Below the pieces are notes generated by a model. It ran no database searches. It had not been told where the DNA came from and worked only from the letters and a program-made list of their open reading frames with translations. The translations under genes were made by a program, and so were the position numbers. Of a stretch of DNA of 64,000 nucleotides, positions 1 to 64,000 are shown in pieces. How positions within the stretch are numbered: the stretch's first letter is position 1; every line of letters starts with the position of its first letter. Source of the DNA: a virus; IMG/VR virus record IMGVR_UViG_3300044620_000527, positions 1-64,000 of that record. One strand, given 5' to 3'.

Positions 1-293
1 ATATTTGCTCTTATCTGTTATATTTGAATGATGCTGCAATTGGTTATTATCATATTGAAAATGAAAATAATATAAATTGGTTTGGGATTTGTATTAGTAA
101 AAAATATCAAGGATATGGTATTGGTTCATTTATATTAAATCATATGATTTCTACTTGTAAATTAAATAATATAGAAAAAATACATCTAAGCGTTGACATA
201 AATAATAGTGTTGCTATAAATCTTTACAATAAATTTAATTTCAAAATAAAAAAAGTAAATGAATTTTATTTAGAAATGATAAAGGAATTTTAA
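1..293 (+). CDS. GNAT-family N-acetyltransferase, 5' end cut off by window edge
   Basis: The reading frame is open to the left edge (first complete codon at position 3), so only the C-terminal part is present. The best in-window start would be a TTG at 24, but the residues before it (ending SYLLYL) continue a plausible beta strand, so the true start lies outside. The segment KYQGYGIGSFILNHMI is the acetyl-CoA pyrophosphate-binding motif A of GNAT enzymes (Q/R-x-x-G-x-G/A), followed by the usual NSVAINLYNKFNF helix of motif B. Members move an acetyl group from acetyl-CoA to an amine. With an aminotransferase and a sugar epimerase just downstream, N-acetylation of an amino sugar is a reasonable inference, but the substrate cannot be read from the sequence. 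Confidence 0.85.
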   Translation, partial: ICSYLLYLNDAAIGYYHIENENNINWFGICISKKYQGYGIGSFILNHMISTCKLNNIEKIHLSVDINNSVAINLYNKFNFKIKKVNEFYLEMIKEF

Positions 294-294
294 A

Positions 295-603
295 ATGGCT
301 GATACATTTGGTGGACTAATTGATAAACTAATAACAATTGATATGAAAATGTGGAATAATCAGGAATTGTTGTACGAAATTCGTAGAATGACCTTCGAGG
401 AATATAAGGAAAAATATTTCTTACAGGAAGATGGATCTTTGAGATTGTGGGAATGCTTAAAAAAGGCATGTGATTTAAATGTTCAACGAAATACTCTAAT
501 TGACGAAATAGACGAAAAAGTTTTGGAAATAGTTAAAGATGGATTATTAGGATCTGATTTAGATTCTGGAAAACATATACAAAGAAAACATAAAACTTAT
601 TAA
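295..603 (+). CDS. Conserved hypothetical protein of the sugar cluster (DUF4254-like pattern)
   Basis: This 102-residue soluble protein starts one base after the acetyltransferase stop. It is helical and charged. The pattern GGLIDKLITIDMKMWNNQ at the N-terminus, and QRNTLIDEID near residue 65, resembles small proteins that sit beside glycosyltransferase and nucleotide-sugar genes. I associate the pattern with DUF4254, from memory and not checked. No catalytic motif is evident. The tight spacing with the genes on both sides indicates co-transcription. Function is unknown; a helper role in glycan modification is inferred only from the neighbours. Confidence 0.7.
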   Translation: MADTFGGLIDKLITIDMKMWNNQELLYEIRRMTFEEYKEKYFLQEDGSLRLWECLKKACDLNVQRNTLIDEIDEKVLEIVKDGLLGSDLDSGKHIQRKHKTY

Positions 604-615
604 GAAAATAAAATT

Positions 616-1227
616 ATGGCAGAACTACAAAGTAACGAATTACAAGGCAGAATTTCAATAAAAGAAGCAAATTTTTTATATGATTTAATTAAACAATTCA
701 GACCAAATATATGCTTAGAATCTGGAACTGGTACAGGAGCAGGAAGCACAAGAAGTATAGTTTCTTCTCTAGTTGATAACAATTATGGCGTCTTATACAC
801 ATATGAAGAATATAAACAATTTTATGATACTGCTTGTATGACATTTAATAATGAAAAAGACAAAAAATTTGTTAATTTAGTTAATAAAAGATTTAATGAT
901 GGTATTTTAGATTTAAATGATGAAATGTTTGATAAAATTAATTTTGTGTTTTTAGATGGCGGCGACGAAGCGGAAGATAGTAATACCAAATTACCAGTAG
1001 ATGAATATCTGAAAAATGTAAATTTATCAGAAAATGTACAATCCTTCAAATATCTAGAAAATAAATTAAAAAAAGGCACACATGTATGTTTACATGATTG
1101 GTCTATATCTGGAGGTAGAGGTAATTTTGTTAAGCAATATTTACAAAGCACAAATTTTCATGGATTCAAACTTGTATCTGTATTGGAAGGACATACAGGT
1201 TTGGCGCATCTCATAAAAACTATTTAA
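616..1227 (+). CDS. Class I SAM-dependent methyltransferase (Methyltransf_24-like)
   Basis: The 203-residue protein has a class I methyltransferase layout. CLESGTGTGAGSTRSI (about residues 33-48) is the glycine-rich SAM-binding loop after strand 1. KINFVFLDGGDEAED (about 111-125) is the acidic strand 4 region. KKGTHVCLHDW (about 154-164) is the strand 5 segment typical of the Methyltransf_24 group. Members methylate small molecules and sugars. It starts 12 bases after the previous gene and ends one base before the aminotransferase, so it belongs to the same operon. The acceptor is unknown; an O- or N-methylated sugar made by the neighbours is the simplest guess. Confidence 0.8.
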   Translation: MAELQSNELQGRISIKEANFLYDLIKQFRPNICLESGTGTGAGSTRSIVSSLVDNNYGVLYTYEEYKQFYDTACMTFNNEKDKKFVNLVNKRFNDGILDLNDEMFDKINFVFLDGGDEAEDSNTKLPVDEYLKNVNLSENVQSFKYLENKLKKGTHVCLHDWSISGGRGNFVKQYLQSTNFHGFKLVSVLEGHTGLAHLIKTI

Positions 1228-1228
1228 T

Positions 1229-2335
1229 ATGATTCCAATTTACAAACCATACTTACCGGAAGAATCACTAAAATATGCATACGATGCAATAAAAAGTGGA
1301 TGGATTTCATCTTTAGGCAAGTATAAAAACATAGCATCAAATAAATTATCAAAGACATTGGGAGTTAAGCACTCTTTACTTGTTTCCAATGGAACAGTCG
1401 CAACCCATCTTTTATTTAAAGGTATAAAGTTCTTATATCCAAATGCAAAGAAAGTTATAGTTCCAAATAATGCTTATATTGCTGCATATAATGCCATATT
1501 ATATGACGATTTGCATGAATTTGATATCTATCCAATAGATGCAAATATAAACACATGGAATGCCGATTACTCAAATCTTCCGTTTGAACCCGACGAAAAT
1601 ACAATTTTTTTGGTTGTTCATAATCTTGGTAATATAGTAAATGTTCCAAAATTAAAAGAAAAGTATCCAAAATCAATATTCATAGAAGATAATTGTGAAG
1701 GTATATTTGGTGAATACGAAAACAAAATGTCTGGATCTGAATCTTTTTGTTCTGCAATATCTTTCTTTGGTAACAAAAACATCACCACAGGAGAAGGTGG
1801 AGCAGTTTATACTAATAATACTGAATTATATCAATATTTAAATAAAGTTCATGGACAAGGACAAACAGAAGAACGATTTATTCATGATGTATTAGGATAT
1901 AACTACAGAATGACTAATATTCATGCTGCTATATTATTAGGTCAATTGGATTATTATGAAGAAATTAAAAACAGAAAAACTAAAATCTTCAATACATATC
2001 AAACATTGTTGAGAAATATAGACGGAATTTCTTTACAAAGTGCGGAAAACAACACTAAGCATTCCATGTGGTTGTTTGGTCTTAGAATTGAAAATAATCT
2101 ATCGTATGCAGTATCTAAAAAGTATTTTGACTCGGTTGGAATAGAAACAAGACCAATGTTTTATCCTATAGATGTACACAAGCATTTACGACATATTAAA
2201 TCAAACAATAAAATAGCAACTACTCTAAATAACGAATGTATAATTTTACCATCATATCCTGAATTAACTGATATGGAATTAGAATATATTTGTGACATGG
2301 TTATAAATTACAATTCTAATGTGGTAACAAAATGA
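1229..2335 (+). CDS. DegT/DnrJ/EryC1/StrS-family PLP-dependent sugar aminotransferase
   Basis: The 368 residues are the normal length for this family. The N-terminal MIPIYKPYLPEESLKYA, the KSGWISSLGKY segment and the internal block FFGNKNITTGEGGAVYTNN match the family. Lys183 in that block is the expected pyridoxal-phosphate Schiff-base lysine. VEDNCEG-like FIEDNCEGIFG (about residues 150-160) carries the cofactor-ring acidic residue. Such enzymes transfer an amino group from glutamate to a keto sugar nucleotide, giving amino sugars used in surface glycans. The gene overlaps the start of the epimerase by 4 bp (ATGA-type), pointing to coupled translation. The exact sugar cannot be told. Confidence 0.92.
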   Translation: MIPIYKPYLPEESLKYAYDAIKSGWISSLGKYKNIASNKLSKTLGVKHSLLVSNGTVATHLLFKGIKFLYPNAKKVIVPNNAYIAAYNAILYDDLHEFDIYPIDANINTWNADYSNLPFEPDENTIFLVVHNLGNIVNVPKLKEKYPKSIFIEDNCEGIFGEYENKMSGSESFCSAISFFGNKNITTGEGGAVYTNNTELYQYLNKVHGQGQTEERFIHDVLGYNYRMTNIHAAILLGQLDYYEEIKNRKTKIFNTYQTLLRNIDGISLQSAENNTKHSMWLFGLRIENNLSYAVSKKYFDSVGIETRPMFYPIDVHKHLRHIKSNNKIATTLNNECIILPSYPELTDMELEYICDMVINYNSNVVTK

Positions 2336-3240
2336 AAACAATAATAACAGGTGGTTGTGGATTTATTGGATCAAATCTTGTAGATGAATTAATTATACAG
2401 GGACATGATGTTACTGTTATGGATGATCTCTCATCCGATGCACACGATCAATTCTATTTCAATCCACAAGCAAAATACTATCATTACGATATTACAAATG
2501 AACATCTTGTAAATGGTGTATTTGATCGTCATGAACCTGAGTACGTTTTTCATTTAGCAGCAGAGGCAAGAATACAAAATTGTATACTGAATCCCGGTAG
2601 AGCATTAGATATTAATACTTTTGGTACTCAAAATGTATTGAATGCTGCCAAAATGGTTAAAGCAAAACGTGTAATTTTTTCAAGTACTTCTGCGATCTAT
2701 GGATTGACAAATAAGGCAATTCAAAAAGAATCCGACAAACCAGATTGTTTAAATGCTTATTCATATTCTAAATTTTTTTCAGAAGGATTGTGCAAAATGT
2801 ACTCCGATTTGTACAATCTGGATACTGCTTGTTTTAGATATTTTAATGTGTATGGTCCAAGACAACCAAAACGCGGATCATATGCGCCTGTAATTGGTGT
2901 ATTCTCTCGTCAAAAGAAAGCAAATCAATTAATGACGGTTGTTGGAGATGGTTTGCAAACCAGAGATTATATTCACGTATCCGATGTAGTTTCTGCTAAT
3001 ATTGCAGCAATGAATCACAATACAAATCTTTGTGGTAAGATAATGAATGTTGGAACTGGTACATCATATTCTGTTTTAGATCTTGCAAAAATGATGGGTG
3101 GAGAGTATACTCATGTTGCACCAAGAACTGGAGAAGCAAGACAAACTTGTGCCGATATTTTTGTAATTAAACAAACTCTTGGATGGCAACCAACCAAATG
3201 TCTTAAGGAATATATGGAGAATAAAGAATATGATACTTGA
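2332..3240 (+). CDS. NAD-dependent sugar epimerase/dehydratase (extended SDR)
   Basis: The 302-residue protein begins with a Rossmann loop, TGGCGFIGSN, with the G7-x-x-G10-x-x-G13 spacing of extended short-chain dehydrogenases. FSSTSAIYG (about residue 120) supplies the catalytic Ser/Thr, and YSYSK supplies Tyr143 and Lys147 of the YxxxK pair. RYFNVYGPRQ follows, as in UDP-glucose 4-epimerase-like and dTDP-glucose dehydratase-like enzymes. It acts on nucleotide sugars with bound NAD. Together with the aminotransferase, methyltransferase and acetyltransferase it forms a short amino-sugar pathway. Its last codons overlap the gp33 start by 11 bp. It could be an epimerase or a dehydratase; sequence alone does not decide. 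Confidence 0.9.
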   Translation: MKTIITGGCGFIGSNLVDELIIQGHDVTVMDDLSSDAHDQFYFNPQAKYYHYDITNEHLVNGVFDRHEPEYVFHLAAEARIQNCILNPGRALDINTFGTQNVLNAAKMVKAKRVIFSSTSAIYGLTNKAIQKESDKPDCLNAYSYSKFFSEGLCKMYSDLYNLDTACFRYFNVYGPRQPKRGSYAPVIGVFSRQKKANQLMTVVGDGLQTRDYIHVSDVVSANIAAMNHNTNLCGKIMNVGTGTSYSVLDLAKMMGGEYTHVAPRTGEARQTCADIFVIKQTLGWQPTKCLKEYMENKEYDT

Positions 3241-3451
3241 ATCTGGTGAATTAAATATTCAAAATGAAATTGAAAAGATAATTAAAAAGAAGAATTGTTC
3301 TTATATGGATGCGGTTCTACAAATTTGTGAATTACACAATATAGATCCTTCATATATTGCCAAGCATTTGTCAAAGCCTGTTGTTGAAAAGATTAAAGCC
3401 GAAGCACAGTCATTGAACTTCCTGCCTAAATCTTCTCGACTTCCTATTTGA
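3230..3451 (+). CDS. 33: Late promoter transcription accessory protein, gp33-like
   Basis: The frame is open from 3179, but the ATG at 3230 has GGAGA about nine bases upstream and gives the expected short protein (73 residues; T4 gp33 is 112). The helical pattern SYMDAVLQICELHNIDPS, then KHLSKPVVEKIKAEA and NFLPKSSRLPI at the C-terminus matches the compact gp33 of marine T4-like phages. gp33 bridges RNA polymerase, the late sigma factor gp55 and the sliding clamp, enabling transcription from TATAAATA promoters. Such boxes occur downstream in this window. The gene sits directly before gp32, and the gp32 promoter -35 box overlaps its stop codon. Assignment rests on pattern and position, not a search. 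Confidence 0.75.
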   Translation: MILESGELNIQNEIEKIIKKKNCSYMDAVLQICELHNIDPSYIAKHLSKPVVEKIKAEAQSLNFLPKSSRLPI

Positions 3452-3476
3452 CTTACCTACATAATACGGTTATAAT
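3448..3476 (+). promoter_or_regulatory. Near-consensus sigma70 promoter for gp32
   Basis: TTGACT at 3448-3453 and TATAAT at 3471-3476 are separated by 17 bp, the ideal spacing for host sigma70. The -35 box overlaps the TGA stop of gp33. The expected transcript start is near 3483, giving a leader of about 43 bases before the gp32 ATG at 3526. This fits early or middle expression of gp32 independent of late promoters. Confidence 0.85.
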
Positions 3477-3510
3477 ACTTCGTATATCTGTCACACTTTA
3501 ATACTTCGTA
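3473..3510 (+). repeat. Pair of 12-bp direct repeats across the gp32 promoter and leader
   Basis: TAATACTTCGTA occurs at 3473-3484 and again at 3499-3510, exactly 26 bp apart. The first copy overlaps the -10 box and start site; the second lies in the leader, 15 bases before the ATG. Each contains a small TAC-TTC-GTA hairpin. T4 gp32 represses its own translation by binding its leader, so these copies may be a control site; that role is inferred. Confidence 0.6.
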
Positions 3511-3525
3511 CACGAAAGGATACAA

Positions 3526-4446
3526 ATGTCATTTAAAGATTTAAAGAAGAAGTCCACCGATCTCTCAAAGATCACCCAAGAGTTGGATAAGTTGAACAAG
3601 GGTGGTGCAGAGTCGTACAAGGACGACCGGTTCTGGAAGCCTGAACTGGATCAAGCATCAAATGGTTTTGCAGTAATTCGATTCCTACCGGTCGTTGACG
3701 GTGAGGATGTTCCTTGGGCGCGTGTGTTTAGTCACGGGTTCCAAGGCAAGGGTGGATGGTTCATTGAGAACTGCCCAACTACACTAGGTAAGAAGTGCCC
3801 AGTGTGTGAAGCAAACAACGAACTTTGGAACAGCGGGATTGAAGACGACAAGACTGTTGCGCGTGATCGTAAGCGCAAGTTGAGTTATGTTGCCAATGTT
3901 TATGTTGTTTCCGATCCAAAGCACCCAGAGAACGAGGGTAAGGTGTTCCTCTTTAAGTTCGGTAAGAAGATCTTTGATAAGATCATGGAGAAGATCCAAC
4001 CCGAATTCCCAGATGATTCTCCTGTCAATGTGTTTGATTTCTGGCAAGGTGCAAACTTCAAGTTGAAGATTCGCAAGGTTGCTGGTTATATCAACTATGA
4101 CAAGAGTGAATTTGAAGAGCCAACTCCGCTTCTTGGTGGTGATGATGCAAAGTTGGAAGCACTTTGGAAGAAGCAGTATGCTCTTAAGGAGTTCACTAAT
4201 CCCGAGAACTTCAAGTCTTATGACGAACTAAAGTCTAAGATGGAATCAGTTCTTCGTGGTGGCAGTGAAGGTAAGGCAAAGACTGCGGAAGAGATGGAGC
4301 AGATTGAGGACGCGGAGCAGCGTTTTGGTTCTGCACCAAAGTTCAAGAATCCTCCAAAGATGCCAGAAAAGAAGTCTCCGGTCGAAGATGATGCGGAGGA
4401 AGAGGATGCGCTCTCTTACTTTGAGAAGTTGGCAAAGGAAGAGTGA
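3526..4446 (+). CDS. 32: Single-stranded DNA-binding protein gp32
   Basis: The 306 residues are close to T4 gp32 (301). The basic N-terminus (KDLKKKSTDLSK) corresponds to the cooperative self-association region. The zinc site is visible as His70, Cys83, Cys91 and Cys94 (SHGF then ENCPTTLGKKCPVC), as in T4 His64-Cys77-Cys87-Cys90. The aromatic-rich OB-fold follows, and the C-terminus is strongly acidic (VEDDAEEEDALSYFEKL) for contacts with replication partners. The protein coats single-stranded DNA in replication, recombination and repair. It has its own sigma70 promoter and terminator. Lysine is written almost only as AAG here, unlike the neighbouring sugar genes, consistent with high expression. 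Confidence 0.97.
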   Translation: MSFKDLKKKSTDLSKITQELDKLNKGGAESYKDDRFWKPELDQASNGFAVIRFLPVVDGEDVPWARVFSHGFQGKGGWFIENCPTTLGKKCPVCEANNELWNSGIEDDKTVARDRKRKLSYVANVYVVSDPKHPENEGKVFLFKFGKKIFDKIMEKIQPEFPDDSPVNVFDFWQGANFKLKIRKVAGYINYDKSEFEEPTPLLGGDDAKLEALWKKQYALKEFTNPENFKSYDELKSKMESVLRGGSEGKAKTAEEMEQIEDAEQRFGSAPKFKNPPKMPEKKSPVEDDAEEEDALSYFEKLAKEE

Positions 4447-4474
4447 ACTAATTTTGTTTGAGTGTAATTTGGAG

Positions 4475-4502
4475 AAGACGGCTTAAACGCCGTCTTTTCT
4501 TT
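4475..4502 (+). terminator. Rho-independent terminator after gp32
   Basis: AAGACGGC (4475-4482) pairs perfectly with GCCGTCTT (4489-4496) around a 6-base loop, followed by TTCTTTT. It lies 28 bases after the gp32 stop and ends at the stop of the convergent minus-strand operon. The T-tract is on the plus-strand side, so it should mainly stop gp32 transcripts. Confidence 0.9.
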
Positions 4503-6391
4503 TATACATGCACACCAAATCCAGAACTTCTAGCGACATCTCTGGTTAGTGCTGCTGCCATTCCGCTCTCATCTGGTGGTATTGCTGCACCATCTACTAC
4601 TGTTCCACCGGATTGACCCATTGGCATCATCTTTGTGCCATTGTTGTAATAATTATTGTTTATAATTACTGGTTGTGTATTTGCTGCCGAAACTGGTGTT
4701 TGCATCAAATCATTATTCATATTTTGTTGAGTTTGATACCGTACTGCTTCTCCTGTTGTTGATTGTTGCGCGGGGGATAGAGAAGCAGTTGGTGTTGATT
4801 CAAACGCTGCTGTAGGTGCTATAGATGGTGTAGGTGCAACAGTTTCCTTCAATGATGGTGTTTCTACCTTTGCTGTTGGCGTTTGTCCTTCTGCTGTTGT
4901 TGGTTTTTCTACACCCTTCTTAAACCAATCACCTATTCCAGGCACAGAAGCCGCAAATTCATAAACTTCTTTTGGTCCTATTGCCTCTGCAATTAAATTA
5001 CCAACGTATTCACCACCATACGTTCCAATAACTCCACCGAGTATTGAACCCAAAGGTCCTCCAACCAAACCTACAGCGGAACCTATGGTAGTTCCGATAA
5101 GGGAACCCATTCTTTTACCTAATTCCGCACCAATTGCTTCCTTCTTTTGTTCTGGAGTTAAATTGGGATCTTGTTGTATTGCTGGTATGTTTAAGTATCC
5201 GATGATACCTTCAATTGCAGTACCAAGCAATGGTACTCTTTTTAGAGCAGGAAGTATTACGTTTTTACCAGGTCCTTTTAAGAATGCCATAGGATTTTTA
5301 ATGGCTTTTGCTAATTCTAGACCACCTTGTCCAAGTTGCTTCACCATCCCCACCGCACCAGTGCCTATATTTTTTGCAGTTTGTAACATTCTACCAAAGA
5401 AGCCGGGCTTTGGTGCTGCTGCGGCGGCTTGTGCTGTTGTGGATGCGGGGGTTGAAAGTAGTTGAGCAGGACTTGTGGTTGGTGTTGACGGGGGTTGCAT
5501 AACAAACCCTTGACCTGGAATGTTTTGTATTCCGGCTGCAACTGGGGCTACTGATTGTGCTATTGCTGGAGCAGCTGATCCAGCGGCACCAAGTGCAGTT
5601 CCAAAACCTAGAAGAGATAATGCTTTGCTTCCTGCTTTTGATGCCGTTCCTGTTATTGCTGCTTTTGTGCCAGTTGCTGCTTTTGTTGTGGTATCAATTG
5701 CTTTAGCGGCTGTTGTAATTGGGGCAGATGCGCCTCTTACCTTTGCAAGTGCTCCTAATTTTCCACCAGCAGCAACTCTGGCAACACGAGAAAGTGCTCC
5801 AGCCTTTCCTCCTCTTCTTAATGTAGAAGCAAGAATAGCAGCATCGGCGGCAGTGCTCAACAATCCACCACCAGAATCCTCACCAGAACCACCCGTTCCA
5901 ATTTTCTTCAAGATCTTTTCCATAATAACTTTAATGTCGATTAAAGTTTTATTTTGATCCATCTGCAAAGAAACTTGTTCTTGTTGAGCCTCAGCGGTTT
6001 CTCTTAGTTGTTCTGTCGATTGTTGGGGTATTGGTGAACGAGTTTGTGCCTTTAACGACGCACTTTCATTTTGTATACCAAGTATGGTTTTTACTTTTTG
6101 GATTAAATCGTTTACAGTCTTTTTTATGTTGTTTGCTAAGTTTATGTAAATATCAAATGCCTTTTTGACAAACTTGTAATCTAATCCCTGAGTTTGTTTT
6201 TGTACCGCAGCATCCATTTTTTCTGACAGAGTAGATGACTCTGGACGGGCAATTCTTCTTCGTGATGGAGTCGTGTTTCTTTGAAAAGAAGAAACCATAG
6301 CAGTTCCAGTATTTGAGAACATTCGTCCAATACCAGAAACTGCTTTAGTGTTTTGTTTACCCTCGGATGTTATTGTTGGTAGTGCTAACAT
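4502..6391 (-). CDS. Tail tape-measure protein candidate (Ala/Gly-rich virion protein)
   Basis: The 629-residue protein does not show a family I can name from sequence. It has a polar helical N-terminal part (about 1-170, with KKTVNDLIQKVKTILGIQ and Gln-rich helices), a central Ala/Gly/Thr-rich part with several hydrophobic helices, and a glycine-zipper segment (about 430-480, GSLIGTTIGSAVGLVGG and LGGVIGTYGG). The C-terminus is Pro/Thr/Ala-rich, then Asn-rich. It is the last gene of the minus-strand unit tube-like protein, gp26, gp51, this gene. Tape-measure genes sit directly after the tail-assembly chaperones in many phages, and its length is close to T4 gp29 (590). The call is inference from position, length and composition; another hub or internal tail protein is possible. 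Confidence 0.5.
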   Translation of the reverse strand: MLALPTITSEGKQNTKAVSGIGRMFSNTGTAMVSSFQRNTTPSRRRIARPESSTLSEKMDAAVQKQTQGLDYKFVKKAFDIYINLANNIKKTVNDLIQKVKTILGIQNESASLKAQTRSPIPQQSTEQLRETAEAQQEQVSLQMDQNKTLIDIKVIMEKILKKIGTGGSGEDSGGGLLSTAADAAILASTLRRGGKAGALSRVARVAAGGKLGALAKVRGASAPITTAAKAIDTTTKAATGTKAAITGTASKAGSKALSLLGFGTALGAAGSAAPAIAQSVAPVAAGIQNIPGQGFVMQPPSTPTTSPAQLLSTPASTTAQAAAAAPKPGFFGRMLQTAKNIGTGAVGMVKQLGQGGLELAKAIKNPMAFLKGPGKNVILPALKRVPLLGTAIEGIIGYLNIPAIQQDPNLTPEQKKEAIGAELGKRMGSLIGTTIGSAVGLVGGPLGSILGGVIGTYGGEYVGNLIAEAIGPKEVYEFAASVPGIGDWFKKGVEKPTTAEGQTPTAKVETPSLKETVAPTPSIAPTAAFESTPTASLSPAQQSTTGEAVRYQTQQNMNNDLMQTPVSAANTQPVIINNNYYNNGTKMMPMGQSGGTVVDGAAIPPDESGMAAALTRDVARSSGFGVHV

Positions 6392-6394
6392 TAG

Positions 6395-6550
6395 TTATTT
6401 TTTCTTTAATTGTTCTTTTCTTTTATTTATTTCCTCTACATGTTTTATTAAAAGATTTAGATATATTTCTCGCTCCCACGGTATCATATTTTCCAATTCA
6501 GTTAGGCTGTACTTATGTTCTTGGATTAGTATAAAGTTTGTTTTATACAT
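6395..6550 (-). CDS. 51: gp51-like baseplate hub assembly protein (C-terminal part with own ATG; probably made by frameshift from gp26)
   Basis: This short frame ends three bases before the tape-measure start. From the ATG at 6550 it encodes 51 residues, including KYSLTELENMIPWEREIY and a basic, helical C-terminus. The same frame is open upstream to a TGA at 6590-6592 and reads FFRLGLANESLEN immediately before that Met, but contains no ATG or GTG there. FFRLGL plus ME/EN and WERE..Y looks like the start of small gp51 proteins of T4-like phages (from memory). The only obvious way to include it is a -1 shift from gp26. T4 gp51 is needed for hub assembly and is absent from the virion; its gene lies next to gene 26. 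The assignment is positional and by motif. Confidence 0.6.
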   Translation of the reverse strand: MYKTNFILIQEHKYSLTELENMIPWEREIYLNLLIKHVEEINKRKEQLKKK

Positions 6551-6576
6551 GTTTTCCAAAGACTCATTCGCCAGCC

Positions 6577-7278
6577 CTAGTCGAAAAAATCAACAAATTT
6601 ATCCAAAACAACCTTTACTTTCTTTTGTGAATACGGCGACATTTCTTCCGACTCATAGTATATTGAGGGCATTGTATCAAAAAATTTACTCATTTTTTCG
6701 TACATATCTTGCGTAAATTGTTCTACAAATTCTTGTAGTTCTTTTTTAGAATAGTCTGAAGCATTATATACAGAATCTTTATCGTAAATTTTATCAATGC
6801 AATTTACTATGATATTGAATCCATTTTCTACCAACGGTTTAGATGGATCTACTGATAGAATTGCTCGCATGTTTGGGTACTTCATTTCCACAAACAAAGA
6901 ATCTGATAATTTTAATCTTTTTTCGTGTTTTGTTGATCTTTTTACTATAACTTTATTTAAATCTACATTTACTTCAAATTTTTTATTTGTATCTGGATCA
7001 ATAACATTCACTTTGATTACTTCACCTATTGATTTTTCTCTTAATTTTAGAAAAATATATTCAATATCAAATGATGGTAATTCTTCAATATCTACTTTAT
7101 CGATCAAACAATTTGTTATAACTTGATCCATTGCTTGCAGAATCTGATCATTGTCTTTAGATTCTGCGGCAATTAGAAGAATTTTTTCTTCCTTTACTAA
7201 GAATGGTCTATATCTTACTTTTTGACCATTTGATGGTAATTTCATTTCAAAGGTTGCAACGTCAATTTTTGGTAACAT
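6577..7278 (-). CDS. 26: Baseplate hub assembly protein gp26
   Basis: The 233-residue protein (T4 gp26 has 208) opens with LPKIDVATFEMKLPSNGQ and KVRYRPFLVKEEKILLIA, the signature N-terminus of the gp26 family. The AAESKDNDQILQAMDQVITNC stretch follows as expected. In T4 it acts in assembly of the baseplate hub. An AAGGAG ribosome binding site precedes the ATG, 12 bases after the tube-like gene. The last codons are GTT GAT TTT TTC GAC TAG: a T TTT TTC slippery heptamer lies one codon before the stop, which could join this protein to gp51 (about 294 residues). Its place between a tube-like gene and a tape-measure candidate is that of a tail-assembly chaperone. Confidence 0.88.
   Translation of the reverse strand: MLPKIDVATFEMKLPSNGQKVRYRPFLVKEEKILLIAAESKDNDQILQAMDQVITNCLIDKVDIEELPSFDIEYIFLKLREKSIGEVIKVNVIDPDTNKKFEVNVDLNKVIVKRSTKHEKRLKLSDSLFVEMKYPNMRAILSVDPSKPLVENGFNIIVNCIDKIYDKDSVYNASDYSKKELQEFVEQFTQDMYEKMSKFFDTMPSIYYESEEMSPYSQKKVKVVLDKFVDFFD
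6583..6589 (-). other. Putative -1 ribosomal frameshift site joining gp26 to gp51
   Basis: Read on the minus strand, the heptamer is T TTT TTC in the gp26 frame (X XXY YYZ pattern). One codon later gp26 ends in TAG. A -1 slip changes VDFFD-stop into VDFFRLGLANESLEN, continuing into gp51. Phage P2 uses a T TTT TTG site in its tail genes E/E'. No strong downstream RNA structure was recognised. Confidence 0.6.
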
Positions 7279-7290
7279 TATTTAATCTCC

Positions 7291-7818
7291 TTAGCGATTA
7301 TTCGATTTTGTAAATTCTGCATCTTGATATGAGAAAGTGACAGTTTGTTTTAAATATGAATCTCTGTCATCAAAAGACAATTGAGCGGCGTCTATGTTTG
7401 TTATTAATACTCTATTGAGTCTAACTGCATATAGTGTATTGCTTGCAGAATCCATAGCAACTATGTTTAAAGTGCCCCATAAATTATTTACATATTCTAC
7501 AAAATAATCAGATTGACTTTTGGGACTTGCTTTTTCCATAAATGCATACAAATCTGCCGTGGGGTTTCCAGCACCATCCAATCTGAAAGTGATATTGCAT
7601 GTTTGTGCCGGTAATTTAGCATATGGGATTTTAATTATGGGTTGTGTGTTATATTGAAAATCGGCAGTACCAAGAGCGAGTGCAGGAAATTCAACAGATT
7701 CTACTAAAATTTGATATGCGCTTAATGAAGTTCCTGGCAGAAAAATATCTACAGAAAATCTGTTTGGACGCACCAAACCGGTTATTGCTCTTAAACTACT
7801 GGCTACATCTGATGCCAT
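7291..7818 (-). CDS. Tail tube-fold protein, gp19 paralogue (gp54-like candidate)
   Basis: The 175-residue protein has the layout of the phage tube fold also seen in gp19: RPNRFSVDIFLPG, then ESVEFPALALGTADFQYN, a KIPYAKLPAQTCNITFRL strand block, then AFMEKASPKSQSDYFVEYVNN and a final LKQTVTFSYQDAEF. It is clearly distinct from the main tube protein at 55144, so the phage has at least two. T4 gp48 and gp54 carry such folds and start the tube on the baseplate; gp48 is already assigned at 8845, leaving gp54 as a candidate although T4 gp54 is longer (320). It starts at TAATG, sharing a base with the upstream stop, and is followed by gp26. Confidence 0.7.
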   Translation of the reverse strand: MASDVASSLRAITGLVRPNRFSVDIFLPGTSLSAYQILVESVEFPALALGTADFQYNTQPIIKIPYAKLPAQTCNITFRLDGAGNPTADLYAFMEKASPKSQSDYFVEYVNNLWGTLNIVAMDSASNTLYAVRLNRVLITNIDAAQLSFDDRDSYLKQTVTFSYQDAEFTKSNNR

Positions 7819-8387
7819 TAAGATACTTCCTTGCGTATTTCAGAATACAAATTTGCTGGATTTACTCCCTTAAAAACTGGAAGAAACGCAAAATTTGTCC
7901 ATTCTTCTGGTGTTGTTATTTTAGGTTTACCCATTATGTTTTTTGGTAAATAATTGTTAAAAACTGTGCCATAATATTTAGCAAATATTTTCTTATTCAA
8001 CAAGGACAAAATTTTAACTCTTACCTTTTGGGGATCTCTTTCGTTGTAATTATACAAAAGATTATTCATCAGTAGAATCATTTTAAATCTATCCATTGGT
8101 GGTATATAATGCAAATTTATTCCAGAAAACATCGATCCAGATATGCCTGTTACTATCACTAAAGGATAACGATCAAATATCCTATCCTTAGATTTGGGTA
8201 TATAACGAAAAAGTAAAACCTGTCCAGTTAATTTTCTTTTTAGATTTTTAGAAGGATCTAGAAGAAATTGCTTATAGTCATCGGGTTTTCCTTTTTGGGA
8301 TTTGTTTATTCCCCGCATACTATCCCTCAACCACGATATTGCGGTTTGTGGGTTACGATTCGGATTCTGGGGGTTCTTCTTTTCCAA
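7818..8387 (-). CDS. Conserved T4-like phage protein of the gp4 region, function unknown
   Basis: The open frame gives 189 residues from a TTG at 8387, overlapping gp4 by 35 bp. A later ATG at 8318 has GAGGGA just upstream and would give 166 residues, but would lose NPQTAISWLRDS, which looks like part of the fold; the start is therefore uncertain. The core GQVLLFRYIPKS, then FDRYPLVIVTGISGSMFSG and INLHYIPPMDRFKMILLM, is a pattern I have seen in large T4-like phages next to head-completion and tail genes. No catalytic site or membrane segment is visible. In T4 the end-protecting gene 2 neighbours gene 4; whether this is its counterpart cannot be settled here. Confidence 0.65.
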   Translation of the reverse strand: MEKKNPQNPNRNPQTAISWLRDSMRGINKSQKGKPDDYKQFLLDPSKNLKRKLTGQVLLFRYIPKSKDRIFDRYPLVIVTGISGSMFSGINLHYIPPMDRFKMILLMNNLLYNYNERDPQKVRVKILSLLNKKIFAKYYGTVFNNYLPKNIMGKPKITTPEEWTNFAFLPVFKGVNPANLYSEIRKEVS

Positions 8388-8814
8388 AAAGTTCTTTTTC
8401 TGTTATTATTTTAAATTTCCAGTTTCTTTTATTAGCAAATTCTTCCGCAAAAGCCCATTTTGATTTATTTATTTGCCATTCAACAACTTCCTGTAAGTAA
8501 CCTTTAGTTATTTTCTTTTTCTTTGCGGGTTCTTGACACTTTCTATGGGGTTTTATTTCTACCATATATGTCTGCACAGAGCCGTCTTTTTCTTTAACCT
8601 GTATAACAAAATCCACAAAATAACGGTGATAACGCTTATCTACAGGAGAAAGATATGGTATTGGTAGTTCTTCAGAAGCCCAATTTATTATGTTTTCCGT
8701 ATTATCACAAAATGTCATAAATTTACGTTCCCACAGAGAACGGTACACAATATTATTGGGATCTCCCTTGTACTTAGAGGGATTCTTTGGCTTAAATCTT
8801 CCTTTATACGACAT
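8353..8814 (-). CDS. 4: Head completion protein gp4 (nuclease-fold)
   Basis: The 153 residues match T4 gp4 in length (150). The N-terminus MSYKGRFKPKNPSKYKGDP and the block YRSLWERKFMTFCD are hallmark gp4 sequences. YFVDFVIQVKEKDGSVQTYMVEIKPHRK follows, with the D...E-x-K arrangement of a restriction-endonuclease/TnsA-like fold. gp4 acts at head completion, before tails join DNA-filled heads. It heads the minus-strand operon, 30 bp from the divergent gp48 gene. A TCTAAATA late-type box lies right upstream, but would give a near-leaderless transcript. Confidence 0.92.
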   Translation of the reverse strand: MSYKGRFKPKNPSKYKGDPNNIVYRSLWERKFMTFCDNTENIINWASEELPIPYLSPVDKRYHRYFVDFVIQVKEKDGSVQTYMVEIKPHRKCQEPAKKKKITKGYLQEVVEWQINKSKWAFAEEFANKRNWKFKIITEKELFGKEEPPESES

Positions 8815-8820
8815 ACATAG

Positions 8821-8828
8821 TATTTAGA
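8821..8828 (-). promoter_or_regulatory. Possible late promoter box for the gp4 minus-strand operon
   Basis: On the minus strand this reads TCTAAATA, one change from the T4 late consensus TATAAATA. It lies in the 30-bp gap between the divergent gp4 and gp48 genes. Transcription would start about six bases on, at or next to the gp4 ATG, leaving almost no leader; this weakens the call. Confidence 0.3.
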
Positions 8829-8844
8829 AAAGGATTAATACTAC

Positions 8845-9576
8845 ATGGCAACCAATGTAAATTTAGTACCAACCGATGTTCGTCAAGGTAATTTTGACAG
8901 CAATATGATGTATTCCAATATACAAATACTGGAAAACGAAATAGGTGCAGGTAATACCGCAGCAACAATAGCAAACTATTATTTGCAATTACCAAAAGAA
9001 CTAAGTGATTTGTATAGTGCAGATTGGCAACAAGAAGAATTAGGTGCGGACTTTTTAAATAGATTAGCAATGCGGGTTGCCGGTACTCAAGGACCAGATG
9101 TAGATGCAGGAACACTTGGAGATGCTGGTTTAGAGTTGATGGAAAAAATAGGTATTGGTGGATTTGCAAAAGATATTGGTAGACGAAATGGTACTGTAAA
9201 AAATCCATTAAATACTTTATTGTTTAGAAATGCAAATTTGCGTCAGTTCCAAATGACTTGGGATTTTATGCCAATTGATAAAACATTTGCTCAAAAATAT
9301 AGTGATCTATTAAAACAATTAAGAAGTGGAATGCATCCGAGTGTTGGTGGCGTTGGTTATTCAACACCAAAGGTTTTTAAACTCAAAATTGTTGTTGCTC
9401 AAAAAACAATTTTTGCTACAGATTTGTGTGCGCTAACAAATATAACCTATAATCCTTTCGGTTCCGGTTTACCTGCATTCCATAAAGATGGTGAACCAGT
9501 ACACTCTACGTTGACTTTAGAATTTCAAGAACTTCTTCCCCTCACCAGAGAAAAAGTGGAAGAACTTTACAAGTAA
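8845..9576 (+). CDS. 48: Baseplate tail tube cap gp48
   Basis: The 243-residue protein is Ala/Gly-rich at the N-terminus. Its second half has RNGTVKNPLNTLLFRNANLR, FQMTWDFMPIDKTFAQKYS and LRSGMHPSV, the pattern of gp48 in T4-like phages (NPL..LLF...R.F...F.F.P). It ends in HSTLTLEFQELLPLTREKVEELY. gp48 sits on the baseplate hub and starts the tail tube. T4 gp48 is longer (364). An AAAAGGA site precedes the ATG. It leads the plus-strand baseplate operon and is followed nine bases later by gp53. Confidence 0.82.
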   Translation: MATNVNLVPTDVRQGNFDSNMMYSNIQILENEIGAGNTAATIANYYLQLPKELSDLYSADWQQEELGADFLNRLAMRVAGTQGPDVDAGTLGDAGLELMEKIGIGGFAKDIGRRNGTVKNPLNTLLFRNANLRQFQMTWDFMPIDKTFAQKYSDLLKQLRSGMHPSVGGVGYSTPKVFKLKIVVAQKTIFATDLCALTNITYNPFGSGLPAFHKDGEPVHSTLTLEFQELLPLTREKVEELYK

Positions 9577-9585
9577 AGGTCATAA

Positions 9586-10320
9586 ATGTATTTTAATAAA
9601 TTGGGAACAACACAATATGGCGATGTAACAATTCCAGACATATTCAAAAGAATTGTTTCACTTTCCTCTGAGTTTAATAAAAGTGATTTAGTTGAACAAT
9701 ATGAAATTTCAGAGGGAGAAACACCCGAAAGTTTATCCTTCTCATATTATGGTAAAGTTGATTATTATTGGGTAATATTAATAACAAATAATATAAAGAG
9801 TAGATTCTTTGATTGGCCAATGGCTTCAACAGAATTGGGTTCTTATATTGAAGCAAAATATGGAAACAAAAGTGCTTTGTTCTTTGAGGATACATCTTTG
9901 TTGGGATTTAGTAATTTTGGTGAAGTAAAATACGTCACAAAAGATAGTTACAAATTTAAAGTATTTGAATCGGATAGAAACTTAAATAAATTAGTAACAG
10001 AAAAAATATCACCATCTCAACTTTTGCAAGAATCTGTAATAAATTTGTTGGATAAAGACGAAAATGTTTTAACAGGTAAAGAAGTACAAAGAGTAGTTTA
10101 TGAAAATGAAACAGCATTACATCATATAAATTCTCCCTCTGATTCTCGTTTGCTGTTGAATGGTTACATCAACAGTAACACTGGAACTAATAATATTTTT
10201 GTTTCAAACGCAGATTATGAAACCGCAGAAAACGAAAAACGAAGAAACATTTTCTTAATTAGACCACAATATATTACGACTTTTGTTAGTAATTTTAAAT
10301 CACTCGCACAGGTAGATTGA
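9586..10320 (+). CDS. 53: Baseplate wedge subunit gp53
   Basis: The 244-residue protein (T4 gp53: 196) contains YEISEGETPESLSFSYYGK followed by YYWVILITNNI and FFDWPMASTELGSYI. This is the signature of gp53: a LysM-like segment with the conserved tyrosine/tryptophan motif and the NWPL-type motif. gp53 clamps gp6, gp25 and gp7 in the wedge. Residues after about 110 are less conserved and include many hydrophilic turns. It lies between gp48 and the hub gene gp27, and the next gene begins one base after its stop. Confidence 0.88.
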   Translation: MYFNKLGTTQYGDVTIPDIFKRIVSLSSEFNKSDLVEQYEISEGETPESLSFSYYGKVDYYWVILITNNIKSRFFDWPMASTELGSYIEAKYGNKSALFFEDTSLLGFSNFGEVKYVTKDSYKFKVFESDRNLNKLVTEKISPSQLLQESVINLLDKDENVLTGKEVQRVVYENETALHHINSPSDSRLLLNGYINSNTGTNNIFVSNADYETAENEKRRNIFLIRPQYITTFVSNFKSLAQVD

Positions 10321-10321
10321 A

Positions 10322-11617
10322 ATGATTAATAGCGTTCTACTAACAAATAAACCTACTATAACTTTAAACGGTATTGATATTACCGAAATAGTAACAGGTT
10401 TAACTATAACTGAGAGTCTTTTTGATCCAGTTTTGAGGGGTCATTTGACTACTCTTAATACGGCCAGCGCAAATCTATACCAAAGAACAGGTTCGCTTGG
10501 AGCATTATCTCCTATTGATTTTTCCATTAATAGTCTGTTTAAAGGAAATACAGAAAAAACTATAAAAACTAAAGACATGTTTGTGTATAAGATAATGCCA
10601 GGATCAGAAATACCAGGCACAACTAATACTGAAATCATGTGTTATTTTGCCACTAAACCATTGTTTGTCAACAATAGCAGAATGATATCAAAATACTATG
10701 ATGATACCATATCAAACATGGTAAAATCTTTTTGTAAAGAAATTGATATACAATGTGATATCCAAGAAACTGAAGGAAAAGTCAAAAGAGTATTCACATA
10801 CGATTCACCATTTTCCCATATAATTTTATTGTCCAAACAAGCAAGATCTAAAGAAAATCCAAAAAACGTAGATTACGTATTTTATCAAGACATAGACAAT
10901 AAACACCATTTTATTACTATATCTAAATTTAAAGAAAAAGAAGTAAAATGGAAATATAAAGTATTACAACCACATCCCGAATTAACTACAGAAGAGGCAA
11001 AATATAGTGTAATTCGTCATAGTGGTGAGGGGTTTTCTCCTTTCGAAAATGCTTTAGAAGGATTATATTCTTCTGAAATTGTTTCATTTGATAGTACTAC
11101 CGGAGATTACTTCTCAAAAACCCATGTTTATGATAAAAACAAATATAGTACCATTTCAAATAAAGCCATAATTAACGTAGAAAAAGAATCAGAATTTAAA
11201 AAAATAGCAAACAGTGCTGTTGCAGTACGAAGATTTAATAAGCAAAGATTTTTACACGATTGTTCAGAAGAACCGGCAGGACAAGATGGTGTTGGTTTAC
11301 AAGACGATTGGGCTGGAAATCGAATGGGTTCCATGCAGCAAATGGACCAAATTGTAATGTATTTAAATGTACCCGGTAATAGTGAAATGAAAGTTGGAGA
11401 TTTAATAGAAGTTCGCAAGATGCTGAATGAAGCATATATTGAACAATCCGGAGTTCAGATGCAAGAGAAAGATGTATTTTTGACTGGCAAATTTTTAATT
11501 ACAGCAATATCACATGATATCAGTTTAAAAAGTGGTGGAACTGCTGGTACTCCATCTTCAACATATACGATGCGTATAAAGGCAGTAAAAGATTCTAAAG
11601 GAGATGAATATGCCTAA
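10322..11617 (+). CDS. 27: Baseplate hub subunit, gp27-like
   Basis: The 431 residues compare with 391 in T4 gp27. I see the hub layout: an N-terminal beta domain (PTITLNGIDITEIVTGLTIT, FDPVLRGHLTTL), a middle domain with the ISNMVKSFCKEIDIQCDI helix typical of gp27/gpD proteins, and a C-terminal barrel with VPGNSEMKVGDLIEV and TGKFLITAISHDI. Hub proteins of this family form the threefold ring linking the sixfold baseplate to the gp5 spike. The next two genes are the split gp5 spike, as expected. The stop lies inside the next gene's start region. Confidence 0.85.
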   Translation: MINSVLLTNKPTITLNGIDITEIVTGLTITESLFDPVLRGHLTTLNTASANLYQRTGSLGALSPIDFSINSLFKGNTEKTIKTKDMFVYKIMPGSEIPGTTNTEIMCYFATKPLFVNNSRMISKYYDDTISNMVKSFCKEIDIQCDIQETEGKVKRVFTYDSPFSHIILLSKQARSKENPKNVDYVFYQDIDNKHHFITISKFKEKEVKWKYKVLQPHPELTTEEAKYSVIRHSGEGFSPFENALEGLYSSEIVSFDSTTGDYFSKTHVYDKNKYSTISNKAIINVEKESEFKKIANSAVAVRRFNKQRFLHDCSEEPAGQDGVGLQDDWAGNRMGSMQQMDQIVMYLNVPGNSEMKVGDLIEVRKMLNEAYIEQSGVQMQEKDVFLTGKFLITAISHDISLKSGGTAGTPSSTYTMRIKAVKDSKGDEYA

Positions 11618-12458
11618 TAATCATTTGGGTGATCCTACATTTAGGTGGTGGTGGGGTTGTGTTGAAGATAGAATGGACCCATTACAAAAGGGAAGAGTTC
11701 GAGTCAGAATACACGGTTATCATAGTCCATTTAAAAAAGATATTCCAACTGAGGGTTTGCCTTGGGCCGAAGTAATACAACCAGCCACAACGGGAAATTC
11801 ACCGCAAGCGACAGCGGTAGGATTGCATGAAGGATTATGGGTATTTGGATTCTTTAAAGATGGTGTTGAATGTCAACAACCAGTAGTTGTTGGATGGTTG
11901 CCAACTTTACCGGAAGAACCCCCAAAGGAAGAAACCAAAGGTATTGATACTCTCCAACAAAAAGATACAGAATCTGAAACTTTCCAAAAAAATTATGGTG
12001 ATGGATTCCGTGATCCAAGAAAACAAGAAGATCTTAAAAAATATCCATCAAAAGAAGTAAAAAGAAATTATCCACTTGGAAATCAAGAATCTTCTGAAAA
12101 ACGTGGTGTTCAACTAGAAGAATTAGAACCTAAAAAACAAACTGATCGTTTGGGTAGAGCAATAACGATAAACGATAAAACAAAAATAAAAGAAACAATA
12201 ATAGAATTAAAAAAAACACCACGACCAGAAGGATTGCTGGACTCGGCACCAATCGCAGATATTGATATTGAGGAGTATTTTGAATGTGGTGTGGTGAATA
12301 AAAGTGAAGCAAATAAAGGTACATTGAGTGGGTTGGGTTCTGGAAATAATTCATTTAAAAGCAGTATAGAGGCTTCCAAATTTGACAACTGGAAATTGAC
12401 AAAAGAAAAACCATTAAATTCTTCCAACAAAGAAATATTAGGATGTAATGACTCATGA
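11610..12458 (+). CDS. 5: gp5 N-terminal half: OB-fold spike adaptor, no lysozyme domain
   Basis: An ATG at 11604 touches the AAAGGAG site directly, so the ATG at 11610 (282 residues) is the better start. Residues about 1-95 form the gp5/VgrG OB-fold: LGDPTFRWWWGCVEDRMD, KGRVRVRIHGYHSP, LPWAEVIQPATTG, GLHEGLWVFGFFKDG, PVVVGWLP. The rest is hydrophilic and low in hydrophobic residues (many Lys, Glu, Asn, Ser) and shows no lysozyme motif. In T4, gp5 carries OB-fold, lysozyme and beta-helix in one chain. Here the chain stops at TGA overlapping the ATG of the beta-helix gene (ATGA), so the spike is made from two coupled genes. Confidence 0.82.
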   Translation: MPNNHLGDPTFRWWWGCVEDRMDPLQKGRVRVRIHGYHSPFKKDIPTEGLPWAEVIQPATTGNSPQATAVGLHEGLWVFGFFKDGVECQQPVVVGWLPTLPEEPPKEETKGIDTLQQKDTESETFQKNYGDGFRDPRKQEDLKKYPSKEVKRNYPLGNQESSEKRGVQLEELEPKKQTDRLGRAITINDKTKIKETIIELKKTPRPEGLLDSAPIADIDIEEYFECGVVNKSEANKGTLSGLGSGNNSFKSSIEASKFDNWKLTKEKPLNSSNKEILGCNDS

Positions 12459-13999
12459 GCGAATGCGATAAACCAAATATAGTTTCAGAACAAAATTCTG
12501 GAAAAGAAATTACAGGCAAGGGAAGACCAACTTCTGGTAAAACAATAAATCTTCCTTCTGGTGATAATGTTTCTGCAACAACTCCAGAGTCTACACAAAA
12601 AACTAAAGGTAATGTTACAGTAAAAGGTGGAGTCACAGCCGGTAATCCACAAGCATCTGCTTCTGCCCAAAATACCCCAACACAATCCGGTGGTGGGGGT
12701 GGAGGTGGTGGGGGGGGACAAGGTTCCGGAGATTCCGGTTTTGCAACTTGTTCAAACAAACAATGGAAACAACCAGAAACAGAACACGGAAGAGTAAAAG
12801 GTGAAGAAATTGAACCAAAAGATCCGTGTGGTGGTAAAGAAAAGAAAAGCAAAGAATTTAAGCCAGTATCAATATATCCTTTTAATAAAGCGTTTCAAAG
12901 TGAAAGCGGTCATTTAATAGAAATGGACGATACGCCAGGTAGTGAACGAATTTCGTTGTTCCATCGTTCTGGTTCAAATGTAGAATATTATCCAAATGGC
13001 GATGTAGTGGAACAAAATGTAAGAGATCATTATTTCCATGTGTTTAGGGATAACTATGCACATCTTGGTGGGTATTCTACAGTCACTGTAGATAAAGGAC
13101 TAAAAATCCTAGTAAATGAAAACAAAGAAGAAAACACTAAAGAGAAAAATGTAAACTTTGACATTTTTATATCTGGTAATTCCAATGTTAATATTTACAT
13201 TGAAAAAGGAAATATGAATGTTTCTGTTGCTGAGGGGGATGCAAATATAAGATTAAATAAAGGTGATGTGAATATCCTCCAAGATGAAGGAAATTATAAT
13301 CATACAGTTGGTGGTGATTATAATTTAGAAGTAAAAGGACATATGCACGTGGTAGTTGGTGGGGATGTTGTGAACGAAATAGGAGGAAATAGAGATGAAA
13401 GAATTGATGGAGATTTTGATCAAAAATATCTCACAAACAGTTCGGGTTATTTGGGTGAATATTTGTTGGGCAATAAGAGAACTTATATCGGCGGAAATCA
13501 AATAACCGAAGTTGTTGGTAACATTAATGAAAAAGGACAACACAAAAAACAAGAACTCCAATCTCAAGAAAAAACCATATATGGATCTTTTGTGACAAAA
13601 ACCGGAGGAAATTGGTGGTTGGCTTCTACTGCTGGTATACAGATAGAAGGATTGCAAACTATAACGATTAAATCTAAATTGGATATGGATATATTTGGGG
13701 CAGAATATAATGGGAAAATGCGGATATATTCCGGGAATACTTTAGAATTAATTGGAGAAAAGTTTACAGTATTGCGTTCTGCTACCGATAAAATTGAACT
13801 AAAAAGTTCAAAAAATGTTACACTCAAAACCCCATTGCTTTATAAACCCGACGATAAAAAAGCACCACCATTCAGTCCAGATCCTAAACCACTGAATTTA
13901 GACAATCCAAGTGAATATCAAACATCAAAACCGTCAAATACTAAAGATTTTATGCAAAACAATAAGAAGGAATGGGTGCCAACTAGCGCCAAAAAATAA
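12455..13999 (+). CDS. 5: gp5 C-terminal half: beta-helix membrane-puncturing spike
   Basis: The 514-residue protein begins with about 130 hydrophilic residues including a run of ten glycines (79-88). KAFQSESGHLIEMDDTPGSE (about 147-166) is the junction seen in gp5/VgrG proteins. From about residue 220 it has short VxGxxx/NxxxxVGGD repeats (SGNSNVNIYIEKGNMNV, GNYNHTVGGDYNLEVKG, VVVGGDVVNEIGGNRDE, IDGDF) that form the intertwined triple-stranded beta-helix needle. It is joined by ATGA overlap to the OB-fold gene. Together they replace T4 gp5. Two Trp in GNWWLASTAG lie in the later part; the C-terminus is proline-rich (KPDDKKAPPFSPDPK). Confidence 0.85.
   Translation: MSECDKPNIVSEQNSGKEITGKGRPTSGKTINLPSGDNVSATTPESTQKTKGNVTVKGGVTAGNPQASASAQNTPTQSGGGGGGGGGGQGSGDSGFATCSNKQWKQPETEHGRVKGEEIEPKDPCGGKEKKSKEFKPVSIYPFNKAFQSESGHLIEMDDTPGSERISLFHRSGSNVEYYPNGDVVEQNVRDHYFHVFRDNYAHLGGYSTVTVDKGLKILVNENKEENTKEKNVNFDIFISGNSNVNIYIEKGNMNVSVAEGDANIRLNKGDVNILQDEGNYNHTVGGDYNLEVKGHMHVVVGGDVVNEIGGNRDERIDGDFDQKYLTNSSGYLGEYLLGNKRTYIGGNQITEVVGNINEKGQHKKQELQSQEKTIYGSFVTKTGGNWWLASTAGIQIEGLQTITIKSKLDMDIFGAEYNGKMRIYSGNTLELIGEKFTVLRSATDKIELKSSKNVTLKTPLLYKPDDKKAPPFSPDPKPLNLDNPSEYQTSKPSNTKDFMQNNKKEWVPTSAKK
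12689..12717 (+). other. G-rich tract with an 8-G homopolymer in the spike gene
   Basis: Guanine runs of 2, 2, 5, 2, 2, 2 and 8 are separated by single bases, encoding ten glycines. The 8-G run is 12710-12717. In this AT-rich genome the tract is unusual and fits the pattern of a two-tier G-quadruplex. Slippage in the 8-G run would shift the frame before the beta-helix. Confidence 0.75.
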
Positions 14000-14005
14000 T
14001 AAATA
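13998..14005 (+). promoter_or_regulatory. Candidate late promoter before the membrane/GAF-like gene
   Basis: AATAAATA differs from TATAAATA only at the first base. It begins at the stop of the spike gene and lies 27 bases before the ATG at 14033, which has CGGGGAAG as ribosome binding site. Position and spacing match the other late boxes in the window. Confidence 0.5.
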
Positions 14006-14032
14006 ATGATACGCACTTAACGGGGAAGAATT

Positions 14033-14668
14033 ATGTTTTTACTATTTAAATCAATAACTCCTGATATGTGGTATACGGCTGGATTTGCGCTGGTATCATT
14101 TATTGTTGGAATAAGTTTTTCGTTATTGAACGTTTTTCAAAAAAGAAAAACACATAAATTATTTACCAATTCGGAAAAAGATTTTACAAAAATACACACT
14201 CAAGTAAATGAAGTTTTGACAGAACTTAGATTGCAATTAGATTGTGCAAGAGTTTATATTTCACAATTTCATAATGGTGGAGATTTTTTTAGTGGAGAGA
14301 GTATTTTAAAGTTTTCAATAACGCATGAATCATGTTCCCTAGGTGTCGCACAAACTATAGATCAACAGCAAGGTGTTTTGCTTACAAGATTTGTAGAAAA
14401 ATTAAAAATTCTACAAGAAGATGAACCAAGAATAATATTTACAAACACTTTGATTGATAGTCACTTTAAAGGATTTATGGAATCAAGAAACACTATTGCT
14501 TTTATTCTTGTTCCAATGAAAAAACACAACACAATTTCTCCTTTCGGTTATATTTGTTGTGAATGGTGCTCTTGGAACCACGCAGAAAGCATAAATCCAA
14601 ATAAAACAATAGATCATTTGGAAAAAGATGTACGAATACTTAACACCCTATTAATAAAACATGGCTAA
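14033..14668 (+). CDS. Membrane-anchored protein with GAF-like domain, function unknown
   Basis: The 211-residue protein has one N-terminal transmembrane helix (about residues 11-33, MWYTAGFALVSFIVGISFSL) followed by a basic stretch (QKRKTHK), so the rest should be cytoplasmic. Residues about 60-205 look like a small-molecule-binding GAF/PAS-type domain: LRLQLDCARVYISQFHNGGD, then FSGESILKFSITHE, RNTIAFILVPMKK and FGYICCEW. This layout occurs in uncharacterised proteins; no output domain is attached. It stands between the spike and gp25, overlapping gp25 by 8 bp, so it is made with the baseplate, yet a membrane helix is odd for a baseplate part. A role at the host membrane is possible; nothing shows it. 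Confidence 0.65.
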   Translation: MFLLFKSITPDMWYTAGFALVSFIVGISFSLLNVFQKRKTHKLFTNSEKDFTKIHTQVNEVLTELRLQLDCARVYISQFHNGGDFFSGESILKFSITHESCSLGVAQTIDQQQGVLLTRFVEKLKILQEDEPRIIFTNTLIDSHFKGFMESRNTIAFILVPMKKHNTISPFGYICCEWCSWNHAESINPNKTIDHLEKDVRILNTLLIKHG

Positions 14669-15062
14669 AACCAATTTAAATATAACCGACATAAGTAACG
14701 ATTTTACCAGTAATCCTGTTACCGGCGACATATCAATTAAAAAGAATATCGATGCTATAAAGCAATCTCTTAAAAATTTGATGCTAATGAAAAGATTTGA
14801 TAAACCCTTTGATCCTAAAATTGATGTAGGATTAAATGAGGTTTTATTTGAAAATTTCCCAGATCCAATTTTAAAAGACATTATTTCTAAAAAAATTGAA
14901 TATATAATTTCAGTATATGAACCCAGAATCAAGTTGCAAAAAGTAGAAGTTGAAAGTTTATATGAAAAAAATTTACTGCAAATTGATATAACGTTTTCTT
15001 TAAGAAACCAAGCATCAGAAGAATTGCAAAACTTGCAAATAAATCTTGAGAGGATCAGATGA
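14661..15062 (+). CDS. 25: Baseplate wedge subunit gp25
   Basis: The 133 residues equal T4 gp25 (132). The pattern fits: FTSNPVTGDISIKKNIDAIK, a helical KNLMLMKRFDKPFDP, the NEVLFENFPDP turn, and YEPRIKLQKVEVE with a C-terminal LQIDITFSLRN strand. gp25 is the most conserved wedge part of contractile systems, contacting gp6 and gp53 and starting the sheath. It overlaps the genes on both sides by a few bases, giving a compact gp25-gp6 unit. Confidence 0.93.
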   Translation: MAKTNLNITDISNDFTSNPVTGDISIKKNIDAIKQSLKNLMLMKRFDKPFDPKIDVGLNEVLFENFPDPILKDIISKKIEYIISVYEPRIKLQKVEVESLYEKNLLQIDITFSLRNQASEELQNLQINLERIR

Positions 15063-16951
15063 AACCAGATTTTTCAAAATTAGACTATAGCGACATTAAA
15101 CAGAATTTAATAACTTTTCTAAAGTCGCAAGATAAATTTAATTCCTATAATTTTGAGGGATCTACATTAAACATTCTTTTAGACATACTGGCATATAACA
15201 CACATTACCAATCATTATACAATAACATAACATTTAATGAAGCTTTTTTGGACACGGCTCAAAAAAGATCATCCGTAGTTTCAATTGCTAAAAATTTAGG
15301 ATATACTCCCGAATCTTCACGATCAGCAACATGTGCGGTAGAAGTTTTAATTGATGCAAATTCTAATGGTGGATTGTCTTCTTATACAATACCAAAAAAT
15401 ACAGCATTTAAAGTTAACAAAGATAATAGTGTTTATTATTTTTACAACTTAAATGATGCGGTTTATACTCCCAATACTTACAATGAAACCACTGGTTTAG
15501 TGGAAACTTATACAACAGGTAGTATAGTTTTAAAAGAAGGTACGTTTAAAACCGTAAATTTTGTGATAAATGGTTCCAATCCAACACAAAAAATAACTTT
15601 AAGAAGTACTAATATCGACACAAATACAATTTCCGTAAGAGTACAAAATTCTACAAGTGATTCTTCAGGCATAAATGATGTTTGGGAAGAAGCAAAAAAT
15701 ATGGTAATGGTTGACGGTTCTTCTAAAGTATATTTTCTAGAAGAGGGACCAGATGAGAACTATAGAATATATTTTGGAGATGGTATAATAGGACAATCTT
15801 TAAATGAAGGTAATTTAGTAATAATTACATTTTTAGAAACTAATGGGGAAGAAGCAAACGAAATAGGAGTAAATGATGAAGAAGGTGCAAGAGTATTTAC
15901 TTCTCCATCTCTACCAAATACAACAGTTATAGTGAGAACTCCATCATATGGTGGTTCAAGTCGTGAAACCACTCAATCTATTAAATACAAAGCACCAAAG
16001 GCATTTAGTACTCAAGAGCGTGCCGTAACTGCTGACGATTATTCTATAGTCTTGCAAAATGATTTTTCTTTTATCAAATCTATAAAATGTTGGGGAGGAG
16101 AAGATAATACACCACCCGCTTATGGAAAGATCTTTATATCAATAAAACCAGAAAACAGAGCAGCACTTTCAAACACAGAAAAAAATGCTATATTGCGTTC
16201 TCTGACAAAAAATAGAGCAGTTGTAGGAATAATACCAGAATTAGTAGATCCCAATTTGATTTATTTAATAATCAATTGTGATGCTAAAGTCGATATCATT
16301 AAAACAAATGGCTCAATTGAAAGTCTTAAGACTAAAATAATCAGTGCAATAAATGAATACATTCAAACAAATTTGGATGTTTTTGATGCAGATTTGATAG
16401 TAAATGAATTGGAAAATACTATTAAAAATACTGACACTTCTTTGTTAAGTGTTACTGTCACTCCCCAACTAGAATACAGATTAACTCCTGTTTATGGAAC
16501 GGCTGTAGATTACACTATTAATTTCCAAAATGAAATAGTCAAAAGTGATAGTATTGATAAACCAAATATAAAGTCTTCAAGATTCAACTATTACGATTAT
16601 CAAAATAACATAAGACTTTGCAGAATATATGATAATGGTTCTGGTAAATTATATCTTGCTTTTGAAAATGGTAATAAAGAATATAGCATTGGGAAATTTT
16701 CAAACATAGATTTAACCGAAAATGCACCAGAATATATTGGTAGTATAGATTATGAAACTGGTATTTTATCTCTTACAAAATTTAAACCACAAATTAATGA
16801 AGAAAATAACCCATTTATAAAGTTTTTTGCTAACGTAGTAGATTCTGATGTGTTTGTAAATCCTGATACAATTTTAACAATAGATAGTGATGATCCTAAT
16901 TCTGTTGTTATCAACTTGACAGAAACTGCTTATAGAAAACCAATTAAATGA
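15059..16951 (+). CDS. 6: Baseplate wedge subunit gp6
   Basis: The 630 residues are near T4 gp6 (660). The N-terminus FSKLDYSDIKQNLITFLKSQ, then FNSYNFEGSTLNILLDILAYN, YNNITFNEAFLDTA and RSSVVSIAKNLGYTP is the characteristic gp6/gpJ-like start. The middle holds YRIYFGDGIIGQ and the TYDDYS-like TADDYSIVLQNDF. gp6 dimers form the ring around the hub that ties the six wedges. It overlaps gp25 and the next wedge gene by 4 bp each. Confidence 0.95.
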   Translation: MKPDFSKLDYSDIKQNLITFLKSQDKFNSYNFEGSTLNILLDILAYNTHYQSLYNNITFNEAFLDTAQKRSSVVSIAKNLGYTPESSRSATCAVEVLIDANSNGGLSSYTIPKNTAFKVNKDNSVYYFYNLNDAVYTPNTYNETTGLVETYTTGSIVLKEGTFKTVNFVINGSNPTQKITLRSTNIDTNTISVRVQNSTSDSSGINDVWEEAKNMVMVDGSSKVYFLEEGPDENYRIYFGDGIIGQSLNEGNLVIITFLETNGEEANEIGVNDEEGARVFTSPSLPNTTVIVRTPSYGGSSRETTQSIKYKAPKAFSTQERAVTADDYSIVLQNDFSFIKSIKCWGGEDNTPPAYGKIFISIKPENRAALSNTEKNAILRSLTKNRAVVGIIPELVDPNLIYLIINCDAKVDIIKTNGSIESLKTKIISAINEYIQTNLDVFDADLIVNELENTIKNTDTSLLSVTVTPQLEYRLTPVYGTAVDYTINFQNEIVKSDSIDKPNIKSSRFNYYDYQNNIRLCRIYDNGSGKLYLAFENGNKEYSIGKFSNIDLTENAPEYIGSIDYETGILSLTKFKPQINEENNPFIKFFANVVDSDVFVNPDTILTIDSDDPNSVVINLTETAYRKPIK

Positions 16952-18807
16952 TCGAATTAAAGATTAAAACTCCGGTCGCAAATGATATAGTTTTTTCGGA
17001 TTTAGTAACTATAAATTACGAAGTGCGAGATACTGATGGTTTGTTTTCAACTGTAGTTTTTGAAATCGGCAATTCGGTTTATGAAAAAACTAATAGAGTA
17101 GATTTATTTAATGTAACTTTGACTGAAGGTAATCACGTTTTAACTTGCTATATTAGAAACAAATATGGCAAAGAATTACCAAATACTAGAAAAACAATAT
17201 ATTTTTCAACAAAACCTATTACGTTAGAATTAAAAAATCAATTATCTTCTGTAGTAAGTGCTACTATACCTGATTTCTTGCAATATGAATATGGTGTATT
17301 TGTAGAATTTGTTAAAGAATATTATAGATGGATGGAATTAAGTAAAAATGTAAATTACATTCCACACTCTATTGAACAATTCTTGGATGTAGATACTGTT
17401 CCACCAGAGTTAATTGATAAATTTTATGAAACATATCTTGCAGTTTTTCCTAAAAAATTTGCAACAGACAAGGAAACTGGAAACAAAGTTGATATTACAA
17501 AAATTATAAAAAGAATTAGAGATTTTTATAAAAGAAAAGGAACCGAAGATTCTTTTAGATTTTTGTTTAGATTGATGTTTGATGCGGAAATAACTCTTTC
17601 ATATCCTAGAGAAAAAATTATAACAGCATCACAAGGGAAATGGGTAGTACCAACATTTATAAGAATACAAAATTTAACAGAAGATAACTGTGGATTTTTA
17701 ATTGGTAAAGAGATTTATGGTCTTGATGCAAATGGTAATAAGTCTTTCTTTGCAGTAGTAGAAGATGTTTCATTTTTCTTTGGTACTGGAAGAAACGTAA
17801 CAACTGCTCATTTAAGTGACGTATATGGTCAATTGACAGATTCTTCAGTATTCTATGACGAAGTTGTTGAAGGAATAACACAACAAGTAGAATTAAAATT
17901 GTTTTCTATGATAGTTGGAACAGAATTAAATACATGCGAAAATGCACTAGGTTATGGAAAATACGATTTCAAATATGGAGATAAACTGATACTAAGTGGT
18001 TATGGTAGTACTACAAAATATACATGCAGTGGATGTGTTCAAAATGTAGAGTATCCAGAAATTGTCATTAAAGCACTCGGTAGTGGATTTAGAGGAATTG
18101 TGGAAAGTGTTAGCGAATTGGGTGAAATATTAAAAGTTAAAATATTAGATCCGGGATACGATTACACAGAAACCAATATAAGTTACTACACAACACAATT
18201 AAATAATCCACACCCAGAAAACGAAAATAACCCAGGTCCTCAATTATCATATGATTGTAGGATATCATACCAAACTGGCTATTTGTTTAAAGATGAAGGT
18301 CGTTATTCTACAAAAAAATCACTATTATCTGAAATTGCAATACTTCCCGACAATTTTTACTATCAACAAAATTCTTATGAAATAGGATCTTCAATAACTC
18401 CTCTTTCATATTCAGAAATATTAAAACAAACAGTACACCCTGCCGGATATAAACCATTTTATCGATATGATGTTTTAGATTTACTGCAAGAAAGTCGAGA
18501 TCTGTTCGCTGCTACATCTACTCCAAGTATTAGACCAATAAAACCAAAACCAGATCCATTTTCTGGAAGAGTTGTAAACGCAGAAATAATTCGAGAAAGT
18601 GATAGAATATTTACTAGTGCCGATAGGATTGGCGAATCTGAACCTGTTTTGAGATTTTTACAAGAAGTAATTATACCAACCGAACCAACGACGGATGATA
18701 ATCCCACAGATTACAGCCCAGAAACAGGACCATCTACCGATTCCATTATAGATATAATACCAGAATACGCTCCATATAGAGCAGAGCCTTTACTTTACGA
18801 CTTATAA
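16948..18807 (+). CDS. Baseplate wedge protein, gp7-like position
   Basis: The 619-residue protein follows gp6 with a 4-bp overlap, the place of gp7. Residues about 105-215 carry the motif set seen in wedge proteins of marine T4-like phages: IPDFLQYEYGVFVEFVKEYY, WMELSKNVNYIP, IIKRIRDFYKRKGTEDSFRF and LFRLMFDAEITLSYPREKI. An N-terminal Ig-like domain (about 1-90, with TVVFEIGNSVYE and EGNHVLTCYI) precedes it. T4 gp7 is much longer (1032), so one-to-one identity with gp7 is not certain. The C-terminus is proline-rich and ends just before the giant gene, whose ATG is three bases on. Confidence 0.75.
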   Translation: MIELKIKTPVANDIVFSDLVTINYEVRDTDGLFSTVVFEIGNSVYEKTNRVDLFNVTLTEGNHVLTCYIRNKYGKELPNTRKTIYFSTKPITLELKNQLSSVVSATIPDFLQYEYGVFVEFVKEYYRWMELSKNVNYIPHSIEQFLDVDTVPPELIDKFYETYLAVFPKKFATDKETGNKVDITKIIKRIRDFYKRKGTEDSFRFLFRLMFDAEITLSYPREKIITASQGKWVVPTFIRIQNLTEDNCGFLIGKEIYGLDANGNKSFFAVVEDVSFFFGTGRNVTTAHLSDVYGQLTDSSVFYDEVVEGITQQVELKLFSMIVGTELNTCENALGYGKYDFKYGDKLILSGYGSTTKYTCSGCVQNVEYPEIVIKALGSGFRGIVESVSELGEILKVKILDPGYDYTETNISYYTTQLNNPHPENENNPGPQLSYDCRISYQTGYLFKDEGRYSTKKSLLSEIAILPDNFYYQQNSYEIGSSITPLSYSEILKQTVHPAGYKPFYRYDVLDLLQESRDLFAATSTPSIRPIKPKPDPFSGRVVNAEIIRESDRIFTSADRIGESEPVLRFLQEVIIPTEPTTDDNPTDYSPETGPSTDSIIDIIPEYAPYRAEPLLYDL

Positions 18808-18809
18808 TT

Positions 18810-21800
18810 ATGCCAAATATTAATTCTAATATTCAAAAACAATCTGTTCAGGGTTTCTTGGGTTCATTTTTAAATAACCCAAATAATATTTTTAATCAAG
18901 CATTGGGTTCTTTGCCAGATGCACCACCAACACCAACGGATGAAGTGCAACAAGAAACCGATAACACAGTAAATCCTGATCCAGTTTTGTTTATTATTAC
19001 TGGTGAATCTAATGCTGGTGGATTTGCTTACAATGGTAGTGCATTGGCATCAGAATTAAATCAAAGAAATAATGTTCAAATATTAAACAACAATAATTTG
19101 ACTTTTGAATCTTTGAGATTTGGATTTAATGGTAATAACTTCTTAGGTCATCTTCCACAACCACCATACGCAGATGTAACTGATGCTTCATATTGGAACG
19201 CATATCCGTGGGGCACAACAGCAGTTGGTGGATATCCACATGGCTTTGAATTGGGATTTGCTAATGAAGTTGATAGTGGATATTTTGGAAATAGTGAAGT
19301 TTATTTGTGCAAAGTTGCAATGGGTGGTTCTACTGTTTTTGATTGGGATACCGACAGTAATACTACAACTGGTTATTGGGAAAAATTTGTTGAAAGAGTA
19401 GATGCAGCAAAAGCACAAGTTGGTGCATCTGCAAATATTTTTATATGTTTAACGATTGGTATTAATGACGCATATGCGTTTGACAGAGCACATGCTCCCG
19501 GAAATTTGTACGAAAATGGTAAAATTAAACAATGGGTAGATACTGGTATTTGGGAAGATCCATTTACTGAAGAAGATATTGAGAGTTGGAAAACTCAAAT
19601 GCGTGCTCATTTCACAAACATGAGAAATGCAGTTGGTTTTAATGCTCCAATTCTTATTACTTATTTAATGGATAGAGTTCCAATTTTCCAAAAATTTAAT
19701 GTGGCAATTGGTGAACTTGCAAATGAGGATAATCTTTTATATTGGGTAAAAACTTCAGATGCTTCATTAAATGCAGATTCTATCTGGAATAATACTGTAA
19801 ACTTTAGAAATAAAGACTTTGTGCATTGGGATTATTCTGGAATGAAATTAATTGCTTCCAGATTCACATATCTTGCAACAGAAGTATTTGGATTAAACGA
19901 TCAATATGATCAAAGTTTAATAAATCCACCAGCACAAGATGAAGCAGATTTATCGACAAACATAGATGCCGCAGACTATGAAGTATTTGCCGCCGCATGG
20001 ATACGTGAGGTTGATGAAAATGCAACTTCTGTTGTTCCTATGATTTGGGTCGATAATATGGGTGGATGGGTTGGTACTACGACCACTGATAATGAGGCTT
20101 GGACCAATGAATATGTTAGTGCTATAAATTATACAAATTTTAAAAATAAGTTATTAGAAGTTCCACAAGGTAGAAGAGTATTACAAACAACTTTTTGGTC
20201 AGCAGCACCAGTAAATGTAAATTGGAGTCCTTTAACTTATATTGATTACTATGCAGATCTTGAAGGAATAAGCGTAAACAATACAAATTTAAAGTATCCA
20301 GATTTTACACAATCACAAAAACTACCATTTTCAGCATGGCACGAAAACATAATAGCAGATGCTAAAACTAGTGTAAATCAATTCTTTGCTCGTTGTGCTG
20401 CGGATGGATTGTCTTTTGATTACATTACTGACAACTCAATATACACAGATGGAGCAAATCCAAATATTTGGACAATAAGCCAACAACAAGCTATAGGAAC
20501 TTGTGGTGGTAATGCAACTTATAACATTTACGTTTCTGTAAATGATGGAAACGATTCTTGGAGTGGCGAAAACCCAAGTGTTGGTGGACTAACAGGACCA
20601 GTTAAAACACTACAAAAAGCAGCCGATTTAGCAAAAAATTATACCGGTCCATTAAATATTGAAATTCGTATAAGAGGTGGTACTTATAAAATTTTAGGTA
20701 CATCTTCTAATCCAGTTTTCTATTTAAACGAATCTTATAGTGGAACAAACGGAAGAACAATAACTTATAAACCATATAAAAATGAAGAAGTTATAATTTC
20801 TGGTGACGAAGAAATTGCTTGGACGGAATTTACTGCGTTAAATTCTTCAGATCCACTGTGGAGTCGTCTGGCCCATAATCCAACTGCTCAGGCGAATGTA
20901 TATGTTGCTGACGTTACTGATTATGATTTGGGTCAATATCCTCCAGCATGGCGAGGAATGCCACAAGCAACAAGTGGTTATAAAACGGGATTGACTGGTG
21001 TGCCTGGTGGACAAGCAGCCGAAATGTGGTCGGGACAACCAGCAGTTCCAGATTTAATATACAACGATACAGCAATGACTGTATCTCGTTGGCCAAAGAA
21101 AACATCTTTTTCTGGCTATTCTTTTGATGAATGTGCTCACATAGAAAATTTAAGTACTGCAATCATTGATACAGGCACCGAAGGTGTTTGTTGGAATGAT
21201 CCCGTTGCCTGTGCATCAAAACGTCAAGGCAAATTTAAATATGAATGTTTTCATGAAAATTATCATGATGTAATCTCTAGATGGGCAGTTAATTCTGGAA
21301 CAGATGAACAACCATTTGATGACATTTATTTGTTTGGATTTTGGAGATTTGAATGGGCAGAAGAAACATTCAAATTAGTAAATATTGATTTGGATGACAG
21401 AGAATTTACAGTAAGATCTCAAAATTCACATTATACAATAACTAATACTCATTATTGTTATTCTGGTTCAGATTTGGGTCGCGGTTATGCAAATCCTACA
21501 CCAAGAAGATGGTATGCGTTTAACGTTCCAACCGAAATAGGACCAGGTGAATATTATATTGATAGAACTAACAAAAAGTTATATTTCTATCCTCCAACTG
21601 CTCTATCTTCCAGTAGTAAAATTAGTTTAACTCATAGAGCTTTAACTGGACCGGGTTCCATTTATTTCCAATCTCATGATGTAATTCAATCAGAACATCA
21701 ACATTATGGTTCTGATCCAAATCATCCAAACAATACATTTAAATATCCGGGATGGGTAAATTCTCCATTGGGTTGGGATAGTAATGGTGGTGGAACACAA

Positions 21801-24800
21801 TCCAGAGATATAATGAATAATAAAGACGTAATTCACTCTTTATTTAAATTGTATAAAGTAAAAAACGTCAACATTGTTGGATTAACTTTTAAAAACTGTG
21901 CTGGAAGTGCCATTGATACTCAATTGTGTGAAAATATTAATATAAAACAATGCAAAATATACAACATGAAATTGGATGGAATTTGTTCTCAAGGTGGTAT
22001 TAATGTTGTTATAGATTCGTGTGATGTCCATGATGTTATGATGAATGGTATAGTAAATACTGGTGGTAATCCACAAACTCTAGAACCCGCAAACAATGTT
22101 GTTACCAAATGCAGAATCCAAAGATATGGAATTTCTGCACCATCTGCATGTGCAGGTGTGATTATAAACGGTGTAGGTAATACAGCATCAAAGAATTTAT
22201 TTAAAGATGGTGCAAGAGCAGTACAACTTCAAGGCTCAAAGAATATAGTTGAATACAATCATTTTTATGAATTATTAAAAGATCAAGAAGATTATGGTGT
22301 TGTTTATGGTGGAGGAGATGTTCTTACTTTTGGTAGTAAGATCCGTTACAATTTCTTTAATACCTGTGGCAGTAGATTGCCGGGTGGAAGAGAATGGTAC
22401 AATAAATATGATACGACAGACCCGTTTCCATATGGTTGCCGCGATCAACAACATCAATTATCTGTTGGTGTTTATTCTGATGCCTATCAATCTGGTTGGG
22501 AAATATTTGGTAATGTATTTTATAATCACGGTTTACCTTCTTCTTTAGCACCAGATGGCCCAGTTGTACAGGGTTGGTGTGTGAATATAGGAGGTGGTCC
22601 AAGAAATTCAATTGAAAACAATATTTTTATCAATTCCACTGGTTCTCAAACTAATTCCGCGGCTGGCTCATTTATAGTTAATCCAGCATTAACTAATTTT
22701 AATTACCTATACAAAGATTTAGAGTGGACTTATTTAAATCCAAATAATATTGTATATCAACCATTTGGTTATACCGATGGACCAGCAAGAGGATATAATT
22801 TTTGGAATTATTTAGCATCACACGGACTTAATAGATGGAATGATGGTGTTGGTTTTACTACAACTGTCGATATAACAAATGCAGCATATACGGAACAAGC
22901 ACCTTGGATCGCCGGTGATGTTAAAATTGAAACTATCAACGGTGTAAGAACGTTTACTGGATTTAAAGATGTACAACAGTACGCTAATTTGAAAGCAACA
23001 GTAAAAAACAATGTATTAATTAATCACTATGGATTTATTAATGGTAAGTCTATAATATTAAATATGACAAATTCAAACGGTGGAACATATCCAAATATGG
23101 ATACAAATCCACCAACAGGTGGGTTTGATGTAACAAATACTGTAACTTTTGCCAATTTGGAAACATTTGCCGGATTTACTAATCCATCAACTAGTAATTT
23201 TAAATTAACATCAAATGGATTGACTAAGATTCGTGAACAAATACCGCAATTCACAGATATTAATTTTGATCTGATTCCATCTTCGAGTTATGTTCCACAG
23301 GCTTATGTTGCACAAACCGAAAATTATGCTTGCAATTTGAGACACTATACTGGTACTGTGGATTTTGCAAATCCAAATATTTTAGAAAGTATAGTAACAG
23401 ATCCTCGTTTTACAACTACAGTAAATCCAGTTAATGGAAAAACTTTAGAACAAGATTTTATGGATCGTTACGAATATTGTGTTACTAAAAATAACACAAC
23501 AGATAGAACAATATATCCATATTATTCTACATCTTGGTATAATTCAGCAGAACCAAATGCATATGATGCATTTGCTCCTATGTTTGGTTGGTTGTATTCT
23601 GCACAACCAGAATATGATATGGAAGTTCCACCGTGGGGCACTTCAAGTAATAATGCTGCCACACGCGCATGGACCGCAGTATTGACCGACTGGGGTAATT
23701 TATATTACAGACTAGAACTATTTAAAGATCCATTAGTTGATAATGGTTTTACAAATGTTAAAATTTCTTTGGATGGACATTATCCTGTCAGTGAAACTGA
23801 AATGGAATTTATGGATATGGACAACTTGTGGATTGAAGCCCCAAGAGAAGATAGTGCAGATTCAATGATTGCACCACACATATATGCTGAGTTGGGTACT
23901 ACTGCGTTTAATTTATATGGTTATAAGATCAATCCAGAAAATGATGATCAAAAATATAAATTTGCAAAACTTCCACAAGGTGTTGCGGTAGAAGGATTCG
24001 AACGATATACATCTCCAGCATGGTTAGCATTTTTAATCGATATGAAACGTATTCGTGGAGTTATAAATTCCAGCGAAACCGCATGGCAAAGATTGACTCC
24101 GTGGTTAATTAGTAAAAAGTGGTGCGTCGCTGAGAGATTTAGATTCTGTGCAGCAAATGGTGGCGAATACGCAGATGCCTATTGGAAAGAAGCAGTATTT
24201 CATGCATGTTTACATGGTACTCTCTATTTTAACTATTTTAATTACGATAAATCAGATACTTTAGATTTACATGAAGTACTTGATGAGTGGAGAGAAAACT
24301 CAAATAACAGTAGAGTGCAGCCAGTAGTAAAAACAAAAATTCCAGTAAATACTAGTGTATTTGTTTCTGGTGGTAAATTATTAAATTCAAACAGATACTT
24401 GTGGAGATTAACTGCCAAACCTTCAACATCAGTTACTTTGAGAGCATTTGGTAGTAGTACAACTAGAAGTGATATACCACAAACAATAACACTAGATGCA
24501 AATAGCAGAGGAGCTTGGTTATTAACTGCCAGTTCTGTGCCTCCAATTTATATTTTAGATGAAGGTGGACAACAAGAAACAGTAGATTTAGAATATGTTA
24601 CAATGATAGATACAAATTTTACCACATTCCTACACAAGAATAAAGCAATGGGTGGAGGAGCAAACCATGACTATGGTAGTGGTATTGGATTAGATGCTCA
24701 AGGCAAATCTATTTCTCCTATAAATTATTTGTACGAAAGTGGTCAAACAGTATCGTTGCTTTTGGGAGCTAATCTAAATTGGATGTATGAAGACAATTAT

Positions 24801-27800
24801 AGATTAGATAGCAATGGACAAGCAATAAGAGTAATAAAAAATATAACTCCAACACAATCTGTTACTCTTTGCACAGATCCTTGCTACCAAACAGCCGCTT
24901 GTTATCAATCTCCTAGATTGGTTGATTCCGTTTTTTCCGAAATGATGTCAATTGATGGTGAATGGGGTCCAGCATTAAGACAAAATGATCCATTCCCAAA
25001 TAACAATGGAAGCAGAAATTACGATTATATTACTATAAATGAACAAGTATTTACTGCTCAACCTTATGATCCAAATAAACCTATAGATTATTCTTACGAT
25101 TATTTTGGAAATTATGTAATTGAAAGTACACAAATACCAGCAAGTTTCTGGGTAAGAAGTACCACTCAAAACGGAAGACCAGATTTAGCATATAATTACG
25201 ACGAACAAGGAACACTGGGTAATTCAACAAATTATTCTTCAGTTGCAACAGGTTGGTCGCCAGTATTATTCTGGACAACGGAGGATGGAACCTTAAAATG
25301 GTCAACAACTATTCCGGTGTATTCTGGTTATAATTTAATTCCTCCAACAGAGTATCAATCTTTAAAGTATAAACAAATAACTGTTGGTTATGGACAAGTA
25401 TACGGTTTAACTACAAATGACACAATTGTTGGTTGGGGTGGAGATGGTAGTGTAAAAAGAAATACAGAATTCTTCATGCAACAATTGAGATATATGCAAC
25501 GATCTGGTGAAAAATTACACGAAGTAAAAATAAAGAAGATTGCTGCTGGTGCAGGACATTGCAATGTTCTGATGGAAAATGGTGAATTGTTTGTATTTGG
25601 AGGAAATGAAGGAGCACAATTGAGCGATCCAAACACAGTTTGGACACCAATTGGATTGATTCCACTTCCAGTTGTTAATGATGCTCTTTATATTACAAAT
25701 CCGGTTCCTTATACCTATTACAAATACGAACAAGATAAGTCATCTTATTTGGTTTCATTTGGTAGTTCTGAAAATGTCGGTACAAGTAATGCATGTGTAC
25801 CAACACCAGTGGGTAGTATAAAATATAGATTGTTTAGAAACAATTTGTTAGGTTGTGATATACATGAAGGCACGCCAAATGGTAGATATGATACTCCTTA
25901 TGTGAGAGGAACATCTTCATATCCGAACGATACATATCCACCAACTGGAAGTGCTGCTTGGAGTGGGTTGATTGATTGGTCCACCCATACTGGTGCTCCA
26001 TATGATTATCAATTCTCTAGAGCAACCGTAGGAAATCAAGACAGTCCAAACTATAGTTTAAATGGTTCTTGGACAAGAAGTGATAGACGTTTGCCAATGG
26101 TTCAAGCAAGCGGAGGAACTTCTTTAGGATATACTAATGCTGCTGGGCAACAAATTCCAAATTCTCTATTCGGTACTTCTGGAAACAAATATACAGATGT
26201 TGTTGCCGGACGAACGCACACAATTGCATTAACACAAAATGGAAATATAGAAACTTGGGGTTGGAACTGGTATTACACAATAACCGGAAGTGGTCCTCAT
26301 GATGGATCTTTGGGTTGGAATAGAGTTGGTGCGGGTAATCCAAATGCAGATTCAGACTCAGATCCAATCACAAAAGCAGCACCATATGGATATAATACAG
26401 CCCCCGCAGTAAAATTGCTTAAAACCACTTTGGGTTCAGTTAAAGCAATTGGTGCTGGTTATTATACAAATCAAGTCATAAAAAATGACGGTAGTGTATT
26501 TGCTTGGGACAGAAATGAATGGGGAGAATCTTTACCGTTCTTCAATTCAGACGAAACTGCTGGTCTACCAACAGGCAAATTTAAACAAATTTGTGGTTCC
26601 TATCACCACACAATCGCACTCCGTGAAGATGGAACAGTTGTATGTTGGGGTGAAAACAGATATGGAGAATGTGATGTGCCGGCTTCATTAAAGAATGTAA
26701 ATACGGCAGATTGTGTATGGATTGGTAGTTGCGCTTACGTTTCTTTGGCTCTAAAGAGAAACGGCGATTTGATTGCATGGGGTAGAGTAACCGATTTGAA
26801 GGCTGGTGCGGTTTCTGGACAAAAACTTTTAGATGAAAAAATATTCCTAAATCAAAATAGTCCATTTGTTCTGGGTTATGAATATCCAGTAAAACACTCA
26901 AATCTTTCTTTAGAAATTAAGAGTGCAAACGATGCGCCTCATGTAAGAAATGAGCCAGGAAATATGTTTAAATACACCGGATTCTTATTTGCTCCGGTGA
27001 GAAAAGACGATGGATGTGCAGATCACGTTTATTTCTCGTTGTTCCAAAAAATGTTGGAAAACGAAAAAGAAATGGCAGATTATCAATATTTTGTAAATAA
27101 TTTACCAAACGTGCCTTCTTGTGTTCTACAAAGTTCTGCTTGGAATAATTATCATGCAGATGAGTATGTAAACGGAGAATATAGACCAAAATATGTTTTA
27201 GTAAATTATGAAGCAGAATTGGTAGATCAAATAAGATCCGTCAATGCAACCGGCAGAAAAGTTCTTGCAGATGGAACAAAAGCATATGTTACAATTGAAG
27301 GTCAACCCATAAATGAAAATCTATGGCAAAGAGTTGTTTCATATGTAAAATTAACAAGAAAAATGAACCATTACATACGTCAAGTGTTTGGTAATCAAGC
27401 AAACATTGCACACTATGACATGTATGCTGTTCCATTCTATCAAGATTGGAAGGGCGGTGGACAATGGTATCCCAATAATGGAATACTATTCAGTCAAGAG
27501 TATCAAGTAACAGAATGTGCGTATTGTGATGAATTGTTACCAGATTATCCTGGTCATGCTGTATATAATAATCTACCAAATAGTGAAAAATTAATTTGGA
27601 TTGAAAAGGCAGTCAAAGCACTTCAAGATAAAGTGTTTAGAATGGCAAAAGCAATATCAAAAATGTGTTTGTTTGAAAATGCTGAAGGTGAACCCGATAC
27701 TTTAGATTTAAGAGAAGATTTATCTAGTTTAATGCCTCAAATCGATCCAAGTAATTTTATCATAACAGGATTAAACCATTATCCAAATTCAGTTCATGGT

Positions 27801-30740
27801 GCTTTGGCAACCAATACACACAAGTATTACACTTGCACAAGTAATGGTTTTAACACAACAGCACAAGTTGAATCATTAAATGATGCGGAATCAAATAGAA
27901 GTAGAGAAATGTCGATTCACTTTAAAGAACAAGGAAGAGTTGGTTTATTCAATAATCAACGTTCCGGTAAATTCTTTTCACCGTTCGTGCAAGGAGTGTG
28001 TGGTTCTGACGTTGCGGAATCCTTCTACGAATTTTACAGTTCCAGTGATCCAAATAATGCTGGTTATAAAAAATCTTGGACAAGTTTTAGATTTGACGCC
28101 CAAGAAATATCAACATTACCAACCACAACAACTAATCCATCACATCCCGCTGGAACAAGAATTTATACAAATAAATCATCACCAAAGAGTGGTTTAAGAA
28201 GAAGTTTTGCATTAGACTTCCCAATAATTAGCATCAATAATGATTTGTGTGCTAAATTGAATCTAAATTCTGCTATAAAGCAAAAAGACGAAATAATTTG
28301 GTCAGATAATACTACTTCAAATTATGTTGCAACTAAATTGAATTATATGATAACTGCAACAGAAGGTATTTACGAACAACCAAGACCATGTGCTCAAAAC
28401 GAAACGCCACATGCTGGTTGCCGAGATATTGTAAATAATCCCTATGTAAAACCAACAATATTTGATCATACAACAAAAATAAGAAAAAATGATTATGATA
28501 CTTTCCAATGCAGTACAAATCCTGGCAATAGTGATTACAGTCCAAATTGTAAAAATTATTGTTATGCTAATCCAGTAACTCCAGACAGAGGTGCTGCATC
28601 GATATTGAGTATACTTTCCACCAGAAAAATAGCATATGAACTTGCTGTGGAATATGCAAGTTATGATGATATGGTCGCAGTGCCCTACGAGGACTTAACT
28701 AATGATCCATATTGGACTGGATACTATGGTAAATTTGCTCGTTTTGATCCATTTATAACAGAACCTCCGGCCACAATTCAAGAAGCGTCAAATTATGCAA
28801 ATTACGATGATACAACATGGCCCAATATTAGACTATCAGAAACTGCAAAACGTGTCCAAGGTCTTTCTATAATATTGAGTTTCCGTAAAGATGGATCGTT
28901 GCATAAATTTATGAAAAACCAAGAGCAAACTCACATTAGAGATTGGCCTCAACCACCGGCACAATTTAATGTAGATCGTAGACCTGGAGTAGCGTGTACT
29001 TTACCAGTTGCTGGTGGAAATAACACATACTTGTCGTTTACAGGAGACAACCAAAATGCAAATGCATTGTGGGTGAAGGATACCGGTATACAAAAAATTA
29101 TAGAAAATTATTTAGAATATAATTATAATAGAGGATATAGAAGATTCTTAGTTTGGGTTCCATGTGGTTATTCAACTACATATGGACCAGGATATACTTC
29201 AGCAATAACTTCTGCAATGAAGCACAGAGTGTATACTGGTGGTATTATCAATCCATCCGAAGCATGTTGGCATGGTAATAATCTTCCAATAGATCCTGCA
29301 ACTGGTCTAAGAATACCACAAACGGTTCAGCAAGCACAAAGCACAACACTAACATTTAATGAAAACGGAAGATTGAATGAATGGTTAACTCAGTTAGGTG
29401 CTTGGATTGCTGCACACCCACAAGCGGATGTTGGCTTGTATATCGGATATGCAATACCAACATTAAACGGTACACCAGTTGGTGATATTGGAATTAGTGG
29501 GGATCTTGGAAATGGTTCTTCTGGACAAAATGCACAATCTGGTAGAGGATGGCAAACTCCAAATCCAGCGAATAATGCAATTCACGCACAATTCTTAAGA
29601 AATGAATTACAACCTTGGATTGATATTGGAATTAATTTCTTAGCGATAGATGCTGGACCTGGAATGTTTAATTATGAAAATGGTGGTAGTGTATCGTATG
29701 GACCAAATGCTGCGTCAAGACAAGCCGTAGGTGACTACAAGGCTTGGTTGATTGAAGAGTTTGGTTTAAAGACAGTAATGGCAGAAGCCCTTGCTATCGA
29801 TCCAAGAGCACCAATATTAGATGAATTTAATAAAGTTGCAAATACTAGTTATCCAAGAAAAACATTAATGAAAATTGATCTAACTGAGGAAATTTGTAAG
29901 GGAACTGCTGTTCCTTCACAAAGTGAGGCAGGAGATCCTTTCAATACAGTATATACCGACGATTGTTGGTACAATAAAGGTAGAGAGAGATATAGAAAAC
30001 TAGATGCTAGTGGAAAAGATTATAGAACAGAATCAGGTGATCCTAATGATTTAGTTTATTCTTCTGGTGCTTATCAATACTGTCCTTATTTAATTTTGTT
30101 AAACGGTTACTTAAATCAAGGAGAGTGGAATATTGGAAAAGAAAATGAAAGTGGAATAGGAGGATTTGCTGGTCTAGATCCAAATAATATGTTCTCTTGG
30201 TATAGAAGAAACACTGAAATAGGAGTAATTGTAGAAAATTACTACTTATTAAGTTCAGAATTGCGTAAAGTTTATAGAGATAATTTTACAAATTGGCAAG
30301 GTTACGGAAGATTGTGGGAAACTTCTCCAGCATGGCACGATCAAGGACTTGCCACACCAACAGCAGCAGTAAGTTCTTCTAATCTAATTGGTCCACACGA
30401 CGGCAGACAACACACAAGAGATTCTGAATTCTACAATAGAGTTAGAAATGAAATTTTTGCAAAAATTAAAAACTATATTGATAGAGGTTACGTCTACTGG
30501 GCGTCCATAGGAAAACTTGATGGACAACTGAATAAAGATGTGGATCAAGATGTAAGAACTTATGTTGATGCTGTAGAAATTGACTATGGCAGTTATGCTC
30601 AAGATGAAATAACAGAAAATGAGCAACCACCACAAAGAATTTACAACACAAATTCACCAAATAAATATGCAGCAGATGAAATCTTGTTTGAAAATTTCAT
30701 AAATACATCAACAAGTACTGACGAAAGCACAGAGGGTTAA
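18810..30740 (+). CDS. Giant multidomain tail protein: SGNH esterase-like, beta-helix and RCC1-like domains
   Basis: This single frame of 3976 residues (over 400 kDa) lies between the gp7-like gene and gp8. No ribosome binding site is evident before its ATG, so coupling to the gp7-like gene is likely. Residues about 50-365: a sialate O-acetylesterase-like SGNH hydrolase with GESNAGG (Ser67), VAMGGSTVFDW, and DFVHWDYSG (Asp336, His339). About 570-1300: a pectate-lyase-like parallel beta-helix (GPVKTLQKAADLA, then NVNIVGLTFKNCAG and repeats). About 2187-2665: at least six RCC1-like blades such as VVAGRTHTIALTQNGNIETW and YHHTIALREDGTVVCWGENR. Other segments (about 380-570, 1300-2150, 2700-3950) are aromatic-rich and look enzyme-like, but I cannot name them. 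It is probably a receptor-binding or capsule-degrading appendage; that is inference. Confidence 0.85.
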   Translation: MPNINSNIQKQSVQGFLGSFLNNPNNIFNQALGSLPDAPPTPTDEVQQETDNTVNPDPVLFIITGESNAGGFAYNGSALASELNQRNNVQILNNNNLTFESLRFGFNGNNFLGHLPQPPYADVTDASYWNAYPWGTTAVGGYPHGFELGFANEVDSGYFGNSEVYLCKVAMGGSTVFDWDTDSNTTTGYWEKFVERVDAAKAQVGASANIFICLTIGINDAYAFDRAHAPGNLYENGKIKQWVDTGIWEDPFTEEDIESWKTQMRAHFTNMRNAVGFNAPILITYLMDRVPIFQKFNVAIGELANEDNLLYWVKTSDASLNADSIWNNTVNFRNKDFVHWDYSGMKLIASRFTYLATEVFGLNDQYDQSLINPPAQDEADLSTNIDAADYEVFAAAWIREVDENATSVVPMIWVDNMGGWVGTTTTDNEAWTNEYVSAINYTNFKNKLLEVPQGRRVLQTTFWSAAPVNVNWSPLTYIDYYADLEGISVNNTNLKYPDFTQSQKLPFSAWHENIIADAKTSVNQFFARCAADGLSFDYITDNSIYTDGANPNIWTISQQQAIGTCGGNATYNIYVSVNDGNDSWSGENPSVGGLTGPVKTLQKAADLAKNYTGPLNIEIRIRGGTYKILGTSSNPVFYLNESYSGTNGRTITYKPYKNEEVIISGDEEIAWTEFTALNSSDPLWSRLAHNPTAQANVYVADVTDYDLGQYPPAWRGMPQATSGYKTGLTGVPGGQAAEMWSGQPAVPDLIYNDTAMTVSRWPKKTSFSGYSFDECAHIENLSTAIIDTGTEGVCWNDPVACASKRQGKFKYECFHENYHDVISRWAVNSGTDEQPFDDIYLFGFWRFEWAEETFKLVNIDLDDREFTVRSQNSHYTITNTHYCYSGSDLGRGYANPTPRRWYAFNVPTEIGPGEYYIDRTNKKLYFYPPTALSSSSKISLTHRALTGPGSIYFQSHDVIQSEHQHYGSDPNHPNNTFKYPGWVNSPLGWDSNGGGTQSRDIMNNKDVIHSLFKLYKVKNVNIVGLTFKNCAGSAIDTQLCENINIKQCKIYNMKLDGICSQGGINVVIDSCDVHDVMMNGIVNTGGNPQTLEPANNVVTKCRIQRYGISAPSACAGVIINGVGNTASKNLFKDGARAVQLQGSKNIVEYNHFYELLKDQEDYGVVYGGGDVLTFGSKIRYNFFNTCGSRLPGGREWYNKYDTTDPFPYGCRDQQHQLSVGVYSDAYQSGWEIFGNVFYNHGLPSSLAPDGPVVQGWCVNIGGGPRNSIENNIFINSTGSQTNSAAGSFIVNPALTNFNYLYKDLEWTYLNPNNIVYQPFGYTDGPARGYNFWNYLASHGLNRWNDGVGFTTTVDITNAAYTEQAPWIAGDVKIETINGVRTFTGFKDVQQYANLKATVKNNVLINHYGFINGKSIILNMTNSNGGTYPNMDTNPPTGGFDVTNTVTFANLETFAGFTNPSTSNFKLTSNGLTKIREQIPQFTDINFDLIPSSSYVPQAYVAQTENYACNLRHYTGTVDFANPNILESIVTDPRFTTTVNPVNGKTLEQDFMDRYEYCVTKNNTTDRTIYPYYSTSWYNSAEPNAYDAFAPMFGWLYSAQPEYDMEVPPWGTSSNNAATRAWTAVLTDWGNLYYRLELFKDPLVDNGFTNVKISLDGHYPVSETEMEFMDMDNLWIEAPREDSADSMIAPHIYAELGTTAFNLYGYKINPENDDQKYKFAKLPQGVAVEGFERYTSPAWLAFLIDMKRIRGVINSSETAWQRLTPWLISKKWCVAERFRFCAANGGEYADAYWKEAVFHACLHGTLYFNYFNYDKSDTLDLHEVLDEWRENSNNSRVQPVVKTKIPVNTSVFVSGGKLLNSNRYLWRLTAKPSTSVTLRAFGSSTTRSDIPQTITLDANSRGAWLLTASSVPPIYILDEGGQQETVDLEYVTMIDTNFTTFLHKNKAMGGGANHDYGSGIGLDAQGKSISPINYLYESGQTVSLLLGANLNWMYEDNYRLDSNGQAIRVIKNITPTQSVTLCTDPCYQTAACYQSPRLVDSVFSEMMSIDGEWGPALRQNDPFPNNNGSRNYDYITINEQVFTAQPYDPNKPIDYSYDYFGNYVIESTQIPASFWVRSTTQNGRPDLAYNYDEQGTLGNSTNYSSVATGWSPVLFWTTEDGTLKWSTTIPVYSGYNLIPPTEYQSLKYKQITVGYGQVYGLTTNDTIVGWGGDGSVKRNTEFFMQQLRYMQRSGEKLHEVKIKKIAAGAGHCNVLMENGELFVFGGNEGAQLSDPNTVWTPIGLIPLPVVNDALYITNPVPYTYYKYEQDKSSYLVSFGSSENVGTSNACVPTPVGSIKYRLFRNNLLGCDIHEGTPNGRYDTPYVRGTSSYPNDTYPPTGSAAWSGLIDWSTHTGAPYDYQFSRATVGNQDSPNYSLNGSWTRSDRRLPMVQASGGTSLGYTNAAGQQIPNSLFGTSGNKYTDVVAGRTHTIALTQNGNIETWGWNWYYTITGSGPHDGSLGWNRVGAGNPNADSDSDPITKAAPYGYNTAPAVKLLKTTLGSVKAIGAGYYTNQVIKNDGSVFAWDRNEWGESLPFFNSDETAGLPTGKFKQICGSYHHTIALREDGTVVCWGENRYGECDVPASLKNVNTADCVWIGSCAYVSLALKRNGDLIAWGRVTDLKAGAVSGQKLLDEKIFLNQNSPFVLGYEYPVKHSNLSLEIKSANDAPHVRNEPGNMFKYTGFLFAPVRKDDGCADHVYFSLFQKMLENEKEMADYQYFVNNLPNVPSCVLQSSAWNNYHADEYVNGEYRPKYVLVNYEAELVDQIRSVNATGRKVLADGTKAYVTIEGQPINENLWQRVVSYVKLTRKMNHYIRQVFGNQANIAHYDMYAVPFYQDWKGGGQWYPNNGILFSQEYQVTECAYCDELLPDYPGHAVYNNLPNSEKLIWIEKAVKALQDKVFRMAKAISKMCLFENAEGEPDTLDLREDLSSLMPQIDPSNFIITGLNHYPNSVHGALATNTHKYYTCTSNGFNTTAQVESLNDAESNRSREMSIHFKEQGRVGLFNNQRSGKFFSPFVQGVCGSDVAESFYEFYSSSDPNNAGYKKSWTSFRFDAQEISTLPTTTTNPSHPAGTRIYTNKSSPKSGLRRSFALDFPIISINNDLCAKLNLNSAIKQKDEIIWSDNTTSNYVATKLNYMITATEGIYEQPRPCAQNETPHAGCRDIVNNPYVKPTIFDHTTKIRKNDYDTFQCSTNPGNSDYSPNCKNYCYANPVTPDRGAASILSILSTRKIAYELAVEYASYDDMVAVPYEDLTNDPYWTGYYGKFARFDPFITEPPATIQEASNYANYDDTTWPNIRLSETAKRVQGLSIILSFRKDGSLHKFMKNQEQTHIRDWPQPPAQFNVDRRPGVACTLPVAGGNNTYLSFTGDNQNANALWVKDTGIQKIIENYLEYNYNRGYRRFLVWVPCGYSTTYGPGYTSAITSAMKHRVYTGGIINPSEACWHGNNLPIDPATGLRIPQTVQQAQSTTLTFNENGRLNEWLTQLGAWIAAHPQADVGLYIGYAIPTLNGTPVGDIGISGDLGNGSSGQNAQSGRGWQTPNPANNAIHAQFLRNELQPWIDIGINFLAIDAGPGMFNYENGGSVSYGPNAASRQAVGDYKAWLIEEFGLKTVMAEALAIDPRAPILDEFNKVANTSYPRKTLMKIDLTEEICKGTAVPSQSEAGDPFNTVYTDDCWYNKGRERYRKLDASGKDYRTESGDPNDLVYSSGAYQYCPYLILLNGYLNQGEWNIGKENESGIGGFAGLDPNNMFSWYRRNTEIGVIVENYYLLSSELRKVYRDNFTNWQGYGRLWETSPAWHDQGLATPTAAVSSSNLIGPHDGRQHTRDSEFYNRVRNEIFAKIKNYIDRGYVYWASIGKLDGQLNKDVDQDVRTYVDAVEIDYGSYAQDEITENEQPPQRIYNTNSPNKYAADEILFENFINTSTSTDESTEG

Positions 30741-30741
30741 T

Positions 30742-33180
30742 ATGTCAAATTTCAGACAAAGAGGAAGAGAAAATAATGCTAAAGTATTTTTGAATGATTT
30801 TAATCAATCAAAAAGCAGTTCGTATTTTGTTTCTATTGGTAATGCTGTAACTTCTTCTACAGCATCCTCTTCCCGATTTGCGGATTGTGTGGAAACAGAT
30901 CAGTATACTTGGGATAATATGTTTGTTATGAATGAAATATTCAGAACAGATGTATCATTAATGATTAAAAAAATAGATTGGATTTCTGGAACGCGGTATG
31001 AGGCTTTCGATAAAAGCAAAAATCAATATGAATTAAATGAAAAGTTTTATGCATATAATAACACCAACAACAGTGTTTATTTGTGTCTTGCTAGTCCAGA
31101 AAACGAAAATGCATTTAGTACATATGCTCCAACAAGCGAAACCATAGAACCAGAAATAAAACAAGATGGTTATACGTGGAAGTTTTTGTATAAATTAAGT
31201 GATATTGATTTGGAAAAATTTGATTATCCGGGATTTATACCAGTTAAAGAAATAGGAACTGATCTCTATACAGATGAACGAATTTTACAACAAAATGTAC
31301 AAGCAAATACAATCAGAGGTGCGGTTGAAGCAATTGATGTTGTTGTGCAAGGAAGCGCATACAATGGAGCAGTAAACGCAAATTTTGAAAATGCATTTTA
31401 TGCAATACAAAGTGTGGTGCAAGAAACAGGTGAAGATGGTACAGTAAGTCTTTCAGTAATAGTAGATGATGCTTTGCAAGAATTAAATAAAACACAAAAT
31501 TTTTACAAAGACAAATATGTAATTAATTTTGAAAATGGATATACTGCGGTATTGGATGGAAGTGGATTCAATAATAATGGAGATTTCCAAATTGACATTT
31601 GTACGGATCAAATAGTTCAATTTGGTCCAACTGGAACACTACCACCAACTACAGTACAATTTAGAATTTTACCAGCAATTAAAATAATTGGTAATGGTAA
31701 TGACGCTTGGGCTATTCCTACATTAGATGCTGCTAAAAAATTAACAAAGATTAAAATGTTAAAAATTGGATCTAATTATAGTTATGCAGAAGCAAGAATA
31801 TTAGTCTCAAATGGTACAGTCTTAAAACCAATCATTGGTTTAAATGGTCTAACTTCAGATATTACTCAAATATTAGGCGCAAAGCATGTTATGATTTCTA
31901 AAAAAATCAAACCAGTAACAACTTTGTCGGAAAGTGATCCAGTAATTTATTCTTTACCGGAAAATATAGGATTAGTATATGAGGGACCTCAGTATAAAAA
32001 TGTAATAACACCAAATACATTTTATACTCAACTTGCATTAATTAAAAGTCCAAAAATTCTAAATGAAGATAATTTAGAAGAAATCGCAGGAACACAAATA
32101 ATAGAAGTTAGAGAAATGGTTTTGGATGCTATTAATCCCAAAATAACAATTACAATAGGAACAGCACAAAATCCATATGTCAATCCTAATGATTTTTTTG
32201 AAGTAAATGATATTATTGTTAGAGGACCCGATAATCTTCCAGATCAATTTAGAGCAAAAATAACGGATGTAATGGTAACAGGTTTCAGTACAATATTGGT
32301 TTGTGATTTGATCAACGGCGCATTTGAAACATATTCTGGTTATAAGATTAAAAACTTAAAAGAAACTACTGAAACTATAGATGATTCATTTTTTATATTT
32401 TTAGATTGTGACAATAATTGTTCAAAAGCAATAAAAGTTCAATATGAAAATACGTTTTTACAAACCGATTTTATTAATGATGATTCGGTTTATGGTACGG
32501 TAAGTTATGAAACGGCTGAAATAAAACAACCATTAACTGGTTATGCATATGTAAATCCACTATATCCAACAAAAGCAAAAATAAAAGTAAATAATCCGGG
32601 AACAGGATTTATACCAGCAAGATATGAAGATGGTGAATATATCCCCGGTGAAATTATAACTTCTATAGTAACTGTGGAAAATCAAACTAGAGCAGTAACA
32701 AGAGGGACTTTGGTTTCTATAAGCGATCCCATAGAATATATTGGAGAACAAACTTTAGGTTATTCTTATATTTTGGAGTGTGTAATTGATAGAGATGGGA
32801 TAGATACTGCTTTTGAATTAGTGAATTCTGATAATATCTCACTGGAAACCAATACATTAATTCGTCAAGGAACAACAGGTTCTTTAGGAAAAATAATAAG
32901 AGTTGGAATTCCTTCCGGTACTGGGGATGCAAACATAGTCTATTTGTATGTAAATAATTACAATGGTCCATTTTATGCGGATGGACAAACTAAAATTTAC
33001 AAAATAAATAGTTTATATGAACCAACTGAATATGTTGATATGAAAATGACCGTACAAAATATACTTTACCAACCAAAGTTAGTGCGTTACTCTGGTAATT
33101 TGTTATATATAAATGATGTAGGGCCTGTGCAACGTAAGTTGGAAAATACAGAAAATATCAAACTATTAGTGGAGTTCTGA
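30742..33180 (+). CDS. 8: Baseplate wedge subunit gp8
   Basis: The 812-residue protein starts with RENNAKVFLNDFNQSKSSSY, FVSIGNAVTS, then MNEIFRTDVSLMIKKIDWIS and TRYEAFDKSKNQYE, and YTWKFLYKLSDIDLEKF. This is the N-terminal domain of gp8 in marine T4-like phages. T4 gp8 has 334 residues; the extra length is beta-rich modules with repeated strands (ITITIGTAQNPYVNPN, KIKVNNPGTGFIPARY). gp8 dimers link wedges to gp7 and gp10. It begins one base after the giant gene's stop with GAGGGTT upstream, and is followed seven bases later by the DUF4815 protein. Confidence 0.85.
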   Translation: MSNFRQRGRENNAKVFLNDFNQSKSSSYFVSIGNAVTSSTASSSRFADCVETDQYTWDNMFVMNEIFRTDVSLMIKKIDWISGTRYEAFDKSKNQYELNEKFYAYNNTNNSVYLCLASPENENAFSTYAPTSETIEPEIKQDGYTWKFLYKLSDIDLEKFDYPGFIPVKEIGTDLYTDERILQQNVQANTIRGAVEAIDVVVQGSAYNGAVNANFENAFYAIQSVVQETGEDGTVSLSVIVDDALQELNKTQNFYKDKYVINFENGYTAVLDGSGFNNNGDFQIDICTDQIVQFGPTGTLPPTTVQFRILPAIKIIGNGNDAWAIPTLDAAKKLTKIKMLKIGSNYSYAEARILVSNGTVLKPIIGLNGLTSDITQILGAKHVMISKKIKPVTTLSESDPVIYSLPENIGLVYEGPQYKNVITPNTFYTQLALIKSPKILNEDNLEEIAGTQIIEVREMVLDAINPKITITIGTAQNPYVNPNDFFEVNDIIVRGPDNLPDQFRAKITDVMVTGFSTILVCDLINGAFETYSGYKIKNLKETTETIDDSFFIFLDCDNNCSKAIKVQYENTFLQTDFINDDSVYGTVSYETAEIKQPLTGYAYVNPLYPTKAKIKVNNPGTGFIPARYEDGEYIPGEIITSIVTVENQTRAVTRGTLVSISDPIEYIGEQTLGYSYILECVIDRDGIDTAFELVNSDNISLETNTLIRQGTTGSLGKIIRVGIPSGTGDANIVYLYVNNYNGPFYADGQTKIYKINSLYEPTEYVDMKMTVQNILYQPKLVRYSGNLLYINDVGPVQRKLENTENIKLLVEF

Positions 33181-33187
33181 GGAAACC

Positions 33188-35140
33188 ATGACATTTAAGA
33201 ACCCAGATTTTGCTTCGAATTCACCATATTATGACGACTTTGAGGAAACAAAGAACTTCCTAAAGGTTCTTTTTAAACCCGGTTATGCTGTTCAAGCTCG
33301 GGAACTTACTCAATTACAAACAATATTACAATCTCAAGTTGCTAAATTTGCAGATCATATATTCCAAGATGGTAGTCAAGTTTTTGGTGGACAAATACAA
33401 ATAGTAAGTACACCTTATGTGAGAGTTGAAAAAACAACTTACAACACTGGTGGAACTTCTACTGGAAATTCTTCCGATTCTTATATTGATGGTCTTACTA
33501 CTAACTTATTAAAAGTATACAGCAAAAGCGGAACAACTTTTACTGAATTGGCAACAATTAAAGTTTCTTATAGTGAACCTGCTGGCTATTCTGCGGCAGA
33601 TGATTATAGTATCATATTCTATAATGTTATATCAGTTGCTCCATCTGTCGCAAGCGGAACATTTACTATGGACAGAGATTTGTACATCGGCACATCAACC
33701 TCCGGACCATTTTTAAATGTTATAAATCCAACACTAGAAACAACAAATCCAGATCAATACACAGTTGAATATTCTGGAAATGCATTCTTAGTCACCGTAA
33801 ATGATGGTATTTTTTACATAGATGGTTACTTTGTAACAACTACAAAACAAACAATATCGTTATTTAAAAAGTCACTAGATGACGAATCTGAATTAACTGT
33901 AGATAGTGGATTATCTTATCCAACATTCGCACAGGCTGGAGTTCGTTTATTCAATAAACCATCTCATAGAATTGGTTACTCAATAAACAGAGAAATAGTT
34001 ACAGCAAACGATGATCCAACTTTAAATGATCCGGCTAGAGGTTTTTATAATTATACCGCACCCGGAGCAGACAGATATAAAATATCATTGGAACTATCGA
34101 GTATAGAATATAAATCTGGTGTAGTTGATATTGATAATTATGTTACTGAAAACTTTATACAAATTTTACGCACAACTAATGGTGTTGTAGATTACATTAA
34201 AGATCAATCTTCTTACGCACAAATTTTAGATTTGTTTGCAAAAAGAACACAAGATGAATCTGGTTCATACACAGTAAAACCATTTATTGCAGAAGTAAAA
34301 AATTATTTAAGAAAAGACAGATACATTTTAACTGTACAGGCCAATACTGTTAGTGAAATTTTTCCAAGCAGTGTTCCTATTATTAAAGTTGGTGGTTATA
34401 TTTGGTCAAATACCATACCAAATGCTGCAAACTACAATCCATATACATCTGCCTCACTGTTAAATGAATCGTTTTTAATAGGAAAAGTAGTAGATCTAAT
34501 ACCAGAATATAATGAAAACGCTCCAATCGCTAAAACATTAAAATTGATCGTAGAAATACAAAATGGTTACAGATTCCCAACAGGTGCAGGTGGTTATTAT
34601 TATAAACAATCACCATCCATAGCAGTAAGAAATATAAATGTAACATCCGTGACAGTAGAAATAGATCCAAAGGGAACTTACTCTTTATTGGATATTCCGG
34701 TTGGAAGTGAAAATAAAATGGCAGTGTCTTTACAGCCAGGAAAAGCATACGTTCATGGTTATGAATATGAAACATTTGCACCAAGAGTTGTAGAATATTT
34801 AAATAATGGAAATCAAAGTGATACCAAGCTACTAACTGGATTGAATGTTGATTTTGAAATTGGTAATTATGTAAAAGGATCGTTTACCAGCAGAGAAGCA
34901 AATACGATCACAAATTACGAAGAAATGCCTTTAATGGATTTGATTGACGTAGATACGAACACGTTCTTGATCTATCCTTCAGGTACAGAAACAATAGAAA
35001 AAACAATATACGCATGGGCACCTTTTAAATACACAAGCGAAGACATACAGGGTGATATTATAGATATTTTAAAGTTGACTGACAGTGAGGATTTTAATAC
35101 ATCATATCCACACGAAAGCGTCATTTTTGTGTCAGAATAA
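33188..35140 (+). CDS. DUF4815 virion protein, N-terminal part of a gp10-like wedge/fibre-network protein
   Basis: The 650-residue protein opens with NSPYYDDFEETKNFLKVLFK, GYAVQARELTQLQTILQSQ and FADHIFQDGSQVFGG, the hallmark of DUF4815 proteins in marine T4-like phages. There they form part of the outer baseplate that holds fibres. Beta-strand repeats follow, including KMAVSLQPGKAYVHGYEYET. In the relatives I recall, this region continues in the same chain into the coiled-coil and receptor-like parts now found in the next gene. Here it stops, and 20 bases later a new ATG starts the remaining part. GAGGAAACC precedes the start. Confidence 0.85.
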   Translation: MTFKNPDFASNSPYYDDFEETKNFLKVLFKPGYAVQARELTQLQTILQSQVAKFADHIFQDGSQVFGGQIQIVSTPYVRVEKTTYNTGGTSTGNSSDSYIDGLTTNLLKVYSKSGTTFTELATIKVSYSEPAGYSAADDYSIIFYNVISVAPSVASGTFTMDRDLYIGTSTSGPFLNVINPTLETTNPDQYTVEYSGNAFLVTVNDGIFYIDGYFVTTTKQTISLFKKSLDDESELTVDSGLSYPTFAQAGVRLFNKPSHRIGYSINREIVTANDDPTLNDPARGFYNYTAPGADRYKISLELSSIEYKSGVVDIDNYVTENFIQILRTTNGVVDYIKDQSSYAQILDLFAKRTQDESGSYTVKPFIAEVKNYLRKDRYILTVQANTVSEIFPSSVPIIKVGGYIWSNTIPNAANYNPYTSASLLNESFLIGKVVDLIPEYNENAPIAKTLKLIVEIQNGYRFPTGAGGYYYKQSPSIAVRNINVTSVTVEIDPKGTYSLLDIPVGSENKMAVSLQPGKAYVHGYEYETFAPRVVEYLNNGNQSDTKLLTGLNVDFEIGNYVKGSFTSREANTITNYEEMPLMDLIDVDTNTFLIYPSGTETIEKTIYAWAPFKYTSEDIQGDIIDILKLTDSEDFNTSYPHESVIFVSE

Positions 35141-35160
35141 TTTACATATAAAGGGTAAAA

Positions 35161-38100
35161 ATGGCAGTAACAGCAACAACAAATAACGGTTATCAAAACG
35201 GATTAAGTAACGAATTGATGAGAGTGTCTGGGGATAGATCTCAGGCAACTTATACTGCAAAATGTTTTTCTGACAAAGTTCCCGATGTCATTAGAATAGA
35301 TTTTAAAGACTCATTTCATGGTAATTTTAGAACCGCATATGATCCAACCAGAACATCTCTCGATACATCTTTAGATGGACAAAGAGGTTTCCGCGAAGAG
35401 ATTTCTTTACCGTTAAATACACAAGGAAATTATGATATCGCAAAACACTTTAGAGTAAAACAAATAAATGGCGATACTGGAGAAGTTGTAGCAGAAGGTA
35501 TTGCGTTGCGTTGGGTTCCACCTTCCTCAAGTGGTGGGGGTGGAAGTTTATTCATTAAAGTATTGTTCCACGCAAGTGAAGATCCAACAACATTTAATAT
35601 TGCAAATGGTGTAATTTACTGCGACGAAATTGACGAATTTACATATAATTCAAAAACCTTTCCCGCTAACCCAATGTATTATGGTTCAAGTATAAGATCT
35701 GTACAGACGGTTTCAAACGTATATAAATTAACAACGGTAGAAGCATTAAATTCTGGCTCTAATAGTGAAACATGTGATAGTTCTACAATTACCACAGGTA
35801 AAGGTTTATATGAAAGTGGTCAAAGAGTACACTTAAAAAGACTCCCAACTCATCCAATTTGTGATTCTACTTTTTTGGCTACTGGTGTAGTAATATCGTC
35901 CGCTGTCGATGCTGCCACACAAAAGGTATCAGTTTTCGTTGAATTCGATTCCCCATTAAATGATACCGCAGGACAAGAAGGAAATTGTTCAGATTGCTCA
36001 GATACAAATACTTTGATTTTATGCACAGGAAATTCTAATGGAGATTGTACATCCAGTTGCTGCATCTACCAAATAGATGCTGTAAGAAAAATTAGTACAC
36101 CAGAATGTGGTACTGTGCAAAAGATAATATTTTCCGATGAAGTAGTAGCCAATGGTGAATTCGTTCCCGGTAGAGAATTATATCAATGGAAATATGAACT
36201 TTGTGGAAACCATCCGGCAAATGGCGATTACCGCGTATATAAACAAGATAACTCAGTTTCTAAAATTTCTGGTGAGTATTTAAATTGGGATTCTGGTTCC
36301 AAAACACTTTATGTTCTTTGCCCAGGTTCAATTATGAAAATTGAATATGGCAATGTATATCAAAAGTTGGCAACAGGTGTATTGTTATCAAGAGGCACCG
36401 GTATAGCATCTACCAGTAAATTTGATAGAAAAACAGGTTCTTTTATAAATCTAAGAAACACATCAGAAAATCCATCATATGTTCCCGGATTGGAATATAC
36501 ACAATCTTGGGAAACTGAAACTGGTGGAGAAAAATTAGTACAAACAATATCAACTGGTGATACATCATATAATCCAAATTATGAATACGCTATTGGTGAA
36601 ACTGTAATACAAGCACTTACTGAAAGTTCTGATGGTACAATAACAAATTATGCAGCTGGTACCGTTGTTGATTGGCAACCAAATAGCACAGCATTAAATA
36701 ATGTCCCATCTATATTGACAGTAAAAAGAATTAAATTGGGAACAGATGATCCATTAAATATTAATACTAATAATCCACTTATCTTGACAAATAAAACACT
36801 TTCAAGATTCCGTTATGGACCAGGAATTTCACCAAGTTCTACTGGTACTAAACTCAAAAACAGTAAAAGAAATATTTTACCACTACGAGTATTTGAAGAT
36901 GTTACTACCAGTGGTTCTACTGTTACTAACTGGTACAATTTTAGTTCAAATGCGGTTGTTCAAAATTCTTTACCTTCTGGTGCTACTGATAGTATCACAG
37001 AAAGTATAGGTACGATTGCACAAGGATCTTCAATAGGAACAACTAGAATAAAAGCAATACAATTAGATGCTGGAAATGTTTATAATGTTTCATTAATGAA
37101 TACAAACATTGCTTACAATGAACCAATATCTTTTAGTGACGTTACACAAATTGGTAAATCTGTAGTAAATACAACTGCATTAGGTGTTTCATACAATTCT
37201 ATAGTTTCTTTGGTTAATATAAATCAAGAAGTTATTGATGGTGAAAATATTACAAAATTGTATTTCCCCACATCAGATAAACAAATAATTTCTCTACCGG
37301 GTTCCGATGTTATTGAGAATGTAATTACTGGATCTGCTAATTTTGGATCTACAGAAATTACTGTACAAAAATTGTATAACGTTAATTTTGCATCAAATAG
37401 CGTAGAAGTAAAAGTAAACGATCAATATAACTCTATTGAAAATGCAGAATTTCCAAGTTATTTTGCGTCAACATTCTCTTTTGCTGTAGATCAATCTGGT
37501 AATACCGTTAATCTTGTAAAGTACAACAATTTGGAATCTTCAAATGCGGAACCTGCCGATAATTCCACATTATACTATGATGTATTTTCTGAAGGAAGTG
37601 AAAATTCCAGCAGAGATACTATTTTGTTTAGAAAGAAAACAAATGGAACAATCACAAGTATATTGTTTGGTGCTGAAGTAAAATGTGTTGTTTCTAGTGT
37701 ACTAAAAACAAAAACACAAAAACAATTTGATCAAACTGCATACTTGCGTTATCAAACTTCTGGTAAATTTAAAGGAAAATGGACAGCTCAACTTGAAGAA
37801 TATGATGTTTCTTCTTTGATTTCTGTTTTCTTTGTAAGTAGTCCACTCGGTGCCCAAATACAAAGTGAAAATAAAAAAGCACTGTTTGGTATTTCTAGAG
37901 AAGTTGATGACTATGCTTATGGCAAATCTATATTGGTTTTGTCTAGTGATGGTGTAGTTGAAAATCAAAATACCGATATTTCTCAGGGAGCAGTTACTCC
38001 AAATATTCCTAAATTCGGTACGCTTGTCCGTGAAGGTGTAACAGAAAACTATAGTGTACAAATAAGTGTAAGTGGATTCTCGTCTTCTATACCAACAAAT

Positions 38101-41031
38101 ACTGCCGGTATTATAATGAGAGAGTCTTACAAAGATTTCAATACAAATACACTTTCTGTTAAAAATATTCCATACTATAAATCAAAAGTAGATGGAAACG
38201 AATACCATTTATCTGCAATTTTAGATTGCCGTGGTTTGTTGAATGATTCTGGAACATATGGACAAACTAAATTTGTAATACTCCCACAATCTTCAACTGT
38301 AAATACTTCTTTGGGTGTTTACATGCCAAGATATGATTTACTTTATATCAATAAAGAGGGAGCATTTAAGTTTGCATATGGTATTACATCACTTACCCCA
38401 CAATACCCAGATCTTCCAGAGGATGGTATGGTATTGTACAAGATACAAAAACCAAGTTATATTTTTACAAATCAAGATTTAAGTTTTATCTATACAGACA
38501 ATAAACGTTACACAATGAGAGACATTGGTCGTATTGATAAAAGAGTTCAACAATTGGAAGTATATTCTTCTTTGAGTTTGCTAGAAAAAGATGCCGATTC
38601 GCTGCTTATTGAAGATACGAACGGAAATAATAGATTTAAAAATGGTATCATAGTAGATCCATTTGAAAATCATAAAATAGGTGAAGTGTCGCACCCAGAT
38701 TATTACATTGCAATAGACGAAACAGAAACCTGCTTGCGTCCAAAAGCAAAAGTAGAAAATCTTAAGATAACACCAGTATCCGATTCTTCAACTTTCATTG
38801 AAATAAAAAATAGTAAAACAGGAGTTATTGGAAGCACAGCAAATCCTTCAATATCTACTGGTTTGTTTATGATGCCCTACACAGAGACGGCATTTGTTGT
38901 TCAACCACAAGCAACAAGATCCATGACTCTAACGCCTTTTGAAACTTTAAATTTAGAAGGTACGGTTCGTCTCGCACCAAGAGAAGACGACTGGGTAGAT
39001 ACAACAACTCGACCAGATTTAAATGTAAATTTGGCTGGAGAAAACGATATTTGGGAAGGTATTTTGGATGAATTAAATTCATCTCCAGATGGTCCTTTCT
39101 CTTTGGAGTTTGGTAATTGGACTGAATTGAGTAGACAAAGTACTTCCAGAACAAGAAGAACGACAACTGCTCAAGGAAGAAGAAGAACAAGAACAACTAC
39201 CACCACCACAAACACAAGAATAAGAGAACAAAGATCTATTATTGGTGAGCAATTAAGAACAACCACAGAACAAGTTTCTTTGGGTGATAGAGTTGTTGAT
39301 GTTTCTTTGATTCCGTATATGAGAGCAAAGAGACTAAAAATTGTTATCAATGGAATGAAAACTAATTCCAGAATTTATCCTTTCTTTGACGGTATTGATG
39401 TATCGCAATATTGTTATCTTTATTCCAGTATTGCTCAAATGGATACTGATTTTGCTAATTTGACTTTGAATGAAGCAAATAAATTTACAAATACAACATC
39501 AGGATTTAAGAAAACAGATTCAAGTGGTAATGCGTTTATAATTTTTGAAATGCCGGGTGGAGTCTTTAGAACCGGAGACAGAAAGTTTACAATTTCGGAT
39601 AATCAAAATAACGATTTTAGCAGAGCATCTACATTTGCTACAGGAACCTATTCTGCTTCTGGTTTATCACAAATACGCGAAACCACTAGAGCAACTATTA
39701 GAAATTTTGATACTGAAACTATTAATAGAACAGAAGAAAGAATACTTTCACAAAGCACAGTTAATACAAACACAACCACTTGGAGAGTAGATCCTCTTGC
39801 TCAAACATTTACAATAAATCCAGAACTATATCCAAATGGTATATTCTTGAGCAGTATTGATGTTTTCTTTGCAAGAAAACCAGATAACTCTACAAATATA
39901 CCAGCAAAAATTGAAGTAAGACCAACTGTAAATGGATTCCCTGATGCAAACAAGATATATCCGGGTGGTATCTGCATATTGCATCCATCACAAGTAAATG
40001 TTTCGGATGCACCATCTGCAAATAATTCTGCTACTGCAACAAGATTTACATTTGAACATCCACTCTATCTTGAGCCGGGAGAACACTCATTTGTAGTTCG
40101 TTCAACTTCAGATGAATATGAAATTTATATTGCAGAAATTGGACAAACTCTATTGAATACAACTCAAAGAGTCACCGAACAACCTTATGTTGGTGTATTC
40201 TTTAGTTCATCTAATGCAAGCACATGGTTGCCACAACCAGCAGTTGATATGATGATGACATTGAACAAGTGCGAATTCACAACAAATCAATTATACACAT
40301 TTGTAGGTAAGACTAATTTTGCTGGTAAAGATTTAAATTACGAAATACTAAACTTGAGTAATTCTTATCAGGAATTTGATGTAGCAAAAATATCTTGGCA
40401 AATTAGTGAAAATAATACGCTCGATGGTACTTATACAAATATAAATGCAAATCAAGATATTAAATATACTTCTACAAAAATTCTAAGAGATGGTAGTAGT
40501 TTATACTTTAAAGCAACTGGATTGACAACAAGTAAAGATGTATGTCCTGTAATAAACACTGAAAGATTATCTGGATTTGTTATCAAAAATGTTATAGAAA
40601 ACAATAATAATAGTACAAGTAACGGCGAATTGAATCCATATGCATCTGATATCGGTGAAATGCGTAGAGCAAGATATATTACAAAAATAGTCACACTGGA
40701 AGATGGATTCGAATCTACAGGATTTAAATTAGTGTTGTCTGTAAATAAACCAGTAGGAACAAGAATTCAAGCATTCTTGAAATATCAAACAACAGAACAA
40801 ACAAAAGAGTTTCATGACAATAATTACATAGAACTTATACCAGATATGGGTATAGATCAATTTAATGCTTTCTATACAAGAAATGAAACAGATTATGTGG
40901 ATGTTTCGTTCCGTCTACCAGTAGACACATCTGTTCCTTATAACAAATTTGCTATAAAACTTTGTTTGTATAGTGAAAATGCTGCTTACGTTCCAAAGAT
41001 ACAAGATCTAAGAGGTATTGCTGTATTATGA
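35161..41031 (+). CDS. Large baseplate wedge/fibre protein, C-terminal part of the DUF4815/gp10-like system
   Basis: The 1956-residue protein starts 20 bases after the DUF4815 gene with an AAAGGG site. Residues about 1115-1210 carry RDIGRIDKRVQQLEVYSSLS, LLEKDADSLLIEDTNGNNR and FENHKIGEVSHPDYY, a block usually found in the DUF4815 chain itself. WRVDPLAQTFTINPELYPNG, IDVFFARKP and LEPGEHSFVVRSTSDEYEIY near 1540-1660 complete that pattern. The N-terminal 1000 residues hold an insertion, including a Cys-rich segment (about 275-305, GNCSDC to TSSCC). An Arg/Thr-rich stretch (about 1325-1360) precedes the receptor-like part. Likely an outer baseplate component; the exact T4 counterpart is uncertain. 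Confidence 0.75.
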   Translation: MAVTATTNNGYQNGLSNELMRVSGDRSQATYTAKCFSDKVPDVIRIDFKDSFHGNFRTAYDPTRTSLDTSLDGQRGFREEISLPLNTQGNYDIAKHFRVKQINGDTGEVVAEGIALRWVPPSSSGGGGSLFIKVLFHASEDPTTFNIANGVIYCDEIDEFTYNSKTFPANPMYYGSSIRSVQTVSNVYKLTTVEALNSGSNSETCDSSTITTGKGLYESGQRVHLKRLPTHPICDSTFLATGVVISSAVDAATQKVSVFVEFDSPLNDTAGQEGNCSDCSDTNTLILCTGNSNGDCTSSCCIYQIDAVRKISTPECGTVQKIIFSDEVVANGEFVPGRELYQWKYELCGNHPANGDYRVYKQDNSVSKISGEYLNWDSGSKTLYVLCPGSIMKIEYGNVYQKLATGVLLSRGTGIASTSKFDRKTGSFINLRNTSENPSYVPGLEYTQSWETETGGEKLVQTISTGDTSYNPNYEYAIGETVIQALTESSDGTITNYAAGTVVDWQPNSTALNNVPSILTVKRIKLGTDDPLNINTNNPLILTNKTLSRFRYGPGISPSSTGTKLKNSKRNILPLRVFEDVTTSGSTVTNWYNFSSNAVVQNSLPSGATDSITESIGTIAQGSSIGTTRIKAIQLDAGNVYNVSLMNTNIAYNEPISFSDVTQIGKSVVNTTALGVSYNSIVSLVNINQEVIDGENITKLYFPTSDKQIISLPGSDVIENVITGSANFGSTEITVQKLYNVNFASNSVEVKVNDQYNSIENAEFPSYFASTFSFAVDQSGNTVNLVKYNNLESSNAEPADNSTLYYDVFSEGSENSSRDTILFRKKTNGTITSILFGAEVKCVVSSVLKTKTQKQFDQTAYLRYQTSGKFKGKWTAQLEEYDVSSLISVFFVSSPLGAQIQSENKKALFGISREVDDYAYGKSILVLSSDGVVENQNTDISQGAVTPNIPKFGTLVREGVTENYSVQISVSGFSSSIPTNTAGIIMRESYKDFNTNTLSVKNIPYYKSKVDGNEYHLSAILDCRGLLNDSGTYGQTKFVILPQSSTVNTSLGVYMPRYDLLYINKEGAFKFAYGITSLTPQYPDLPEDGMVLYKIQKPSYIFTNQDLSFIYTDNKRYTMRDIGRIDKRVQQLEVYSSLSLLEKDADSLLIEDTNGNNRFKNGIIVDPFENHKIGEVSHPDYYIAIDETETCLRPKAKVENLKITPVSDSSTFIEIKNSKTGVIGSTANPSISTGLFMMPYTETAFVVQPQATRSMTLTPFETLNLEGTVRLAPREDDWVDTTTRPDLNVNLAGENDIWEGILDELNSSPDGPFSLEFGNWTELSRQSTSRTRRTTTAQGRRRTRTTTTTTNTRIREQRSIIGEQLRTTTEQVSLGDRVVDVSLIPYMRAKRLKIVINGMKTNSRIYPFFDGIDVSQYCYLYSSIAQMDTDFANLTLNEANKFTNTTSGFKKTDSSGNAFIIFEMPGGVFRTGDRKFTISDNQNNDFSRASTFATGTYSASGLSQIRETTRATIRNFDTETINRTEERILSQSTVNTNTTTWRVDPLAQTFTINPELYPNGIFLSSIDVFFARKPDNSTNIPAKIEVRPTVNGFPDANKIYPGGICILHPSQVNVSDAPSANNSATATRFTFEHPLYLEPGEHSFVVRSTSDEYEIYIAEIGQTLLNTTQRVTEQPYVGVFFSSSNASTWLPQPAVDMMMTLNKCEFTTNQLYTFVGKTNFAGKDLNYEILNLSNSYQEFDVAKISWQISENNTLDGTYTNINANQDIKYTSTKILRDGSSLYFKATGLTTSKDVCPVINTERLSGFVIKNVIENNNNSTSNGELNPYASDIGEMRRARYITKIVTLEDGFESTGFKLVLSVNKPVGTRIQAFLKYQTTEQTKEFHDNNYIELIPDMGIDQFNAFYTRNETDYVDVSFRLPVDTSVPYNKFAIKLCLYSENAAYVPKIQDLRGIAVL

Positions 41032-41222
41032 TGCACAATTTACCAATAAATGGTAGAGATGATGTTAAAAGAGATCCAAGAACTGGTGCCGTTTTATCGT
41101 GTGATCGTGGCAAATTAATGGAAGCGAAGCGGTTGAAGAAGGAAAACGAAAGATATATAAATTTAGAAAAACGAGTACAAGAATTAGAAAACATTGTACG
41201 AGAACTACTAAAAGGCAAATAA
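41028..41222 (+). CDS. Small coiled-coil phage protein
   Basis: The 64-residue protein overlaps the preceding gene by 4 bases (start ATGATG). The first half reads GRDDVKRDPRTGAVLSCDRG, a motif (KDP.TGA.L..D) seen in small proteins near the fibre genes of T4-like phages, from memory. The second half (about 30-64) is a charged amphipathic coiled coil, LEKRVQELENIVRELLKGK. It has no signal peptide or membrane segment. Its place among wedge and fibre genes suggests a tail part or assembly helper; the role is unknown. Confidence 0.75.
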   Translation: MMHNLPINGRDDVKRDPRTGAVLSCDRGKLMEAKRLKKENERYINLEKRVQELENIVRELLKGK

Positions 41223-41225
41223 TCA

Positions 41226-44200
41226 ATGAGCACATTTAGAGAACCTGTATTCGATTTTGAAACTCTAACAAATAGTGATACCGTAATAACTTGGTTAACT
41301 AGAACAAACCAAATTATTACTGGTATGAATTCTCTTTATGTTGCCGATATATTTGAAGGCGATGGTATTTGTACTACCAGAGCAGATGGTATTGTTACAA
41401 TTAATATTGATGCTGGTCCTGGTCTTGGATTTAATACTTCAAATGAATTAACATTAAGTTTTGCAAATGTTACAGAACTTACTACAGCATCTTCTACAGT
41501 ATCTCCAATATTATCTACAGATTATGTTTATATTGGAAGATCTAACGGTTTATTTAAAGTTAAATCCGATAGCATTTTACCAACGGTAATTAAACACAAC
41601 CACACATTTGAACAAATTACTACATTTTCTGCAATATATACAAAAGGTGCAATAACAGCAGTAGATACTGGTGGTCTTGCTGCAAAGGGTGCTATAGGCT
41701 TTAATTATGCATCAAATAATACACCCAAAGGATGGAATATAAACAGTTTTGTTGTAGATGGGGGTGTAAATCTTCCCGCAGATGGTTTTATTAGAAATAT
41801 ATTTCCAGAATATATTACACAAAGTGATTATGTCCCCGGATGGGACCCCTATACAACAAATTATGGAGAAGATGCATTTTTTACAAATGCTTCTTTTAAT
41901 TTTGCTACAACAAACTATCCTCAACAAGGAGAAGATGAACTTTCAGTTGGGGGTTTGCAGCAAAATAAAATTGCAATGCGCTTCTATACTGGTATAGAAG
42001 GTAATAATGGAGATGGTTTAGGTTATATAAGCAATCCTAGTGTTTATGGAACGTCAACTTTGCGTTGGCCAATGCTTTGGACAATGGAATTTGCCGAAGG
42101 GTACTTTGCATTAACTGGTAGTGAAGGATATAGACCCGCAGATGGTGGTAGTGGATCTGTATATTCTTTTGACGCCTTTAAGTATGAATATCTTGATCAA
42201 AATGTTCTTAATAACTTGTTTACAATAACAGGCAAAATAAGAATAAACAATTTGGCAAATTCTGAACAATTCATTTCTAGTCCATCTGGGGCATCGAACA
42301 AAGTTCCATTAACTGGTTCTGATGGCTTAATAAACAAAAAGTTTACTAATAGAATTGTAACTACAGATTATTTAACTTTATCTGTAGGTAACATAGTGTA
42401 TGTTGGAACAATTACTGATGGAGATATTACTTATGCAAAAGCGCAAGCATCTCCTGCTGGAAATTATGATGTAATTGGTATAGTGGAATCTATTAGTGGT
42501 GGTTCTGCAACAATAGTGTTGAATGGTGAATTTGAACTCAATGGAGTTAGTTCCCTAGAACCAGGCATAAAATATTACTTATCTCAAACAACTGCTGGTC
42601 AATATGTTCAAGAAGGTACATATTCAACTGGTATAATAAAGCCAGTATTTGTTGCAATTTCTTCCAGCAAGGGTATTTTGCTTGGTGCAAACGAAAATGC
42701 AAACATATCAAGTGTATCTGTCACCGATCAAGCACTTAATGAAGAAACTCTAGAAGTAAATTCTCCAAACTTTGATCTTAAGTTTGTTGCTGGACCAAAT
42801 ATTGATTTGGATATTAATTCCAACAACGAAGTTGAAATACGAGTAGTAGATCTTGCTGGTTCTCAAGACACATTTAGAACTATTACTGTTAATGGTGTTG
42901 GTTCCGATGGTGATGGTTCTGTGGTTGCTGATGTTCCAAATGATACTTTGACATTTACTAGTAGTACTTTGTCAATCACAGCAAACTCCACTACAGATAC
43001 TATAAATTTTGAAGCACCAAATGCATTTACTACATTTAAATTCAGTGATGGAACAGATTATTCTTATGTTGCTGAATCAACATCAGATACTTTACAATTA
43101 ATTGCTGGAGATGGTGTCACCTTCACACAAAACACCGATGATTCTATAATCATTTCGGCAACTGTTGAGGGTGGAGTTGCCCCAGAAAATATTACATATT
43201 CTGGAGCATATCAAGTATTGGTTTCCGATTCATCATCTGATGGAATGGCAGTATCGCTTTTAGGTGGTGATGCAGATTCGTTCACAATAGGTTATGGTTT
43301 GGGAACAACAAATATTGCTTTGGATCATACTAAAGAAATAACACTTTCCGCAGGAACTGATGAATACACATATGATGGTGATCTTTATAATTTAAACTCT
43401 AGCGGTGACTGGCCAACAACAACTTGGTCAAAATATTTACCAGATCAACTTGCTGGTTATATGGTGGGAAGAATTACAACAAGTGCTTTAGGTGATAATA
43501 GCACATTCCCTGATAGTAAAATAAGAAGACTTTCAAGAAGAGATGTCAGACACTTTTTGGGTATAGCCCAAGAAGGATTTATTGATAATATTGGAAGTGT
43601 TTTTAATCAATGGACAATAGACGGCGGGTCAACTTATGTTACTGCAAACGATAAATCTGGTGTTCTTAACATACAGGCGGGTGCTGGTATATCTCTTTCA
43701 AATCCCGGCGCACCAGATAGAATAGTAATCACAAATACAGGTGTTGCTCAAAATGCATTTGGTAGCGTAATAGTTAAAAATTACAATGGTAGCACGATAG
43801 ATTCATTTGATGCTGCTAGTTCTTCAGATAATTTTACTTTAAAATCTGGTAGATTTGTTACAATTGACACAGATACCAATAGTGATACTGCAATTTTTGA
43901 TATTTCTATACCAGACGATTACTCAATATTGGGTAACCCAGGCACAACAGATGGTATGGGTATAATTAGTCTTGCAAGTAATAGTTACTCTTTATTGGGT
44001 CGTTCTGGTGGTCCAATTGAAGCAATTACAGCAGATACTCTTAAGTGGACTGGAGTAACTTCTGGTACTTTAACTTCTCCCGAAATGGAACTACCATATT
44101 TTGGTGTAGTACAAGTTGGAACAGCAGGCACACCAACCATATTGAACTCATATGGTGTTGGTAAAGGTGCATTAAGAGTTGAAGCTGGTTCTGGTGTAAC

Positions 44201-45902
44201 TTTAACAGCAGACACCAATACAAATACAATTACTATTACATCTGAAGGTGGTCCAGGCACTACAACCGAAAATGCACTAAGAACACTATTTGCTAATAGT
44301 TCGCAATATAATTTTAGTTCAACTTTTAATAGAGTCAGATTAAATAACGGTAATGGAATTGCCATAACAAGCAGTTCAGATTCAACCGACGCAATATTGA
44401 ATTTTAATCTAGCATCTATACCAAACAACAGTGTTCTTGCTAATACCAATAGTATTGACGCGGTTCCTACACATTTGAGTTTTGCTACCGATCAAATTTT
44501 AGGTAGACTTGGTGGTTCTGGTGCATTGGGTGCGTATCCCATTAAGTCTGGTACTGGAACAACATTAAGAGAACGACTTGACATAAGACATTATGGTAAG
44601 GTTCAAATATCAGATGGAACCACAGTAACAGATTTAACAGCTCTCGGTAGCGGCACTGCAACCTCAACGACAGGTGCCACTTTACGATTAAGAGCTGGAT
44701 CAAATATTACATTGTCTGGCTCACTTTCCAACGATAGCACATCTATAATAACAATCACCGGAGCAAATCCATCATTAATTTTAGATACTAATCCAGAATT
44801 TTCTGGAAGCGTATTCAGTGGTACTGGAAGACAAAATGTTATAACATATGGTGATCCATTTATTGGTGTCGTTCCTAGCGGTAAAGCAATAGTAGAACGA
44901 CACAGAACATATGATGTTTCTAATGCAAATAATGAACATTTTATAACATTTAGAGAACTACAATTACCTCTAATTAATAGTTCACTTTCTACTTTTGCCA
45001 CAGTAACTTCTCCAGTTACAGGACAAAGCATAAAAGCAGATTCTGGTAATGCAACTCAATACATGTATGCGGGTGGGTATACCTTAAATGTTAGAAATCT
45101 TTCAGCCGGTTCAACAACTCAAGGTAATTTGACTTTTGTTGGTGATGCAATTCGTTTAAGTGCAACTGGCACCATACATTTAGAAGGAACTGGTACTGCT
45201 GTAAACTTGAATGCTAAAGTTTTAAGAGGTACTTCTAATACATTTAAATTTGGTGCTGTTGGAGAATGTATTCTGTCATCAACAAATACAAGCGGTACAG
45301 TTAGTAGTACAAATTTTATAATGCACAGCGGTTCTTCATTCATGTTGCGTTTTGGTGCAACACCGATAACTCAACTACTTTTCACAGATGAAGATCAAGA
45401 TGGTGAAGTAAGAATAACCACAACTGGAACAGGAGCAAATAAAAAAGTAGTATTTGATACAGATGTTGATTTTGGTGTAGTTAGTGGCTCTACAAGAACA
45501 ATTGATTTTGCAAATGCTACGATAGTAGGTTTAACTGTATCTTCGCACAGTTCAACACACGACGCCGTTGATAGTGCCAGTTCCAATACTGTAGCAAGTA
45601 TTGGTACAGATCCTATACAGGCTTGGCAAGTGGGTGGAGTTGCGCGCGGTCAACCCACCATGCTAAATACTATCGGTATAGTAAATGGAGATGGACAGTA
45701 CGATTTTGATTTAAGTGCTGTATCCAAAGCACTCCTCTATAGTGGTTCTACCACATACAATACTACAAATTATACCAGTAGTATAACAGCATCGACAAAA
45801 GGACCACTTTACTTAGTCGTTCCAAGTGATACGGATACCACAAATCCTGCTGCATGGCCTCCAGGTCCTCCAGGTCAAATTATTCTCATAAGAAAGCCAT
45901 AA
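41226..45902 (+). CDS. Long tail fibre protein
   Basis: The 1558-residue protein begins with FREPVFDFETLTNSDTVITWL and continues in long Ser/Thr/Asn/Gly-rich beta segments typical of trimeric fibres. Repeats are visible, such as SGRFVTIDTDTNSD and AGSGVTLTADTNTNTITI, and EVNSPNFDLKFVAGPNIDLD and related blocks recur. The C-terminus is WPPGPPGQIILIRKP, a short collagen-like end. Similar fibre genes follow the DUF4815 gene in marine T4-like phages. Fibres recognise the host surface; the receptor cannot be told. The next gene starts five bases after the stop, also a fibre or adhesin. Confidence 0.75.
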   Translation: MSTFREPVFDFETLTNSDTVITWLTRTNQIITGMNSLYVADIFEGDGICTTRADGIVTINIDAGPGLGFNTSNELTLSFANVTELTTASSTVSPILSTDYVYIGRSNGLFKVKSDSILPTVIKHNHTFEQITTFSAIYTKGAITAVDTGGLAAKGAIGFNYASNNTPKGWNINSFVVDGGVNLPADGFIRNIFPEYITQSDYVPGWDPYTTNYGEDAFFTNASFNFATTNYPQQGEDELSVGGLQQNKIAMRFYTGIEGNNGDGLGYISNPSVYGTSTLRWPMLWTMEFAEGYFALTGSEGYRPADGGSGSVYSFDAFKYEYLDQNVLNNLFTITGKIRINNLANSEQFISSPSGASNKVPLTGSDGLINKKFTNRIVTTDYLTLSVGNIVYVGTITDGDITYAKAQASPAGNYDVIGIVESISGGSATIVLNGEFELNGVSSLEPGIKYYLSQTTAGQYVQEGTYSTGIIKPVFVAISSSKGILLGANENANISSVSVTDQALNEETLEVNSPNFDLKFVAGPNIDLDINSNNEVEIRVVDLAGSQDTFRTITVNGVGSDGDGSVVADVPNDTLTFTSSTLSITANSTTDTINFEAPNAFTTFKFSDGTDYSYVAESTSDTLQLIAGDGVTFTQNTDDSIIISATVEGGVAPENITYSGAYQVLVSDSSSDGMAVSLLGGDADSFTIGYGLGTTNIALDHTKEITLSAGTDEYTYDGDLYNLNSSGDWPTTTWSKYLPDQLAGYMVGRITTSALGDNSTFPDSKIRRLSRRDVRHFLGIAQEGFIDNIGSVFNQWTIDGGSTYVTANDKSGVLNIQAGAGISLSNPGAPDRIVITNTGVAQNAFGSVIVKNYNGSTIDSFDAASSSDNFTLKSGRFVTIDTDTNSDTAIFDISIPDDYSILGNPGTTDGMGIISLASNSYSLLGRSGGPIEAITADTLKWTGVTSGTLTSPEMELPYFGVVQVGTAGTPTILNSYGVGKGALRVEAGSGVTLTADTNTNTITITSEGGPGTTTENALRTLFANSSQYNFSSTFNRVRLNNGNGIAITSSSDSTDAILNFNLASIPNNSVLANTNSIDAVPTHLSFATDQILGRLGGSGALGAYPIKSGTGTTLRERLDIRHYGKVQISDGTTVTDLTALGSGTATSTTGATLRLRAGSNITLSGSLSNDSTSIITITGANPSLILDTNPEFSGSVFSGTGRQNVITYGDPFIGVVPSGKAIVERHRTYDVSNANNEHFITFRELQLPLINSSLSTFATVTSPVTGQSIKADSGNATQYMYAGGYTLNVRNLSAGSTTQGNLTFVGDAIRLSATGTIHLEGTGTAVNLNAKVLRGTSNTFKFGAVGECILSSTNTSGTVSSTNFIMHSGSSFMLRFGATPITQLLFTDEDQDGEVRITTTGTGANKKVVFDTDVDFGVVSGSTRTIDFANATIVGLTVSSHSSTHDAVDSASSNTVASIGTDPIQAWQVGGVARGQPTMLNTIGIVNGDGQYDFDLSAVSKALLYSGSTTYNTTNYTSSITASTKGPLYLVVPSDTDTTNPAAWPPGPPGQIILIRKP

Positions 45903-45906
45903 TATT

Positions 45907-48282
45907 ATGTTTGTAAGAGATAGTGGAAATACACCAAGAGAAATATCTAGAATATTTGTCAGAGATAGTTCTGGAAATCCTCAAGAAATTTCAAAAATAT
46001 ATGTCCGCGATGGTAGCGGTAATCCTATATTAGTTTTTGATAATACCACTGTAGTTGTTCCTGATTTATGTCCAAGTTGCACTGCTGGTAGTGTTTACTA
46101 TTTTACTGTGGGTGGTAGTGGTACGGGGAATACCATTTTCACATTGTCTTTGGGACAATCATATGCTAATTATCCTCAAATTAGCAGTACCGTCCAAAAT
46201 GGAACAAATACACCCTCAATCAATATACAAAAAGATTATTGGTCAAAAGTATCAATAAAATATGACATTTTAAAAACAAATAGTGAAAATTTAGAAACAC
46301 AAACCACTTATTATAATACTCTTGAACAAAATTTAGATAGTAGTTTTTGTGAATGGTGCATAACGGATTTTTCTATTACTTCGCTTTTTCCAACTCTTAT
46401 GGCAGAAACGTTATTGGGAACTTCTATTGATGGACAACCAATTACAGGTTATGGAAATTTAAATAATTATCCTGTGCTTCCGGGCTACATTATAGTGGAT
46501 TATAAAACATACAACAAACGAAGCACGGTATTTTCTATTATGAATATGCCTCAAATTCAATGGACCACTCATGGTGTAAATTACACAAATCCAGAAACAT
46601 CACAGGTTTTGGTTCCTTTTGGTGCATATGATTCTCGATTTGCCCCAGATACAGTCCCTAGTACCAGAAGTAGTACAATTTACCCGTTTTATAACAGGCC
46701 TGTGTTATTAAATGTTCCAGATTTACAACCCGGTGGTCAAGGGTTTAGTCATAATAGTTTATGTGGGCAAGAGTATTGCGGTGGTATATTTACTCAAGAA
46801 TTTTTTGAACGTTGGGCATTTGGTTCATGTTGGAATTGGGGTTCTGGTGGATCTCAAAGATTTTTTGAATCCATTATCCCATCTGGCATAAACATAGATC
46901 CTTGTATTACTGGTGATGTTTTTCTACCACCAAATGGTAGCACTTTCCCAACAGTAAATAATGGTACTGGAGATGATTGTAGACTATTTGTTGGTGGTTA
47001 CGATCAAACCGATTGGGAAGGAATTAATCCATATTCTTGGATTCTTTATTATGAAAACGGTGCAACAGGAAACACTATACCTGAAGTATTATCATCTGCA
47101 AAACCACAAGATTGCTGTACTAGTTGTTTTTATGGACCAGTAGAATCTTCTACCCCAAACACAAATGATATGTGCAGACACATATATCAAATACCACCAA
47201 TCAATTCTTTAACTCCTCCTAGTACAAAATTAGATTTCTTTGACAGTATTGGTACTGGAGCCGTTCTTGGACCAGAAATTCAGGGTTCTTCCTCTAGTGC
47301 AGTTATTCGTTATACTCTTCCTGCGTATGTTACGCTAGATCCTGCATTAAAATCAAAAATAGTAAAAATGTTTGCCGTGAATTCTAGCAATTCTAATATA
47401 GATTCATTTATAAATGCTGGACCAGATTTGTTTGGTGATGATTCGGGTAGCACACTAACGACAGAAGAACTTTCTGTTTGGAGAGCTATTAGTGGGTTCA
47501 TGGGTTTAAATATTAAAAATGGATTACCTTTAGAAAATTTTGAAAGAGTTTATTTATCATCTTCATCTTTTTATTATGAAGAAAACAGATTTGATGCTAA
47601 TCCATTTGGTCCAGCACCACAACTTTCATTTTATCCCGCAGCACCAATAGGCATTTCTACAGTATCTGGTGCCTCTTCTCTTGGACAATATCCTTTGATA
47701 TGGTGGAGTATGTCTGGATATCCAACAGAACAATCAACTCATTATATTGTATTGGAATTAGAATTTAATGCAGAAAACTGTGCGACTTCTATAGCAAATA
47801 AAAATGATGCATTCCGATTAGAAAATTTAAGAAAAATACTAAAAGGTATACAGTTTTATCCAGTACAATTTTCTTGCAAAAATATGATAGGTTTGAAATA
47901 TCAAACAGGAATTGCGACTCCCACAGAAGTAGACGCAATTAGACATTTTCCACATCCTGCATATGCAGAATTAGTAATCGATAGTACAGTACAAAATGGT
48001 ATAGATGTAGTTACTGGTACAAATGTAAATGGTTGTGGATTTGTTGATATATTATGGACTAATCAATTGATACCAGTAGATCAGGGTGGAACTGGTGTAG
48101 TAACAAGTACTACTTCTTCATCACAACAAACGAGGGAACAAAAAACATTACTTTATAATTATAAGTTTATTTCCAGTAGTGTTCCTGTTGCACGTTATAC
48201 CTTTATGAGATTAAGATTACCATCAATGACATATAGCAAATTCTTAACCAAATATTATAAACCACAAACTACTATTTCTTGA
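45907..48282 (+). CDS. Fibre-associated or adhesin-like virion protein with N-terminal tandem repeats
   Basis: The 791-residue protein opens with three tandem 15-17 residue repeats, FVRDSGNTPREISRI, FVRDSSGNPQEISKI and YVRDGSGNPILVF. Repeats of this KI(F/Y)VRDG(S)... type are found in other phage fibre and tip proteins. The remainder is Tyr/Asn/Ser-rich with several Cys pairs (LCPSC, CEWC, CCTSC), without a catalytic pattern that I can name. It is the last gene of the plus-strand baseplate/fibre block, and a sigma70-type promoter begins just before its stop codon. Host-binding tip or fibre accessory is the best guess. Confidence 0.6.
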   Translation: MFVRDSGNTPREISRIFVRDSSGNPQEISKIYVRDGSGNPILVFDNTTVVVPDLCPSCTAGSVYYFTVGGSGTGNTIFTLSLGQSYANYPQISSTVQNGTNTPSINIQKDYWSKVSIKYDILKTNSENLETQTTYYNTLEQNLDSSFCEWCITDFSITSLFPTLMAETLLGTSIDGQPITGYGNLNNYPVLPGYIIVDYKTYNKRSTVFSIMNMPQIQWTTHGVNYTNPETSQVLVPFGAYDSRFAPDTVPSTRSSTIYPFYNRPVLLNVPDLQPGGQGFSHNSLCGQEYCGGIFTQEFFERWAFGSCWNWGSGGSQRFFESIIPSGINIDPCITGDVFLPPNGSTFPTVNNGTGDDCRLFVGGYDQTDWEGINPYSWILYYENGATGNTIPEVLSSAKPQDCCTSCFYGPVESSTPNTNDMCRHIYQIPPINSLTPPSTKLDFFDSIGTGAVLGPEIQGSSSSAVIRYTLPAYVTLDPALKSKIVKMFAVNSSNSNIDSFINAGPDLFGDDSGSTLTTEELSVWRAISGFMGLNIKNGLPLENFERVYLSSSSFYYEENRFDANPFGPAPQLSFYPAAPIGISTVSGASSLGQYPLIWWSMSGYPTEQSTHYIVLELEFNAENCATSIANKNDAFRLENLRKILKGIQFYPVQFSCKNMIGLKYQTGIATPTEVDAIRHFPHPAYAELVIDSTVQNGIDVVTGTNVNGCGFVDILWTNQLIPVDQGGTGVVTSTTSSSQQTREQKTLLYNYKFISSSVPVARYTFMRLRLPSMTYSKFLTKYYKPQTTIS

Positions 48283-48306
48283 CTTTTATTTACTTGTCTA
48301 TATAAT
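48279..48306 (+). promoter_or_regulatory. Near-consensus sigma70 promoter for the DUF1617-like gene
   Basis: TTGACT at 48279-48284 and TATAAT at 48301-48306 are separated by 16 bp. The -35 box overlaps the stop of the preceding fibre gene. Transcripts would start near 48313 and run through the 115-residue gene towards gp13. The TTGACTT start matches that of the gp32 promoter. Confidence 0.8.
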
Positions 48307-48334
48307 AAGCATAGAAATGCAATAAGGAGATATT

Positions 48335-48682
48335 ATGAAAGTTAGATTGATTGACATTTATGGATCTGTTTCAGTTTTAAACAAATTAGTAGAAGAACCA
48401 CTTCCAACCAAAATTTCATTTAAATTAATGAAATTGCTAAATGCTTTAAATGCTGAAGTGAAACTAGTAGAAGATCAAAGATTAAAACTAGTTAAACAAT
48501 ATTCTGAAGACGGTAATACCGTGTCTGAACAAAACAAAGAGGCATTTATAAAAGAATTTAGTGAATTCTTAAATGACGAGATAGAAGTAACATGGGAACC
48601 ACTTAATGTAGATATTTTGGGTGATTCTATAAAACTTTCTGTAACCGATTTAGCAAAAATTCAATATTTGTTTAAAGATTAA
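48335..48682 (+). CDS. DUF1617-like phage protein
   Basis: The 115-residue protein reads VLNKLVEEPLPTKISFKLMK, LLNALNAEVKLVEDQRLKL and NKEAFIKEFSEFLNDEIEV, ending in IKLSVTDLAKIQYLFKD. This order (PT..S.KL.K....L..E...VE..R.KL.......F..E..E.L..E.E) resembles DUF1617, small proteins common near tail genes of siphophages; I cannot confirm it by search. AAGGAG lies at 48324-48329. It is the only gene in this block directly behind a sigma70-type promoter, so it should be made early, unlike its late neighbours. A helper or scaffold role is possible; function is unknown. Confidence 0.6.
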   Translation: MKVRLIDIYGSVSVLNKLVEEPLPTKISFKLMKLLNALNAEVKLVEDQRLKLVKQYSEDGNTVSEQNKEAFIKEFSEFLNDEIEVTWEPLNVDILGDSIKLSVTDLAKIQYLFKD

Positions 48683-48705
48683 GTAAACAACATTTACAAA
48701 AAAGG

Positions 48706-48744
48706 ATCTCCTTGGTTTTATAAATAATGTAGAACCAAGGAGAT
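48706..48744 (+). promoter_or_regulatory. 12-bp inverted repeat that hides the gp13 ribosome binding site and carries a late promoter in its loop
   Basis: ATCTCCTTGGTT (48706-48717) is the exact reverse complement of AACCAAGGAGAT (48733-48744), with G-U pairs possible at either side. The 15-base loop contains TATAAATA (48719-48726). The 3' arm contains the gp13 ribosome binding site AAGGAG (48738-48743), and the ATG is at 48752. A transcript reading through from upstream would fold and block the site. One starting at the late promoter (about 48732) lacks the 5' arm. The short TTTT after the stem could make it a weak terminator too. Confidence 0.8.
48719..48726 (+). promoter_or_regulatory. T4-type late promoter for gp13
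   Basis: TATAAATA is the exact T4 late consensus. A start about six bases later falls near 48732, exactly between the two arms of the inverted repeat, leaving a 20-base leader with an exposed AAGGAG site before the gp13 ATG. Confidence 0.85.
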
Positions 48745-48751
48745 TTTACAT

Positions 48752-49576
48752 ATGGCAAAACCTTCAACAAGGGAACAACTTAAAGATTATTGTCTAAGAC
48801 GACTCGGTTATCCTGTTGTACAAATCAACGTGGATGATTCGCAAATAGAGGATCGTGTAGACGATGCTTTACAGTTTTTTGCCGAATACCATTTTGATGG
48901 TGTAGAGAGAGTTTATTTAAGAAAACAAGTCACTCAGCAAGACATAGAGCGGGGTTATATAGATTTAACCCAACCAACTTTGGCTGCAACAGACGATGGT
49001 ATAGAAATTAAAGCAGCACCCGCATTAGACCCAGATGGAAATTCAATAATTAGTGTAATTCGTTGCTTTCAATTATTTGATACTCTGGGTGGTTTGGGTA
49101 TGTTTGATGCAAAGTATCAAATCGCTTTAAATGACTTATATGGATTAAGAACCAACACATATGGTGACTCATTAATTGGTTATAACATAACAAGAAGTCA
49201 TATGCAAATGCTTCAGGATATGTTGACCCCCGAAAAGATGATTGAGTTTAGCCGTGTTACAAACAGAATTTATGTGGAAACAAATTGGTCAGAAAAAATG
49301 ACTAAGGGTGATTACTTGGTATTTGAGGCATATAAAATTCTTGATCCTTCGTTGTATCCAGAAATCTATAATGATCGTTTATTAAAGATGTACTTGACAG
49401 CTTTAATTAAGCAACAATGGGGATTGAATTTATCGAAGTTTAGCGGTATGAGTTTACCCGGTGGTGTTTCATTTAATGGTGCTAACATGGCATCTGAAGC
49501 AAAAGCGGAAGTTGAAAAAATAGAAAACGAAATTCAAGCCAAATACGAACTCCCACCACAAGGATTTATAGGATAA
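48752..49576 (+). CDS. 13: Neck protein gp13
   Basis: The 274-residue protein (T4: 309) begins PSTREQLKDYCLRRLGYPVV, then VDDSQIEDRVDDALQFFAEY, HFDGVERVYLRKQVTQQDI and RGYIDLTQPT. This is the strongly conserved gp13 start. A later segment, RSHMQMLQDMLTPEKMIEFS, is also typical. gp13 closes filled heads and joins with gp14 to form the neck for tail attachment. Translation is probably controlled by the hairpin upstream. It is followed one base later by gp14. Confidence 0.96.
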   Translation: MAKPSTREQLKDYCLRRLGYPVVQINVDDSQIEDRVDDALQFFAEYHFDGVERVYLRKQVTQQDIERGYIDLTQPTLAATDDGIEIKAAPALDPDGNSIISVIRCFQLFDTLGGLGMFDAKYQIALNDLYGLRTNTYGDSLIGYNITRSHMQMLQDMLTPEKMIEFSRVTNRIYVETNWSEKMTKGDYLVFEAYKILDPSLYPEIYNDRLLKMYLTALIKQQWGLNLSKFSGMSLPGGVSFNGANMASEAKAEVEKIENEIQAKYELPPQGFIG

Positions 49577-49577
49577 A

Positions 49578-50294
49578 ATGGCTTTAAATCCACACTTCAA
49601 TAATTACGCCTATAAACCCCAACAAGATCTCATGGAAGATCTTATTGAGGAGTCCATTAAAATTAATGGAATAAATGTCTATTACATTCCTCGTAGATTT
49701 GCAAATTTAGATCAGTTGTTTGGTGAAGATTCTACTTCTTATTTTAAAGATGCAATTCAAATAGAAATGTTTATGGACAACTACTCTGGGTTTTCTGGAG
49801 AGCGCGAAATTATTTCAAAGTTTGGTTTAGAAATAAGAGATACATTAAGTTTAGTTGTTTCGAAAAGAAGATTCCAAAGAGAAGCAGCAAAATTTGAAGT
49901 AATGGCAGATCGTCCAGTTCAAATAAGCAATCCAATGGAAGGTGATTTAATTTTTCATCCATTCTCAAAGGGATTATTTGAAATTAAATATGTAGATAAC
50001 AAAGAAGTATTTTATCAATTTGGAAAACTATACACATATAAATTAGAATGCGAACTCTTCAAGTACTCTTACGAAAACTTGAATACAGGCATATCCGAAA
50101 TAGACTCTATACAAACAAATATGACGCAAACTGTTACACAACAAATGGATTATAATTCCGATGGAATCATAGACGAGACCATCACATCTATTCAAGATAC
50201 AAAACAACAAAGCGATAATGATATACTACAATCTGGTACAAGAGATTTGATTGACTTTACTGAAATTGATCCATTCTCGGAGAATAAGTATTAA
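49578..50294 (+). CDS. 14: Neck protein gp14
   Basis: The 238-residue protein (T4: 256) contains HFNNYAYKPQQDLMEDLIEE, SIKINGINVYYIPRR, FANLDQLFGEDSTSYF and AIQIEMFMDNYSGFSGE, the characteristic gp14 series. It ends in the DNDILQSG..LIDFTEIDPFSE region of the family. With gp13 it forms the collar ring. It shares one base with the gp15 start (TAATG), so the neck genes are translated as a unit. Confidence 0.95.
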   Translation: MALNPHFNNYAYKPQQDLMEDLIEESIKINGINVYYIPRRFANLDQLFGEDSTSYFKDAIQIEMFMDNYSGFSGEREIISKFGLEIRDTLSLVVSKRRFQREAAKFEVMADRPVQISNPMEGDLIFHPFSKGLFEIKYVDNKEVFYQFGKLYTYKLECELFKYSYENLNTGISEIDSIQTNMTQTVTQQMDYNSDGIIDETITSIQDTKQQSDNDILQSGTRDLIDFTEIDPFSENKY

Positions 50295-50962
50295 TGTTTA
50301 CTACTTTCTATCATGGTATTACAAAAAAGATAACAGCGGCTTTCGGTACGCTGTTTAATAACATTTACATAGAACGTGGTTCCGGCAATACTTACAAGAA
50401 AATAAAAGTTCCATTAACATATGCTCCAAAAGAAAGAATGATGGAGCGTTTAAATTTGGAATTGGATGATCCTGTTGCATATGCTACTGCTCTCGGAATA
50501 CCAAGAATGTCATTTATGATGACGGGATTGGAATACGATACGGAAAGAAAATTAAACAGTTCAACAAAGAGACGAGCAGAAAAGGTACAAACAAATGGTG
50601 ATGTTATTATTAATTATCACTTTAATGAAGTACCATATAAATTAACATTTTCTTTATTCATTTATAGCCGTACTATGGATGATGGTTTAAAAATTATTGA
50701 ACAAATATTCCCATTCTTTACACCAGAATTCACAATAACAATTAAACCAAGTGTATTGAGTGATGGTTACGAAAAACTAGATATTCCGATTACATTGGTT
50801 AGCACCAATACTGATCAGCAATTCGAAGGTTCTTTTAAAGACGACAACCAAAGATCTATTATATTTGAATTGCAATTTGTCGCTAGAACTTATTACTATG
50901 GACCAGTAAGAGAAGCAGGACTTATCAAAACTATCGACGTTAATCTTTTTAATTTGGATTAA
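50294..50962 (+). CDS. 15: Tail sheath stabiliser/completion protein gp15
   Basis: The 222-residue protein (T4: 272) contains KIKVPLTYAPKERMMERLN, ALGIPRMSFMMTGLEYDTER and KLNSSTKR, followed by IFPFFTPEFTITIKP and FVARTYYYGPV. These match gp15, which forms the hexameric ring capping the finished sheath and tube and joins to the neck. It sits after gp13 and gp14 as in T4. The next small frame begins one base after its stop. Confidence 0.94.
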   Translation: MFTTFYHGITKKITAAFGTLFNNIYIERGSGNTYKKIKVPLTYAPKERMMERLNLELDDPVAYATALGIPRMSFMMTGLEYDTERKLNSSTKRRAEKVQTNGDVIINYHFNEVPYKLTFSLFIYSRTMDDGLKIIEQIFPFFTPEFTITIKPSVLSDGYEKLDIPITLVSTNTDQQFEGSFKDDNQRSIIFELQFVARTYYYGPVREAGLIKTIDVNLFNLD

Positions 50963-50963
50963 T

Positions 50964-51131
50964 ATGGCAAAGAAATTAGTAAATATTCATATAGAACCAG
51001 TAGTATATTTAAAGGACACCAATGATGATTATGTCCTAGATACTAATGGCGATAAAATCGAATTAAAGTCTGGAGTACAAGTAGTTCCAAGTGATGACTA
51101 CGATATAAAAGAAACAATCACAGAATATTAA
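50964..51131 (+). CDS. Small unrecognised protein between gp15 and gp16 (55 residues)
   Basis: A 55-codon frame begins one base after gp15, MAKKLVNIHIEPVVYLKDTN, and ends TITEY ten bases before gp16. It is acidic and polar, with alternating pattern and no membrane segment. It fills the only gap in a tightly packed operon, starts right after a stop codon and has a balanced amino-acid composition, so it is likely real. No family is recognised and no function is suggested beyond a possible helper in packaging or neck assembly. Confidence 0.6.
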   Translation: MAKKLVNIHIEPVVYLKDTNDDYVLDTNGDKIELKSGVQVVPSDDYDIKETITEY

Positions 51132-51141
51132 TGGATACATT

Positions 51142-51597
51142 ATGTCATTTGATGAACTGGAAAAACAATTTAATATAGAACCAACCCCGCAACCAGAAGT
51201 CCCACAATTACGCAAAGCAACAGAAATTACTGTTCAAAAGGACGATCTGGATAAAGATTATCTCACGGTAAGGGATAATTTAAAAGAACTAATAAACAAA
51301 GGTACATCTGCTATAGATGGTATTCTTAATTTAGCATCAGAAACAGAACAACCAAGAGCATATGAAGTTCTTGCACAATTAATTAAAACTGTTGCTGAAA
51401 CAAATAAAGATCTGTTGGATATGCACAACAAAATGAAGGTTATTAAGGGAGAACCTCAAACTAATACTCCCAATTCTGTAACTACCAACAATTCTATATT
51501 TGTCGGTAGTACGGCAGATCTGCAAAAACTGCTTCGTGGAAAAATAAAAGAAATTGAGAAGTTAGAAAATAATGGCGATATTATAGATGCAGAATAA
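51142..51597 (+). CDS. 16: Terminase small subunit gp16
   Basis: The 151-residue protein (T4: 164) is largely helical: DYLTVRDNLKELINKGTSA, IDGILNLASETEQPRAYEVL and AQLIKTVAETNKDLLDMHNK form the coiled-coil core of gp16, followed by NNSIFVGSTADLQKLLRG and a short tail. gp16 rings bind DNA and regulate gp17 packaging. Its last codons overlap the gp17 start by 11 bp, showing coupling. Confidence 0.94.
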   Translation: MSFDELEKQFNIEPTPQPEVPQLRKATEITVQKDDLDKDYLTVRDNLKELINKGTSAIDGILNLASETEQPRAYEVLAQLIKTVAETNKDLLDMHNKMKVIKGEPQTNTPNSVTTNNSIFVGSTADLQKLLRGKIKEIEKLENNGDIIDAE

Positions 51598-53209
51598 AGA
51601 AAAAACATATCTTGGAAATCCAAATCTTAAACGAGCAAATGTAAACGTTTCTTTTACTCCCGAACAAGTAGAAGAATATGTTAAGTGCTCCCAAGATCCG
51701 ATTTACTTTATTAAAAACTATGTCAAGATTGTAAGTCTGGACAAAGGACTTATCAATTTTAATATGTTTGATTTCCAAGAACTGTTTGTTGAAACTATTA
51801 ATGAAAATAGATTTACGATAGGCAAAATGCCTCGTCAATGTGGTAAGTCAACTACTCTGGTTGCTTATATTCTTTGGTATATTCTTTTTAATCCTACCAG
51901 CAATGTTGCTATTCTTGCAAATAAACAAACCGTAGCAAAGTTGCACATGGATAGATTAAAAGTTGCATACGAATACCTTCCGAAGTGGCTACAACAAGGT
52001 ATTAAGGAATGGAACAAAATGAGCATAGAACTGGAAAACGGTTCTAGAATTATTGCTGCTGCTACCTCTGCTTCTGCTATCCGTGGTGGATCTTTTAATC
52101 TTATCATGTTGGACGAGTTTGCTCACGTTCCCGAAAACATTGCAAATGATTTCTATACCTCTGTATTTCCAACAATTACTTCCGGTAAGACTACCAAATT
52201 AGTAATAATTTCCACACCAAACGGTTTGAATTTATTCTATAAGATTTGGGTAGATTCTGCGGAACACCGAAACGACTTTAAGAATGTAGAAATCCATTGG
52301 AGTCAAGTTCCCGGCAGAGATCAAGTTTGGCGCGAACAAGAAATCCGCAACTTGGGTTCTGAAGATAAATTCCGAACAGAACACGAATGTGATTTCATTG
52401 GTTCTACAAATACACTCATTAGTGCAAATAAATTGAAGACTTTGGTATTCCGCAATCCAATTTATAAAAATGACGATGGATTGAAAGTTTATGAAAAACC
52501 AAAAGAGAAGCACAGTTATTTGACTTTGGTTGATACCTCTAGAGGTCAAGGATTAGACTATAGTGCATTTTGTGTACTTGATATAACTGAGATGCCCTAT
52601 AAGGTTGTTGCTGTGTTTAAAAATAACATGATTTCTCCTATGGTATATCCTAATATTATTATGAATACTTCTAGGGAATATAATGAAGCATTTATTTTAG
52701 TAGAAATAAATGATATTGGCGGACAAGTTGCTGATATTTTATATAAAGAATTAGAATATGAAAATGTTCTTATATCTTCTGTGCGGGGAAGAAAGGGTCA
52801 GACTTTAGATGGTGGGTTTGGTAACTCAGATACCCAGTTGGGTGTACGCACCACAAAGGTTGTAAAGCGTCTAGGATGCTCCGTATTGAAGAGTATGATA
52901 GAGAGTGACAAACTGATACTAAACGATATCGATATCATGCGAGAACTTGTTACCTTTATTTCAAAAAATAATTCATATGAAGCAGATACTGGCAGCAATG
53001 ACGATCTTATTATGTGCTTGGTTCTTTTTGGTTGGTTAAGTACCCAAACTTATTTTAAAGATTTGACAGATTTGGATATAAGAAAGACTCTATTTCAAAA
53101 GCAAATTGATGCGATTGAGGAAGAAATTATGCCTTTTGGTTTCCTAAGTAACGTGGATTATGGGGATGATGATGGGTTTGGTGGTGAATTTGGCGATACT
53201 ATTTTGTAA
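51587..53209 (+). CDS. 17: Terminase large subunit gp17
   Basis: The 540-residue packaging motor and nuclease (T4: 610) has Walker A KMPRQCGKST (residues 80-89), Walker B NLIMLDEFAH with Asp176 and Glu177, and the coupling motif ISTPNG (208-213). The RNase H-like nuclease follows: LVDTSRGQGLDYSAF with Asp315, FILVEINDIGG with Glu373, and SNDDLIMC with Asp472/473. These correspond to the T4 catalytic triad. It cuts and pumps DNA into the prohead through the gp20 portal. No intron or intein interrupts it. Confidence 0.98.
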   Translation: MQNKEKTYLGNPNLKRANVNVSFTPEQVEEYVKCSQDPIYFIKNYVKIVSLDKGLINFNMFDFQELFVETINENRFTIGKMPRQCGKSTTLVAYILWYILFNPTSNVAILANKQTVAKLHMDRLKVAYEYLPKWLQQGIKEWNKMSIELENGSRIIAAATSASAIRGGSFNLIMLDEFAHVPENIANDFYTSVFPTITSGKTTKLVIISTPNGLNLFYKIWVDSAEHRNDFKNVEIHWSQVPGRDQVWREQEIRNLGSEDKFRTEHECDFIGSTNTLISANKLKTLVFRNPIYKNDDGLKVYEKPKEKHSYLTLVDTSRGQGLDYSAFCVLDITEMPYKVVAVFKNNMISPMVYPNIIMNTSREYNEAFILVEINDIGGQVADILYKELEYENVLISSVRGRKGQTLDGGFGNSDTQLGVRTTKVVKRLGCSVLKSMIESDKLILNDIDIMRELVTFISKNNSYEADTGSNDDLIMCLVLFGWLSTQTYFKDLTDLDIRKTLFQKQIDAIEEEIMPFGFLSNVDYGDDDGFGGEFGDTIL

Positions 53210-53264
53210 AAATCGAAACACCATAAAATTATACATATTCCTAGCAAATAGTATTTTCTAATTA

Positions 53265-53272
53265 TAGAAATA
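53265..53272 (+). promoter_or_regulatory. Possible late promoter for gp18
   Basis: TAGAAATA differs from TATAAATA at one base. It lies in the 89-bp gap between gp17 and gp18, 27 bases before the gp18 ATG at 53299. The mismatch is at an internal position, so confidence is low, but a sheath gene would need strong late transcription. Confidence 0.35.
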
Positions 53273-53298
53273 ACACACGGCGTCTAGAAGGAGAAACA

Positions 53299-55125
53299 AT
53301 GGCAATTCAAATTAGCCCAGGCGTAAATGTAACAGAAAAAGATGTCACACTTTTGGTGCCAGCAATCGCCACCACACCAGCAGGTATGGTTGGCTTGTTC
53401 CAATGGGGACCAGGCAACGAACCAGTGACAATTACTAGCGAAAAAGAACTTTCAGAAGTATTTTATAAGCCAGCAAAAGCATCAGGCGCAATGACCGATG
53501 CCACCAAATACAACAGATGGTGGTGGTCTGCTGCCAATTTCTTGTCTTACGGTAACAATATTAAAATTGTAAGATTTATTAATGATGGTGGTGGTTCATA
53601 TACTGCCACTTCAGGTACTGCTGCTGTAGCAGGTGAAGATCTTTGCGGATTAACATCATTTAGAGCATATACCCCAGTAGTTGGAAATGGATTCTGGGGA
53701 GCAAAGTATCCAGGCGAACTCGGCAACAGCATCAAGGTAGTTGTTTTAGATTACTATGCTGCTGAAACATATGATGCCGATACAGACGGAAACGCCAATC
53801 AATATATCGACTACATTGGTAATTTTGATGGTTTGCCAGGAACATCTCCTTGGGCAGAAACAGTAACCGGAGCAGAAATTAAAGACGAGATTCACGTTCT
53901 TGTAATTGATGCTGATGGTAAAATTTCTGGTACTGCTGGTACAATTCTTGAAAAATTTGCATACCTTTCAAAGGCATCAAACGCAGTAAATCAAAACGGA
54001 ACAACTAATTATTATAAAGATGTTATTAACAATGAATCAAAGTATGTTTGGTCATTATATCATTTAGATAACGCAAGTGCTGCAAATAATTCATCAAATG
54101 TAAGTGCATTTGGTGCTGTAAGTTCCACTGGTACTACACCGTGGGGAACCGCCGTAACAACTACTACATCCGCCTTTAAAGTAGTTAAAACTGGTGAAAA
54201 TCTTGTTGTTACTATGCTCTACGGTGGATTGGTTGGAAATACACCAAATGATAACGACATTGCAGAGGCATTCAACACATACATGGGTGATCCAGAAATC
54301 ATCGATGTTTCAATGTTTATCACAGGACCACTCGGTAAAACTGCTGCATACCGTGTAACAGAAATAGCAGAAACAAGAAAAGATGTTGTGGCATTCGTGT
54401 CCCCAACACCAACAAATGGTTTCAATCAAACACCAAGTGCATATTTGAATGATATCGTTGCATTTAGAACAAATGGCGATTCCACTTCCTATGGTGTTGC
54501 TGATACTGGTTACAAATTGCAATACGACAATTATAACGACGAATATGTTTATATTCCTCTAAATGCAGATATTGCAGGATTGTGCGCTCGTACAGATAGC
54601 ACAAATGATCCTTGGTTCTCTCCAGCCGGATTAAACCGTGGTGGAATTAACAGAGTAATCAAACTTCCTTTCAATCCAAATCAAGCACAACGCGATGATT
54701 TGTATAAGATTGGAATGAATCCTGTAGTTTCATTCCCCGGAATTGGTCCTGTTCTTTACGGAGACAAGACTCTCTTAAGTAGACCATCTGCCTTTGACAG
54801 AATCAATGTTCGCAGATTGTTCATAATTCTTGAGAAATCAATTGCAACTGCCGCCAAGTTCCAACTCTTTGAATTCAACGATGAGTTTACAAGAGCACAA
54901 TTTGTAAACTTGGTAACTCCATTCCTCAGAAATGTTCTTGGAAGAAGAGGTATCACCGATTTCCGTGTAGTTTGTGATGAAACAAACAATACAGCACAAG
55001 TAATCGACTCAAACAACTTTGTAGCAGATATCTATATCAAACCAAACAAATCAATCAACTTCATTCAACTCAACTTCATTGCTACACCAACTGGTTTGAG
55101 CTTTGAAGAAGTCGTTGGAGCCTAA
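53299..55125 (+). CDS. 18: Tail sheath protein gp18
   Basis: The 608-residue protein (T4: 659) begins IQISPGVNVTEKDVTLLVPA, TTPAGMVGLFQWGPGNEP and ITSEKELSEVF, the gp18 N-terminal signature. Its C-terminus has INVRRLFIILEKSIATAAKF, FNDEFTRAQFVNLVTPFLRN, and IYIKPNKSINFIQLNFIATP, the conserved sheath core. It forms the contractile outer tail. AAGGAG precedes the ATG, and the tube gene follows 18 bases later, as in T4. Confidence 0.97.
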   Translation: MAIQISPGVNVTEKDVTLLVPAIATTPAGMVGLFQWGPGNEPVTITSEKELSEVFYKPAKASGAMTDATKYNRWWWSAANFLSYGNNIKIVRFINDGGGSYTATSGTAAVAGEDLCGLTSFRAYTPVVGNGFWGAKYPGELGNSIKVVVLDYYAAETYDADTDGNANQYIDYIGNFDGLPGTSPWAETVTGAEIKDEIHVLVIDADGKISGTAGTILEKFAYLSKASNAVNQNGTTNYYKDVINNESKYVWSLYHLDNASAANNSSNVSAFGAVSSTGTTPWGTAVTTTTSAFKVVKTGENLVVTMLYGGLVGNTPNDNDIAEAFNTYMGDPEIIDVSMFITGPLGKTAAYRVTEIAETRKDVVAFVSPTPTNGFNQTPSAYLNDIVAFRTNGDSTSYGVADTGYKLQYDNYNDEYVYIPLNADIAGLCARTDSTNDPWFSPAGLNRGGINRVIKLPFNPNQAQRDDLYKIGMNPVVSFPGIGPVLYGDKTLLSRPSAFDRINVRRLFIILEKSIATAAKFQLFEFNDEFTRAQFVNLVTPFLRNVLGRRGITDFRVVCDETNNTAQVIDSNNFVADIYIKPNKSINFIQLNFIATPTGLSFEEVVGA

Positions 55126-55143
55126 TCGAAGAGGGAGCAATAA

Positions 55144-55689
55144 ATGGACATTAGCAAGTTTACATCTAAATTCGATGGCGGAGCAAGATCAAATCTGTTC
55201 CAATTCAGAGTCAGTAATTTACCAGCAGGCGTTCCTGCATTCAATGCAGATGATCAAATCATCCACGTTAAAAGCATTCAATTGCCAGAAACAACAGTTG
55301 GTGAAATTCCTGTAAATCACATGGGAAGAATTTACAAATTCCCAGGCGATAGAGTTTATAATGACGTATCACTTACTATCTTGAGTGATGGTACTGATAT
55401 GCGCGTAAGACATTTCTTCGAAGCATGGAACCATGTTTGGAATCGTCATTTTGCAAACGTAGGATTGTTGCCAAATGATGCAAACTTGAACGCTGTAGTT
55501 GAATTAATTCAATTGGATCGCAATCACAGTCCAATCAGAACATATAAACTGCAAAAAGCATGGTGCAGTGATGTCTCTGCCGTAGATTTGTCACACGACA
55601 ACAATGACGCTTTAGTTGAATTTACAGTAACACTGAAGTACCACTTCTTCGAAGTAGACGGTAAGAACGGTCTTCACTTAAGACGTTAA
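55144..55689 (+). CDS. 19: Tail tube protein gp19
   Basis: The 181-residue protein (T4: 163) reads ISKFTSKFDGGARSNLFQFR, IHVKSIQLPETTVGEIPVN, GDRVYNDVSLTILSDGTDMR and HFFEAWNHVWN, the conserved gp19 order. It stacks in rings to make the tail tube. It has GAGGGA upstream. A second tube-fold gene is at 7291, so the two should not be confused. The portal gene follows 31 bases later behind AAGGAG. Confidence 0.96.
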   Translation: MDISKFTSKFDGGARSNLFQFRVSNLPAGVPAFNADDQIIHVKSIQLPETTVGEIPVNHMGRIYKFPGDRVYNDVSLTILSDGTDMRVRHFFEAWNHVWNRHFANVGLLPNDANLNAVVELIQLDRNHSPIRTYKLQKAWCSDVSAVDLSHDNNDALVEFTVTLKYHFFEVDGKNGLHLRR

Positions 55690-55720
55690 CCTACCTATAT
55701 ACTCGTGAAGGAGTTTTATA

Positions 55721-57358
55721 ATGGCATTTGATATATTCGGTTTTACTTTTGGTAGAACTAAAGAGCAACAACAATCTGTTCCCTCAGTAATTCCCCCGGC
55801 TATGGACGATGGCGCATCCTTCGTCCAAGCCGGTGGTTTTCAAGGCTGGTATGTAGATCTTGATGGTACTGTCAAGTCTGATGTAGATTTGGTTAAAAAG
55901 TATCGTGAAATGAGTCTTCATGCTGAAGTTGAAATGGGAATAGACGACATCGTAAATGAAGTAATAACCGAAGATGCTTCTGGTACATTTATTAAATTAA
56001 ATATAGACAAAGTAGATTCTAGTATTATTCCAGAAGAAGTTAAAAAAGTTTTATATGACGAATTTAAACACATTTTATTCTTATTGGATTTCAATAGAAA
56101 GTGTTATGAGATTGTTCGTCGCTGGTATATTGATGGTAGGTTATATTATCACATTATTCTGGAAGATGATCCACGACAAGGAATAAAAGAAGTACGACAA
56201 GTAGATCCTCTTAGAATTAAAAAAGTAAGAGAAATAAAGAAAAAACAAAAAGTAAATGGTGTTGATGTTATTGATGGTGTAGAAGAATATTATTTGTACA
56301 CCGTTCAAGAAAGATTTAACATGTATGATACCACTCAAGGTATCAAGTTATCTCCCGACTCCATTAATTACTGCCACTCTGGTTTATTTGATTACGGCAC
56401 AAAAAGAGTAGTAAGTTATCTTCATAAAGCAATTAAACCATTGAACCAATTAAGAATGGTCGAAGATGCTACCGTAATTTATCGTTGGTCAAGAGCACCA
56501 GAGCGTAGAATATTCTATATCGACGTTGGTTCTTTGCCAAAAAATAAAGCAGAGCAGTATCTAAGAGACATCATGTTGCGTTATCGCAATAAGATTACAT
56601 ACGATGCCGGTACTGGTGAAATCCGCGACGACAGAAAACACTTGAGTATGTTGGAAGATTATTGGCTCCCCCGTCGTGAAGGTGGTAAGGGAACAGAAAT
56701 TCAAACACTATCCGGTGGTCAAAATCTAGGTGAAATGGAAGATGTAAAATACTTCCAAAAGAAACTGTTTAGAAGTTTGAATATTCCTATGTCTCGTTTA
56801 GAAGCAGACAATGGATTTAACATGGGTAGAGCGGCGGATATTAGCAGAGATGAATTGAAGTTTGCTAAATTCATTTCTCGCCTTCGCTCTCGGTTCTCAG
56901 AGTTGTTCTTAAACTTTATGAGAACTCAATTGATTGCAAAAGGAATAGTAGATATTGACGAATGGAATAAGATTTGTCAATACATTCGTTTTGAATTTTC
57001 AACGGATTCAATGTTCTTAGAATCTAAGCAATCTGAAGTGCTAAAAGACAGAATGGCAATTTTGAGAGAAGTTTCCGATTATTCTGGTAAGTATTTCTCG
57101 GAAGAATGGATTAGAAAGAATATTCTTCATCAAACAGACGAAGACATTCAATTGATTGATTCTCAAATTGAACAAGAAAAAATGATACAAGAACAAAAGC
57201 AAATGGAAGAACAAATGCGCGCCGAGCAATTGGCAGCACAAACTATGGGTGTTCCTGGCGGTGCGCCTGGAGCAGGAGCATCTGCACCAAGTCAACCAAC
57301 AGCAGTTGCACCACAGCAATCAACGGGAGTAGATTACGATGCCAGCAGCCTTTTATGA
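55721..57358 (+). CDS. 20: Portal vertex protein gp20
   Basis: The 545-residue protein (T4: 524) contains WYVDLDGTVKSDVDLVKKYR, EMGIDDIVNEVIT, RWYIDGRLYYHIILEDDP, VEDATVIYRWSRAPERRIFY and the long helical LPRREGGKGTEIQTLSGGQN block, all hallmarks of gp20. The C-terminal tail is rich in Gln, Ala and Pro. The dodecameric portal is the DNA gate of the prohead. The next gene starts 20 bases before its stop. Confidence 0.97.
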   Translation: MAFDIFGFTFGRTKEQQQSVPSVIPPAMDDGASFVQAGGFQGWYVDLDGTVKSDVDLVKKYREMSLHAEVEMGIDDIVNEVITEDASGTFIKLNIDKVDSSIIPEEVKKVLYDEFKHILFLLDFNRKCYEIVRRWYIDGRLYYHIILEDDPRQGIKEVRQVDPLRIKKVREIKKKQKVNGVDVIDGVEEYYLYTVQERFNMYDTTQGIKLSPDSINYCHSGLFDYGTKRVVSYLHKAIKPLNQLRMVEDATVIYRWSRAPERRIFYIDVGSLPKNKAEQYLRDIMLRYRNKITYDAGTGEIRDDRKHLSMLEDYWLPRREGGKGTEIQTLSGGQNLGEMEDVKYFQKKLFRSLNIPMSRLEADNGFNMGRAADISRDELKFAKFISRLRSRFSELFLNFMRTQLIAKGIVDIDEWNKICQYIRFEFSTDSMFLESKQSEVLKDRMAILREVSDYSGKYFSEEWIRKNILHQTDEDIQLIDSQIEQEKMIQEQKQMEEQMRAEQLAAQTMGVPGGAPGAGASAPSQPTAVAPQQSTGVDYDASSLL

Positions 57359-57992
57359 ATTTAGTGTAGAACAAGGATCTGATTTCGTCACATCCTTTAA
57401 AATATTAAAACCAACTGGCGGTTTATTTAATTTTTTACCAGCAAATGGTGCTTCTTTTTGGAATAGTGCAAATACTTCAGTAAATTTTGATGTTCCTGAA
57501 GAAATTAAATTAGCATATCCAGAAAATGCTGATTCTTTTGGTTGGTTAAAAAATGTAACAACATCTGCTAGTTGGGTTGATAGAACTTTTCTTACCATAA
57601 GAATGAAAGTGAAAGATAACAAAGGTTGTCAAAAACTTAACGGTCAACGAATTTACAAAGCAGTTAGAAAAACAGCAACAGATGAAATAATTGTACAACA
57701 AGATGATACAAATTTTGTAGTGGATAATTCAAATCCAGGATCTTGTACTCCTATTGGTTCTGGTGCGGGTGCAATTAAAATGAAACTTTTTGATAATAGA
57801 ACTGACTATAATGCCAATTTAATTATACCTAATGCAAATACTTCTTTGTTTTTGGGTAAATATCTATATGACATTGAACTTGAATATAGGTTAGGAGTTT
57901 ATAATTCAAATCCAAATAATATAACTACAAGTGGATTTGTTATAAGAATGTTACAAGGAAAAATGACATTTAATCCAAATATTACTGCTTAA
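57339..57992 (+). CDS. Beta-rich virion protein, function unknown
   Basis: The 217-residue protein overlaps the portal by 20 bp. Its start, FYEFSVEQGSDFVTSFKIL, resembles the opening of Ig-like phage proteins (E-QG--F---F), and LGKYLYDIELEYRLG near the C-terminus followed by VIRMLQGKMTFNPNIT matches their closing pattern (YDLE..-.RLL-G-V--P-VT). Such proteins occur beside fibre genes in several phages; I cannot name a family. It and the following collagen-like gene interrupt the T4 order 20-67, suggesting an inserted decoration or fibre module. Confidence 0.6.
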   Translation: MPAAFYEFSVEQGSDFVTSFKILKPTGGLFNFLPANGASFWNSANTSVNFDVPEEIKLAYPENADSFGWLKNVTTSASWVDRTFLTIRMKVKDNKGCQKLNGQRIYKAVRKTATDEIIVQQDDTNFVVDNSNPGSCTPIGSGAGAIKMKLFDNRTDYNANLIIPNANTSLFLGKYLYDIELEYRLGVYNSNPNNITTSGFVIRMLQGKMTFNPNITA

Positions 57993-57993
57993 T

Positions 57994-59487
57994 ATGGCAA
58001 ACAATTTTAAAATATTTGTAAGTTCTTTTCCTACAAAGATTGCATTTAAAAGAAGTAATGCAATTGATGTCTATCAAATAAATAAAATTGAGTACACAGA
58101 AGCAAAAATTATTGAAAATCTTACGTTAGCCGGAGAACTGTACGGAGCAGGAACTACGGGTATAAATGTAGGGGAATCTTGTACATCAAATTTAATTGGT
58201 TGTGATGAAGAATTCGTAGCACCAACTCCAGAATGTGAAACCGGGGGAACGGGACCACGAGGGCCCGCTGGACCTGCTGGACCACAGGGACCTACCGGAC
58301 CACAGGGACCACCGGGTGCCGGAGGATCAAGAATATTCTGTGGTTATTTGGGAGGACCACCAAAACCACCAGAAGGTAAAATATCAGTTGATTGTTTAAA
58401 AAATGCAACAGGTTATGTTGTTAGTAGAGCACCTGGTCCAACTTGCAATGGTGGAGGAAATCCATTAGCGTCTGGTAGTGGTGCAAATTTAAACGAATTT
58501 AAGAAAAGATTTTTTACTACAGATGAGTACTATGTTATAGGAGATGTTAATGGTTGCGGATATTCTACAGTACCATTAGCGGATGGGTGTACAACAGGCA
58601 ACACTCACTATGAACATAGAACTGTATATAATGGTTATAAATCTAATGGTATTTGTTATTCATCGCAGCAATGGGATTTTGGTAAATACACACAATCCGT
58701 TCTAGGTACTACACTAACGGAAGAAAATAGAAGTTCTGTGGCTGCTTCGGCAAGAACAGGCGGTTCCAACCAATTAATTTTTATACCAACCCAACAAATA
58801 TATGGTGGTGCAGAAACTGCAAGATTGGATGATTGGTTCGATGTTGTTGGAGGTGGAACTGGTAATGGATTGTATGATATCTTGGCAGATTACAATCCAG
58901 ATTGTGGTCCAGAAGGACCACCAACAGCACCACCAATAGCAGATCAGGGATCTACTATTTGTGCAGATGGAATAGAACCATCCGGTGCGCCGTTGCCTGG
59001 AGATGAAAATGAATGTAATGGTGGTTGCAATAATCCAATATCAAATTGCGATGAAGTTACTGATGGAGATATATTCATCGATGCAACAAATGGAGTAATG
59101 TATTTTTACTCTGAAGGAGCGTGGTCCTCGCAGGGAATCCCTTTAGGGGGTGAGTCTGATTGTACAAAACAATCAGACTGCAAAGACAAAACTGGTGCTG
59201 GATCTTGCGAAGGAACCGTTACTTGTTTTTGTCCACCGGGTGAAAATTGCGGCGATTTTGCGGGATGCACAAGTCCAGAAGGTTGCTCTGATTGCGAAGC
59301 AGCAAAAGCAGCAGCAATAGAAATTTTAAAGGCATGCACAAATGGTACATGTGCTGGTGCAATTGCGGCGCTTGGTGGGGAATGTCCATCGAGTAGTGAT
59401 TGTGCAGATTGCATTAGTTCTTTCTATTGTTATTATTATAATGGTTATCATTATCCCGGAATAATTGTGGCGCCCGGTGGAGTTTAA
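57994..59487 (+). CDS. Collagen-like, Cys-rich virion protein (decoration or fibre)
   Basis: The 497-residue protein carries eight Gly-X-Y triplets at about residues 87-110 (GPRGPAGPAGPQGPTGPQG, then PPGAG). They are followed by a GGSRIFCGY domain and a long Gly/Asn-rich part. The last 110 residues hold about fifteen cysteines, many in CxxC or closely spaced pairs (SPEGCSDCEAAK, SSDCADCISSFYC), ending in YYNGYHYPG. Collagen-like repeats promote trimerisation in phage fibres. Cysteines this dense are rare in phage virion proteins. It lies between portal and core genes; the function is inferred, not shown. Confidence 0.7.
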   Translation: MANNFKIFVSSFPTKIAFKRSNAIDVYQINKIEYTEAKIIENLTLAGELYGAGTTGINVGESCTSNLIGCDEEFVAPTPECETGGTGPRGPAGPAGPQGPTGPQGPPGAGGSRIFCGYLGGPPKPPEGKISVDCLKNATGYVVSRAPGPTCNGGGNPLASGSGANLNEFKKRFFTTDEYYVIGDVNGCGYSTVPLADGCTTGNTHYEHRTVYNGYKSNGICYSSQQWDFGKYTQSVLGTTLTEENRSSVAASARTGGSNQLIFIPTQQIYGGAETARLDDWFDVVGGGTGNGLYDILADYNPDCGPEGPPTAPPIADQGSTICADGIEPSGAPLPGDENECNGGCNNPISNCDEVTDGDIFIDATNGVMYFYSEGAWSSQGIPLGGESDCTKQSDCKDKTGAGSCEGTVTCFCPPGENCGDFAGCTSPEGCSDCEAAKAAAIEILKACTNGTCAGAIAALGGECPSSSDCADCISSFYCYYYNGYHYPGIIVAPGGV

Positions 59488-59494
59488 TTTAATT

Positions 59495-60466
59495 ATGAAA
59501 TTGATACACAGTTTTTCAACTAATATTGATGATACACAAAACACTAAAGAAGCAATAAACTCAAAAAAATGGGGAGACAGTCTATCCAAAAGAAGAGTTC
59601 ATTGGTATTGTTGGGTTTGGTCTTTTTTATCTGCCTCTAAACATTCCGATCAATTTGAGTTATATACTGATGCTATGGGTGCAGATATTTTAGTTGGTGC
59701 ATTAAATTTACCATACAGTAGAGTTAATTTGACATTAGATGGTATAAACAAAAAATACTTGTATCTTGGGAAAATAAAAACATATGCAGTTCAAAGAGAA
59801 CCGTTTTTACACATGGATGGTGATGTTGTTTTTAGAGAATTTTTCCCCACCAATTTGCCTAATCTATATGCACAACAATATTCATGGTGGTTAAAGGATT
59901 TATACCAAAACATTTTAGTACTATTGTTTAATAATAATTTTGAAGCAATACCCGAAGAATTTAAAAAATTAAACATTCTAACAATGAAAAATTCCGAGTT
60001 TGGAACTCTAAATGCGGGAGTATTTGGTGGAACTGATTTAGAATTAATACGAGAATGTGCAAATAAAACTTTATTGTTTTTTGAAAATACACACAATACA
60101 AAATTATTAAATGATCTGCTGGATGAGTTTAGTCTTATGACTTTTTATGCAAATAATAAAAAAGGTAGTACATATACACAAACCGCATTATTTTCTTTAT
60201 TTGAAGAGTTTTTACCAGTTTTAATGTATAAACAAAAGTATAAAAATTTAGATGGGTTAAAAACCGTATTAAATGAAGAAGACATAGAAAAAGAACACAC
60301 AGTAGAATTAAATATTGATAGAAGTACAAAGTTAAAATATGTGCATTTAATGGATGCAAAACGTGATGATGGAGAACCAAGCATAGCATATAGACAACGC
60401 TTTATCCAAAAGTTCAGAGAAGAGTATCCAGAGTGGGCAGCCAAAGTCGATACATATCTAAGTTAA
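59495..60466 (+). CDS. Glycosyltransferase-like protein (DUF6734-type)
   Basis: The frame is open from a TTG at 59465, inside the previous gene, but the ATG at 59495 gives 323 residues and is the better start. ELYTDAMGADILVGALNLPY, then YLYLGKIKTYAVQREPFLHM with DGDVVFREF immediately after, gives a D-G-D motif as in GT-A glycosyltransferases. Proteins of this pattern (Y-D--G---L---L-LPY...EPF-H-DGDV) I associate with DUF6734. FGTLNAGVFGGTDLELIRE follows, as in galactosyl- or glycosyltransferases. It probably transfers a sugar; donor and acceptor are unknown. It precedes the late promoter of gp67. Confidence 0.7.
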   Translation: MKLIHSFSTNIDDTQNTKEAINSKKWGDSLSKRRVHWYCWVWSFLSASKHSDQFELYTDAMGADILVGALNLPYSRVNLTLDGINKKYLYLGKIKTYAVQREPFLHMDGDVVFREFFPTNLPNLYAQQYSWWLKDLYQNILVLLFNNNFEAIPEEFKKLNILTMKNSEFGTLNAGVFGGTDLELIRECANKTLLFFENTHNTKLLNDLLDEFSLMTFYANNKKGSTYTQTALFSLFEEFLPVLMYKQKYKNLDGLKTVLNEEDIEKEHTVELNIDRSTKLKYVHLMDAKRDDGEPSIAYRQRFIQKFREEYPEWAAKVDTYLS

Positions 60467-60472
60467 TAAAAC

Positions 60473-60480
60473 TATAAATA
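60473..60480 (+). promoter_or_regulatory. T4-type late promoter for gp67/gp21
   Basis: TATAAATA matches the late consensus exactly and is followed 18 bases later by the gp67 ATG at 60499 with AGAGG. It lies just after the stop of the glycosyltransferase-like gene. Confidence 0.8.
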
Positions 60481-60498
60481 ATAAAAAAGAGGTATTCT

Positions 60499-60774
60499 AT
60501 GTCTAGCGAAAAAATAATCGATGCACTATTCGATAACAATTTAGAAAAATTCCGAACAGAAGTTCGTACTGCTTTATACACAAAAGCAGGAGAGTATATG
60601 AACAACGCAAAGCAAACCGTTGCTGGTGTCATGATGAATCCTCCAGAAGAAGTACAAGAGGAAAAAAAGAAACTATCTAAAGAGCAATTAGCAGCAGTAA
60701 GAGCACCACATGATAAGATTACCCGTGGAGACATTATTGCTCTTGCTCAAAAGAACGCAAAGAAAAAGGGGTAA
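60499..60774 (+). CDS. 67: Prohead core protein, gp67-like
   Basis: The 91-residue protein (T4 gp67: 80) reads IIDALFDNNLEKFRTEVRTA and LYTKAGEYMNNAKQTVAGVM, resembling the start of gp67 (LI-AI--NDL---R--F---M). The remainder is highly charged, with EEVQEEKKKLSKEQLAA and a basic C-terminus (AQKNAKKKG). Its position after gp20's late neighbours and before gp21 is that of gp67/gp68 in T4. These small proteins shape the core on which the prohead is built. It precedes gp21 by five bases. Confidence 0.75.
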   Translation: MSSEKIIDALFDNNLEKFRTEVRTALYTKAGEYMNNAKQTVAGVMMNPPEEVQEEKKKLSKEQLAAVRAPHDKITRGDIIALAQKNAKKKG

Positions 60775-60779
60775 TATAG

Positions 60780-61427
60780 ATGAAACTTATTACTGAAACA
60801 AGACAACAAGACATTCAATATGTTTCTGAAGCCGCAGAGGGTGGTAAGAAGTCTTACTTCATTCGTGGTGTTTTCGCAGAGTCCAATAAGGTAAACAAGA
60901 ATCAACGATTTTACGAAGGACCAGTCATGGAGATGGCTGTACAAACATACAATGATACCTTTGTAAAAAATAGTCGCGCTTTGGGTGAACTTGGACATCC
61001 AGAAGGACCAACTGTTAATTTAGAAAGAGTATGCCACATGATCAAAGATCTTCATGTGGAGGGTAGTCAAGTAATGGGTAATGCAAAGATCATGGACACC
61101 CCATATGGTAGAATTGTACAAAACCTTATTGATGAAGGTGCTAAACTTGGAGTGTCTACCCGTGGTATGGGTTCATTGGCTGAGCGTAATGGAGTCAATT
61201 ATGTGCAAAAAGACTTCATGCTTGCCGCTGTCGATGTAGTTGCAGATCCCTCTGCACCAAACGCATTCGTAGACGGCATCATGGAAGGTAAAGAATGGGT
61301 TTGGGACAATGGTGTTTTCAAACCAACAATCATTGAGAATTACAAAAAACAAATTGAAAAAGCAGGATCAAGAAACTTGGAAGAAGCCAAATTAAAAGTA
61401 TTCCGCGATTTCTTATCTAAATTGTGA
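60780..61427 (+). CDS. 21: Prohead core protease gp21
   Basis: The 215 residues match T4 gp21 (212). FIRGVFAESNKVNKNQRFY, LGELGHPEGPTVNLERV and LGVSTRGMGSL contain the catalytic His73 and Ser126 (T4 His85 and Ser140), with DPSAPNAFVDG later. gp21 is a serine protease inside the prohead. It cleaves the core proteins and the capsid protein N-terminus before packaging. Its gene lies between gp67 and gp22 as in T4. Confidence 0.97.
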   Translation: MKLITETRQQDIQYVSEAAEGGKKSYFIRGVFAESNKVNKNQRFYEGPVMEMAVQTYNDTFVKNSRALGELGHPEGPTVNLERVCHMIKDLHVEGSQVMGNAKIMDTPYGRIVQNLIDEGAKLGVSTRGMGSLAERNGVNYVQKDFMLAAVDVVADPSAPNAFVDGIMEGKEWVWDNGVFKPTIIENYKKQIEKAGSRNLEEAKLKVFRDFLSKL

Positions 61428-61431
61428 AATG

Positions 61432-61439
61432 TATAAATA
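61432..61439 (+). promoter_or_regulatory. T4-type late promoter for gp22
   Basis: TATAAATA, exact consensus, lies just after the gp21 stop and about 30 bases before the gp22 ATG at 61470, which has AAGGAG at 61456-61461. Confidence 0.8.
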
Positions 61440-61469
61440 ACTGAGCGACAAATCAAGGAGATTTAACAA

Positions 61470-62693
61470 ATGGACCCCAAGAAAATTGCAGAAGAAATCG
61501 TAAAAGATTTATTCGATACATATGAACTCGTCGAAGAAAAAGAAGAAATGGACGAGGAAGAAGAAGGCGAAGAAGAAGAAGAAGCCGGTGAGGAAGAAGA
61601 AGGCGAAGAAGAAGAAGCCGGTGAGGAAGAAGAAGCTGGTGAGGAAGAAGAAGGCGAAGAAGAAGCAGAGGACAAGGCTCCAGTTGCTAAAGCAGTTGGT
61701 AATGCCATGAAGGGTTCTGCTACTACATCTGCTGCCGCTTCAATCTCCCTTAAAGGTCAATTACCACAACCAACAAAGGGCAGTGGACATGTTCATGATG
61801 CCTTGGGTGGTGGTGTAAAAGATGCACATGGTGGTGGCGAACAAATCATCCAACCAACTGGTGGAAATGCAGGTGCATTGGCTGCAACCCTCAACATGAA
61901 GCCATCTTTCACTTCCCCACAAGCACCACAAATGACCAGCGAACAATTGGCTTCTGATATTACAGCAATCTTCGGTTCACAAGAACTATCTGAAGATTTT
62001 GTAAAGAACGCCGCTTCAATTTACGAAGCCGCAGTTGCTTCAAAGGTTGAAACAATTGCAGAAGCATTAGTCGAACAATTTGAAGAAAAGTTGGTAGAAG
62101 AAGTAGAAACTGTAAAGTCTGCTTTGGTAGAACAACTTGATAATTATTTGGCTTATGTTGTTCAAGAGTGGGCAAAAGAAAATGCAGTTGCCATTGAAAA
62201 TGGTTTAAGAACTGAAATTGCAGAAGACTTCATCAATGGTTTGAAGAATCTTTTTGCAGAATCTTATGTTGAAATCCCAGAAGAGAAAGTAGATTTGTTT
62301 GCTGAACTTTCAGAAGCAGTCGAAACTCTTGAAGGTAGAATAAACGAAGAGATTGAAAAGAACGTAGTTCTCAATCAAGAAATCAGTTTACTAACTGCTC
62401 AAAGAGTATTTGCTGAAGAAACAAGAGGTTTGACTGTTCTTCAAGCAGAAAAAGCAAGAGAGATTGCAGAAAATCTTGAATACTCTGGAGAAGAAGATTT
62501 CCGCAGTAAAGTAAAGACCTTGGTTGAAGGTGTTGTTTCTGGAAGTAAAAAAGTTGCACCAAAGAATGTTCAAAAAGTAAATGAACAAATTACACTTTTG
62601 GAACAAGCAACTGAAGATGAGCCAGAGCAAGAAACACTCTCTCCACTCATGGAACTTTATTCAAACACAATTAACAGAACACTAAAATCTTAA
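61470..62693 (+). CDS. 22: Major prohead scaffolding core protein gp22
   Basis: The 407-residue protein is longer than T4 gp22 (269). Residues 29-68 are almost only Glu with Gly and Ala spacers. The C-terminal half is a typical gp22 helical scaffold: LSEDFVKNAASIYEAAVASK, YLAYVVQEWAKENAVAIENG, LRTEIAEDFINGLKNLF and LFAELSEAVETLEGRINEEI. The C-terminus is acidic. It is the main scaffold for the prohead and is cleaved by gp21. It lies between gp21 and gp23 as in T4. Confidence 0.95.
   Translation: MDPKKIAEEIVKDLFDTYELVEEKEEMDEEEEGEEEEEAGEEEEGEEEEAGEEEEAGEEEEGEEEAEDKAPVAKAVGNAMKGSATTSAAASISLKGQLPQPTKGSGHVHDALGGGVKDAHGGGEQIIQPTGGNAGALAATLNMKPSFTSPQAPQMTSEQLASDITAIFGSQELSEDFVKNAASIYEAAVASKVETIAEALVEQFEEKLVEEVETVKSALVEQLDNYLAYVVQEWAKENAVAIENGLRTEIAEDFINGLKNLFAESYVEIPEEKVDLFAELSEAVETLEGRINEEIEKNVVLNQEISLLTAQRVFAEETRGLTVLQAEKAREIAENLEYSGEEDFRSKVKTLVEGVVSGSKKVAPKNVQKVNEQITLLEQATEDEPEQETLSPLMELYSNTINRTLKS
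61554..61673 (+). repeat. Glu-rich tandem repeat tract in gp22
   Basis: The coding strand repeats GAAGAAGAAGGC and GAAGCCGGTGAGGAAGAA units, coding for acidic E/G/A repeats (EEEEAGEEEEGEE). Near-exact units suggest length change by slippage. Confidence 0.8.
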
Positions 62694-62710
62694 TTCAAAA
62701 ATTGAGAAAT

Positions 62711-62718
62711 TATAAATA
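62711..62718 (+). promoter_or_regulatory. T4-type late promoter for gp23
   Basis: TATAAATA, exact consensus, lies 18 bases after the gp22 stop and 36 bases before the gp23 ATG (62754), which has AAAGGAG at 62738-62744. A separate strong late promoter fits the high need for capsid protein. Confidence 0.8.
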
Positions 62719-62753
62719 AACTCAGACAAAAAGGTTTAAAGGAGCAAAGAAAA

Positions 62754-64000
62754 ATGGACCCTAATCGTCAAATGATCACAGAATCTGCCCGCAAGAAGTG
62801 GCAACCAATCCTTGAGCACAAGGCATTGCCAGAAATCAAGGACAGTTATAAGAAGACTGTAACAACAATCCTCTTGGAGAACCAAGAGCGCGCCCTCCGC
62901 GAATCATACCAAGGTATTGCCGGTACAGGACTCGGTAACATTGGTGGGTTTGAAGCCGGTGCAACCTCAACAACTGGTACTGGTATCGATTCATTCGATC
63001 CAATCATGATCAGTTTGGTTCGTCGCGCTATGCCAAATTTGATGGCTTACGACATCGCTGGTGTTCAACCAATGAACGGCCCAACCGGCTTGATCTTCGC
63101 AATGAAGACAAAGTATCAAAACGCTGGTACAGGAACAATTGGTGCCCGCGCTGGTAATGCCAGTGAAGCACTGTTCAAGGAAGCCAACACAAGTTGGTCC
63201 GGTGAAACTGGTGCTGCTGGTGACATGGGAGATATCTTCCAAGATGACGCCGGTTCAACCGATGGACGCTTCGAAGCCGGTCGTGGATTTGCCACATCTA
63301 AGGGTGAAAAACTCGGAGATGGTACAAATAACTTTAACGAAATGTCTTTCACAATCGAAAAGACAGCCGTTACAGCCAAGACTCGCGCCCTCAAGGCAGA
63401 GTACACAACAGAACTCGCTCAAGACCTCAAGGCCGTTCACGGACTTGACGCTGAGACAGAGTTGGCTAACATCCTCTCAACTGAAATCATGTTTGAAATC
63501 AACCGCGAGTTGGTTCGTCAAATCTATGATGTCGCTAAGTTGGGTTGCCAACAAGCCGACCTCGCCGGTAAGGCTACAGGTGGTGGTTTGAATGGTGCCG
63601 CAGGTGGTGGTACATATAACCTAGAACTTGACTCCGATGGACGTTGGAGTGCTGAAAAGTTCCGTGGTTTGACCTTCCAAATCGAGCGCGAGTGCAACGT
63701 AGTAGGTGCTGAGACTCGTCGTGGTAAGGGTAACTTTATCATCACAAGTCCAGACGTTGCTGCTGCCCTCAGTATGAGTGGTTTGCTCGACTTCTCTCCA
63801 GCATTCAGTGGTGCTCTTAACACAGACGTTAATGGTAACACCTTCGCTGGTACACTCCACGGTGGACGCATCAAGGTTTACATTGATCCATATTCAATGC
63901 CAACCCACACAGAAACCTTCTCACCAATCAATTTCGTATGCGTAGGATATAAGGGAACAAGTCCATACGACGCTGGTCTCTTCTACTGCCCATACGTTCC
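62754..64000 (+). CDS. 23: Major capsid protein gp23, 3' end cut off by window edge
   Basis: The start MDPNRQMITESARKKWQPIL is followed by the gp23 core: VRRAMPNLMAYDIAGVQPMN, GPTGLIFAMKTKYQ and ALKAEYTTELAQDLKAVHG, then ELANILSTEIMFEINRE and TSPDVAAALSMSG. 415 of an expected 500 or so residues are present. Residues up to about 65 correspond to the propeptide that gp21 removes in T4 (after Glu65); Glu67 is the obvious counterpart, but the flanking motif is not the classical one. Lysine is mostly AAG and arginine CGC/CGT, unlike most of the window, consistent with high expression. Confidence 0.97.
   Translation, partial: MDPNRQMITESARKKWQPILEHKALPEIKDSYKKTVTTILLENQERALRESYQGIAGTGLGNIGGFEAGATSTTGTGIDSFDPIMISLVRRAMPNLMAYDIAGVQPMNGPTGLIFAMKTKYQNAGTGTIGARAGNASEALFKEANTSWSGETGAAGDMGDIFQDDAGSTDGRFEAGRGFATSKGEKLGDGTNNFNEMSFTIEKTAVTAKTRALKAEYTTELAQDLKAVHGLDAETELANILSTEIMFEINRELVRQIYDVAKLGCQQADLAGKATGGGLNGAAGGGTYNLELDSDGRWSAEKFRGLTFQIERECNVVGAETRRGKGNFIITSPDVAAALSMSGLLDFSPAFSGALNTDVNGNTFAGTLHGGRIKVYIDPYSMPTHTETFSPINFVCVGYKGTSPYDAGLFYCPYV

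Follow-up and report, generated by a model that had tools for sequence, protein, structure and literature searches.

A giant protein with esterase, GH141-type and propeller domains in the wedge operon of a T4-related virus: a probable polysaccharide-processing receptor-binding protein

We analyzed a stretch of 64,000 nucleotides (hereafter, the window) that forms part of a 77,053-bp virus record, and found within its baseplate wedge operon one gene for a protein of 3976 residues, which most likely acts as a virion-borne, polysaccharide-processing receptor-binding protein. As a more specific statement of this reading, we assign a probability of roughly 60% to a modular protein of the baseplate rim that recognizes and processes a polysaccharide on the host surface. 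The source virus is a bacterial virus related to the T4-like ocean phages: its terminase is closest to those of Kyanoviridae-type phages, with the best match in the Methylophilales phage Melnitz (58%).

The gene occupies positions 18810–30740 of the plus strand as a single open reading frame, which runs from an ATG start through 3976 codons to its stop with no internal stop codon; at the base composition of the window, a stop-free run of this length has a chance probability of ~10^-138. It starts 2 bp past a gp7-like wedge gene (16948–18807, plus strand; 619 aa; PHROG 17744, baseplate wedge subunit, E = 6e-41; Pfam PF23786, E = 1.6e-10) and stops 1 bp ahead of a gp8-like wedge gene (30742–33180, plus strand; PHROG 438, baseplate wedge subunit, E = 6e-46), and gp25 (PF04965) and gp6 (PHROG 219, 1e-146) lie further upstream. 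Downstream of gp8 are two genes that jointly match PHROGs 358 and 877, a VrlC-like protein in other phages, and after these come the terminase, sheath, tube, and scaffold genes. The giant gene is accordingly a member of a T4-type wedge operon with the order gp25-gp6-gp7-giant-gp8-VrlC-like, and the location inside the wedge operon proposed in the preliminary description is confirmed by the profile matches of gp25, gp6, the gp7-like gene, and gp8. The tblastn searches showed that the order of the wedge genes is common to HTVC008M, Melnitz, Cr30, and S-SSM7. A recent foreign insertion was rejected on base composition, as the G+C content of the giant gene (35.3%) barely differs from that of the remainder of the window (34.5%), and an internal duplication was rejected after a self-comparison gave no off-diagonal match at E 1.

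Several other features of the window were recorded. The VrlC-like protein is split between 33188–35140 and 35161–41031, likewise in six relatives, and is encoded by one gene in HTVC008M and S-SSM7. Past these genes, 41226–45902 and 45907–48282 encode large proteins of 1558 and 791 aa, for which no PHROG or Pfam match was found at E 0.01; their site is reminiscent of the host-recognition cluster reported from pelagimyophages. At 616–3237, a methyltransferase-like gene, a DegT aminotransferase gene, and an NAD-dependent epimerase/GDP-mannose dehydratase gene are consecutive and possibly constitute a sugar-modification set. The scaffold gene contains a Glu-rich repeat (61532–61669), and a 497-aa tail-fibre-like gene contains a collagen-like repeat of the Gly-Pro-Thr type (58270–58315; unit judged by eye).

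The frame is a real gene, and its first ~3120 codons are under purifying selection. It is wholly included in the IMG/VR contig 3300042695_000821 (L001), which is identical to the window (100%) over 31,928 bp, and another contig (L002), with 99.8% identity across 5.9 kb, stops at residue 643 of the giant. Because the identical contig may share its sampling with the window, the more distant contig L005 (81% nucleotide identity) is the stronger proof. In L005 the frame stays open up to the contig end at residue ~3126, and comparison with the window gave a dN/dS of 0.088 over 3120 codons (residues 1–3126), the differences being distributed over the codon positions as 371/219/1184. The dN/dS was 0.05–0.15 in each of the seven modules compared, module D lying outside the L005 contig. 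The uninterrupted 3976-residue frame between the gp7-like gene and gp8, as first described, is therefore borne out by the reading frame itself, the identical contig, and the selection relative to L005.

The chain begins with a short N-terminal segment (residues 1–42; 18810–18935, plus strand) that is conserved in the three clades of relatives described below; the first 55–59 residues have 39–51% identity to L026, L030, and L031. The segment is a candidate virion anchor, which would probably fix the giant to the baseplate at its outer rim. It is followed by an SGNH/SASA-type carbohydrate esterase domain (residues 43–360; 18936–19889, plus strand), found in the window lineage and L005 only. Pfam SASA matched this piece with E = 2.1e-7 and 31.2 bits (cut-off, 24.8), compared with 20.1 bits, under the cut-off, when the whole protein was searched, and no significant PDB match was obtained for the domain by phmmer. 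The motifs GESN (65–68), GGS (172), GIND (217–220), and DFVH (336–339), which also occur in L005, correspond to GESN, GG, GxND, and DxxH, which we take to be the SGNH blocks. The family profile and these blocks together place the domain in the SGNH/SASA esterases, and we suppose that it would strip O-acyl (acetyl) groups from a host glycan.

Residues 566–1325 (20505–22784, plus strand) form a GH141-type right-handed beta-helix, matched by Pfam Beta_helix (5e-13). A profile built from 3 phage and 12 bacterial beta-helix sequences (A9) found the structure 9rx2 (8.6e-65) as well as the GH141 enzyme BT_1002 (5mqp; 2.5e-26); a phage-only profile matched 9rx2 at 2.6e-14 and 5mqp at only 0.11. The AlphaFold model of the beta-helix part (block pLDDT ~50–82) also had 5mqp as its best match (Z 23.9, rmsd 2.8, 242 aligned residues), with many other beta-helix proteins, among them an alginate lyase, epimerases, and phage tailspikes, close behind (Z 20–23). 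The published catalytic pair of BT_1002 is D523/D564 (PMC10154630, PMC5593877, PMC12786026). In the third and weakest stretch of the alignment, D1161 and D1224 of the giant align with two BT_1002 aspartates 41 residues apart, which we equated with D523/D564 from this spacing and a constant offset counted by hand. All 17 aligned sequences have Asp at both positions (5 of them from phages and 12 drawn from the 62 bacterial loci), and L005 likewise carries both. The domain thus has the right-handed parallel beta-helix and the catalytic Asp pair of GH141; the Pfam signature GH141_M was matched by 11 of the 15 A9 members, not by the window sequence, and by L026 at E = 0.01. Bacterial relatives of the domain were found at 62 loci, the best of which cover nearly its whole length, and the profile was found in 11 of 59 genomes of one bacterial phylum. 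A literature search combining GH141 and phage returned no title on a phage protein among the matches listed. In the giant, this domain would cut glycosidic bonds.

Near the catalytic pair, the window and L005 deviate at two positions (R1169G and D1225A) that are invariant in the 16 other aligned sequences. Because these changes lie beside the GH141 site, we retain a rather small share of probability for a virion-borne binding scaffold or adhesin, in which the enzyme folds would be kept for glycan binding and not for catalysis; the YHYH proteins of 2.5–4 kaa that five cyanophages hold at the same place, with no enzyme domain detected in them, would fit such a role. However, the pair D1161/D1224 has been retained along with the SGNH motifs, and purifying selection acts on both modules. 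Furthermore, the residues of BT_1002 itself that align with the two deviating positions are Ser and Glu, which also speaks against a degenerate GH141 site.

The third recognizable fold is an RCC1/BLIP-II-type beta-propeller (residues 2137–2688; 25218–26873, plus strand), in which the RCC1 repeats were identified by Pfam RCC1_2 at 4.6e-24 and BLIP-II at 9.3e-16. The combination of enzyme-like and binding modules proposed in the preliminary description is upheld by these domain searches and by the conserved catalytic residues in the two enzyme domains. The rest of the chain consists of module A (residues 361–565; 19890–20504), module B (1326–2136; 22785–25217), module C (2689–3234; 26874–28511), and module D (3235–3976; 28512–30737), all on the plus strand, which have 48–53%, 42–48%, 52–54%, and 53–58% identity to the relatives, respectively. 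None of the four had a credible Pfam match (best for module A, E = 0.12), and the searches of PHROGs and of PDB with profiles gave no credible match for B, C, or D. These ~2300 residues have no recognized relatives outside the phage family; B has viral relatives at 8 loci and D at 7, all of them members of this small family. Homologues of B, C, and D were each found in 0 of 294 bacterial genomes of the single phylum in which the beta-helix profile had been found, this control being a different query, and in a set of 12 bacterial genomes module B yielded a single match (E = 0.18). Profile comparison among A, B, C, and D showed no similarity in the four pairs compared, out of six possible. Structure prediction in large pieces succeeded in part: the AlphaFold models covered residues 937–2136 and 2715–3914, and pLDDT was <50 in 1007 of 1200 and 1131 of 1200 residues, respectively. 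Only the beta-helix part was confident, so we claim no fold for B, C, or D; a fold search with the model of module B returned nothing useful, a result that excludes nothing. Purely by eye, modules A-B, C, and D could be additional barrels of the glycosidase type.

To compare the giant among relatives, we fetched the full loci of six of them (L026–L031). Together with the window, they represent three clades, about equally distant from one another in gp6 (66–71% identity). In L026, L027, and L029, the giant is one frame of ~3556 aa without the esterase, which is replaced by a Thr/Asp-rich repeat (read in L026, L028, and L029). The RCC1 cassette is also absent from the clade of L026–L029, as seen from a gap at 2137–2688 in L026 and from blastp for L027–L029. 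This clade carries an insert of ~325 residues in module D, close to residue 3565, which occupies the same place in L027–L029 as in L026. A Pfam scan of the L026 insert suggested BNR/Asp-box repeats (BNR, 2.2e-5; Sortilin-Vps10, 3.8e-6; both below the cut-offs), and the PDB match was Ycf48 (1.2e-4). L028 is otherwise similar to L026, L027, and L029, but its giant gene, on the reverse strand, has an in-frame TGA near residue 1330, where L026 has a sense codon, leaving frames of 1035 and 2520 aa; this may be a true nonsense mutation, recoding, or a sequencing error.

In L030 and L031, there is again no room for the esterase, and the RCC1 cassette is present (RCC1_2 at 1.3e-40 in L030; L031 aligns throughout). 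Here two genes encode the giant: the first stops at residue ~3234, and the second consists of ~290 new residues followed by module D. The new module (L030:10859–11758; in L031, the second gene opens with it) sits exactly where the giant splits. Both copies contain the motifs AC(A/L)HYF / LHYF, DQLLF, and GDSGS, which we liken to a trypsin-type His-Asp-Ser triad. PF13365 matched one of the two records at E = 8e-4, under the cut-off, and no Pfam family was assigned to the module of L030; the best PDB matches (E = 0.5) were capsid proteins, which have the chymotrypsin fold. These motifs give a weak hint of a protease. In separate observations, contigs L013–L025 match part of gp7, and the single IMG/VR sample 3300042695 contains two clades with different cassettes, contig _000821 (L001) with the RCC1/esterase set and contig _000872 (L007) with the BNR-type one.

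As judged by these sequence comparisons, the backbone A-GH141-B-C-D is kept, and the esterase, propeller, and protease-like cassettes have been gained or lost at fixed joints. The propeller, of the RCC1 type in the window and of the BNR type in relatives, would bind a glycan or another surface target, and exchange of the three cassettes would tune the host range. The polysaccharide-processing receptor-binding device envisaged in the preliminary description is thus partly supported, and cassette swapping of the kind found here is what such a device would be expected to show. Counting against it, more than half of the chain has no known fold, and the homologue in L028 has an in-frame TGA. A stronger version, to which we give a clearly lower but still appreciable weight, would be a virion-borne, cellulosome-like multi-enzyme arm, attached to the baseplate wedge, that first deacetylates and then cleaves the polysaccharide, with esterase, propeller, and protease modules exchanged among phage clades at fixed joints and one clade using two chains.

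It is improbable that the giant is instead a late enzyme outside the virion, which would loosen the host exopolysaccharide at lysis or act on neighboring cells. Such a role would suit a beta-helix enzyme type that is widespread in bacterial genomes. However, the gene is packed into the wedge operon within a few base pairs of gp7 and gp8, no export signal is visible by eye at the N-terminus, and cassette exchange behind a conserved N-terminus would better fit the host-recognition proteins of virions. The two-gene arrangement in L030/L031 and the interrupted homologue in L028 might suggest an assembly artefact or an accidental fusion of several genes, a reading that we reject as extremely unlikely on the identical second contig, the open frame and the codon-position bias in L005, and the intact single frames of L026, L027, and L029.

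If the preferred reading of a polysaccharide-processing receptor-binding protein is correct, these viruses provide a natural series in which one baseplate giant varies, at fixed joints, in the enzymes and binding domains that it carries, and the rebuilding of host range by cassette swaps within one virion protein becomes directly testable. The giant also places a GH141-type glycosidase domain in a phage tail operon, the other relatives found being in bacterial genomes. Its notable features are the conservation of catalytic residues in both of its enzyme domains and a visible exchange of cassettes.

Finally, we compared the giant with known systems. Among 50,697 phage records searched at E 1e-5, there were two single-domain matches only, one to the beta-helix (25%, a human-faeces phage) and one to RCC1 (Salicola phage SCTP-2), with no homologue of the whole chain or of A–D; NCBIfam returned nothing. 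Beta-helix and esterase-type enzymes are carried on tails by tailspike depolymerases and virion deacetylases, and Acinetobacter phage Aristophanes reportedly has a structural polysaccharide deacetylase. In keeping with this group, a PHROG search gave a hit to the tail spike family PHROG 7458 (E = 1.3e-6). The giant differs from these proteins in combining both enzyme types and a propeller in one chain of 3976 aa, and it shows no evidence of trimerisation. With the GH141 enzyme BT_1002 (PDB 5MQP) and the related 9rx2 it shares the beta-helix and the catalytic Asp pair, whereas its beta-helix is embedded in a phage giant and its Asp–Asp spacing is 63, compared with 41 in BT_1002 and 37 in Xyn141E according to their published residue numbers. 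Jumbo phage phAPEC6 encodes RCC1-like proteins, and its virion proteome table includes “DNA condensation” proteins (PMC7247149); the RCC1-like proteins there are separate and are proposed to order DNA, in contrast to the cassette within a tail-operon giant found here.

The closest parallel in position and size is found in cyanophages. We surveyed the gp6–gp8 interval in ten phage records. No gene separates gp7 from gp8 in HTVC008M, Cr30, and Ochrobactrum phage OC, and three smaller genes lie there in Melnitz and Mosig (Mosig gp7 being assigned by position). Giants of 2492–4067 aa occur between gp6 and gp8 of S-SSM7, Sf-FS3, Bellamy, S-CAM9, and DSL-LC02, the largest protein per cyanophage being 2514–4067 aa, and these are mostly annotated as gp7, wedge initiator, or virion structural protein. 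The preliminary description was right about the three unrelated folds (SASA/SGNH, right-handed beta-helix, and RCC1 propeller), but it overstated the rarity of such length, since five cyanophages hold proteins of giant size at this locus. A Pfam scan of 11 interval proteins (9 from cyanophages and 2 from Melnitz) detected a YHYH domain in five proteins, a single one per cyanophage; none of the 11 gave an esterase, GH141, or RCC1 hit. In S-SSM7, the gp7 core matches the early and late parts of the first gp7 gene, which places the additional mass within gp7, whereas in the window gp7 has 619 aa and the giant is a separate gene; tblastn gave no match between the giant and the S-SSM7 region, and similarity to the giant gp7 family was thus not found. 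The cyanophage giants therefore resemble the window giant in wedge-operon slot and size and differ from it in having YHYH in place of the esterase, GH141, and RCC1 matches. Giant proteins at the wedge locus are already known, and because those of the cyanophages occupy the same place, the protein described here is a variant of these wedge-region giants that bears GH141, esterase, and RCC1 domains.
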